28,339 bases of DNA from a virus. This document shows, piece after piece, positions 1 through 28,339 of the stretch. The notes under the pieces are model-generated. The model was not told the DNA's origin, did not search any database, and saw nothing but the letters and a program-made list of their open reading frames with translations. Both the position numbers and the translations under genes were made by a program. How positions within the stretch are numbered: position 1 is the first letter of the stretch; each line of letters begins with the position of its first letter. The DNA is taken from positions 1 to 28,339 of the IMG/VR virus record IMGVR_UViG_3300047550_003787; one strand, given 5' to 3'.

Positions 1-1
1 A

Positions 2-985
2 AGACCTGCATTATCTGCTGCAGGGCAAACTGCAAAAGGAGATAAATTGGTAAAAGCATCCCCCGCAACACCATCAACAAGACCAACATCAACTTCATCG
101 ATTGATAAACCTCAACAAACAGTTAAGACAGTTAAGGTTGTTGATTTGGATAGTCAAAGACGAAGAGATGCAAAAGCGAAACTAAGAAGTGCAGCTGCTG
201 GAACTGGTCCAAGTGGAAAACCAATTATTACTCCTCCGCCAAAAGTACAGCAACCATCTTCTTCTGCTACACCTTCTCAAGGAAAACCACCAACAGGTCC
301 AAAACCAACTGGAAAATGGGCAAAAATAGGAAAATTTGCTGGCCCTGCATCTGCTGCATTAGATACTGCACTATCTACTGCTGATGAAAGATCGAAAGGA
401 TCTGGATGGGCAAGATCACTCGCTAAAGGTGCTACAGTTGCCGCTGGAGGACTTGCTGGAGGCGCTCTAGGTGCTCTAGGAGGTGGTGGTATTGGTAGTG
501 CTGCTCTTGGTACTGCAGGTGCTATTGGTGGGGCAGAACTGGCAGGAAAGGCGTTTGATGTTGCTGCTGGCGCTAATGCAAAAGAAAGAAAAGCAATGGC
601 AACAGCAAATCGTCAACGTCAAGCAGGAACCGCTATCAAAGGTATTGGTGGTCCTACCAGTTTTGACACCAAAAAGAATACAATGACCACTGGTTCTGGA
701 TCACAAAGAAGAACTGTTCAACTTGCTAAAACTGGTGTAGTTCAAAGAGGTGGACAATCAGTTGCTGGACATCTTGCATATAAAGGTGGACAAGCAGTTT
801 ATAAGGCAGCTCCAAGTGCTCAATATACTTCTTCTAATCCGTTAGAAAGAATTGGAAGAGCTTTATTTGCTAAGGCTTATAAGAAGCATGATGCTGCTAA
901 AGCACAACAAGCACTTCAAAAAGCAAGACAAAATGATGCTGCTCGCAATAAAAAACTTGGAGTAAAATTTGGTCCTGGCAAGTGA
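2..985 (+). CDS. Ala/Gly-rich probable virion protein (5' end outside window)
   Basis: The reading frame is open to the left edge, so the N-terminus is missing; the TTG at 47 is only an internal codon. The visible protein (about 327 residues) starts with a Pro/Ser/Thr/Lys-rich stretch. A long Ala/Gly-rich hydrophobic segment follows (DNA 430-560) with glycine-zipper spacing, which could cross or insert into a membrane. The tail is basic and Ala/Lys/Gln-rich. The next gene has the same build (disordered plus Ala/Gly-rich hydrophobic segment), so the two are probably functionally linked, for example as virion, scaffold or ejected proteins. No enzyme motif is visible. Function is inferred from composition and context only. 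Confidence 0.7.
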   Translation, partial: RPALSAAGQTAKGDKLVKASPATPSTRPTSTSSIDKPQQTVKTVKVVDLDSQRRRDAKAKLRSAAAGTGPSGKPIITPPPKVQQPSSSATPSQGKPPTGPKPTGKWAKIGKFAGPASAALDTALSTADERSKGSGWARSLAKGATVAAGGLAGGALGALGGGGIGSAALGTAGAIGGAELAGKAFDVAAGANAKERKAMATANRQRQAGTAIKGIGGPTSFDTKKNTMTTGSGSQRRTVQLAKTGVVQRGGQSVAGHLAYKGGQAVYKAAPSAQYTSSNPLERIGRALFAKAYKKHDAAKAQQALQKARQNDAARNKKLGVKFGPGK

Positions 986-990
986 TTTTT

Positions 991-998
991 TATAAATA
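991..998 (+). promoter_or_regulatory. T4-type late promoter TATAAATA
   Basis: An exact match to the T4 late promoter core lies 30 bp upstream of the ATG at 1029. A perfect 7-bp inverted repeat (994-1000 AAATACC with 1011-1017 GGTATTT) overlaps its 3' part, so the late transcript would begin in or next to a small stem-loop. Similar late boxes precede the genes at 8520, 10974, 11571 and 13022 (minus) at comparable spacing. Confidence 0.8.
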
Positions 999-1028
999 CC
1001 TGTATATAAAGGTATTTAATTTATAACC

Positions 1029-2390
1029 ATGTCTAGAATTTCGCAAGACTTTATTAACGATCTTGGTTTTTTATATGAGCACATTCATGTAAAAGACCAA
1101 GATTTTTTAAATGAAGAATCTGAGTATTATGATGAAGAAGCATCTGAGTTAGTGGAAGATATTATTTCTACCGTTTCTTTATCGATGATTTATGAGGGAT
1201 TCAGTGCAAATGCAGTAATTGGATTTCTTGCAGATTCGTCGGAAGAAGAAATTATTGAAAAGTATCTGAGTTTTGATGAAAATATTCTTACTGAAAGTAA
1301 TGTTTCTGAAGAATATATTGAAGAGCAATTAGAAATTTTAAATGAATTTGTTGGTGCTCTTTTTAGAGTTGGCAAGGCATTGGTTAAAGGTGCAAAATAT
1401 GCCAAAGGTGCTAAAGGTGCAGCACCATTTACACGAATGGCATCTGGATTTAAAAGTGCAGGAACAGCAGCTGAAAGAATTGCAAAGCAAGGTCCAAAAG
1501 CAAGTTCTATTGTAAGATCTACTCTTTCAAAAGGTGTTCAAAAAGTAAAAGACATTGCTAAAGGTGCAAAAGCAGCACTGACAGGACCAACTGCAAAGAA
1601 AGTAGCACTAGGCGCTGCTGGATTGGGTGCTGCTGGTCTTGCTGGAGGTATTGGTGGATATATGGGAGCAAAACTTGCAGGAGCAGGTTCTGGATCAAAA
1701 CCAACAGATTCACCACGACCAACTACAACAACACCAGCACCAGCACCAGCAGCACCAGCAGCGGCGCCGAAACCAGTTGCAACAACTCCTGCCCCTGCAA
1801 CACCAGCAAAACCAGCAACAACACCAGCAAAACCAGCAACAACACCAGCAAAACCAGCAACAACACCAGCAAAACCAGATTATGAAACTTGGGCGAAAAA
1901 GTATCCAGATCTTGCATCAAGAGTAAAACCTGGTCAATCTGGTTATGAGGAAATTTCTGCCAGGAGAGACAAACCAGGTTCTTATGAAAAGCAAGATCAA
2001 ACTCCAACTCAAGGTTCACCAACTGCGCAGATTGATCCTAGAGCAATAGAAGATTCTTTAAAGGCAGAACAAGAAAGACAAAAGAAAAGAATGGAGCAAC
2101 AGAATAAAACTCCTGTAACTGCAAAAGAATCGTATGAACCTTATGATATTGTTTTAAACTATCTACTGTCTGAGGGTCACGCAGATACCTTAGACGAAGC
2201 AAATTACATCATGTTGGAAATGGATGAAAATGCAATTTGCACAATTGTTGAAGAGTATAACAACTATTTACTTGCTGAAGAAATTGAAGAATGGGTAAAT
2301 GATTTTGTAAACAAAGGTTATGACTTTTCTGAATACACCTGGGATGATGTTGTTGAATATTATGTGAATGAGAAAAGACAGTTAATTTAA
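1029..2390 (+). CDS. probable virion-associated protein with TPAKPAT repeats
   Basis: 453 residues. Order: an acidic N-terminal domain (about 1-110, rich in Glu/Asp), an Ala/Gly/Lys stretch with a hydrophobic glycine-rich segment (about 195-220), a Pro/Ala/Thr linker of 7-residue repeats (TPAKPAT, about 257-283), a charged linker, and a compact acidic C-terminal domain (about 365-453) with alternating helix-forming stretches. The start is ATG 1029, preceded by a late promoter; there is no strong Shine-Dalgarno (SD). A strong intrinsic terminator follows the stop. The late promoter, low-complexity linker and neighbour suggest a structural or co-packaged protein. I do not recognise a catalytic family. 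Confidence 0.8.
   Translation: MSRISQDFINDLGFLYEHIHVKDQDFLNEESEYYDEEASELVEDIISTVSLSMIYEGFSANAVIGFLADSSEEEIIEKYLSFDENILTESNVSEEYIEEQLEILNEFVGALFRVGKALVKGAKYAKGAKGAAPFTRMASGFKSAGTAAERIAKQGPKASSIVRSTLSKGVQKVKDIAKGAKAALTGPTAKKVALGAAGLGAAGLAGGIGGYMGAKLAGAGSGSKPTDSPRPTTTTPAPAPAAPAAAPKPVATTPAPATPAKPATTPAKPATTPAKPATTPAKPDYETWAKKYPDLASRVKPGQSGYEEISARRDKPGSYEKQDQTPTQGSPTAQIDPRAIEDSLKAEQERQKKRMEQQNKTPVTAKESYEPYDIVLNYLLSEGHADTLDEANYIMLEMDENAICTIVEEYNNYLLAEEIEEWVNDFVNKGYDFSEYTWDDVVEYYVNEKRQLI
1801..1878 (+). repeat. 21-bp tandem repeat inside the gene (TPAKPAT units)
   Basis: Three full identical 21-bp units start at 1801, 1822 and 1843, followed by a 15-bp partial unit from 1864. They encode Thr-Pro-Ala-Lys-Pro-Ala-Thr. 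The copies are identical at nucleotide level, which indicates recent expansion. Upstream, 1735-1800 is a related but degenerate Pro/Ala stretch. Confidence 0.95.
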
Positions 2391-2408
2391 AAACATTATA
2401 GCATCTTC

Positions 2409-2437
2409 AAGGGGGCTTGACAAGTCCCCTTTTTTTG
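2409..2437 (+). terminator. intrinsic terminator with a TTGACA loop
   Basis: The stem AAGGGGGCTTG (2409-2419) pairs with CAAGTCCCCTT (2421-2431) with one G-T pair, followed by an eight-T tract (2430-2437). It ends the transcript of the gene at 1029. The loop region contains an exact TTGACA (2417-2422), and a 4/6 match to a -10 box (TAGACT, 2440-2445) lies 17 bp downstream, so the element may also act as a promoter. Confidence 0.9.
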
Positions 2438-2472
2438 TCTAGACTACCTTTGTCCCGGTTGAAGATGAGGCT

Positions 2473-2898
2473 TTAGCTAATCTTAGAAGACTTAAGAACC
2501 ACACCATAAATTCTTTCAGATTCACTCATATAAAAGGTACCACCAATATTTGTATTGTAATATTCTTCACTCATTAATACATTACGATTAAATTGTTCAT
2601 AAGTTTCATAATAACTCATAGATTTTTTATGAGGACATAGGTAGAGAATTTCACGAAGAAAATGTTCTTTACCTAATCTTTTTACATCTTCATTAAGTTC
2701 ATCACATGAACCGAAGTAATCTTTCCAATTAGATTCTTCTGTCTTTCTTCTTCCTGTTTTTTTATTCTTTTGCCTTGTCCAGAAATGTTTTTTGCCAATA
2801 TACTTTTTATTATTCGTAAGATTCGTAATTATGTAAACAAACCCTTCCATTCCTTTGGGAACATCGGTAAAGACTTCTCTATTATATTGCCAATCCAT
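2473..2898 (-). CDS. GIY-YIG family endonuclease (Seg-like, probable homing endonuclease)
   Basis: 141 residues on the minus strand against plus-strand neighbours. The N-terminal GIY-YIG signature is visible: VYIITN around residue 21, then KKYIGKK about 10 residues later, with basic residues after it and a Glu in the YETYEQF segment (about 98-104) as the likely metal ligand. The length fits a small stand-alone nuclease. Known relatives are T4 Seg proteins and other phage GIY-YIG enzymes that cut related phage genomes to spread themselves. It lies between the structural gene terminator and a gene whose start region is unclear, consistent with insertion as a mobile gene. Confidence 0.85.
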   Translation of the reverse strand: MDWQYNREVFTDVPKGMEGFVYIITNLTNNKKYIGKKHFWTRQKNKKTGRRKTEESNWKDYFGSCDELNEDVKRLGKEHFLREILYLCPHKKSMSYYETYEQFNRNVLMSEEYYNTNIGGTFYMSESERIYGVVLKSSKIS

Positions 2899-3159
2899 AA
2901 TAATTCTTTATTTGACTATTTAGATTTGCGTTTGGAACTGAGAGATGGTAGACTTGAAACGGATGATGATTTTCTAAATACTATGACTACACTTGAAAAA
3001 ACTCTTCGGGAGTCGCATGATTGGGCGATTGATCGTATTCATTATTTGAGTGAAAATGACATTGATAATGCATATGCAATTCAATCCGAATTTAGTGAAT
3101 GGTTGAATCCTGATATTCCAGATCATGATATTTACTCACTAGAATACTTAGGAGAATAA
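2887..3159 (+). CDS. small acidic protein of unknown function, start uncertain
   Basis: The C-terminal part (acidic, helical, ending in EYLGE just before the peptidase gene) reads as a real gene: it sits 1 bp upstream of the next ATG and supplies that gene's SD. The start is unclear. A TTG at 2887 includes all the protein-like sequence, including a segment beginning SLFDYLDLRLEL, but has no clear SD and overlaps the 5' end of the minus-strand endonuclease. The first ATG, 2983, would give only 58 residues. The original start may have been lost when the endonuclease gene arrived. I do not recognise the family. Confidence 0.5.
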   Translation: MPIHNNSLFDYLDLRLELRDGRLETDDDFLNTMTTLEKTLRESHDWAIDRIHYLSENDIDNAYAIQSEFSEWLNPDIPDHDIYSLEYLGE

Positions 3160-3160
3160 A

Positions 3161-3871
3161 ATGCAAATAGACCTCCATAATTTTTTCAAGTACTACGACG
3201 AAAAAAACCCAAAGCATGTTGCTGCAGTAGATGACTTGGAAAGGTTACTTCTAGAAAAAGCACCAGAACTTCTAGAAGATGATTCGAATTGGGTGAGGAT
3301 TTATCGCTCAAAAAACACTCCACCAGAACCAAAAGGAATCTTATTAGATGTTCCTTGGTATCCACAAACTGATAACTACGCACTGCCAGACTCTACTTGC
3401 AACTCTTCTGCATGTGCTATGTATCTTGAATTTCTTAAACCTGGGTCACTGCCATCAGGACCGAAAGGTGATGATGCTTATTTGAAGAAAGTATTGGCAC
3501 AAGGTAATTCGACTGACCATACAGTTCAAACCAGAGTTCTGGAGTCTTATGGTGTCAAATCCACATTCAGGTATGATTTAGGGTTTGATGATTTGGATAG
3601 GGAATTAGAGTCTGGTCGTCCTGTGGTTCTTGGTATTTTACATCGAGGCCCAACTCATAGACCCGCCAGAAACTCTGGGCATATGATTTGCTGTATAGGG
3701 AAAACTGATAAAGGAGATTATATTTTTCATGACCCCTACGGAAGTTTACATAATGGATACAGTGGACCAGTATCTCAAGGAAGACAAGTGGTTTATAGTA
3801 GAATGGAACTAGAAAAAAGATGGACTGCTGATGGAACTAAATCTGGTTGGGGTCGAATTTTTCTTCCATAA
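3161..3871 (+). CDS. C39-like papain-fold cysteine peptidase/amidase
   Basis: 236 residues. After an N-terminal helical module (residues 1-50, rich in aromatic and acidic residues) comes a papain-like C39_2-type domain. The segment VPWYPQTDNY precedes STCNSSACAM with the candidate nucleophile Cys (about residue 80). GHMICCIG then supplies the His, and IFHDPYG the Asp/Asn. Such domains cut peptide bonds, including cross-links in cell walls. With the GH24 lysozyme downstream, a role in peptidoglycan degradation during lysis or entry is the best inference. Start ATG 3161 has an AGGAG SD 7 bp upstream. No signal peptide is seen. The N-terminal module resembles the N-terminus of the lysozyme at 4411. 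Confidence 0.75.
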   Translation: MQIDLHNFFKYYDEKNPKHVAAVDDLERLLLEKAPELLEDDSNWVRIYRSKNTPPEPKGILLDVPWYPQTDNYALPDSTCNSSACAMYLEFLKPGSLPSGPKGDDAYLKKVLAQGNSTDHTVQTRVLESYGVKSTFRYDLGFDDLDRELESGRPVVLGILHRGPTHRPARNSGHMICCIGKTDKGDYIFHDPYGSLHNGYSGPVSQGRQVVYSRMELEKRWTADGTKSGWGRIFLP

Positions 3872-3891
3872 ATAAAGTGTCTGTTTGGTTA

Positions 3892-4401
3892 ATGTGTAAT
3901 TATGATAGATATGGAAATACTTGTTCTAGATTGTATCAAATTTTGAGGGAAGAAATATCGCAAAGATATTCGGGCGATAATAATCCGGCAAAACTACCAG
4001 AAAATAGAATAAAAATAAGTAAAGGAGTTGCTGGACTTGGTGAAAGGCATCCTATGAAAAATTTAGAAAATAGGAAAAAACAAAGTGAAATGATGAAAAG
4101 AAATAATCCATCAAAAAGACAAGATGTTATTATGAAAAAAAGATTAAAAATGATTGGAAATAAAAATGGATTGGGATATAAATTTACAGAAAACCAAAAG
4201 AATAATATATCAAATAATTTATCTAAACAAATATATGAAGTAACATCGCCAGATGGAAAAGTTTTTATTGTAATAAATTTGAGAAAGTTCTGTTCTCTTT
4301 ATAATATTGATAGTAGTTGTATGTATAAAGTTTCTAAAGGTAAATATGATAATCATAAGGGTTGGAAGTGTCGCAAATTAACTAAATATGAATATGCATA
4401 A
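3892..4401 (+). pseudogene. HNH homing endonuclease remnant lacking the catalytic N-terminus
   Basis: The remaining frame encodes what is normally the middle and end of a phage HNH homing endonuclease. It has a helix like SRLYQILREEISQ, a Gly-x-Asn-Asn-Pro element (GDNNPAK), a second NNPSK-type NUMOD3-like repeat, and a C-terminal NUMOD1/helix-turn-helix type segment that ends in GWKCRKL. The upstream part that should hold the HHI/GG..NL/H catalytic residues is missing: the similarity begins only after the stop of the peptidase gene at 3871. ATG 3892 is the first ATG; no SD is visible. It sits between two wall hydrolase genes. Probably inactive as a nuclease, though a DNA-binding peptide could still be made. 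Confidence 0.7.
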
Positions 4402-4410
4402 GAAACCACA

Positions 4411-5025
4411 ATGACCATAAAATTCTTAGATGCTGTAAAGCATCATCAAGATCTTCAACATCAGATTGATGCCTGGCAATTTCTTCAGGCATCAATTCAT
4501 AAAGAAATCCTTGATGAGTTTGCGAGAAGATATCGTAATGAAAAAGTAGAACCAACTCTAGAAGGACTTCCAATTCCTGGAGTAGAGTTAATTAAGGAAT
4601 TTGAAGGATGTCATCTAAAAGCATATTATGATCCTTTGACTGGTGGACTTCCCATTACAATTGGTTGGGGAAGCACTCGCAGAAAAGACGGCACTCGTTT
4701 TATGATTGGAAATAAAATCACACAAGACGAAGCAGATGACCTTCTTTATTATCAACTGAGAAAAGAGTTTCTCCCACCACTTAAGCAGATTCCTTATTGG
4801 AATGAAATGAATGAAAACCAGCAAGGTGCTATCCTATCTTTTGCTTATAATCTAGGGGCACGATTTTATGGATCGAATGGATTCAATACTATTACTAAAG
4901 TATTGAAAAATAAAGAATGGGATAAAGTTCCTGATGCTATCTATCTCTATCACAATCCAGGTACAAATGTTGCTGAAGGATTAAAGAGACGAAGAATTGC
5001 TGAAGGTAAACTTTGGTCTTCTTAA
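4411..5025 (+). CDS. GH24 lysozyme (T4-lysozyme-like endolysin)
   Basis: 204 residues. An N-terminal helical module (about 1-45) is followed by a GH24 muramidase domain. The signature is FEGCHLKAYYDPLTGG with the catalytic Glu at about 71, then TIGWGS (Thr of the Glu-Asp-Thr triad region) and, near the C-terminus, an Arg-rich GLKRRRIAEG typical of the family. It hydrolyses the beta-1,4 bond between MurNAc and GlcNAc. No signal peptide is present, so export would need a holin or a virion route. The next plus-strand element is a very strong terminator at 5085. The gene ends tail-to-tail with, and overlaps by 4 bp, a minus-strand membrane gene. Confidence 0.88.
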   Translation: MTIKFLDAVKHHQDLQHQIDAWQFLQASIHKEILDEFARRYRNEKVEPTLEGLPIPGVELIKEFEGCHLKAYYDPLTGGLPITIGWGSTRRKDGTRFMIGNKITQDEADDLLYYQLRKEFLPPLKQIPYWNEMNENQQGAILSFAYNLGARFYGSNGFNTITKVLKNKEWDKVPDAIYLYHNPGTNVAEGLKRRRIAEGKLWSS

Positions 5026-5348
5026 TCTTCTATTTTTGTTCTTAATGCAATCACAGTAGTTAGTAAAACAATCAACGTATCATACCCCCTCCTTTCAGAT
5101 TCTTTGCAATCTAAAGGAGGGGGGTTTTTTAATTCTCCTTTTACATTTGCTTTATTCATAGAACCTGGAAGCATGAAATTACATGCAACAAAGTTCAAAC
5201 CAACAAATCCAATTGTAGAAACACATACAGTAGTGATCAGTTTATTCAGTAATGAACCACACTTTTTTCCTACCAAGTTTGGCAGGTCGTCTGATGAACC
5301 TGATGACTTCTGCTGGTTGTCGTTTTGGTTGTGGTCTTTTTCCTTCAT
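5022..5348 (-). CDS. small membrane or lipoprotein-like protein next to the lysis genes
   Basis: 108 residues from the ATG at 5348. The first 35 residues are polar and overlap another frame (5242-5412). Then comes a basic residue, a hydrophobic segment of about 20 residues ending in FVAC (lipobox-like), a Pro-rich NPPPLDC segment, and a second hydrophobic stretch near the C-terminus (DTLIVLLTTVIAL). If translation starts later, inside the overlap, the product would look like a short lipoprotein. The gene overlaps the lysozyme stop by 4 bp and contains that gene's terminator. Neighbourhood suggests a lysis accessory (spanin- or holin-like), but no homology is claimed. Confidence 0.55.
   Translation of the reverse strand: MKEKDHNQNDNQQKSSGSSDDLPNLVGKKCGSLLNKLITTVCVSTIGFVGLNFVACNFMLPGSMNKANVKGELKNPPPLDCKESERRGYDTLIVLLTTVIALRTKIED
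5085..5130 (+). terminator. very strong intrinsic terminator after the lysozyme gene
   Basis: CCCCCTCCTTT (5085-5095) and AGATT (5097-5101) pair with AATCT (5108-5112) and AAAGGAGGGGG (5113-5123), with one bulged C and a 6-nt loop. Six T follow (5125-5130). Orientation fits termination of the plus-strand lysozyme transcript. The whole element lies inside the coding region of the convergent minus-strand gene. Confidence 0.92.
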
Positions 5349-5412
5349 TGAATATTCCTTCGTTGGTGATTAATCTTATAATCAACAATCCAATGAGAAA
5401 TATTTTTTTCAT
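5242..5412 (-). CDS. 56-residue membrane-anchored basic peptide, nested frame
   Basis: ATG at 5412, stop at 5242-5244. The protein starts MKKIFLIGLLIIRL, a Lys-led hydrophobic helix, followed by a Pro/Arg/Lys-rich tail (KRPQPKRQPAE, then RRPAKLGRKK). The start lies 3 bp after the stop of the nuclease gene (5413), in the usual tight packing of this region. It overlaps the first 107 bp of the 5348 gene in another frame. Because this frame looks more protein-like than the overlapping one in the shared stretch, I think it is translated. Function unknown; small TM plus basic tail is compatible with a lysis or membrane role. Confidence 0.55.
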   Translation of the reverse strand: MKKIFLIGLLIIRLITNEGIFNEGKRPQPKRQPAEVIRFIRRPAKLGRKKVWFITE

Positions 5413-5751
5413 TTACATGTAAGGTTTTGCTATACCTTCATTTAACATTTTTTCATTCAATGTAACTGAATCTCCTATAAGATAAAGAGTTCCAAGTATT
5501 CTGCCATATTTATCTTCTTTGGTTGTTTCTATAATCCATTGACCTTCTTTAGAAAGTTCTTTTTCCAACCAAAGTCTTGCTTCTATTCCTTTCTTTTTTT
5601 CTTCTAAGTTTAATGTTCTTGTTTCTGACGCATTTAGACCTTTGAGTCTAATCTTTTGGGATATGGTAAGATTAAATCCTAAATCTATGTCTGCATCAAT
5701 TGTGTCGCCGTCAATGATTCTTGTGATTTTCTTGATTTTGTACTGATACAT
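5413..5751 (-). CDS. staphylococcal nuclease (SNase/thermonuclease) homologue
   Basis: 112 residues with the SNase fold landmarks in order: RIIDGDTIDADIDLG (metal-binding Asp residues), RLKGLNASETR (the Arg and Glu of the active site) and EDKYGRILG (second catalytic Arg). The domain is nearly complete but short, and ends just after the last helix region. No signal peptide is apparent, so it would act in the cytoplasm, for example on host DNA or in nucleotide recycling. Starts at ATG 5751 inside the 3' end of the upstream small gene (41-bp overlap), which indicates translational coupling in a minus-strand operon. Confidence 0.85.
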   Translation of the reverse strand: MYQYKIKKITRIIDGDTIDADIDLGFNLTISQKIRLKGLNASETRTLNLEEKKKGIEARLWLEKELSKEGQWIIETTKEDKYGRILGTLYLIGDSVTLNEKMLNEGIAKPYM

Positions 5752-5854
5752 TTAACTCATCATTTGCCATCTTAAGTATGTAGTAAATTATCCATAGAGT
5801 TCCTACTAGTCCAATACCTAACATAATGATAACACCCCAAACAACTTCATTCAT
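5711..5854 (-). CDS. 47-residue single-helix membrane protein
   Basis: ATG 5854 is preceded by a strong SD (GGAAGG, 9 bp upstream on the minus strand), the clearest ribosome site in this operon. The protein has one hydrophobic helix (residues about 4-27, with GIGLVG inside) and a short polar tail. It lies between the 63-residue gene (2 bp gap) and the nuclease gene (overlap). No family recognised. Confidence 0.7.
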   Translation of the reverse strand: MNEVVWGVIIMLGIGLVGTLWIIYYILKMANDELNVSVQNQENHKNH

Positions 5855-5856
5855 TT

Positions 5857-6048
5857 TTATCTACCTTCCATATTGTGTATCCAAGTCTTAAGTTCGTGGA
5901 TATATTTTCTCAACATATCTGCTTTTTCTAAATGCCATTTATCCCCACTCTTGAAATACTCTTGAGTATGATTATCTATTGCTTTCAGAATATTATGAAT
6001 AGGAGCGTTCCAAGGTGCTCTCTCATTAGTATTAAACTCACGAGGCAT
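5857..6048 (-). CDS. conserved-looking 63-residue soluble protein
   Basis: A short helical, charged protein beginning MPREFNTNERAPW, with a His/Trp/Lys-rich amphipathic C-terminal half. It is the first full gene of a four-gene minus-strand set that continues with the 47-residue membrane protein, the SNase and the nested small genes. A late-promoter-like AATAAATA lies 17 bp upstream. No catalytic motif seen; function unknown. Confidence 0.65.
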   Translation of the reverse strand: MPREFNTNERAPWNAPIHNILKAIDNHTQEYFKSGDKWHLEKADMLRKYIHELKTWIHNMEGR

Positions 6049-6065
6049 ATATTTGGAGTTTTAAG

Positions 6066-6073
6066 TATTTATT
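6066..6073 (-). promoter_or_regulatory. late-promoter-like AATAAATA on the minus strand
   Basis: One mismatch from TATAAATA, 17 bp upstream of the ATG at 6048. Position and orientation fit late expression of the minus-strand 6048-5022 gene set. Confidence 0.5.
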
Positions 6074-6152
6074 CCAATCTTATTCTTTTTATAAGGGAAA
6101 GCATTTCTACTCCCCCTCCTGAAAAGTGTGAATAGTCAGGCAATATTATTTA

Positions 6153-6266
6153 TCACCTCTTCTTGCCACCATTCTTTGCTTTTTTCGCAGTCGCATTACC
6201 TTGATTTTGCTTGGGTTGCTTTCCGCCAGCGGAACCCTTTTTTCCTTTGTTGGGTGACTTTGCCAT
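6153..6266 (-). CDS. 37-residue Lys/Gly-rich basic protein
   Basis: MAKSPNKGKKG start, then almost only Lys, Gly, Ala, Asn and Gln, ending GGKKR. Fourteen or so positive charges and no acidic residue make nucleic-acid or membrane-surface binding likely. No SD is visible. Codons are used sensibly throughout and no other frame here has coding character. I recall similar short basic proteins in cyanophages, but this is not verified. Confidence 0.65.
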   Translation of the reverse strand: MAKSPNKGKKGSAGGKQPKQNQGNATAKKAKNGGKKR

Positions 6267-6320
6267 TAGTTTATAGGCATAACATTTTATTTATATCAGA
6301 CAGTTTAAAAATTGGACTAC

Positions 6321-6349
6321 TTGACAAATCCTAAATATTAACTTATTAT
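6321..6349 (+). promoter_or_regulatory. sigma70-type promoter TTGACA-17-TATTAT
   Basis: The -35 box TTGACA is at 6321-6326 and the -10 box TATTAT at 6344-6349, with an exact 17-bp spacer. The predicted transcript start (about 6356) falls at the edge of a hairpin with a T tract (6358-6382), so the first transcribed bases form a terminator-like structure. Downstream gene: the tail lysozyme. Confidence 0.75.
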
Positions 6350-6357
6350 GTAAAAAT

Positions 6358-6382
6358 CCCTGTTATGAGCAGGGTCTTTTTT
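6358..6382 (+). terminator. terminator-like hairpin at the promoter start site
   Basis: CCCTG (6358-6362) pairs with CAGGG (6370-6374), loop TTATGAG, followed by TCTTTTTT. On the minus strand the same hairpin is followed by ATTTTT. No plus-strand gene ends just upstream, so it may be a bidirectional insulator or part of an attenuated leader rather than a simple gene-end terminator. Confidence 0.6.
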
Positions 6383-6406
6383 ATGAGATATTGACTGTGA
6401 TTAGAG

Positions 6407-6454
6407 CCGTGGAAGGTGCCCTTTGAGAAAAGGGTGTACCCCCCTTCTATACGG
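6407..6454 (+). promoter_or_regulatory. structured leader of the tail lysozyme gene
   Basis: An outer stem (CCGT 6407-6410 with ACGG 6451-6454; AAGG 6413-6416 with CCTT 6443-6446) encloses a perfect 6-bp hairpin CCCTTT-GAGA-AAAGGG (6419-6434) with a GNRA-type tetraloop. It lies 22 bp before the proposed GTG start at 6477. A translational control element is possible. Confidence 0.4.
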
Positions 6455-6476
6455 ATGTAGAGTTCAATTAAATTTA

Positions 6477-7145
6477 GTGCAAAATTTCTTTACAGTAGCC
6501 CTGCCTCTCCTGGCAACGGTTACAACCAGTACGGCATCACTGCCATTCGTCAACTACAAGATGCAAGGTCCGCCTCCTCCAGTTCCTGGACAAGCACCTT
6601 TCTCAGTTATTAAAGAGTTTGACCTTGTAGATGAAAAGAAGACAGCAATCCGCGAGGTTGCTCCCGCAAAGCCAAAAGAGAAAAGGCTAATTTGTAAAGG
6701 GTGTAATGAATACGAAAATAAAACCCTGAGTTTTCTTCAGGATCGTGGTATTAAAGACAAGTATGCCCTTGCCACCGTCATGGGTAATATTCGACAAGAA
6801 TCCGCATTTGTTCCGAATATTTGTGAAGGTGGTACTAGAACCTCTTATAGAGGATGTAGAAGTGGTGGATATGGTCTAATTCAATTTACGAGTGCGTCTC
6901 GTTATAATGGATTAGGTGAATTTGCTTCTCGTTATGGTGGAAACCCTTCTACACTTGATACACAACTTCGTTATATCATTAGTGAACCTCAATGGAAGAA
7001 TATTGAAAATAGATTAAAATCTCCAGGAAAGCCCGTTGAATATTATATGCGTTTAGCATATTCTTGGTTGGGTTGGGGACACCATGGAGCAAGAACACAA
7101 TATGCTTATGACTATGCCAACCGACTGATTTTGACTGAAGTTTGA
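6477..7145 (+). CDS. phage tail lysozyme family protein with signal peptide
   Basis: From the GTG at 6477 (222 residues) the protein opens with a hydrophobic signal-like segment (VQNFFTVALPLLATV) and a Pro-rich linker. A charged linker and a CKGC motif follow, then a tail-lysozyme domain. Its hallmarks are KDKYALATVMGNIRQES (catalytic Glu candidate in RQES), a CEGG motif, GYGLIQFTSASRY, and a Leu/Gln-rich region before a final SWLGWG. This family cleaves peptidoglycan locally. The TTG at 6423 would extend the frame, but that stretch is the RNA hairpin and would spoil the signal peptide. Function inferred: wall degradation in the periplasm at entry or lysis. A terminator follows directly. Confidence 0.78.
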   Translation: MQNFFTVALPLLATVTTSTASLPFVNYKMQGPPPPVPGQAPFSVIKEFDLVDEKKTAIREVAPAKPKEKRLICKGCNEYENKTLSFLQDRGIKDKYALATVMGNIRQESAFVPNICEGGTRTSYRGCRSGGYGLIQFTSASRYNGLGEFASRYGGNPSTLDTQLRYIISEPQWKNIENRLKSPGKPVEYYMRLAYSWLGWGHHGARTQYAYDYANRLILTEV

Positions 7146-7150
7146 TATAT

Positions 7151-7178
7151 AAGGGGAGTAAGAGCACTCCCCTTTTTT
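7151..7178 (+). terminator. intrinsic terminator abutting the next start codon
   Basis: AAGGGGAGT (7151-7159) pairs with ACTCCCCTT (7166-7174), loop AAGAGC, T tract 7173-7178. The next ATG begins at 7179, the base after the tract, leaving no room for an SD. Confidence 0.9.
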
Positions 7179-7586
7179 ATGTTTAATTTTAATTTTGGAA
7201 AGAGTCCAGATAATAAGAAACTGATTATAGTAGGAATCCTATTATCAACTCTTATCGCAGCACTCTCACAATGTAGTAAGATATCAGAAAATGCACTTTG
7301 GGATTTATTGGATGAAATTCAAAGAGAGTTTTTCCCACAAACTATCATTAATGAAGTTATACTTAAAGATTCTGACAAAATAAATCGTAGGGTTGGAAGA
7401 GATGTAACCAGAGCAATAGAGCAGGTTACTCCAGAATATGATAGAATCATTCGAGAAGCAGACAAGAAGTATCTTCCAAAATACATTGAAGAGAAAAATG
7501 ATGAAAATTTATGTTATACTGATGAATGTAAGAAACTTACACCACCAATGAGACTCTGTGCTCCTTGGATAGAAACCTGTAATTAA
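7179..7586 (+). CDS. membrane-anchored Cys-containing protein, possible spanin-like
   Basis: 135 residues. A polar N-terminus (MFNFNFGKSPDNKK) leads into a hydrophobic helix (LIIVGILLSTLIAALSQC, about 15-32). A charged, helix-forming stretch follows, and the C-terminus holds four Cys in CYTDEC, MRLC and IETC contexts. The layout (N-terminal anchor, long helix, Cys-rich end) and position beside three wall hydrolases suggest a periplasmic lysis or envelope role such as an inner-membrane spanin, but no sequence homology is asserted. The start sits directly after a terminator, so expression needs read-through or a promoter inside the upstream gene. Confidence 0.7.
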   Translation: MFNFNFGKSPDNKKLIIVGILLSTLIAALSQCSKISENALWDLLDEIQREFFPQTIINEVILKDSDKINRRVGRDVTRAIEQVTPEYDRIIREADKKYLPKYIEEKNDENLCYTDECKKLTPPMRLCAPWIETCN

Positions 7587-7625
7587 AACTACTATATAAA
7601 CATATCTTATTTTTTGGAGATCATT

Positions 7626-7808
7626 ATGTCCGTATCAGAAGAACTGCTGAATGCTGTTGAAGCGTGGAAAGTAGAAGATGAAAAATTTACTGCTGGTAAT
7701 AGTGCAGCAGGCACTCGTGCTCGTAAGGCACTTCAAGAGATTGCTAAACTGGTCAAGACTCGTAGAACCGAGATCACTGAAGAAAAAAACGCCCGTAAGG
7801 CGGCTTGA
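7626..7808 (+). CDS. Hc1-type histone H1-like protein
   Basis: 60 residues from ATG 7626, with a clear SD (TTGGAG about 7 bp upstream). The pattern AGTRARKALQEIAKL followed by a Lys/Arg-rich end (TEEKNARKAA) matches the short chlamydial and cyanobacterial Hc1 histone-like family, which binds DNA and compacts nucleoids. It could help reorganise host or phage DNA. The stop codon lies in the -35 region of the tRNA promoter. Family assignment rests on pattern recognition and short length, so is moderately sure. Confidence 0.7.
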   Translation: MSVSEELLNAVEAWKVEDEKFTAGNSAAGTRARKALQEIAKLVKTRRTEITEEKNARKAA

Positions 7809-7834
7809 CGAGTTGGGGTTAAAGACCTTATAAT
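7805..7834 (+). promoter_or_regulatory. sigma70-type promoter TTGACG-18-TATAAT for the tRNA array
   Basis: -35 TTGACG at 7805-7810 (overlapping the histone-like stop), -10 TATAAT at 7829-7834. The first tRNA begins at 7922. The roughly 80-nt leader holds a GAGGTT/AACCCTC repeat but no convincing gene. Confidence 0.75.
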
Positions 7835-7921
7835 ACTCTCATGGGCAGGCGAGGTTCCAACCCTCTCATAAGTCCCTCCCCTCCTATGCCTCTCAACGAT
7901 GCACAAACCAGGAGGTCTCTT

Positions 7922-7995
7922 GTCTCAGTAGCTCAGTTGGATAGAGCATCTGCCTTCTAAGCAGTTGGTCGGGGGTTCAAGTCCCTCCTGAGACG
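7922..7995 (+). tRNA. tRNA-Arg(TCT)
   Basis: Acceptor GTCTCAG (7922-7928) pairs with CTGAGAC (7988-7994). D arm GCTCAGTTGGATAGAGC, anticodon loop CTTCTAA (anticodon TCT) and T loop TTCAAGT are all canonical. The outermost anticodon-stem pair is T-T. No encoded CCA. It reads AGA codons, which AT-rich phages use more than their hosts. Confidence 0.93.
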
Positions 7996-7997
7996 CT

Positions 7998-8076
7998 TGG
8001 AGTTATAAACTCCATATATAAAAGTGATAGAGGGTAAGTCACTGTTATATCCTTATGAGATATATCACACTTACTC
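7998..8076 (+). other. structured spacer between tRNA-Arg and tRNA-Asn
   Basis: Two inverted repeats: TGGAGTT-ATA-AACTCCA (7998-8014, 7 bp) and an 8-bp stem GGGTAAGT (8032-8039) with ACTTACTC (8069-8076) enclosing ATATC/GATAT (8047-8051, 8059-8063). Likely precursor processing structure; a small RNA cannot be excluded. No credible coding region here. Confidence 0.4.
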
Positions 8077-8156
8077 CATCATGGAAGTTAAGTCAAAGAA
8101 TCGAGACAAGCAGACAATGCCTTTTGAACTGGTGTAAGTCCAGTAACTTCTTACAT

Positions 8157-8229
8157 TCCCCTATAGCTCAATTGGCAGAGCACGGTGCTGTTAACACTGG
8201 GGTTGTTCGTTCGAGTCGGACTGGGGGAG
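8157..8229 (+). tRNA. tRNA-Asn(GTT)
   Basis: Acceptor TCCCCTA (8157-8163) pairs with TGGGGGA (8222-8228) with one T-G pair, discriminator G. Anticodon loop CTGTTAA (GTT), T loop TTCGAGT. No encoded CCA. Confidence 0.93.
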
Positions 8230-8295
8230 TTAGAAGGTCTGGAAATGTCTGGATCTTCTATAAGAGTCGGGATCATCATATCCGACTTGCTAAAA

Positions 8296-8333
8296 CCTAG
8301 AATATTTCTAGGTCAGGGGGATGGCCTCCCCTG
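8296..8333 (+). other. two adjacent hairpins before tRNA-Thr
   Basis: CCTAGAA-TAT-TTCTAGG (8296-8312, 7-bp perfect stem) and CAGGGG...CCCCTG (8314-8319 with 8328-8333). They end 4 bp before the tRNA and probably guide precursor cleavage; the second ends in TTT and could be a weak terminator. Confidence 0.5.
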
Positions 8334-8337
8334 TTTC

Positions 8338-8409
8338 GCCCTTGTAGCTCAGTGGTAGAGCAACGGTTTTGTAAACCGTTGGCCGTCCGTTCGAATCGGA
8401 TCGGGGGCT
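8338..8409 (+). tRNA. tRNA-Thr(TGT)
   Basis: Acceptor GCCCTTG (8338-8344) with CGGGGGC (8402-8408); anticodon loop TTTGTAA (TGT); T loop TTCGAAT; discriminator T. The last base is also the first base of a -35 box. Confidence 0.93.
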
Positions 8410-8437
8410 TGACATAATACTCATTATGTCTTATACT
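8409..8437 (+). promoter_or_regulatory. sigma70-type promoter TTGACA-17-TATACT with embedded inverted repeat
   Basis: -35 TTGACA at 8409-8414 overlaps the tRNA end; -10 TATACT at 8432-8437; spacer exactly 17 bp. The perfect repeat GACATAAT-ACTC-ATTATGTC (8411-8430) fills the spacer, so it could be a protein operator or, in upstream tRNA transcripts, a 3' hairpin. Confidence 0.7.
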
Positions 8438-8492
8438 TAAAAAGGTGATACTAACCAAACCCCTTCCGTGTGTGAGTATAGTTCATTTCTAG

Positions 8493-8500
8493 TATAAATA
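8493..8500 (+). promoter_or_regulatory. T4-type late promoter TATAAATA
   Basis: Exact late core 19 bp upstream of the HNH endonuclease ATG at 8520, with GGGAG as SD between them. The gene thus has both an early-type (8409) and a late promoter. Confidence 0.8.
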
Positions 8501-8519
8501 ATATTACGGGAGATGAACT

Positions 8520-9074
8520 ATGCTTAAACATAAACATCATATTATTCCAAAATATAAAGGTGGATCTGATCTACCAGAAAATTTAGTTGAAGTTAGTGTT
8601 ACACAACACGCTATGTTTCATTATTGTAATTGGAAATTATGGGGAAATGATCAAGATAAAATTGCTTGGATGGCATTATCTGGTATGATATCTTGTGAAG
8701 AAGCAGTCCATCAATCTTTGAAGTTAGGTGCAAAAATAAGAAACCAACTTCCTTGTAAAGAAGAAACAAAAGAAAAAATTTCCACAAATAATAAAAAAAT
8801 GTGGAAATCTCTAACAAATGAACAAAAACAAAGCAGATTAAGAGGTTTTTGGAAAGGAACTCCTTTAGAAATGAGGGAAGAAATTTCTAAAAAAATACAA
8901 AAAGCAAAAGGTTCTATTGTAATATGTAAAGATTATAATACTAACGAAGAAAAAGAATTTCCTAGTTTGCAGTCTGCGAGAAAGTATTATAAAATAGGGA
9001 TGAGCACCATAAGAGAATTAGTTTCGAATCCCCAAAAAATACATAAAGGAATTTCTGCTTATTATAAAAAATAA
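8520..9074 (+). CDS. HNH homing endonuclease, intact
   Basis: 184 residues. The N-terminus carries the HNH core: KHHIIPKYKGGSD, then PENLVEVSVTQHAMFHY, giving the His-His, Asn and His of the metal finger. A DKIAWMALSG helix follows, then basic linker repeats (NUMOD3-like) and a C-terminal NUMOD1/helix-turn-helix type DNA-binding end. It nicks or cuts intron-less or endonuclease-less relatives and promotes its own copying. Placed between tRNA-Thr and tRNA-Gly; its stop is 1 bp before the tRNA-Gly. SD GGGAG lies 9 bp before the ATG. Confidence 0.88.
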   Translation: MLKHKHHIIPKYKGGSDLPENLVEVSVTQHAMFHYCNWKLWGNDQDKIAWMALSGMISCEEAVHQSLKLGAKIRNQLPCKEETKEKISTNNKKMWKSLTNEQKQSRLRGFWKGTPLEMREEISKKIQKAKGSIVICKDYNTNEEKEFPSLQSARKYYKIGMSTIRELVSNPQKIHKGISAYYKK

Positions 9075-9075
9075 T

Positions 9076-9146
9076 GCGTGATTGATGTAGTGGTAACATG
9101 CCTCCCTTCCAAGGAGATCTCCTCGGTTCGAATCCGTGATCACGCT
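9076..9146 (+). tRNA. tRNA-Gly(TCC)
   Basis: Acceptor GCGTGAT (9076-9082) with ATCACGC (9139-9145); anticodon loop CTTCCAA (TCC) on a CTCC/GGAG stem; T loop TTCGAAT; discriminator T; no CCA. It starts 1 bp after the endonuclease stop. Confidence 0.93.
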
Positions 9147-9163
9147 TCTTAACCAAATCTTAG

Positions 9164-9192
9164 TTGACAAAAGACCCAAAGTACTCTAAGAT
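9164..9192 (+). promoter_or_regulatory. sigma70-type promoter TTGACA-17-TAAGAT for the porin
   Basis: -35 TTGACA 9164-9169, -10 TAAGAT 9187-9192, 17-bp spacer. The start would be about 9199, just before a perfect hairpin at 9202-9220. Confidence 0.7.
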
Positions 9193-9201
9193 ACTATCCA
9201 G

Positions 9202-9300
9202 TCTTAAGGTTTCCTTAAGATCTTCTAAATAGTGAGACTTGATTGATGCCTCAACTACTCGCATCAATCTTGTGAATCAATCACTGAGGTTCATAGACCT
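9202..9300 (+). promoter_or_regulatory. structured 5' leader of the porin mRNA
   Basis: TCTTAAGG-TTT-CCTTAAGA (9202-9220) would cap the 5' end. GATTGATGC (9241-9249) pairs perfectly with GCATCAATC (9261-9269), and a third copy-like AATCAATCA (9275-9283) could compete for the same arm. AGGT/ACCT follows near 9287-9300. There is no SD before the ATG at 9336. Control by RNA structure is plausible. Confidence 0.45.
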
Positions 9301-9335
9301 TAGTGTATACTGTCGTTTAGTACTAAAAACTTTTT

Positions 9336-10859
9336 ATGAAACTCAAACAACTGATGCTCGCACCTGTTGCTCTGGGAATGGTTGCTCCTGTTGCTGCGAA
9401 TGCCGCAGATCTTAATATGGCAGCAGTCAACCAATACTCCTCAGAACAGGTCACGAGTGTTACTCAATTCTCTGATGTTCAACCCAATGATTGGGCATAT
9501 CAGGCACTCAACAACCTTGTAGAGCGTTATGGTTGTGTTGCTGGTTATCCTAACGGCACTTTTGGTGGTGGTCGTTCAATGACCCGATATGAGGCAGCGG
9601 CACTACTGAATGCTTGTCTAGATCGCGTAACCGAAGTAACTGATGAACTCAAGCGTCTCCAAGCAGAATTTGCTCAAGAACTAGCAGTTATTCGTGGTCG
9701 TGTAGATAAACTAGAATCCCAAGTTGCTACTCTTGAAGCACAGCAGTTCTCTACTACCACCAAACTACGTGGTGAAGCAACCTTTGTTCTTGGTGGCGTA
9801 GATGACTATCGCACTAAAGCAGGTAAACTTACTACTGCTACAACTGGTGATGATGTCACCAAAACTGCCTTTAACTATGATGTTCGTCTGAACTTTGATA
9901 CTTCGTTTACTGGTAGCGATCTTCTTCGCACCCGTCTACGTTCTTCAAACTTCAGTGCTGATCCTTTCGGTTCTTCTTCTTCACTCTTCAAACTGGACAA
10001 AGCAGACAACTTCTCCAGTGCTAATGGTGATAATGTAGTCCTTGATCGTCTGTACTATCAGTTCCCTGCTTTCAACAACAAAGCAACTCTAACTGCTGGT
10101 GCTAAGGTTCGTAACACCGAAATGGCATGGATTCCTTCGGCATATAAGTCTGAGATTCTTGACTTCTTTGCTGTTGCTGGTGCTCCTGGTGTTTATAACA
10201 AAGCAACTGGTGCTGGTTTCGGTGCTCTCTGGAGTCAAGGTAAGACTGGTCTTGTTGCTGGTGTAAACTATGTGGCACAGAACGGTTCTGATTCTTCCAA
10301 GGGTGAGTTTGATGAAGCTGGTGCTCTGAATACTCTTGCGCAAGTTGGTTATCGTGGTACTAATTGGGGTGCTGCTTTTGGTTATCGTTATGGTACTGAA
10401 GGCACTCGTGTTCGCACCTATAATGGTCTGAATGGTGCTTCTGGTACTCTGCTTCCAAATCAAACCTCCAATGGTTATGCCTTTAATGCTTATTGGCAAC
10501 CTATGCAATCTGGTTGGGTTCCCTCAATCTCTGCTGCCTATGGTTGGAATACTGTAAGTGGTGTTCCTTCTGATAAAACCACAACTGATAATAGTCAGTC
10601 TTGGATGGCAGGTCTTCAGTGGTCTGATGTATTCCTGAAAGGCAACAGTGCTGGTGTTGCCGTCGGTCAAGCACCTACAGGTCAAAACCTGAATGGTAAG
10701 GATCTGGATCCTGCAACAATGCTTGAAATCTTCTACAAGTATCAAGTATCCGATCATATCAGCATCACTCCTGCTATCTTCTATGCTAGCAACAACCAAC
10801 GTCTGGTTGATAACTCCTCTAATTGGGGAGGAGTTGTATCCACAAAGTTCACTTTCTAA
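9336..10859 (+). CDS. cyanobacterial-type outer-membrane porin (SLH + OprB-like barrel)
   Basis: 507 residues. A signal peptide (1-23, Lys-led, hydrophobic, cleavage after AANA) is followed by an S-layer homology domain (about 43-95: FSDVQPNDWAYQALNNLVER, then YPNGTFGGGRSMTRYEAAALLN), a coiled coil (about 97-135, DELKRLQAEFAQELAVIRGR) and a beta-barrel of about 370 residues ending in Phe (STKFTF), the usual outer-membrane assembly signal. This is the architecture of cyanobacterial porins of the Som/iron-uptake type: SLH binds the wall, the barrel lets solutes through. It has its own promoter, leader and terminator, and parts are more GC-rich than the surroundings (31 of 60 bases in 9361-9420). 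Almost certainly host-derived; it may alter nutrient uptake or mask a receptor. Confidence 0.9.
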   Translation: MKLKQLMLAPVALGMVAPVAANAADLNMAAVNQYSSEQVTSVTQFSDVQPNDWAYQALNNLVERYGCVAGYPNGTFGGGRSMTRYEAAALLNACLDRVTEVTDELKRLQAEFAQELAVIRGRVDKLESQVATLEAQQFSTTTKLRGEATFVLGGVDDYRTKAGKLTTATTGDDVTKTAFNYDVRLNFDTSFTGSDLLRTRLRSSNFSADPFGSSSSLFKLDKADNFSSANGDNVVLDRLYYQFPAFNNKATLTAGAKVRNTEMAWIPSAYKSEILDFFAVAGAPGVYNKATGAGFGALWSQGKTGLVAGVNYVAQNGSDSSKGEFDEAGALNTLAQVGYRGTNWGAAFGYRYGTEGTRVRTYNGLNGASGTLLPNQTSNGYAFNAYWQPMQSGWVPSISAAYGWNTVSGVPSDKTTTDNSQSWMAGLQWSDVFLKGNSAGVAVGQAPTGQNLNGKDLDPATMLEIFYKYQVSDHISITPAIFYASNNQRLVDNSSNWGGVVSTKFTF

Positions 10860-10904
10860 GTGATAAATAAAAATACCTGGTTTGTGTGAGAACTTTTCAG
10901 GTGG

Positions 10905-10928
10905 GGAGGTCTTAAGACCTCCTTTTTT
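10905..10928 (+). terminator. intrinsic terminator of the porin gene
   Basis: A perfect 18-bp palindrome GGAGGTCTTAAGACCTCC (10905-10922) followed by six T. Confidence 0.92.
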
Positions 10929-10937
10929 ATGTTATAA

Positions 10938-10945
10938 TATAAATA
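10938..10945 (+). promoter_or_regulatory. T4-type late promoter TATAAATA
   Basis: Exact late core 28 bp before ATG 10974, placed directly after the porin terminator. Confidence 0.75.
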
Positions 10946-10973
10946 TTAGTATCTCACACAAACTAAGGTTCGT

Positions 10974-11174
10974 ATGTCTAAAAGAAGTATGATTTGTGGC
11001 GTCGGTATAAATGACGCTGATTATCCAGTAAAACCAAGAATAAATGGGACAGAAGAAAGAATTGAATGTCCTTTTTATAATAGGTGGAGATATATGCTAA
11101 CTAGGTGTTATTCATACTGGGGGTTGACAAAACCCCCTTTTTGTTGTACCATTTCTGATGGGTTGGTAAAAAAT
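10974..11174 (+). pseudogene. N-terminal remnant of a phage HNH/AP2-type endonuclease-like gene
   Basis: The frame begins MSKRSMICGVGINDADYPV, continues with a CPFYNRWRYMLTRCYS segment, then loses similarity at about 11115, where a terminator hairpin interrupts it. The GVGINDADY and CPFY.RW...L.RCYS patterns are typical of the N-terminus of a widespread phage protein family whose longer members carry HNH/AP2-like DNA-binding regions. The rest is missing. By chance the frame stays open through the hairpin and joins the next gene (from 11175), so a fused 119-residue product is possible but unlikely to be the native one. It retains an intact late promoter. Confidence 0.65.
11119..11142 (+). terminator. 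intrinsic terminator with TTGACA in the loop
   Basis: GGGGGTT (11119-11125) pairs with AACCCCC (11131-11137), then five T. TTGACA (11124-11129) crosses the loop, and a weak -10 (TACCAT, 11147-11152) lies 17 bp downstream, before ATG 11175. Same design as the element at 2409. Confidence 0.85.
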
Positions 11175-11333
11175 ATGTCCCTTCTCTCACAACAGGATCG
11201 TCAAATGGCGATTGAAGCACTAGAATATTATGTGCAAAAATTAAAGGATGATAACTGCAATCAGGTAGCAATTACTTCTTTCCAAACTCTTTTGAATTGG
11301 ATTGAATTAGAACATTATAAACATGAAAATTAA
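11175..11333 (+). CDS. 52-residue helical protein of unknown function
   Basis: Starts at ATG 11175, after the terminator/promoter element, rather than at the upstream in-frame ATG 10974 that belongs to a gene remnant. The protein (MSLLSQQDRQMAIEAL start) is charged and helical throughout, ending ELEHYKHEN. It overlaps the next gene by 11 bp, indicating coupling. No family recognised. Confidence 0.65.
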   Translation: MSLLSQQDRQMAIEALEYYVQKLKDDNCNQVAITSFQTLLNWIELEHYKHEN

Positions 11334-11490
11334 TCTTTGGTATTGTGCCGAAATGAAACTGTGGCGATGGACTCTAACTGATGATCATCGTCCAATCATA
11401 AAACAAGAATCGGGACAAAGAGAAAATCTAAGAGATGCTATGAATGATATAGCAAATACTGTGGAATATCTTATGAAGAAAGATTTTTAA
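11323..11490 (+). CDS. 55-residue Trp-rich small protein
   Basis: ATG 11323 overlaps the preceding stop. The sequence MKINLWYCAEMKLWRWTLTD has three Trp and one Cys in the first 16 residues, then a charged helix (REN...NTVEYLMKKDF). Short beta-strand plus helix layout. Codon use is normal for the region. Unknown function. Confidence 0.65.
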   Translation: MKINLWYCAEMKLWRWTLTDDHRPIIKQESGQRENLRDAMNDIANTVEYLMKKDF

Positions 11491-11542
11491 AATACTTCAT
11501 TTACACAGAGAATAATTGGAGTTCTAATTTCTTTTTGTTGAT

Positions 11543-11550
11543 TATAAATA
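11543..11550 (+). promoter_or_regulatory. T4-type late promoter TATAAATA
   Basis: Exact late core 20 bp before the Dps-like ATG at 11571. It implies expression at the time of virion assembly. Confidence 0.8.
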
Positions 11551-11570
11551 TTTCAAAAGTATTTGGTTAG

Positions 11571-12134
11571 ATGGAAGGTTTATACAAGTTACTGAGTGAT
11601 ATTCATTCAAATCTTTTTGTTTTATTTCATAAGACTTGGGTTTTTCATTGGAATGTTATAGGTTCTGATTTTCAGCAACTTCATACATTATTTGGCGAAC
11701 AATATGAGGCAATGTTTGGTGAGATTGACCGTCTTGCCGAACACATGAGATTTTTAAATATTCGTCCAGTTGGAACTCTTACTCGCATTGTAGAAGTTTC
11801 TACAGTTGGTCAAGGTTCAGATATTGTTCAAATTGATGAACTTGGACAAAGGCAAATTGTTCCAGGTAAACCAGTCGTCAAAGCAGAAGAAATGGTTAAA
11901 AGACTTCTTGCGGATAATTTAATCTTTTTGGAACTTTTAACAGAAGCGTCTGAAGCAGCAGGAGAGCAAAGATCATATGCAACAGAAAATCTTCTCCAAG
12001 ATTTAATGGAATCACATGGTAAGTTTGTATGGATGTTGAGATCAATAACTGAAAAATCTCAAAAAATGTCTATAGAGGATGTTGCAACTGAAGTACCTCC
12101 ACAAGAACAACCTGTACAACCTCAAATTCAATAA
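11571..12134 (+). CDS. Dps-like ferritin-family protein
   Basis: 187 residues. The N-terminal half matches Dps: FHWNV with His26, QQLH with His38, EIDRLAEHMR with Asp53 and Glu57. These match E. coli Dps His51, His63, Asp78 and Glu82 in spacing; the position of Asp67 is Gly42 here, so the inter-subunit ferroxidase site is altered. A roughly 30-residue segment after residue 77 (VGQGSDIVQIDELGQ...) differs from usual Dps helices, and a Pro/Gln-rich tail ends the protein. Dps binds iron and peroxide and protects or packs DNA. A late promoter and no operon partner suggest a virion or late role. Start ATG 11571 is the first codon after the late promoter. Confidence 0.8.
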   Translation: MEGLYKLLSDIHSNLFVLFHKTWVFHWNVIGSDFQQLHTLFGEQYEAMFGEIDRLAEHMRFLNIRPVGTLTRIVEVSTVGQGSDIVQIDELGQRQIVPGKPVVKAEEMVKRLLADNLIFLELLTEASEAAGEQRSYATENLLQDLMESHGKFVWMLRSITEKSQKMSIEDVATEVPPQEQPVQPQIQ

Positions 12135-12161
12135 TACTGATATTTAATTGATTGATTAGAA

Positions 12162-12419
12162 ATGGAAAATTTAAGAATCAGATGTCGTTCCTGTGGTAAG
12201 GAGATTGAAGGGCATCAAATTAAAACTGTAACTTGTGGTTGCCCTAATATGGCAACCATTCGTGGAGATAAGATTTCAGCAGTTGACTTATCGCAAATTG
12301 TTATGTTGAACTCTTATCATACAAAAACAAAGTCTGGCGTTCTTACTAATGAAGATATTGCCTGGCAGGAAGAGCGTAGAAAAAGAAAAGTTAGACGATT
12401 AGATTTTGAAGTCCGTTGA
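12162..12419 (+). CDS. 85-residue zinc-ribbon-like protein
   Basis: Cys pairs CRSC (residues 8-11) and CGC (25-27) form a likely zinc ribbon at the N-terminus. A variable middle is followed by a very basic helix (EERRKRKVRRLDFEVR) that suggests nucleic-acid binding. Follows the Dps gene by 27 bp and overlaps by 21 bp the 3' end of the convergent endonuclease. No specific function recognised. Confidence 0.7.
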   Translation: MENLRIRCRSCGKEIEGHQIKTVTCGCPNMATIRGDKISAVDLSQIVMLNSYHTKTKSGVLTNEDIAWQEERRKRKVRRLDFEVR

Positions 12420-13022
12420 GGACTTATTGGTTATTATATTTTTAATAATAGTTAAAACTTTTTTGAAGTTTTCTATTTTGTTATACTTCATCCAAGAAGT
12501 ATCAATAATACAAAGTTCTATATTTTTTTCCAGACACGCTTGAAATTTTCTTTCATCGTTATTTTGTATTTGCTTTAATTTTTCTTCACCATAAATTAGT
12601 TCGTAATGAAAAATACCATTCAATTCAAATGCTAAATTAATTTCTGGAATGTAAATATCTAACTCTGAATTAATAGTATCTTTTCTATTGAAGTGAAAGT
12701 CAAAATTATATTCTTGACTTAACTGTTCTTGTAAAAATACTTCGAGTTTTGATACTCTAGTTCCATTTGTTTTGTGGGTATTATTATAAGTCGCAGCACA
12801 ACTTCTAGAACAAAAATGGTTTTTTGTTTTCTTTTGTTCTGCCGGAACTTTATGAAAACTTTTATTGCAATTCTTACATTTTACAAAGTTTTTTTCTTTT
12901 TCTTTAATTTGATATTTCTTATGACATTTTTTAGAGCAAAAATGATTGCCTTTTCCCCTTTTAACTTCATATGGTAATTTTTGAAAAAGTGTGCTACAAT
13001 TTAGACAAGTTACATCAACCAT
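12399..13022 (-). CDS. EDxHD-type (Vsr-like) homing endonuclease with two zinc fingers
   Basis: 207 residues. Two similar treble-clef zinc fingers (CLNC...HFCSKKC and CKNC...HFCSRSC) form the N-terminal DNA-binding part. The C-terminal nuclease domain has SKLEVFLQE, then ELDIYIPEINLAFELNGIFHYE, then a basic ERKFQAC and CIIDTSW. The Glu-Asp-Glu-x-His order fits the EDxHD/very-short-patch-repair-like fold used by some phage homing endonucleases. It lies on the minus strand beside tRNA-Ser and under a minus-strand late promoter. AT-rich codons set it apart from the neighbours. Likely a mobile gene. Confidence 0.78.
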   Translation of the reverse strand: MVDVTCLNCSTLFQKLPYEVKRGKGNHFCSKKCHKKYQIKEKEKNFVKCKNCNKSFHKVPAEQKKTKNHFCSRSCAATYNNTHKTNGTRVSKLEVFLQEQLSQEYNFDFHFNRKDTINSELDIYIPEINLAFELNGIFHYELIYGEEKLKQIQNNDERKFQACLEKNIELCIIDTSWMKYNKIENFKKVLTIIKNIITNKSSTDFKI

Positions 13023-13052
13023 AACTTTATAAATAACGGAAAGACCTATAAA

Positions 13053-13060
13053 TATTTATA
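13053..13060 (-). promoter_or_regulatory. minus-strand late promoter within a perfect palindrome
   Basis: TATAAATATTTATA (13047-13060) is a perfect palindrome that holds the late core TATAAATA on both strands. On the minus strand it is 30 bp from ATG 13022, the usual distance. The plus-strand copy faces tRNA-Ser, as does another plus-strand late core at 13028-13035. Confidence 0.7.
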
Positions 13061-13093
13061 TTTTTCAGATCTTTATCACTCCGTAAATATCAT

Positions 13094-13177
13094 AGTAGAG
13101 GTCCGGTTGGCCGAGGACGCCGCCTTGAAAGCGGTCGGGGTTAATAGCCTTCGCAGGTTCGATTCCTGTCTCTACTG
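13094..13177 (+). tRNA. tRNA-Ser(TGA) with unusual D arm
   Basis: Acceptor AGTAGAG (13094-13100) pairs perfectly with CTCTACT (13170-13176), discriminator G as expected for Ser. Anticodon loop CTTGAAA (TGA), long variable arm GGTTAATAGCC, T loop TTCGATT. The D region GTCCGGTTGGCCGAGGAC leaves at most one or two bases between acceptor and D stem (TCC/GGA), unlike standard tRNA-Ser. Confidence 0.88.
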
Positions 13178-13250
13178 TTATAACTGTAAATATTAGAAAT
13201 ATTACAAAATTTAAGATTGTCTTAATCTATATTTTTATATCAACACAAAC

Positions 13251-13298
13251 TTGACAAGTTGAAACTACCAACTAGTATAACTAGTAGTATTCAACTTG
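13251..13298 (+). promoter_or_regulatory. promoter overlapped by a long inverted repeat
   Basis: -35 TTGACA (13251-13256); candidate -10 TATAAC (13276-13281, spacer 19) or TAGTAT (13273-13278, spacer 16). An inverted repeat covers it: CAAGTTGAA (13255-13263) with TTCAACTTG (13290-13298), ACTAC (13264-13268) with GTAGT (13284-13288) and TAGT (13273-13276) with ACTA (13280-13283). About 18 pairs in total. It ends 6 bp before the ATG at 13305. Operator or mRNA structure. Confidence 0.65.
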
Positions 13299-13304
13299 AA
13301 CCTT

Positions 13305-13454
13305 ATGGATCAGCACACATACGACAATTGGGTGAAGATCAAGGCAGTCTTTGAAGAATCTGGTAACATAGATAATATGTTCTATAAAAGAGCAGTAGAA
13401 ATTGTAAAGACTAGAAGAGATCCTCTGGCAAAATTTCTTGGAGATGAAAAGTGA
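13305..13454 (+). CDS. 49-residue charged protein of unknown function
   Basis: ATG 13305, first gene after the inverted-repeat promoter. Starts MDQHTYDNWVKIK; helical and charged, with a basic KTRRDP segment near the end. Its TGA overlaps the next ATG (TGATG), so translation is coupled. It heads a six-gene run of tiny overlapping genes. Confidence 0.7.
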   Translation: MDQHTYDNWVKIKAVFEESGNIDNMFYKRAVEIVKTRRDPLAKFLGDEK

Positions 13455-13654
13455 TGGAACCACAGGATGAATTAGTGAGTCGTTCAGAAGTTCAGGAGAT
13501 GATCGATGCTGCCATACGACGCCACAATCGTAATGCTTCGATTATCAGTATGTGTGTTGGTTGGGTTGTTCTTGCACTTTTTGCTGAGGGTCTGCTTAGA
13601 CTCATTGGAGTAATACCTCCATTGTTGCCATCTCTTAGTATCACGCTAAAATAA
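13454..13654 (+). CDS. 66-residue protein with C-terminal membrane helix
   Basis: From ATG 13454. A polar N-terminal helix (SRSEVQEMIDAAIRRHNR) is followed by a hydrophobic segment (about residues 29-62, with a break at VIPPLLP). Likely a tail-anchored or hairpin membrane protein. Coupled to the previous gene. Family not recognised. Confidence 0.7.
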   Translation: MEPQDELVSRSEVQEMIDAAIRRHNRNASIISMCVGWVVLALFAEGLLRLIGVIPPLLPSLSITLK

Positions 13655-13657
13655 AAA

Positions 13658-13780
13658 ATGACAACAGAAGATTGGTTTATATTTATTGAGTTTTTCTCAC
13701 ATATGCTTTATATGTTTGTGGCATTTATGTGTGGTCTCATCATTGGTTACCTTGTAGGATTTAAAAACGGAGGAATGTAA
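13658..13780 (+). CDS. 40-residue membrane protein
   Basis: ATG 13658 to TAA 13780. Almost wholly hydrophobic (FIFIEFFSHMLYMFVAF, then GLIIGYLVG), ending KNGGM. Its last codons carry GGAGG, which is the SD of the next gene. One long or two short membrane helices. Confidence 0.65.
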   Translation: MTTEDWFIFIEFFSHMLYMFVAFMCGLIIGYLVGFKNGGM

Positions 13781-13869
13781 TGGGTAATTTGGTTATTAAT
13801 ACTATTGTTATTTTTGGTCTCATAATATTTTTTATAAATTGGGGACTTCACAATGCCTATCCGCAATAA
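13780..13869 (+). CDS. 29-residue membrane peptide
   Basis: ATG 13780 overlaps the preceding TAA (TAATG) and has a GGAGG SD at 13769-13773. The product has a single helix (LVINTIVIFGLIIFFINW) and a short tail HNAYPQ. The size and layout recall small photosystem or cytochrome-complex subunits, but I see no specific match. Confidence 0.6.
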   Translation: MGNLVINTIVIFGLIIFFINWGLHNAYPQ

Positions 13870-14053
13870 AAGAAAATATGAATTTGCTATGTCTTCATTT
13901 GTAAGAATGCTTGGACATAATGTAAATCACAATCACGATATCAATCGGTTTTGTATAGAATGGTCTGAGTGGGGTGTAGACGCCCCTCTATCAGGACTGA
14001 ATGAAGTAGACCAATACTTCTACTATGAATATAAGAGTTGGAGAGGGGGATGA
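13853..14053 (+). CDS. 66-residue soluble protein of unknown function
   Basis: ATG 13853 overlaps the previous gene by 17 bp, with GGGG about 8 bp upstream as a weak SD. Basic start (MPIRNKRKYEFAM), then His/Asn-rich middle and aromatic C-terminus (YFYYEYKSW). Ends with ATGA shared with the next start. Confidence 0.65.
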   Translation: MPIRNKRKYEFAMSSFVRMLGHNVNHNHDINRFCIEWSEWGVDAPLSGLNEVDQYFYYEYKSWRGG

Positions 14054-14166
14054 TTTTTCACATCGTAGAAACACTTGCATCAAGTCCAGTCTGGTTAGGA
14101 CTTTGTGGAGCAGGATTGACAATCGCTCCGATTATGGGTATAATGCTTATACATCGAACTAAATAA
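14050..14166 (+). CDS. 38-residue membrane protein
   Basis: ATG 14050 shares ATGA with the preceding stop and has a GAGGGGG SD. One hydrophobic segment (SPVWLGLCGAGLTIAPIMGIMLI) ending in HRTK, which orients the C-terminus to the cytoplasm by the positive-inside rule. Last gene of the run. Confidence 0.65.
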   Translation: MIFHIVETLASSPVWLGLCGAGLTIAPIMGIMLIHRTK

Positions 14167-14174
14167 CGATGTAA

Positions 14175-14245
14175 CGGGGTATAGTAGAAAAGTATAACTC
14201 TGCGTTTGGGACGCAGCGAAGAGGGGGCAGTACCTTCTACCCCGA
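14175..14245 (+). tRNA. divergent tRNA-Pro(TGG)-like sequence
   Basis: Acceptor CGGGGTA (14175-14181) pairs perfectly with TACCCCG (14238-14244); anticodon stem CTGCG/CGCAG is perfect around TTTGGGA (anticodon TGG). The T stem GAGGG/CCTTC pairs with one wobble, but the T loop is GGCAGTA rather than TTCRAAT, and the D arm is short, with weak pairing and no GG. It may be a decaying tRNA, an unusual functional tRNA, or a tRNA mimic. Confidence 0.6.
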
Positions 14246-14246
14246 T

Positions 14247-14266
14247 TGCCAGTTTCCCAACTGGCA
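14247..14266 (+). other. perfect hairpin after the tRNA-Pro-like sequence
   Basis: TGCCAGTT-TCCC-AACTGGCA, 8-bp stem with a 4-base loop, one base after the tRNA-like discriminator and 3 bp before the next -35 box. It lacks a T tract; may act in 3' processing. Confidence 0.6.
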
Positions 14267-14269
14267 CAC

Positions 14270-14309
14270 TTGACCAAACACAGTCCAACACTTATAATAC
14301 TTAAGTATT
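14270..14309 (+). promoter_or_regulatory. sigma70-type promoter TTGACC-17-TATAAT with palindrome
   Basis: -35 TTGACC (14270-14275), -10 TATAAT (14293-14298), 17-bp spacer. A perfect 14-bp palindrome AATACTTAAGTATT (14296-14309) overlaps the -10 and the start site, as an operator would. Drives 14322 and following genes. Confidence 0.8.
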
Positions 14310-14321
14310 CATCACACAACA

Positions 14322-14537
14322 ATGTCTCTGATCGAAAAATTCAAGAAAGATGTTAGCACTTTGCGTTCTGCTGCTAATGGGGATATCTACCTTGATGTAA
14401 AGAGTCCGAAACTTTATAAGAAAGTTCGCCGCTATTATGAAAATAATGGTGTCGTGTTTTCTGGAGATCCCCTTGACGATTATGAAATGCTGATGGATTA
14501 TCTCTATCAGGATCTTGAAACGATTGAGGTTGCCTAA
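14322..14537 (+). CDS. 71-residue acidic protein of unknown function
   Basis: ATG 14322, first gene after the 14270 promoter, no SD. The sequence mixes a basic N-terminal half (FKKDVSTLRS, KLYKKVRRYYENNG) with an acidic C-terminal half (DDYEMLMDYLYQDLETIE). Coupled to the next gene by a TAATG overlap. Confidence 0.7.
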   Translation: MSLIEKFKKDVSTLRSAANGDIYLDVKSPKLYKKVRRYYENNGVVFSGDPLDDYEMLMDYLYQDLETIEVA

Positions 14538-14800
14538 TGAAAGTCGTCAAAAAACCTACCATTCTTCTTGAACGGTTTCCCTATCGTTATGTCCAGGTCG
14601 GTACATTAGAAATCAACGGGAAACCTGATTATCGTATTCAGAAAGTAGATTCCTACACTGGGCGATATAGGGATATGTATCTTTTAGATAATGAGATGCA
14701 ATTGATGACGGCAATGGAAGATTTTTCTTACACTTGTTGGTTAGATTCAGATATGGTTCCTGCATATGTGAAAGATGACGAAGACACGGATAGTCTTTAA
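14537..14800 (+). CDS. 87-residue protein of unknown function
   Basis: Starts at the overlapping ATG 14537. Beta-rich look (KPTILLERFPYRYVQVGTLEI, then DYRIQKVDSYTGRYRDMYLLD) and an acidic tail (DDEDTDSL). No cysteine pattern or membrane segment. Likely an early host-takeover gene by position, but that is only inference. Confidence 0.7.
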   Translation: MKVVKKPTILLERFPYRYVQVGTLEINGKPDYRIQKVDSYTGRYRDMYLLDNEMQLMTAMEDFSYTCWLDSDMVPAYVKDDEDTDSL

Positions 14801-14827
14801 AAGAACTGGTCGGAAGCAAACCCCCCT

Positions 14828-15061
14828 ATGTCAAAGTCTAATATATTCAGATATATTGGTAATATTCTTCTCTTATCAGGATACTTTTTCCTATTATGGG
14901 GAGATATGAAAATCGGACTATTTGTAAAATGTATTGGAAACGTATTTGTCGTTCCCTTTGCTATCAAATATAAGTTTTGGGACATTCTTTTCTTATGTGG
15001 TTTTTATGCTGCCATTGAAATTCCAAAACTAGTCCAACTTTTCCTAGTTAAGTCAAACTAG
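14828..15061 (+). CDS. 77-residue polytopic membrane protein
   Basis: ATG 14828, no SD. About three hydrophobic helices (YIGNILLLSGYFFLLWG, FVKCIGNVFVVPFAIK, FWDILFLCGFYAAIEIP). Balanced loops with Lys. No transporter signature recognised. It is the last gene before the promoter of the glycan island. Confidence 0.65.
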   Translation: MSKSNIFRYIGNILLLSGYFFLLWGDMKIGLFVKCIGNVFVVPFAIKYKFWDILFLCGFYAAIEIPKLVQLFLVKSN

Positions 15062-15191
15062 GTGGTGGAGCCAATCCCCAATATGCCCGTGATGGAGACA
15101 CGTTAACAATCCTGGTGCGGATGGGATAACTCCCGCCCAGTTTCTTGCTTCTGGTCAAAGAGCAAGTGGCGAGCCTGCATAAACTGAGTAG
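15062..15191 (+). other. region with a possible decayed coding remnant
   Basis: No complete gene. Two frames look protein-like in succession: first a Gly/Asn-rich stretch (GGGANPQYARDGDTLTI, from 15061), then in another frame PGADGITPAQFLASGQRASG up to TAA at about 15183. Together they resemble the end of a tail-fibre-like protein broken by a frameshift. A stem CTTGCT/AGCAAG lies near 15147-15170. A structured RNA is the alternative. Confidence 0.3.
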
Positions 15192-15192
15192 A

Positions 15193-15227
15193 GGGGAGTT
15201 GCATAAACTCTCCTTTTTTGGTATAAT
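15193..15227 (+). promoter_or_regulatory. terminator hairpin fused to promoter TTGCAT-17-TATAAT
   Basis: GGGGAGTT (15193-15200) pairs with AACTCTCC (15206-15213), followed by six T (15214-15219): an intrinsic terminator for the upstream genes. The -35-like TTGCAT (15199-15204) lies in its loop and TATAAT (15222-15227) is 17 bp on. It therefore both ends one unit and starts the glycan operon. Confidence 0.7.
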
Positions 15228-15250
15228 TGTATGATAACAATCTATTGTTT

Positions 15251-16075
15251 ATGAAATTACATTTAACTTACTTTGGAGATAATAACTTTTCTTTAGGTAA
15301 GAATAGAATCAGAAAGCAAGCAGAAAACTTTGGAGTCTTTGAAACGATTCAAGAGTTTGGAGAATCTGACTTGGAGGATAATCTATTTTGGGAGCAATAT
15401 GCAAAACCAATGATGAATCCTCGCATAGGAATGCCTAGAAGGTATTATGGATATTATGTCTGTAAACCTTACTTTATTCTCAAAGCACTAGAAAATATTC
15501 CTGAAGATGATGTACTTCTTTATGTTGATTCTGGATGTGAGTTGAATAAAAACGGTCTAGAAAAACTGAAACAATATTATGAAGAGTGTCTTGAAACTGA
15601 GGGAGTCTTCTTTACTTTAGATCTTCCAGAAATTCAGTGGACAAAGATGGATACCTATCACCATATTGTTGGGGACAATGATGAATACCTTATGACCCGA
15701 CAAGTTATTTCTGGTATCTTTTTCCTGAAGAATACACCTATGATGCGTGAGTTAGTTCAGAAATGGACTGATGTTTGTATTGAAGGTGGTGGAAAGTATC
15801 TTGATGATAGTGCTTCAATTCTTCCAAATGATGAAATTTTCAGGGAGAATAGACACGACCAATCTATTTGGTCTTTGCTTTTAAAGAAAAAGGCAGAAAC
15901 TCATGACTTTACATTTCATGAGGATGATACTTATGAAACGATTTGGAATGCTGCTGGAATGTCGGGGGTTCCTGTAGGGCAGCAACAAGCACAAATTTGG
16001 AATACCTACGGTAGAGAGTATCCAATCTGGGCAACTAGAAATGGTCAAGTAGATTTTACAAATTGTCAAGTATGA
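15251..16075 (+). CDS. putative glycosyltransferase, first gene of the glycan island
   Basis: 274 residues from ATG 15251 ([12 protein letters not shown]). The segment [19 protein letters not shown] followed by [14 protein letters not shown] fits GT-A sugar-transferase-like proteins in which a strand ends in the metal-binding motif; here it reads VDSG rather than DxD. Later, SGIFFLKN and [12 protein letters not shown] resemble the acceptor-side half of GT32/MNN-like enzymes. Would transfer a sugar from a nucleotide donor. Shares ATGA with the next gene. The TTG at 15227 is rejected because it lies in the -10 box. Confidence 0.65.
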
Positions 16076-17073
16076 AAAAAGCATTAATAACCGGAGCGAC
16101 AGGTCAAGATGGTTCTTATCTAGCAGAATTACTACTTGAAAAAGGTTATCAAGTTCATGGCATTATCAGACGATCATCCCTTATTAATACTAATCGTATT
16201 GATCATATCTATGATTCTATTACTCTCCATTACGGTGACCTTACTGATTCTACCAATCTTGTAAGAATTATTCAAAAAGTAAAGCCTGATGAAATTTATA
16301 ATCTTGGTGCTCAAAGTCATGTCAAAGTATCCTTTGAGATGCCTGAATACACTGCTGATGTGGATGCTGTGGGAACTCTTCGTATTCTTGAAGCAGTGCG
16401 TCTTTTGGGGATGGAAGATAATGTCCGCATTTATCAAGCATCTACAAGCGAACTTTATGGTCTTGTACAAGAAATTCCTCAAAGGGAAACTACTCCTTTT
16501 TATCCCCGTTCTCCTTATGGGGTAGCAAAACTATATGGTTACTGGATTGCAAAAAACTATCGTGAATCTTATGGAATGTATGCTTGCACAGGTATTCTTT
16601 TCAATCATGAATCTCCTCGTCGTGGAGAGACATTTGTTACTCGTAAAATTACCCGTGCTCTCTCAAAAATCTCTACAGGACAACAACAGATTCTTGAGTT
16701 GGGAAATCTGAATGCAAAGCGTGACTGGGGACATGCTAAAGACTTTGTGGAAGCAATGTGGATGATGCTTCAGCAGGATGAACCTGATGATTTTGTGATT
16801 GCGACTGGAGAGCAATATTCTGTGCGTGAGTTTGTAGAAGAGGCAGCACCTTATTTTGGTATGAATATTGTCTGGCAGGGTGAAGGTCTAGATGAAATTG
16901 GTATTGACAAAAATACAGGAAAAATGGTTGTGCGAGTTAACCCTAAATATTTCCGACCTGCTGAAGTAGAGACTTTATTAGGTGATGCCACGAAGGCAAA
17001 AGAAAAACTTGGTTGGACGCCAAAGACTTCTTTCAAACAATTAGTTGAGGATATGTGCATTTATGGACAGTGA
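16072..17073 (+). CDS. gmd: GDP-mannose 4,6-dehydratase
   Basis: 333 residues, SDR extended family. NADP-binding GATGQDG at 8-14; active-site Thr125 and Glu127 in STSELYG; Tyr149 and Lys153 in SPYGVAK; substrate loop [17 protein letters not shown]. These are all diagnostic of Gmd, which converts GDP-D-mannose to GDP-4-keto-6-deoxy-D-mannose. Length is slightly below bacterial Gmd (about 370) but all motifs are present. Start ATG 16072; overlaps both neighbours. GDP-mannose must come from the host, as no mannose-1-phosphate guanylyltransferase of clear type is seen here. Confidence 0.95.
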
Positions 17074-17977
17074 TTCTAGGGTATTAGTTGCTGGTGCCAA
17101 TGGAATGGTTGGTTCAGCAATTGTGAGAAATCTTGAGAGTAAAGGTTATACCAACATCATTAAAGGCACTCGTAATGATGTAGATTTTACAAATCAAGAT
17201 GAGACAGAAAGATACTTTTTTTCAGAAGAACCTGAGTATGTTTTTGTCGCTGCTGCTAAGGTTGGCGGTATTATGGCAAACAACAACCATAAGGCAGAGT
17301 TTCTGACTGAGAATCTGCAAATTCAGACTAATCTTATTCAACAGTCTTATAACTTTGGTGTAAAGAAATTACTCTTCCTTGGGTCTTCCTGCATTTATCC
17401 TAAGTTTGCCACTCAACCAATTACTGAAGATCAGTTAATGACTGGTCCTCTTGAGCCAACTAACGATGCCTATGCTATTGCTAAGATTGCTGGCATTATG
17501 ATGTGTCAGGCATATCGTCAGCAGTATGGTTTCAATGCCATTTCTTTGATGCCTACGAATCTTTATGGTCCTAATGATAATTTTGACCTGGAGACTTCAC
17601 ATGTTCTTCCTGCAATGATTGCTAAATTTCATAACGCTAAAGAATCCGTAACTCTTTGGGGTAATGGTTCAGCAATGCGTGAGTTTTTGCATGTTGATGA
17701 TCTTGCTGAAGCATGTTATGTCTGTATGCAGAAGTATGATGAAGCAGGACATATTAATGTTGGTACAGGTGAGGATGTTGGAATTTGGGAACTTGCAAAT
17801 ATTATTGCTGATGTTGTTGGTTATGATCGTGACATAAACTGGGATTTCACTAAACCAAATGGAACTCCTCGCAAGGTTATGAATGTAGATCGAATCAAAG
17901 CACTTGGATGGAAACCAAAGATTGGTCTCCGTGAAGGTATTGAAGATACATATCAGTGGTATAAACAATGTCTGTAA
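17063..17977 (+). CDS. fcl: GDP-L-fucose synthase
   Basis: 304 residues. GANGMVG NADP-binding loop at 11-17, GSSCIYP with Ser109 and Cys110 (catalytic Cys of the epimerase step), Tyr137 and Lys141 in NDAYAIAK, and SHVLPAMI with the His that acts as general acid. Fcl (WcaG) performs the 3,5-epimerisation and 4-reduction of the Gmd product to GDP-L-fucose. Start ATG 17063 lies inside the end of gmd (11-bp overlap). Together the two genes give a complete route from GDP-mannose to GDP-fucose. Confidence 0.95.
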
Positions 17978-18543
17978 AAGACTTTTATAAATCTCACATT
18001 GAGTCTATTCAAACTTCTTACGATTATCTTGAAGATGAAAAGGTTGAGAAGTTGATAGACCTTATGTTAAATTGTAAAGGAAAAATACTCTTTACGGGAA
18101 TTGGTAAGAATGGACATGTTGCTGCTAAAGCAACTTCTACAATTTCTTCAATTGGACTTCCTTGTTTTTTCATTGATGCTGTTGATAGTGTGCATGGAGA
18201 CATGGGAGTTGTTGATGAAAACGATATATTGATTGCTGTATCCAAAAGTGGAAATACTGATGAATTGATTAATTTTTTACATCATGTAAATCATAAGAAT
18301 TGTAAGATTGTGTCTATTCACTCTAATGATGGAAATCAATCTCAAAAGTATTGTTATCTTGATATTAATTTACATGTTGATAGAGAAGCGGACCACTTAA
18401 ATATTGTTCCAACTTCATCTATAGCAATTTTTACAATTTTTCTTCAATCAGTTGCTTGCGAAATATCAAGAAGAAAAAATCTGACACTTAAACAGTTTGT
18501 CCAAAATCATCCAGGTGGTAGTATCGGAAAGACAACAGTATGA
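17968..18543 (+). CDS. KdsD/KpsF-like sugar-phosphate isomerase (SIS domain only)
   Basis: 191 residues. SIS-domain motifs of arabinose-5-phosphate isomerases: GIGKNGHVAAK, then DSVHGDMGVV (with the conserved His-Gly-Asp), SKSGNTDEL (phosphate binding) and the terminal NHPGGSIGK. The usual two CBS domains of KdsD are missing, as in short family members. Known family reaction: ribulose 5-phosphate to arabinose 5-phosphate, also seen for GutQ and KpsF. Starts 10 bp before the fcl stop and runs 4 bp into the next gene. No KdsA/KdsB homologue for Kdo follows, so the product may enter a different activated sugar. Confidence 0.85.
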   Translation: MSVKDFYKSHIESIQTSYDYLEDEKVEKLIDLMLNCKGKILFTGIGKNGHVAAKATSTISSIGLPCFFIDAVDSVHGDMGVVDENDILIAVSKSGNTDELINFLHHVNHKNCKIVSIHSNDGNQSQKYCYLDINLHVDREADHLNIVPTSSIAIFTIFLQSVACEISRRKNLTLKQFVQNHPGGSIGKTTV

Positions 18544-20066
18544 TTACTCATAATGATATTAAATATGTAATTATTCAGGCTGGTGGTAAGGGCACTCGTC
18601 TTGGAAAATATACTATGAATAGACCAAAATGTTTGGTTCCTGTTTATGGTAAACCGATGATTGAGCAAACCTTAGAAGTATATAAGGATAAAACTGTTAT
18701 CATTATTGGGGACACTCACTTTCAAATGTTGTCCAATTATATTGGTGAGATTAGTCATAGTGATAATTATATTTTACTTCAAACTGATGAGGATGGCACC
18801 GCAGCTGGAATCACATCTGCTCTTGAAAATATTCCTGATGGAGAACCTTTCATCATAACTTGGTCTGATTTGTTTTTTGAGAAAGAGCAAGAATTTCAAT
18901 TTGATAATGAATTGCTTGTAGGTCTTGCTGGTAATTTTGATTGTAGATGGTCTTTAGAGAATGGTGTATTTAAAAACACTCCTTCTCAAGAAAGAGGTGT
19001 CTCTGGATTTTTTGTCTTTAAAAATAAAAATAGGTTTGAAAATATTAAAACTGATAAGTCTTTAGTGAGAGGATTTTTGAGTGATAATTATATGCCCTAT
19101 GAAATATCGTCATTTACAAATCATCACTGTTTTGAAGTAGGGACAATTGATAAGTATGAGGAGATTTTGAGTAAACAAGTTAATCATCGTTTCTTTAATG
19201 AAGTTATAATTGAAGATGGTAAGGTTTATAAAAAGTGTGTAGACTTGAAGTATGAAAAAGTTCATGAAGCAGAAAAAGAGTGGTATGAATATGTAAAAGA
19301 TTCCTTCTTTAGGATACCAAAAATTTATTCGTCAAATCCATTGGTTATGTCTAAAGTTGATGGAAAACATGCTTGGGATGTTAAAACCAATAAAGATTGG
19401 GTAATAGAAAATTATTGCAATGCCCTTCAGGAATTACACTCCATCAAAGGAAGTTGCGAACCAATTAGTGACTATGATTGTGCGGACACTTATATGTTTA
19501 AACCCTATCAGCGGGTAATGCAAGTCAGACATATCATTGAAGATTTTTCTAAACCTGTTATTCAAATTAATGGAAAATCCTGCAGAAATCCATTCTGCGA
19601 TATTAAAAGTTTTGAGAAGATTGTAGAAAATAATCTTCTTAAGAATATCAATTATACTGTTATTCATGGTGATTGTACTTTTAGTAACACTATAATTGAT
19701 GATAAGAATCAAGTTTGGTTTATTGATCCTAGAGGAATATTTGGTGGGTCTAAAATATATGGAGACCCGCGATATGATTGGGCAAAACTTTATTACTCTG
19801 CAGTTGGAAATTATGATAAGATTAATTCTAAAAAATTTAGTGTAGATAGAAGTAGTGATGTTAAACTTGATATTGAGACTAACGGATATGGGCATCTAGG
19901 TGAATATATTATTCAGAGATCTAAAATGTCTAAACTTCAGATGCTATTAATACATACTAGCATTTGGTTTTCTTTATCTGGATATGTAAAGGAAGATATA
20001 GATGCAGTTTTATATTCATTTTATAAAGGATGTGAATTATGGACAGAAGTAATTACTCTGATTTGA
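18540..20066 (+). CDS. bifunctional nucleotidyltransferase-APH/choline-kinase-like fusion
   Basis: 508 residues. The N-terminal half (1-230) is a sugar-1-phosphate nucleotidyltransferase: AGGKGTRL (14-21), NRPKCLVPVYGKP (27-39), DEDGTAAGI and an Asp in TWSDLFF for the metal. The C-terminal half (about 240-508) looks like an aminoglycoside/choline-type kinase: HGDCTFSN (His376-Gly-Asp378, catalytic loop) and IDPRG (Asp396, metal binding). One chain would phosphorylate a sugar and then couple it to a nucleotide, comparable in logic to bacterial FKP, though with a different kinase fold. It overlaps the isomerase by 4 bp and the phosphatase by 28 bp. Substrate is unknown. Confidence 0.8.
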   Translation: MITHNDIKYVIIQAGGKGTRLGKYTMNRPKCLVPVYGKPMIEQTLEVYKDKTVIIIGDTHFQMLSNYIGEISHSDNYILLQTDEDGTAAGITSALENIPDGEPFIITWSDLFFEKEQEFQFDNELLVGLAGNFDCRWSLENGVFKNTPSQERGVSGFFVFKNKNRFENIKTDKSLVRGFLSDNYMPYEISSFTNHHCFEVGTIDKYEEILSKQVNHRFFNEVIIEDGKVYKKCVDLKYEKVHEAEKEWYEYVKDSFFRIPKIYSSNPLVMSKVDGKHAWDVKTNKDWVIENYCNALQELHSIKGSCEPISDYDCADTYMFKPYQRVMQVRHIIEDFSKPVIQINGKSCRNPFCDIKSFEKIVENNLLKNINYTVIHGDCTFSNTIIDDKNQVWFIDPRGIFGGSKIYGDPRYDWAKLYYSAVGNYDKINSKKFSVDRSSDVKLDIETNGYGHLGEYIIQRSKMSKLQMLLIHTSIWFSLSGYVKEDIDAVLYSFYKGCELWTEVITLI

Positions 20067-20380
20067 GTAAAACTTGGATATTTGATTTAGACGGAACATT
20101 AGTCAAACATAATGGATATAAGAATGAAGGAGAGCAACTACTTCCTGGTGTAAAAGAGTTTTTCTCTAAGATATCAAAGGATGATAAAGTTGTTATTTTG
20201 ACTGCCAGAGATAAGGAGTATCAGGAAATTACCGAAAAGTTTCTTACAGAAAATAATATCAGATTTGACCATATCATCTATGGATTGCCCATAGGTGAGA
20301 GAATATTATTCAATGATAAAAAACCAAGTGGTCTTAAAACTGCTTATGCCTATAACTTGGAAAGAGATGGTGGATTATGA
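20039..20380 (+). CDS. small HAD-family phosphatase
   Basis: 113 residues. FDLDGTL (Asp16 nucleophile, Asp18), VILTARD (motif II Thr), and a C-terminal FNDKKPSG with the acidic residue and Lys of motifs III/IV. No cap domain, similar to HisB- or GmhB-like enzymes in sugar pathways. It probably removes a phosphate from a sugar bisphosphate or monophosphate within the neighbouring activation route. Start ATG 20039 is inside the kinase gene end. Confidence 0.8.
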   Translation: MDRSNYSDLSKTWIFDLDGTLVKHNGYKNEGEQLLPGVKEFFSKISKDDKVVILTARDKEYQEITEKFLTENNIRFDHIIYGLPIGERILFNDKKPSGLKTAYAYNLERDGGL

Positions 20381-21147
20381 ATGCCTTTATAACTCTTAAC
20401 GATCCAAGATTTAATTATCAATATAAAGGATTTTGCTCCATTGTATGTGCTATAATTGATATAGCAATGGAGCATTATTGTGTGTATGGAAATTTGAATT
20501 GTAGCGTCTACGAATCACAGACTCTTAAATTATTTGATAACACTTATGAAGTTAGTGATATAGAATATGATGCTGGATCTTGGTGGTTAGATAGATTTTT
20601 TAATAATCAATTACATCATTCAAAATATTCTGCACACACTATTGCAAATATTGATAATCTAAAGTTAAAGAATAAAATATTTGATAGTATTCTTAGTCTT
20701 AAAGAGGATAAGTTAAAAACTTTTCAACAAAAATTTACAGACCTAGGAATTACAAATAAAACTCTTGGAGTGCAAATCAGAGGCACTGATAAGAAGACAG
20801 AAATACCAGAACCAAATATTGAAAATATCATCAGTAAGATTGATTATTACTTTAATAATAGTGATGTAGAAAATATTTTTTTAGCGACTGACGATATAAA
20901 ATATCTAAATCCAATCAAAGAAAGATATAAAGATAAACTTTTATACGATAATCAAATTACAATAAGTAATAATGATACTCCACTCCATACTTTTCCCGAT
21001 AGAGACTTAATAAATGAAGAAGTATTATCGAGCGTTTTTATTCTTTCAAGGTGCAGTCACTTTTTGTATAGTTTTTCAAATGTTAGTCTCCTTGCGTTAA
21101 TTATGGGAGCAAATGATTTTCAAACAATACTCAATTTAAATCAATGA
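20377..21147 (+). CDS. GT23/NodZ-like putative fucosyltransferase
   Basis: 256 residues. Three blocks typical of NodZ/FUT8 and related GT-B fucosyltransferases: LGVQIRGTDKK (residues about 130-140, nucleotide-sugar Arg and Asp), NIFLATDDIKY, and LSRCSHFLYSFSNVSLLAL (C-terminal donor motif). With GDP-fucose made by gmd and fcl next door, alpha-fucosyl transfer is the best guess. The start shares ATGA with the HAD gene. The sequence is more AT-rich than the porin and shows no signal peptide. Confidence 0.65.
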   Translation: MNAFITLNDPRFNYQYKGFCSIVCAIIDIAMEHYCVYGNLNCSVYESQTLKLFDNTYEVSDIEYDAGSWWLDRFFNNQLHHSKYSAHTIANIDNLKLKNKIFDSILSLKEDKLKTFQQKFTDLGITNKTLGVQIRGTDKKTEIPEPNIENIISKIDYYFNNSDVENIFLATDDIKYLNPIKERYKDKLLYDNQITISNNDTPLHTFPDRDLINEEVLSSVFILSRCSHFLYSFSNVSLLALIMGANDFQTILNLNQ

Positions 21148-21821
21148 AATATATTTACCATCATTTAGGATTAGGAGACCACATCATTAACAATGGTATG
21201 GTTAGGCACTTTTATAAGCAATATGAATCTATTTGTTTATTTGCATACAAGCATAATGTAAAAAATGTGCAGTATATGTATAGAGATTTGGATAATCTTC
21301 AGGTTATAGGTGTTGAGAGTGATGCACAAACTGATTTCTATATTTCTAAAAATAATTTAGATTGCATTAAGATTGGATTCGATAAGTTATCCGGTGTGAT
21401 GCCTGATCTTCCCTTTGATAAAGCATTCTATAAACTCGCTGGATTAGATTTTTCTGTTCGCTTTGATGAATTTTATTTTGAGCGAGACTTAGAAAAAGAA
21501 CAAGAGGTCTTGAATACTCTGAATCCAACTGGGGAGAAGTTTATTTTTGTACACGATGATGCATCCCGTGGATTTTCAATTGATATGAATAGAGTCAAGA
21601 CTGAGTATAAGGTGATTATGAATCATAAGAGATTTAATGTTTTTGATTACATTACTTTGATTGAAAATGCTGAAGAAATACATTTTATGCAGTCATCATT
21701 CAAGGAATTGATGTGCTCTTACAAATTAGAAAAACCTATTCTATATCAGCATAATTATATTAGGCAGTATGATGAATGTATGAATTCTTCTGGTCTTAAT
21801 CCATTTATTGAGATAAACTAA
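21144..21821 (+). CDS. putative glycan-biosynthesis protein, GT-B-like
   Basis: 225 residues. Begins MKYIYHHLGLGDHIINNGMV; a Gly-Leu-Gly-Asp start is common in GT9-like and other GT-B enzymes. A later segment FIFVHDDASRGFSID and AEEIHFMQSSFKELMCSY resembles the donor-binding half of such enzymes (strand, then Ser-x-x-x-Glu-Leu). No full family signature is visible, so activity is inferred from the operon position (4-bp overlaps both sides). Confidence 0.5.
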   Translation: MKYIYHHLGLGDHIINNGMVRHFYKQYESICLFAYKHNVKNVQYMYRDLDNLQVIGVESDAQTDFYISKNNLDCIKIGFDKLSGVMPDLPFDKAFYKLAGLDFSVRFDEFYFERDLEKEQEVLNTLNPTGEKFIFVHDDASRGFSIDMNRVKTEYKVIMNHKRFNVFDYITLIENAEEIHFMQSSFKELMCSYKLEKPILYQHNYIRQYDECMNSSGLNPFIEIN

Positions 21822-22528
21822 TGATTAGTATTGTAACTGGCACACTAAATCGTGTGGGAATGCTTCCTAACTTGATTAAAAATACTGTTCTTGCTGACGA
21901 TAGAATAGAACTTGTATTGGTTGATGGTGGGAGTAATGACGGCACTGTAGATTACATTAAGCAAATCAATCATCCTCAAATCAAACTGATAGAGATTGGT
22001 GGTAGAAGTTCTTATCCACATTTCATGAATATTGGTATTCGTGAATCAACTCATGAAATAGTGTGTCAGTGGAATGACGATGTTATTTTATGTAATGATT
22101 GGTCTGAAGTTATTATTGAAACGCAATCAAATCATGACTTCTATCTTTTTAATTGGAAGTATGGATCTTTTGATGAAACTAAAAATCCAGATTGGTTGAA
22201 TGGCATTGACCATACATCTGGATGGTGTCTGTGTAACATTGCCGATAGTGGTGGTGAAATTGTAATGAATTATGGACTATATCATAAAAAAATATTCAGA
22301 GAAATAGGAATGTATAATCCTGAATATCAATATTATTGTGCAGATGGTGATATGTCCTATCGTGCATATTCTTTCGGATATCAAGTTAAAGACCTAAGAC
22401 ATATTAAGGTGTGCTCACTTCCTGCAAGTAAAGTTGCAACTTCTCATCCAGGAGATCATTCAATATATCATAAAAATATGGATTTATATCGGCAGAAAAT
22501 TCTTCCAGATTGTCTTCAGTATCTTTGA
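21821..22528 (+). CDS. family 2-type glycosyltransferase
   Basis: 235 residues. MISIVTGTLNR at the start and VLVDGGSNDGTVDYI (residues about 33-47) are the GT2 nucleotide-binding motif; WNDDV (about 88-92) is the DxD-equivalent. A later DGDMSYRAYSFGY block matches the ED/Y region where the catalytic base sits. GT-A fold, inverting. The stop overlaps convergently (13 bp) with the minus-strand gene that follows. Sugar not predictable. Confidence 0.8.
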   Translation: MISIVTGTLNRVGMLPNLIKNTVLADDRIELVLVDGGSNDGTVDYIKQINHPQIKLIEIGGRSSYPHFMNIGIRESTHEIVCQWNDDVILCNDWSEVIIETQSNHDFYLFNWKYGSFDETKNPDWLNGIDHTSGWCLCNIADSGGEIVMNYGLYHKKIFREIGMYNPEYQYYCADGDMSYRAYSFGYQVKDLRHIKVCSLPASKVATSHPGDHSIYHKNMDLYRQKILPDCLQYL

Positions 22529-23196
22529 ATAATCATATCGCGGTGGTTAGATAATTGCTTATCATTTTCATCAAAAGGTTCTCCAATAAAAGCAAAGTCA
22601 TCTAACTTGCGATCTCTTTTAATTGGATTTCCAATTTGCTCATAATTAAAATATTCGTCATGAAGAAATAAACTTGTAACTGCTTGGGGATAAATTACCT
22701 CCTGTAGAAATCTCTGGTCTACTGCTCGGTCTGGTATCCAATGTGATGTGCTGATATATTGTTGCATTTTTTCATCAATGTTTTGAATGAATCCAGATTT
22801 GCAACCCCACATTCCAGCACTAATTTCCCAAGCGTGCCCTCCAGGATGGTCTCTAATGATATGAAACTGTTTATCTGATTCTAACCATTCATTTACAGCA
22901 GCAACATCGCGCTCAAACAAACGAGAATCACAGTCTCTGGAGATAAAACATTCAATCCCTTCTTCAGATGCTGGACTAAATCTCCACATTGCATTAGAAT
23001 GATTTTGATTATCTCTTTCTACGAGTTTTACATTATTGCTTTCTAATTCTTCTAATATATAAGAAGGTACTGAGTCATCATGATAAACTCTCATTTCCCA
23101 TTCTGGGTAAAACTTATTCTTAAGAAGAGAGTTTTTAATTGCTCCCACAGTGTATTTTGGGTTATCACCCCATAAAGAAAAAGATACAACTTTCAT
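22516..23196 (-). CDS. putative glycosyltransferase on the opposite strand
   Basis: 226 residues from ATG 23196 (the upstream GTG 23202 is less likely). Starts MKVVSFSLWGDN; a GT-A-like layout with ECFISRDCDSRLF, where Arg-Asp-x-Asp-Ser-Arg acts as the metal-binding motif, then HIIRDHPGGHAWEISAGMWG and, near the end, DQRFLQEVIYP. It is the only gene in the island on the minus strand, which suggests separate acquisition or inversion. The next gene starts divergently 24 bp away, so each promoter must lie inside the other gene. Confidence 0.7.
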   Translation of the reverse strand: MKVVSFSLWGDNPKYTVGAIKNSLLKNKFYPEWEMRVYHDDSVPSYILEELESNNVKLVERDNQNHSNAMWRFSPASEEGIECFISRDCDSRLFERDVAAVNEWLESDKQFHIIRDHPGGHAWEISAGMWGCKSGFIQNIDEKMQQYISTSHWIPDRAVDQRFLQEVIYPQAVTSLFLHDEYFNYEQIGNPIKRDRKLDDFAFIGEPFDENDKQLSNHRDMIIQRY

Positions 23197-23220
23197 ATTC
23201 ACATCAATTCTTTATTATAT

Positions 23221-24042
23221 ATGACTGAGAAAAAACAGTATAACTTAGTTGGTGGTGGTTTTAATAACTATGATAATGGAAATAAAGCATCTTCCATTTA
23301 TAAGCAGGAATCAAAGTTTATAGAGTGGGTAGATTCTGGAGCAGAAGAAACTTTCTATGTAGATCGATACATTGGTCTTGCCTTTGATGATGATTATAGT
23401 AAAAAGAAGTATGCTTGGTTACTAGAGTCTGCAAATATTTGTCCAGATGTATTAGAAGATGTGAAGAGAAATTATCTTCACTATATTAGAGTTTATGATG
23501 CAATTTTTACTCATCATCAAGACTTAGTTAAATTGCATCCTAAGTTTAAGTTTGCTCCTTTATATGGCAGTTGGATTGCCGACCCAAAACTTTACGATAA
23601 GAGTAAATTAGTCTCTATGATTTGCTCTAACAAGGTAATGTGTGAAGGGCATCAATACCGTTTATCCTGGGCAAAGAAACTACAAGGGAAAGTTGATTTT
23701 TATGGAAGAGGATTTAATGAGATTCAATCCAAGGAAGAGGGTCTAGCAGATTATATGTTTTCAGTTGCTATTGAAAACGCTTCTTATGAATCTTACTTCA
23801 CTGAAAAGATTCAAGATTGTTTTTCTACAGGAACCATACCAATTTATTATGGGTCTCCTGATATTGGAAAGTTTTTTAATCCCAAAGGAATTATTACGCT
23901 TACTGATGATTTTGATGTCTTTCAATTGACTCCAGACCTTTATTATGATAAACTGGATGCAGTAAAAGAAAATTTAGAGAGAGTCAAAGATTTTCTAATC
24001 AACGAAGATTACATTTACAAAACTTACTTACAAGAATTATGA
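23221..24042 (+). CDS. GT10-like alpha-1,3/4-fucosyltransferase
   Basis: 273 residues. The C-terminal half carries the GT10 signature: YMFSVAIENASYESYFTEKI (residues about 179-198), then CFSTGTIPIYYGSPDIGKFF. This is the donor-binding alpha-1,3-fucosyl motif (ENxxxxxYxTEK, GxxPxxxG). The N-terminal half is poorly conserved, as usual for acceptor binding. Known members transfer L-fucose from GDP-fucose to GlcNAc or Glc. The start sits 24 bp from the divergent gene; the stop overlaps the methyltransferase (ATGA). Confidence 0.85.
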   Translation: MTEKKQYNLVGGGFNNYDNGNKASSIYKQESKFIEWVDSGAEETFYVDRYIGLAFDDDYSKKKYAWLLESANICPDVLEDVKRNYLHYIRVYDAIFTHHQDLVKLHPKFKFAPLYGSWIADPKLYDKSKLVSMICSNKVMCEGHQYRLSWAKKLQGKVDFYGRGFNEIQSKEEGLADYMFSVAIENASYESYFTEKIQDCFSTGTIPIYYGSPDIGKFFNPKGIITLTDDFDVFQLTPDLYYDKLDAVKENLERVKDFLINEDYIYKTYLQEL

Positions 24043-24656
24043 TTTTAAGTTTTACTAATATTGTAAAAAAATACAATATGAATATTAAAGGAATTATTCA
24101 TATTGGTGCTCATCAAGGTTGGGAGGTTGATGAATATATTAATAATGGAATTCAAGATATTGTTATGTTTGAACCTGTAAGTGAGAATTTTACAATTCTT
24201 GAGGAAAAACTTCGGGATGCAAATGCTAATATTTCTGCTTATCAAGTTGCTCTTGGTAATGAAGAAAAAAATGTTACAATGTATTTGAGTGATAATGGTC
24301 TTCTCAGCAGTTCCGTTTTAAAACCAAAAGTTCATCTTGAACTTCATCCAACTGTAGGATTCCCTACAACAGAAGAAGTTGAAATGAAAAGACTGGATAG
24401 TTTTGCTGAAGAGACTCAAAACTTTAACTTTATCAATATGGATGTGCAGGGATATGAACTTGAAGTTCTTAAGGGTGGTGCAGAAACTCTGAAGCACATT
24501 GATTATGTTTATTGTGAAATCAATCGTGATGAACTATACGAAGGAAATGCTTTTGTAGAAGACCTTGATAAGTTTCTTGCCGATTATAATATGGAAAGAG
24601 TGGAAACCGATTGGGCAGGAACTCTTTGGGGAGACGCTCTCTATGTGAGGAAGTGA
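24039..24656 (+). CDS. FkbM-family methyltransferase
   Basis: 205 residues. SAM-binding IIHIGAHQGWEVDEY (residues about 19-33), MFEPVSENF, and the hallmark NMDVQGYELEVLKGG (about 132-146). FkbM enzymes O-methylate hydroxyls, often on sugars. O-methyl fucose or rhamnose is known in surface glycans, so it likely methylates a sugar of this glycan. Overlaps its upstream neighbour by 4 bp; 1 bp before the GT11 gene. Confidence 0.9.
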   Translation: MILSFTNIVKKYNMNIKGIIHIGAHQGWEVDEYINNGIQDIVMFEPVSENFTILEEKLRDANANISAYQVALGNEEKNVTMYLSDNGLLSSSVLKPKVHLELHPTVGFPTTEEVEMKRLDSFAEETQNFNFINMDVQGYELEVLKGGAETLKHIDYVYCEINRDELYEGNAFVEDLDKFLADYNMERVETDWAGTLWGDALYVRK

Positions 24657-24657
24657 A

Positions 24658-25506
24658 ATGACTATAAGTTATAATCGTCTTGGGTCAAATGGGCGTCTTG
24701 GAAATCAAATGTTTCAATATGCTGCTCTTCGTGGTATTGCAGCAAATCGTGGATTTGATTGGTTGATTCCTCCTCCAGACAGTTATGGTGATTCAAACTA
24801 TGGATTGTTTGATTGCTTCAAGATGTCTTCGGTCAAGGAAGAAAACTTTGGATATTTAAATGCTCAAAGTATTTCTTCCAATCAGTTTCACTTTTCAAAA
24901 GAATTCTTTGATGGATGTCCCGACAATGTAAATCTTCATGATTACTTTACTACAGAGAAGTATTTTGAGAATGTAAAGGATATTATTCGTAAAGACTTTA
25001 CTTTCAAGGATGAAATCTTAGAACCTTGTAAGGAGATTATAGACCAACTGGATAATCCTATCTTTATGCATTTGCGTAGAGGTGATTATGTAGTCAATCC
25101 AAGTGCTCATCCAATTTGCCCCATTGAATACTATGAGGAGGCACTAACAGATTTTGATGAAGACAAACCTGTTATTGTCTTCTCTGATGATATTGGGTGG
25201 TGTAGAGATCAACCTTTTTTTGAAAGTGATAGATTTATGCTCTCTGAATTTGATGAGAAGTATGCACAAACTTGCGATACCCTCCAAGGAAGACAACAAG
25301 CATTGATTCCTTATTTTGACTTGTGTATGATGACTCTCTGCACAGGAGGAATTATTGCTAACAGTACTATGAGTTGGTGGGGTGCTTGGTTGATGCAAAA
25401 TAGGACACAACCAATCATTTATCCTACACAATGGTTTGGTAGTTACTACGACCATTACATTATGGATGATTTGTGCCCACAAGATTGGTTTGGAGTTGGA
25501 GTATGA
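24658..25506 (+). CDS. GT11 alpha-1,2-fucosyltransferase, copy 1
   Basis: 282 residues. All GT11 motifs are present: GRLGNQMFQYA (12-22), HLRRGDY (His138 onward; GDP-fucose binding, HxRRxDY), VFSDDIGWC and NSTMSWWGAWL. Such enzymes add fucose by an alpha-1,2 link, typically to galactose. Compared with copy 2 at 26317 it has an insertion before the last motif (around TCDTLQGRQQALIP). ATGA overlap with the next gene. Confidence 0.92.
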   Translation: MTISYNRLGSNGRLGNQMFQYAALRGIAANRGFDWLIPPPDSYGDSNYGLFDCFKMSSVKEENFGYLNAQSISSNQFHFSKEFFDGCPDNVNLHDYFTTEKYFENVKDIIRKDFTFKDEILEPCKEIIDQLDNPIFMHLRRGDYVVNPSAHPICPIEYYEEALTDFDEDKPVIVFSDDIGWCRDQPFFESDRFMLSEFDEKYAQTCDTLQGRQQALIPYFDLCMMTLCTGGIIANSTMSWWGAWLMQNRTQPIIYPTQWFGSYYDHYIMDDLCPQDWFGVGV

Positions 25507-26330
25507 ATAATCTTACATTCTTAATGCCTTGTCGGATTGAGAGTGAGGACCGACTTAAAAATGTGATTACATCTATTAGTTACATCACTCATCATTTTCC
25601 ACAGTCACCAATTATCATCAAGGAAAATGATACCCAGTCAGTCTTTCAGGCAAAAGCACTTCCAGTCATTGAAAAGATCTTTGGGGATATTCCAACAAAT
25701 CTGTATCATATCTTTGAGCAGTCTGATAATAAATTCTTTTACAAGACTCGCATTCTAAATGATTTACTTCTAGCATCAAAAACAGAAGTTGTTTATAATT
25801 ATGATGTGGATGTTGTTTATCCAGTATCCAGTTATGTAACTGCATATAATATGATTATGCATGGTGGATTTGATGCAGTCTATCCTTATGGTTGTGGTGT
25901 TTATCAATGGGCAGTTGATTACCCCATTCCACTATTTGATGCTTTTATTCAATCAAAGTTTGATTTGAATGTTCTGCAATCAAAATGTAGACTGCAACCA
26001 TCAGTAATGGGATGGGGGCAAATGATTAAGCGTCAAGTTTATATTGACTCTTATATGTGGAATGAAAATTTTATTTCTTGGGGAGCAGAAGATTGTGAGT
26101 ATTATTATCGTCTTCAAGCACTAGGTTATTGTGTTGGTAGAGTCAATGATATGGTTTACCACTTTGACCATGCTCGCACTTTCAATTCACACTACCACAA
26201 TCCAAAGTTTATGGACAATCATAATCTTTGGCAAACTATTCGCACTTGGGATAAAGATGCTATAATAAGGTATTATGAATCTCAGAGTTATGTTAAGGAG
26301 AGAAGGAGTCAGTTGAATGCTAGCGTTTAA
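25503..26330 (+). CDS. GT-A glycosyltransferase with GT7-like C-terminus
   Basis: 275 residues from ATG 25503. VVYNYDVDVVYP (about 101-112) supplies the DxD motif. The C-terminal part NFISWGAEDCEYYYRL followed by a VYHFDHAR segment matches the galactosyltransferase GT7 C-terminal module (W-G-x-E-D and a late His). Probably transfers Gal/GalNAc-type or similar sugar; donor unknown. It lies between the two GT11 paralogues and overlaps both. Confidence 0.78.
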   Translation: MNNLTFLMPCRIESEDRLKNVITSISYITHHFPQSPIIIKENDTQSVFQAKALPVIEKIFGDIPTNLYHIFEQSDNKFFYKTRILNDLLLASKTEVVYNYDVDVVYPVSSYVTAYNMIMHGGFDAVYPYGCGVYQWAVDYPIPLFDAFIQSKFDLNVLQSKCRLQPSVMGWGQMIKRQVYIDSYMWNENFISWGAEDCEYYYRLQALGYCVGRVNDMVYHFDHARTFNSHYHNPKFMDNHNLWQTIRTWDKDAIIRYYESQSYVKERRSQLNASV

Positions 26331-27123
26331 TCATCTTGGAAAACTGGGTAGACTTGGAAATCAAATGTTTCAATATGCTTCATTGAGGGGCATTGCCCGA
26401 AATCGTGGATATGATTTTTGTATTCCCAATCATCAGGAAGTATTGAAAGATCCTTATGGGTTTGATGTAAAGATAGAATTATTCTATCCATTTAAAATGA
26501 CATATGTGCTTCCTCATAATATTAAACTTCTTGATAGGGGATATGCACCCATAGCACAAGAGAAGCAGTTTCATTTCGATGAGACGCTTTTTAATATGTG
26601 TCCAGATGAAATTACTCTTGCTGGATTCTTTCAATCTGAAAAATACTTCAAACACATTGAAGATGAAATTCGTGAAGACTTTTCTTTTAAGAATGAGATT
26701 CTATATCCATGTAAAGAAATGATGGAGTCTGTCGGAGAAGCAATCAGTCTTCATATTCGTCGCACTGATTATCTTCAGAATCCAAATCATACTGCTCTTG
26801 GATTAGAATATTATACTGAAGCACTTCAAAAGTTTGATTCAAATCTTCCTGTGATTATCTTTACTGATGATGTGGAGTGGTGTAAAGAGCAGGAAGTATT
26901 CTCTGACGAACGCTTTATGATTTCTGAATCTGGAGACCACTATGTAGATATGTGCTTGATGACTCTGTGTAAATATCATATCATTGCAAATTCTTCATTC
27001 TCTTGGTGGGGCGCTTGGTTATCCAATTCTGATAATGTGATTGCACCACATAAATGGTTTGGTGAAGGAAATCAAGATAAAAATACAGAAGATTTAATTC
27101 CAGAAAGGTGGAGTAAACTATAA
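26317..27123 (+). CDS. GT11 alpha-1,2-fucosyltransferase, copy 2
   Basis: 268 residues. GRLGNQMFQYA, HIRRTDY (HxRRxDY), FTDDVEWC and NSSFSWWGAWL are all conserved. It is clearly related to copy 1 (for example GNQMFQYA, the segment SEKYFKHIEDEIREDFSFKN and the CK stretch after it), but diverged. This points to an old duplication followed by specialisation. The start ATG 26317 has a GGAG SD about 12 bp upstream; its TAA overlaps the next ATG. Confidence 0.92.
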   Translation: MLAFNHLGKLGRLGNQMFQYASLRGIARNRGYDFCIPNHQEVLKDPYGFDVKIELFYPFKMTYVLPHNIKLLDRGYAPIAQEKQFHFDETLFNMCPDEITLAGFFQSEKYFKHIEDEIREDFSFKNEILYPCKEMMESVGEAISLHIRRTDYLQNPNHTALGLEYYTEALQKFDSNLPVIIFTDDVEWCKEQEVFSDERFMISESGDHYVDMCLMTLCKYHIIANSSFSWWGAWLSNSDNVIAPHKWFGEGNQDKNTEDLIPERWSKL

Positions 27124-27917
27124 TGGACAAAAACAAATCTGCTTATAAACTTAAAAACATTGGGCCCATATATTATCTGAATCTGGATGGACAACCAGAA
27201 AGAAAAGAATATATGGAAGAGCAGTTTAAGTATTGGGAAATAGAAAACTATACTCGTATTTCTGCTTATGATGGTCGTGATGATGATTTAAGTGACATTA
27301 TCAAAGGTCGTTATCCAGAAACAATGACTTCTGGTGAGATTGGATGCACTACATCACACCTCAAGGCAATTAAGCATTGGTATGAAACTTCTGATAGTCC
27401 TTATGTGATTATTATGGAGGATGATATTGATTTGCAGACAGTAAGATTCTGGGATTTTACTTGGGCAGATTTTGTATCCAAGATTCCTTATGATTGGGAT
27501 GTTGTGCAACTTGCCATCATCTGCACTGGTGATTTGCATGTTAAGTTGCATAAGAGATTTGTGAATGATTTTTCTACTGCTTGTTATATGATTACTCGTC
27601 ATCATGCAGAAAAACTTATTAAGTTTCATGTGAAAGGTGAAAAGTATAAATTGGACCAAGGTGTAAAACCAAGAGCAGTTGCTGATGACTTGATTTATAA
27701 TTCTGGTAATACTTATTCAATTCCTCTTTTTCTTTATCGTATTGCTTTAGGATCTTCTATTCATCCAGAGCATATTGATGTGTTTCACCGAGCAAGTCAC
27801 GACGGACTTCTTCAGTTCTGGGAACGTCAGGGTCATGATATGAATATTGACGACTTGATGAATTATGATCCGTTTTTAGGTCGGATAACCCACCCTTCTC
27901 AGCAGCAAAGTCAGTAA
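27123..27917 (+). CDS. GT25 family glycosyltransferase
   Basis: 264 residues. YYLNLDGQPERKEYM (residues about 17-31), SGEIGCTTSHLKAIKHW (about 69-85), YVIIMEDDID (EDD metal/donor motif, about 95-104) and a later DLIYN segment. GT25 enzymes include LPS beta-galactosyltransferases such as LgtB and LpsA. Last gene of the island; its tail is Gln-rich. A new promoter (27934) for hli starts 17 bp after the stop, with no clear terminator between. Confidence 0.9.
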   Translation: MDKNKSAYKLKNIGPIYYLNLDGQPERKEYMEEQFKYWEIENYTRISAYDGRDDDLSDIIKGRYPETMTSGEIGCTTSHLKAIKHWYETSDSPYVIIMEDDIDLQTVRFWDFTWADFVSKIPYDWDVVQLAIICTGDLHVKLHKRFVNDFSTACYMITRHHAEKLIKFHVKGEKYKLDQGVKPRAVADDLIYNSGNTYSIPLFLYRIALGSSIHPEHIDVFHRASHDGLLQFWERQGHDMNIDDLMNYDPFLGRITHPSQQQSQ

Positions 27918-27933
27918 TCTCTGACAAAAACCC

Positions 27934-27982
27934 TTGACACCTCTTAACATTTGCTATATAATTCTGTTGTAAATCTTTACAA
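27934..27982 (+). promoter_or_regulatory. consensus sigma70 promoter TTGACA-17-TATAAT with operator-like repeat
   Basis: -35 TTGACA (27934-27939), -10 TATAAT (27957-27962), spacer exactly 17 bp: a full consensus match. A perfect inverted repeat TTGTAAA-TC-TTTACAA (27967-27982) covers the start site, ending 6 bp before the hli ATG. Confidence 0.92.
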
Positions 27983-27988
27983 AAGATA

Positions 27989-28183
27989 ATGACTGTAACG
28001 ACTAACGAATATGGGCAACAGAATATGTTTGCCAAAGAACCCGTAATGTATTATCAGAACTATGGTATGCTCACACCTAATCAAGTAAAGGAGCGTACAA
28101 ATGGTCGTTGGGCAATGATGGGAATCGTAGCAGGCTTGATTTCTTACGCAACTACTGGTAAACTATTCTTCGGTGTGTTCTGA
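27989..28183 (+). CDS. hli: high-light-inducible protein
   Basis: 64 residues. The C-terminal chlorophyll-binding helix carries the hallmark ERTNGRWAMMGIVAGL (ExxNGRxAMxG). The N-terminus (about 34 residues) is variable, as in other phage Hli proteins. Hli proteins sit in the thylakoid membrane, bind chlorophyll and carotenoids and protect photosystems, here keeping the host photosynthetic during infection. Strong early-type promoter; no strong SD. Stop overlaps the next ATG (TGATG). Confidence 0.95.
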   Translation: MTVTTNEYGQQNMFAKEPVMYYQNYGMLTPNQVKERTNGRWAMMGIVAGLISYATTGKLFFGVF

Positions 28184-28269
28184 TGACTGAAGTTTTCTGG
28201 ACCGCCATCAGCATTACGTTTTTTGTAATGCTTGCATATTCTGTAGAAAAATTATCTGAAACTTACTGA
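28183..28269 (+). CDS. 28-residue membrane peptide
   Basis: From ATG 28183 (TGATG overlap with hli) to TGA 28269, again TGATG with the ferredoxin start. One helix (FWTAISITFFVMLAYSV) with an acidic tail. The gene exists most probably because both junctions are coupled in the same way. It may be a small photosynthetic-membrane accessory. Confidence 0.6.
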   Translation: MTEVFWTAISITFFVMLAYSVEKLSETY

Positions 28270-28339
28270 TGACTACTTATCAAATTACTATTCAATCTCC
28301 TGACGGTTCTGGTAAAACTTTCCAATGTCCTGAAGACCA
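28269..28339 (+). CDS. petF: plant-type [2Fe-2S] ferredoxin, 5' end only
   Basis: The first 23 residues (MTTYQITIQSPDGSGKTF, then QCPED) match the start of plant-type ferredoxins, whose conserved FxCPED strand precedes the cluster-binding loop. The window ends before the four cluster Cys, so the assignment is by N-terminus and the hli context, which is common in cyanophages. It would carry electrons from photosystem I to phage or host reductases. Confidence 0.7.
   Translation, partial: MTTYQITIQSPDGSGKTFQCPED

Follow-up and report, generated by a model that had tools for sequence, protein, structure and literature searches.

A candidate phosphate-acquisition porin of the outer membrane in T4-like cyanophages

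Introduction

The known phosphate genes of cyanophages, pstS and phoA, act in the periplasm. Host PhoB has been reported to control pstS of the marine phage P-SSM2 and binds promoters of phage S-PM2d (PMC10976474); the published cyanophage Pho consensus is CTTA-N7-CTTA (PMC3037559). It has been argued that phosphate clearance by picocyanobacteria is limited by diffusion through the porins of the outer membrane, and higher porin levels were observed in Prochlorococcus and Synechococcus under phosphate limitation (PMC7250820). Cyanobacterial SLH/OprB porins (Som/SomB type) consist of a signal peptide, an SLH domain, a coiled coil and a barrel ending in phenylalanine, and a similar combination of SLH domain, coil and porin barrel forms the outer-membrane tether OmpM1 of Veillonella parvula (8bym), a distant bacterial protein.

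The presence of a porin in phages is already known from the annotation of Synechococcus phage S-SRM01 (QPX48248.1, MW015081), although the word "porin" is absent from the main text of the S-SRM01 paper (PMC8557907), and no paper discussing a cyanophage porin was found in the open-access literature. Phages S-PM2 and S-CREM1 encode short proteins, annotated as "putative S-layer protein" and "iron uptake porin", respectively, that also have an SLH domain, a coiled coil and a terminal phenylalanine; however, they are only 279-292 aa long, and their homology to the porin described here is limited to the SLH domain and the coil. Judging from the open-access papers searched, the phosphate linkage, Pho-type promoter, leader hairpin and exchange of the 5' unit reported below are new.

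Viral Context

The DNA analyzed here (the window, 28,339 bases) is a fragment of a T4-like cyanophage genome of freshwater or estuarine origin, close to that of S-SRM01, with about 80% DNA identity across 62% of the first 24 kb. It encodes a tail lysozyme, an endolysin and several tRNAs. The tRNA-Gly(TCC) gene (9076-9146, plus strand, predicted by ARAGORN) lies directly before the porin gene. S-SRM01 and many relatives have this order too, and in S-PM2 a tRNA-Gly gene directly precedes the gene for the short SLH protein.

Two downstream settings of phage porins were found. In the first, to which the window belongs, the porin is followed by a Dps/ferritin-like gene (11571-12134, plus strand) and nucleotide-sugar genes; the Dps-like gene also shares the porin neighbourhood in S-SRM01 and about 17 related loci, which is an association only. 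In the second, the neighbours are hli, ferredoxin, a peroxiredoxin-like gene, a C39 peptidase and lysozyme.

Several other elements were observed in these regions. A wcaG cis-regulatory RNA (15086-15180; Rfam, 72 bits) is located 5' of glycosyltransferase and GDP-mannose dehydratase genes of the window, and an abiF small RNA (7880-7916; Rfam, 49 bits), present also in the related contig L003, lies immediately 5' of tRNA-Arg. A possible phage-borne tmRNA with the unusual tag VGNHEAGICRMVQRAATPA was predicted by ARAGORN within a 20-tRNA array adjoining the porin of another contig (L042:8427-8898); it has no Rfam match and is doubtful. In L021, L071, L240 and L241, genes for small secreted proteins (about 100-150 aa, with signal peptides) are found right after the porin or between it and pstS.

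The Porin Gene and Its Product

The porin gene (9336-10859, plus strand) is an intact ORF running from ATG to TAA and encoding 507 aa. A signal peptide at about residues 1-24 (MKLKQLMLAPVALGMVAPVAANAA) and the C-terminal phenylalanine were recognized by inspection. An SLH domain occupies residues 45-88 (Pfam, 36 bits, cut-off 20.8), followed by a coiled coil at about 103-135 and a predicted 16-stranded barrel at about 140-507, the OprB match covering residues 104-507 (Pfam, 62 bits, cut-off 22.9). The NCBIfam model NF033921, "iron uptake porin", scores 297 bits against a cut-off of 100. By these curated cut-offs the product can be assigned to the cyanobacterial SLH/OprB porin family (NF033921, PF04966 plus PF00395), and ORF, Pfam and NCBIfam evidence bear out a sequence-only reading of this DNA, in which a complete porin of this type with signal peptide and terminal phenylalanine had been proposed.

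Although its confidence is low (pLDDT 55), the AlphaFold model contains 16 strands and a long helix besides the SLH helices, and its Foldseek matches include OmpF, OprP, OprB and the SLH porin OmpM1. The latter is also the best PDB sequence match, although the match covers the SLH domain and the coil only. Barrel net charge, considered as a sign of anion selectivity, did not separate the porin groups.

Relatives and Origin

In IMG/VR, 250 stretches encode relatives of the porin, most of them metagenome contigs. Among phages with genome records, a full-length relative was found only in S-SRM01 (71% identity). The predominance of metagenome contigs could be taken to mean that the porin is a misassembled or stray host gene with no role in the phage. 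We regard this as practically negligible: S-SRM01 is an isolate whose complete genome has the porin at the same place, at least seven further porin-bearing virus records encode the T4-type capsid protein gp23, and the phage porins are under purifying selection (median dN/dS 0.18 in 91 pairs). As S-SRM01 is an isolate and the seven other records encode gp23, the porin belongs to phages.

The nearest host porins sampled are about 60-63% identical, the best match among 300 Cyanobium/Synechococcus-family genomes reaching 63%, and no closer host porin came up when 84,980 species genomes were scanned with a motif. The phage porins form one clade (support 99-100) within a part of the tree set apart from other porins at 98/99 support. 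By these comparisons, the window porin is not a recent host copy, and the phage copies constitute an old, phage-only clade. Thus, the "host-type" label given to the gene earlier holds for the porin type, which is cyanobacterial, but not for a close host gene.

Within this part of the tree, phage porins, host porins linked to pstS and host porins linked to the futA-type iron-binding gene (as in L166/L165) form a three-way split whose order is not separated by the tree (AU p 0.50 and 0.33); grouping the phage porins with the futA-linked clade was not rejected (AU p 0.504). The tree thus does not decide between phosphate and iron ancestry. The data are consistent with ancient descent of the phage porin from the Cyanobium/Synechococcus-type host porins that have a phosphate or iron linkage, followed by lineage-specific maintenance under selection.

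Linkage with pstS

In 23 of the 67 phage loci with room for a downstream gene, the porin is directly followed by pstS on the same strand. This is also the arrangement of the pstS-upstream porins of Cyanobium and Synechococcus. Among the host porins examined, 16 of the 31 that share a part of the tree with the phage clade are directly followed by pstS, versus none of the other 51 (Fisher p 7e-9, kinship among the porins being ignored). The porin-linked phage PstS proteins form one clade (SH-aLRT 99), apart from the sampled PstS of marine cyanophages. The phage porin resembles the PhoB-controlled pstS of marine cyanophages such as P-SSM2 as a putative phosphate-acquisition gene with a host-type Pho promoter, but it would supply a component of the outer membrane, while PstS acts in the periplasm, and the PstS linked to it belongs to a separate clade.

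The linkage is not universal. No pstS follows the porin in the window, and in the complete genome of S-SRM01 pstS is absent altogether, including beside the porin. Where both genes are present in phages, the gap between them contains a terminator followed by CTTAACCAAATCTTAGTGGACTTTAAGGTT, a sequence in agreement with the cyanobacterial Pho box (PMC1906773) and with CTTA-N7-CTTA (PMC3037559); in L243/L244 a Pho box is followed by a pstS-like start.

Two candidates considered in this connection were rejected. A 1.1-kb gene between porin and hli, taken for psbA, proved to be pstS, and Prochlorococcus PMM0709, considered as a pstS-adjacent porin, is listed among kinases in the source. In L018, the slot between porin and hli that is held by pstS in other phages is occupied by a 430-aa ORF resembling adenosylhomocysteinase by eye (11500-12792).

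The main rival to a role in phosphate acquisition, to which we assign a low but appreciable probability, is that the porin takes up iron complexes, jointly with the iron-storage protein encoded by the neighbouring Dps-like gene. NF033921 is named for iron uptake, the FutA-linked host porins are as close to the phage porins as the pstS-linked ones, sequence favouring neither, and the Dps-like gene is found downstream in the window, in S-SRM01 and in about 17 loci. However, we read NF033921 as a broad model to which cyanobacterial SLH porins conform in general; no iron transporter gene, fut included, was found beside the phage porins examined, while pstS is there in a third; and the promoter of the window porin matches pstS promoters. 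Of the nutrients that the sequence-only reading had envisaged, an uptake role in general being plausible, phosphate is thus the best supported, and iron is the one named by the NCBIfam model.

Promoter and Pho Boxes

A sigma-70-like promoter, TTGACA-17-TAAGAT (9164-9192, plus strand; TTGACA at 9164, TAAGAT at 9192; 10 of 12 matches), precedes the porin gene. Promoter-like matches taken alone are not above chance in the porin region (5 found, 3.9 expected). The -35 element overlaps the second box of a candidate Pho-box pair, CTTAACCA-aat-CTTAGTTG (9148-9166, plus strand), the sequence at 9148-9169 being CTTAACCAAATCTTAGTTGACA. The pair is nearly identical to the phage pstS promoter and matches the published CTTA-N7-CTTA consensus, which is weak evidence taken alone, with 1.2 matches expected per window; for the exact Pho-pair pattern, 0.01 are expected at two mismatches. 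A position weight matrix trained on 16 phage pstS promoter sites, the window site being left out, scored 30.8 bits at 9148; no other site of the window exceeded 12.4 bits. No overall signal was obtained when the leaders were scanned generically for PyTTAAPyPyW units in tandem sets of three, and the pstS-trained profile was used instead.

On these sequence grounds the Pho-box pair would place the porin among the PhoB-regulated phosphate genes of cyanophages. As Pho-box predictions in phage genomes are unreliable and often fail (PMC10976474), PhoB action at the window promoter is inferred. Of 59 distinct phage porin leaders, only 6 have a Pho site; in the five other than the window it scores 18-31 bits, shuffled sequences reaching at most 12.6. 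The S-SRM01 porin, which shares with the window porin the preceding tRNA-Gly, the downstream Dps-like gene and a conserved leader hairpin, differs in that no Pho site was found in its leader. Nor was a phage-type Pho site found in the 500 nt scanned upstream of pstS-adjacent host porins. In a host porin group without pstS (L195, L200, L202, L205 and L212), strong tandem Pho-box-like repeats occur on the minus strand about 140 nt upstream.

Most phage porin leaders have plain sigma-70-like and late-like promoters and no Pho sites. The element CTAAATAG (9225-9232, plus strand) in the window leader resembles, by inspection, the late-promoter core recurring in other phage porin leaders. The prevalence of such promoters would suit a general permeability function, in which the phage substitutes for the general porin of the host as host mRNAs decay and, over a long infection, maintains bulk flow of solutes with no substrate preference. 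The adjacency of the porin to hli and ferredoxin genes fits the same idea, as does a mosaic porin on a single contig (L240:5959-7479, minus strand), in which a phage leader, signal peptide and SLH domain are joined to a barrel closer to other, non-pstS-linked host porins; this mosaic suggests that the barrel type may be exchangeable. Nevertheless, a general function leaves unexplained both the pstS linkage in phages and hosts and the pstS-type promoter of the window, and we consider it unlikely, to about the same degree as iron uptake or slightly more so.

Leader RNA and Terminator

The leader (9193-9355) has a predicted folding energy of -40.3 kcal/mol (z -4.0), more stable than all 200 of 200 shuffles. 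It contains three hairpins on the plus strand. The first is the inverted repeat TCTTAAGG-TTT-CCTTAAGA (9202-9220), which is also a second CTTA-N7-CTTA match. The second (9241-9269) is conserved and has a 9-bp stem and an 11-nt loop, CUCAACUACUC. The third (CACTGAGGT...ACCTTAGTG, 9281-9306) is part of the leader fold.

The loop CUCAACUACUC is common to 15 distinct phage leaders, in which 8 of the 9 stem pairs are changed on both sides. None of 500 shuffles attained the covariation score, which collapses on sliding one partner; since the alignment is anchored on the loop and its rows are related, the shuffle count is not a probability. An independent scan of all IMG/VR with one 19-base version of the hairpin revealed 20 stretches, of which 19 have a porin ORF starting just downstream and the remaining one adjoins a porin C-terminus at the end of a contig. 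With a covariance model, no copy was detected in the host loci searched, and a host-side origin of the hairpin was rejected on this basis. The hairpin is thus a further feature, besides divergence, that sets the phage copies apart from host SLH/OprB porins. Protection of the mRNA and control of its translation are guesses as to its role.

The porin transcript is predicted to end at an intrinsic terminator (10903-10928, plus strand; stem 10903-10924, then a T run). With promoter and terminator found where they had been placed, and with a significantly folded hairpin leader between promoter and gene, the earlier description of a self-contained gene holds. An inverted repeat, GTTTGTGTGAGA / TCTCACACAAAC (10880-10963), flanks this terminator and a late-type TATAAATA, which precedes an ORF of 119 aa; the start of this ORF looks like the remnant of a homing endonuclease. 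In L036 the layout is the same, but the arm sequences differ and a GIY-YIG-like start follows. The repeat may form a hairpin masking the start site.

Exchange of the 5' Unit

The contig L003 is nearly identical to the window, with at least 98% identity on both sides of 7957-9445 and 99.9% from 9446 on, while the segment 7957-9445 itself, which includes tRNAs, promoter and leader as well as the signal peptide, has either diverged or been replaced. The L003 unit retains the conserved hairpin loop and lacks the Pho site. Its alternative porin N-terminus is shared by L020 and L080, which argues against a simple assembly error. L003 also has a group I intron (1850-2044, equivalent to 7956/7957 of the window; Rfam, 65.7 bits) in tRNA-Arg(TCT), at the anticodon; the window phage lacks this intron.

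Porins are common phage receptors, and exchange of the 5' part of the porin within one phage species could reflect superinfection exclusion or a receptor decoy, in which a host porin serving as receptor is replaced or masked by that of the phage, as had also been suggested from the sequence. Yet the part swapped in L003 is leader and signal peptide, leaving the surface unaltered, and among phage porins the long segments between barrel strands are conserved (0.87-0.94) much like the strands (0.90), with no hypervariable loops. Receptor masking thus found no support, and we deem it very unlikely.

A broader scheme can be put forward tentatively, as one possibility. T4-like cyanophages would have a two-part phosphate-scavenging module, porin plus PstS, with the porin run by interchangeable 5' units carrying either a PhoB switch or a plain or late promoter. 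Many of these units would share a phage-invented hairpin regulating the porin alone, and phosphate control would be gained or lost by a swap at the SLH boundary.

Implications for Phosphate Acquisition

The best explanation of these observations is that the porin works like a phosphate-acquisition auxiliary gene. From the sequence comparisons we consider it moderately probable that it is an outer-membrane phosphate-acquisition porin, kept by selection and, in the window phage, inducible by host PhoB. During infection, the porin would be exported to the host outer membrane and tethered to peptidoglycan via its SLH and coiled-coil region, and there it would raise the permeability to phosphate, to the benefit of the phage, as an outer-membrane counterpart of the PstS encoded next door in relatives. 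Binding of host PhoB to the CTTAACCA/CTTAGTTG pair over the -35 element would induce the porin under phosphate starvation of the host, and the leader hairpins may protect the porin mRNA or control its translation. The idea is directly testable, as the hairpin is porin-specific and the window and L003 are natural haplotypes of one phage species, of which only the window has the Pho promoter.

If this is true, the phage widens the outer gate of its host for phosphate, besides supplying the inner binder known from marine cyanophages, and a phage porin tied to pstS and to a Pho promoter would mean that phages remodel the host envelope for nutrient supply.

Follow-up and report, generated by a model that had tools for sequence, protein, structure and literature searches.

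Gene content of the island

The window, a stretch of 28,339 nucleotides from a virus that infects cyanobacteria of aquatic habitats, carries at 15,251-27,917 an almost gapless series of 16 open reading frames that mostly overlap or abut each other (Table 1). It comprises gmd and fcl, genes for one GT10, two GT11 and one GT23/NodZ-like transferase, an FkbM methyltransferase gene and genes for five or six other glycosyltransferases. Profile and PDB matches confirm these assignments, which had already been made in a preliminary description of the sequence. The mostly overlapping order noted there applies to the 15 of 16 frames on the plus strand, while a single frame is antisense. In Synechococcus phage S-SRM01 the whole set is collinear with 82% nucleotide identity and every frame is open, and dN/dS between the two islands amounts to 0.06-0.21, pointing at purifying selection. 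The gene set is thus not due to chance and, as S-SRM01 is an isolated phage, the island is real, maintained and already deposited. Collinearity with S-SRM01 also led us to reject a recent assembly chimera as the origin of the gene mix in the window itself. The start of the island was placed at 15,251 and not at the less likely in-frame TTG at 15,227, because the S-SRM01 gene begins at the equivalent of 15,251.

Table 1. Features of the glycan island, with positions in the window and the evidence for each assignment
Feature	Start	End	Strand	Evidence
GT-A-fold glycosyltransferase (A-GT), 274 aa, left scaffold	15251	16075	+	AlphaFold2 fold matches
gmd, GDP-mannose 4,6-dehydratase	16063	17073	+	TIGR01472, 572 bits (cut-off 415)
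Exchangeable donor-sugar cassette	16070	21814		Boundaries by comparison with L007
fcl, GDP-L-fucose synthase, type I allele	17045	17977	+	Best PDB matches GDP-L-fucose synthases, E 1e-98
SIS-domain sugar-phosphate isomerase, KdsD/KpsF-like	17968	18543	+	SIS, 6e-19
Fused nucleotidyltransferase/APH-type kinase	18540	20066	+	NTP_transferase, 9e-14; APH, 3e-5
Small HAD phosphatase, 113 aa	20039	20380	+	HAD/NIF/PNKP profiles
GT23 (NodZ/FUT8)-like transferase, type I allele	20377	21147	+	PF19745, 5e-9, 35.8 bits (cut-off 27.6)
Minimal GT-B (GT9-like) transferase, 225 aa, type I allele	21144	21821	+	AlphaFold2 and Foldseek
GT2 glycosyltransferase, first right-hand scaffold gene	21821	22528	+	PF00535, 9e-12
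Antisense frame, putative GT-A transferase	22516	23202	-	SRDCDSR motif
GT10 alpha-1,3-fucosyltransferase-like	23221	24042	+	PF00852, 1.7e-11, 44.6 bits (cut-off 23.9)
FkbM methyltransferase	24039	24656	+	PF05050, 3e-21; missing from several relatives
GT11 alpha-1,2-fucosyltransferase-like, copy a	24658	25506	+	PF01531, 7e-21, 75 bits (cut-off 23.9)
GT7-C/GT27-like transferase	25473	26330	+	PF02709, 3e-4, just under cut-off
GT11, copy b	26317	27123	+	PF01531, 3e-30, 106 bits (cut-off 23.9)
GT25 transferase, right-hand scaffold gene	27123	27917	+	PF01755, 1e-14

The route from GDP-mannose to GDP-L-fucose had been termed complete and both of its enzymes are indeed encoded, with Fcl reaching 456 bits against NF047922, just below the cut-off of 500. 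Neither phosphomannose isomerase nor ManC is present in the island (an isomerase domain occurs in relatives), and GDP-mannose itself must therefore be supplied by the host. GT10 is similar to the fucosyltransferase FucT of H. pylori (6e-12) and shares its E-N...Y-x-TEK motif, which is invariant in 25 sequences. The two GT11 proteins are paralogues with 44% identity, and the GT11 motifs RR-x-D and NS-x-x-SWW are invariant in 33 sequences. In the NodZ-like protein, Q-x-RGTDK including its arginine, ATDD and YSFSNVS are invariant in 21 sequences, while a single-sequence comparison with FUT8 yielded a weak match (E 0.06). At least three fucosyltransferase-like enzymes are thus encoded. GDP-L-fucose synthesis, fucosyltransferase-type enzymes with signature motifs invariant across relatives and a methyltransferase bear out the earlier proposal of a phage locus for glycan assembly. 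The fucosyltransferase folds had been considered unrelated, which is overstated because GT11 and GT23 are members of one superfamily.

The first gene, A-GT, belongs to a phage-only family found in 61 IMG/VR loci, with no match in 84,980 prokaryote genomes. Its best PDB folds, XXYLT1, mimivirus R699 and PBCV-1 A64R, are only suggestive because the AlphaFold2 model is of low confidence (pLDDT 66). The 225-aa transferase was modeled with a pLDDT of 92 and resembles GT9 (3tov, Foldseek E 3.7e-5, TM 0.61); its family gave one marginal match in 292 cyanobacterial genomes and none in one Cyanobium genome searched. The antisense gene, which has no Pfam match and whose product may be a glycosyltransferase, stays antisense in S-SRM01 (77% amino acid identity) and in most IMG/VR relatives. 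The GT7-C/GT27-like protein matches PHROG 15655 (2e-113), a PHROG of unknown function. A phage-encoded outer-membrane porin is located near the island in the window and directly follows the GT25 gene in several relatives.

Occurrence in other cyanophages

A search for the island in other cyanophages, as had been suggested, revealed it in its entirety in S-SRM01 (NC_070963, 191,592-205,028; PMC8557907), where all 16 genes occur in the same order with 76-93% amino acid identity and differ in arrangement by a homing endonuclease between the first glycosyltransferase gene and gmd. From the island region, the table in the S-SRM01 paper lists only NodZ, two GT2-like proteins and a phosphatase, and the passages found in that paper contain no discussion of the sugar pathway (PMC8557907). 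Published work already describes glycan islands of cyanophages that combine gmd and fcl with several fucosyltransferases: phage S-SCSM1 has been published with gmd, fcl, POFUT, alpha-1,2-fucosyltransferase and NodZ (PMC9602691). Its cell-wall gene set and the 'LPS genes' of P-SSM2 and S-SSM7 resemble the island of the window in bringing together gmd, fcl, alpha-1,2-fucosyltransferase, NodZ and further glycosyltransferases in a T4-like cyanophage, and the same function has been proposed for them. The gene set differs by the presence of GDP-mannose 3,5-epimerase, POFUT and MPI, and neither an arabinose module nor cassette exchange is described in the section consulted. GT10 and GT11 are moreover paired in S-SM2, S-T4, S-SSM7 and others, and to call the combination of fucosyltransferases in the window unusual is consequently an overstatement.

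A putative arabinose module

The central part of the island, at 17,968-20,380, consists of a three-gene module for a putative arabinose-5-phosphate isomerase, a fused nucleotidyltransferase/kinase and a HAD phosphatase. The isomerase matches PHROG 5670 ('arabinose 5-phosphate isomerase', 2.6e-41) and PDB 5uqi (2e-29), lacks CBS domains and scores under the curated KdsD/KpsF equivalog cut-offs. The fusion protein, a putative NDP-sugar-activating enzyme, has full-length homologues in RB69-like phages (E 1e-35) and homologues with 35-39% identity in picocyanobacteria. Homologues of the HAD protein (57-60% identity) adjoin the nucleotidyltransferase/kinase gene in six of six host loci inspected, and in two of the picocyanobacterial loci that were profiled this pair resides beside ribulose-phosphate 3-epimerase or KdsD, i.e. 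pentose-phosphate enzymes. Neither the trio nor the replaceable cassette at 16.07-21.81 kb had been mentioned in the preliminary description.

RB69-like phages contain homologues of the SIS isomerase (29% identity) and of the nucleotidyltransferase/kinase in a trio of the same order. Their third gene is small and HAD-like by motif only: the window HAD protein gave no BLAST match to it, and the likeness is thus one of HAD motifs and gene position. The RB69-type module has been predicted to make NDP-arabinose for DNA, and RB69 DNA has been shown to contain arabinose (PMC6024577). A homologue of the fusion protein has been linked to pentose activation in the Thanatos study, albeit without proof (PMC12838424). 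Whereas the predicted donor of the RB69 type is transferred to hydroxymethylcytosine in DNA, the trio of the window sits in a glycan island. Its match to the RB69-type module suggests that it probably makes NDP-arabinose and that the island is probably dedicated to fucose and arabinose. The island had been called fucose-centred, which is overstated: of its five genes for donor sugars, three make up the probable NDP-arabinose module. The donor of the NodZ-like transferase, in turn, may differ from GDP-fucose, since its gene moves with the type-specific sugar genes and not with the scaffold.

Exchange of the donor-sugar cassette

The window and a metagenome contig, L007, are 99.6% identical at the nucleotide level over 12,705-16,089 and 97.6% identical over 21,814-28,339, while the sequence in between is replaced, with L007 carrying ColD (GDP-colitose dehydratase) in place of the window's version. 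The gmd gene lies within the exchanged block yet is common to all types; it is 77% identical in L007 as compared to 99.6% for the flank. An older pair is made up by S-SRM01, which like the window is of type I, and L011/L052 of the ColD-containing type II, with the right flank at about 94% and the cassette at 72% or absent. The evidence for exchange stems from metagenome contigs; both types are also found in contigs exceeding 200 kb (L095, L006), type I is present in an isolate, and the two types co-occur in metagenomes 3300042987 and 3300043442.

Trees of 42 typed loci separate types I and II a single time (support 100) for fcl, for the NodZ-like gene and for the 225-aa gene, with all three changing together, whereas A-GT, GT2, gmd and GT10 require four to five type changes. 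In nucleotide trees, A-GT requires eight changes over four types.

Type II ColD has a DegT fold and its best PDB matches are ColD structures (2gms, E 3e-55). Its HH-x-x-T-x-EGG motif (GHHMSTVEGG aligned to SHHIATMEGG) features the ColD histidine that replaces the aminotransferase lysine. Colitose is therefore the probable extra sugar of type II, and type II Fcl, judged by its sequence, may synthesize either GDP-fucose or GDP-colitose. No report of colitose in cyanophages was found in a body of literature from which most subscription papers are missing, which is weak evidence of absence. Type II relatives resemble colitose O-antigen loci of the E. coli O55/O111 type in combining gmd, ColD and an Fcl/ColC-like protein and in having a middle block of sugar genes that is swapped while the flanks are conserved, but are phage-borne and lack Wzx, Wzy, initiating transferase and ligase. 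The gmd-fcl-ColD-GT11 order also occurs in marine cyanophage ACG-2014f (NC_026927), whose 'aminotransferase' is 54% identical to type II ColD; this phage differs in being devoid of the arabinose module, and the stretch examined showed neither the first glycosyltransferase nor the NodZ-like gene.

Proposed function and alternative explanations

Gene content, purifying selection, exchange of the cassette and linkage are established by the data above, while the products of all enzymes, the acceptor and the benefit are inferred in what follows. With about even confidence, we consider the island a phage-encoded, serotype-like, donor-switchable surface-glycan locus of T4-like cyanophages that likely acts on host lipid A-core. 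The scaffold (A-GT, gmd, GT2, GT10, GT11, GT7/27-like, GT25 and an optional methyltransferase) would provide a fucosylated side chain, and the swappable cassette would determine the extra sugar and the two transferases for its attachment. In type I, Gmd and Fcl would convert host GDP-mannose to GDP-L-fucose; in parallel, the SIS protein would form arabinose-5-phosphate from ribulose-5-phosphate, and the HAD protein and the kinase/nucleotidyltransferase would yield NDP-D-arabinose. In type II, ColD would channel the product of Gmd towards a 3,6-dideoxy sugar, GDP-L-colitose being the most likely. The type-specific donor would serve as substrate for the NodZ-like and GT9-like enzymes.

None of the 16 island frames encodes a membrane-spanning enzyme, the sole hydrophobic stretch being a helix of the SIS fold. 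Initiating transferase, flippase and polymerase of a Wzx/Wzy O-antigen cluster are not among them, and the island lacks the GtrA flippase and GtrB bactoprenol transferase of the seroconverting gtrABC systems of temperate phages. Virion or host LPS had been named as targets, and the lack of membrane glycan enzymes argues against an autonomous O-antigen polymer, which we reject. With all enzymes soluble, assembly of the chain would take place in the cytoplasm and extend an acceptor that is already there. Host lipid A-core shortly before its export is the most likely one, and the surface of the infected cell would then be remodelled, for example against superinfection. A virion protein is the less likely acceptor; host LPS core is favored, the virion being nearly as good an alternative.

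Glycosylation of virion proteins such as tail fibres or capsid decoration, with the types reflecting particle recognition, for example by lectins on the host surface or by grazers, and not LPS, is accordingly a serious possibility, albeit one we rate below an even chance. It is in line with soluble transferases and with the lack of a lipid-carrier initiating enzyme, flippase, polymerase and ligase in the island, with the PBCV-1 capsid glycosyltransferase and a lysyl-hydroxylase glycosyltransferase domain among the fold neighbors of the weak A-GT model, and with mycobacteriophage reports that take glycosyltransferases as evidence of virion glycosylation. The island itself, however, encodes no virion protein, and the porin near it or behind GT25 points to the host envelope. 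A reading without serotype-like meaning, in which GDP-L-fucose is the donor of GT10, GT11 and NodZ alike in either type and the cassette alters side metabolism only, appears rather unlikely. GT10 and GT11 are up to 97-100% identical between types, so some donor must be common, and Fcl homologues occur in both; yet NodZ and the 225-aa transferase are only 51-60% identical between most type I and type II alleles and never mix, as is expected if they are matched to donor or acceptor.

Use of the arabinose and fucose donors for modification of phage DNA, as in the arabinosyl-hydroxymethylcytosine of RB69, is very improbable despite the homologous trio in the same order (PMC6024577). S-SRM01, the closest isolate, was searched since the genome of the window is a fragment; it has no thymidylate synthase-fold gene (PF00303) and therefore lacks this kind of dCMP hydroxymethylase, whereas an RB69-like control phage has two such genes. 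The trio is furthermore embedded among carbohydrate glycosyltransferases and ColD takes its place in relatives. Least probable of all is an ordinary host LPS cluster, acquired as a passenger without phage role or misassigned to a virus. The glycosyltransferase families are typical of bacterial LPS and capsule clusters, and the fusion and HAD proteins have the host homologues described above, but an isolated phage genome contains the whole island, A-GT occurs in 61 viral contigs and has no match among 84,980 genomes, members of the 225-aa family are all but missing in 292 cyanobacterial genomes and dN/dS stays well under 1. Contamination by host DNA and an LPS island from bacteria are rejected, given that an isolate carries the locus and that its first glycosyltransferase is phage-only.

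Returning to the serotype-like locus, we find it somewhat more probable than its opposite that lytic cyanophages hold a standing 'serotype' pool, in which a phage-only locus exchanges donor-sugar cassettes (fucose/arabinose, colitose, perosamine-like or other) with matched transferases. In this view, the conserved flanks would allow the exchange through homologous recombination, and selection would favor diverse surfaces of infected cells or of virions. For two decades, the glycan genes of cyanophages have gone by the name of 'LPS genes' and, to our knowledge, their products have never been tested. Related viruses exchange a block for a special sugar (fucose plus probable arabinose versus probable colitose) much as bacteria swap serotypes, suggesting serotype-like diversification in lytic viruses, and the putative arabinose module that they have in common connects islands for surface glycans with the arabinosylation of DNA in RB69-like phages. 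A cassette with two inseparable transferases and near-identical flanks provides natural pairs, window and L007 as well as S-SRM01 and L052, by which direct sugar analysis can answer whether the phage repaints the cell or itself.

Content and conservation of the glycan island

Sixteen ORFs lie within positions 15,251-27,917 of the 28,339-base virus record, 15 of them on the plus strand and most overlapping or abutting. Profile searches bore out the glycan gene set of the preliminary description, with gmd, fcl, a GT10, two GT11, a GT23-like (NodZ-like) transferase, a GT2, a GT25 and an FkbM methyltransferase all found. The nearest isolate, Synechococcus phage S-SRM01, shares the gene order and 82% nucleotide identity across 97% of the window. 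As all island genes are intact in both, with protein identities of 76-93% and dN/dS values of 0.06-0.21, the island is real and under purifying selection. The first glycosyltransferase gene, at the left end, occurs on at least 61 IMG/VR contigs and in none of 84,980 prokaryote genomes.

Cassette types and their exchange

The preliminary description missed that the centre of the island is exchangeable. Among the contigs typed, type I cassettes (15 loci) contain genes for an isomerase, an NTP/kinase and a HAD protein, as in the window and S-SRM01. Type II cassettes (27 loci) contain fcl', a DegT-fold enzyme, a 114-aa protein and in many cases a PMI domain; variants of the 225-aa and NodZ-like proteins are usually present, in reversed order. 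Three loci have a different DegT-type enzyme and two a further set. ColD structures are the best PDB matches of the type II DegT-fold enzyme (3e-55), which has the ColD histidine in place of the aminotransferase lysine and by these sequence features is ColD. The product of ColD is the 3-deoxy intermediate of GDP-colitose, and fcl' may encode the matching synthase.

One pair records a recent exchange. The window and locus L007 (type II) share 99.6% identity over 12,705-16,089 and 97.6% over 21,814-28,339, and between these flanks they align only at gmd (77%) and at diverged fcl, NodZ and 225-aa genes. An older pair is formed by S-SRM01 (type I) and the type II loci L011/L052, with a right flank at about 94% and a cassette at 72% or absent. 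Both types occur together in metagenomes 3300042987 (L005; L008) and 3300043442 (L023; L009). Protein trees give a clear answer: in those of fcl (with 42 loci), NodZ (with 28) and the 225-aa gene (with 35), type changes a single time, with support 100, whereas the first glycosyltransferase, GT2 and gmd require five changes each and GT10 four; the nucleotide tree of the first glycosyltransferase needs eight over four types. The donor genes and two transferases thus move together as a block, over a scaffold that is itself exchangeable. SIS/NTP-kinase or ColD served to define the types, so the fact that fcl, NodZ and the 225-aa gene agree with them signifies linkage; what the test adds independently is the behaviour of the flanks, which do not track type.

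In S-SRM01, a homing endonuclease gene that might promote cassette exchange separates the first glycosyltransferase from gmd and so marks the left edge of the cassette precisely; in type II relatives, a PMI domain takes this position. Further cassettes are included in the table.

A putative arabinose module

Not mentioned in the preliminary description are three genes between fcl and the NodZ-like gene, encoding a SIS-domain isomerase (PHROG 'arabinose 5-phosphate isomerase', 2.6e-41; PDB 5uqi, 2e-29), a fusion protein of nucleotidyltransferase and APH-type kinase, and a small HAD phosphatase. With tblastn, full-length homologues of the fusion protein (about 25% identity) were recovered from T4-like phages that infect enterobacteria and related bacteria, in hundreds of cases. 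In the RB69-like Shigella phage SHSML-52-1 (Mosigvirus), an arabinose-5-phosphate isomerase gene is followed by a 47-aa ORF, the fusion protein gene and a gene for a small protein with HAD motifs. Arabinose is present in RB69 DNA, and an isomerase/fusion/HAD-type module is its proposed source (PMC6024577; PMC8056088). Picocyanobacterial genomes encode a fusion protein homologue at 35-39% identity, directly followed in every locus inspected by the same phosphatase (57-60%); one profiled locus has ribulose-phosphate 3-epimerase and a PMI-like protein as neighbours, while the neighbour in another is a complete KdsD comprising SIS plus CBS domains. With pentose phosphate as the common denominator of these contexts, we infer that the module would lead from ribulose-5-P via arabinose-5-P to NDP-D-arabinose. 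D-arabinopyranose is L-fucose minus C6, and it is thus plausible that fucosyltransferase-type enzymes use the arabinose donor.

TRANSFERASES Transferase motifs and folds

GT10 carries the EN...Y.TEK motif, as in H. pylori FucT (invariant in 25 sequences), GT11a/b carry RR.D and NS..SWW (33 sequences), and the NodZ-like protein RGTDK, ATDD and YSFSNVS (21 sequences). Sequence comparison gave no family for the 225-aa protein, but its model (pLDDT 92) matches GT9 (3tov, E 3.7e-5), a minimal GT-B; the first glycosyltransferase is tentatively modelled as GT-A. Since types I and II share GT10 and GT11 at up to 97-100% identity, these enzymes should either use a donor found in each of the two types or accept the donors of both. 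Candidate transferases for the type-specific sugar are the NodZ-like and 225-aa enzymes.

Target of the glycan

None of the island proteins spans a membrane (the SIS protein has a hydrophobic stretch, which belongs to a helix of its fold), and the island encodes no initiating transferase, flippase, polymerase or ligase. This excludes an autonomous O-antigen for the island, and the enzymes must therefore extend an acceptor already in the cytoplasm; both lipid A-core and virion proteins could serve as one. Two points make us lean weakly towards the host envelope: an OprB/SLH porin accompanies the island, directly following GT25 in several relatives, and diversity of the cell surface as a defence against competing phages would be a simple reason for balanced types. 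The porin has the highest dN/dS measured between the window and S-SRM01 (0.32), and with no more than 41% identity to its nearest match found in bacteria (Cyanobium), it seems to form a separate phage lineage. DNA modification is unlikely: a thymidylate synthase-fold gene (possible dCMP hydroxymethylase) was not found in S-SRM01, and two were found in an RB69-like control.

Relation to known phages

The whole island is already deposited for S-SRM01. S-SCSM1 is described with gmd, fcl and several fucosyltransferases, and a host surface change is likewise proposed for it (PMC9602691). Islands of this kind are thus published, whereas in the open-access literature we found no description of cassette exchange, of colitose genes in cyanophages or of an arabinose module in a glycan island. 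In marine cyanophage ACG-2014f (NC_026927), a protein following gmd and fcl and not recognised as ColD is 54% identical to type II ColD, making a colitose route probable.

Features of the window and of related loci
Sequence	Position	Strand	Feature
Window	3161-5025		Adjacent C39-like peptidase and phage lysozyme ORFs matching two halves of PHROG 3617; appears to be an endolysin split in two, as in S-SRM01
Window	9336-10859		Complete OprB-type porin, signal peptide and SLH domain; S-SRM01 copy 74% aa
Window	11571-12134		Ferritin/Dps-like protein upstream of island; also in S-SRM01
Window	12399-13022	-	Protein with MYM/FCS-type zinc finger, beside tRNA-Ser
S-SRM01 (L004)	22467-23168		Homing endonuclease
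ACG-2014f (L037)	11980-13173		Protein annotated 'aminotransferase'
L019	4405-5887		Further cassette type; DegT-type aminotransferase with catalytic lysine kept, GNAT acetyltransferase; sugar possibly perosamine-like, N-acetylated
L065, L066, L092			Further cassette types; DegT-type aminotransferase as in L019, GNAT acetyltransferase also in L092; sugar possibly as for L019
L045, L046, L080			Another cassette, 517-aa protein and four ORFs; by length like S-SM2 counterparts (dN-sugar pyrophosphorylase, class II aldolase, HAD)
L018	7881-8567		Fringe-like glycosyltransferase (PF02434, 2e-16), insertion in one type II variant
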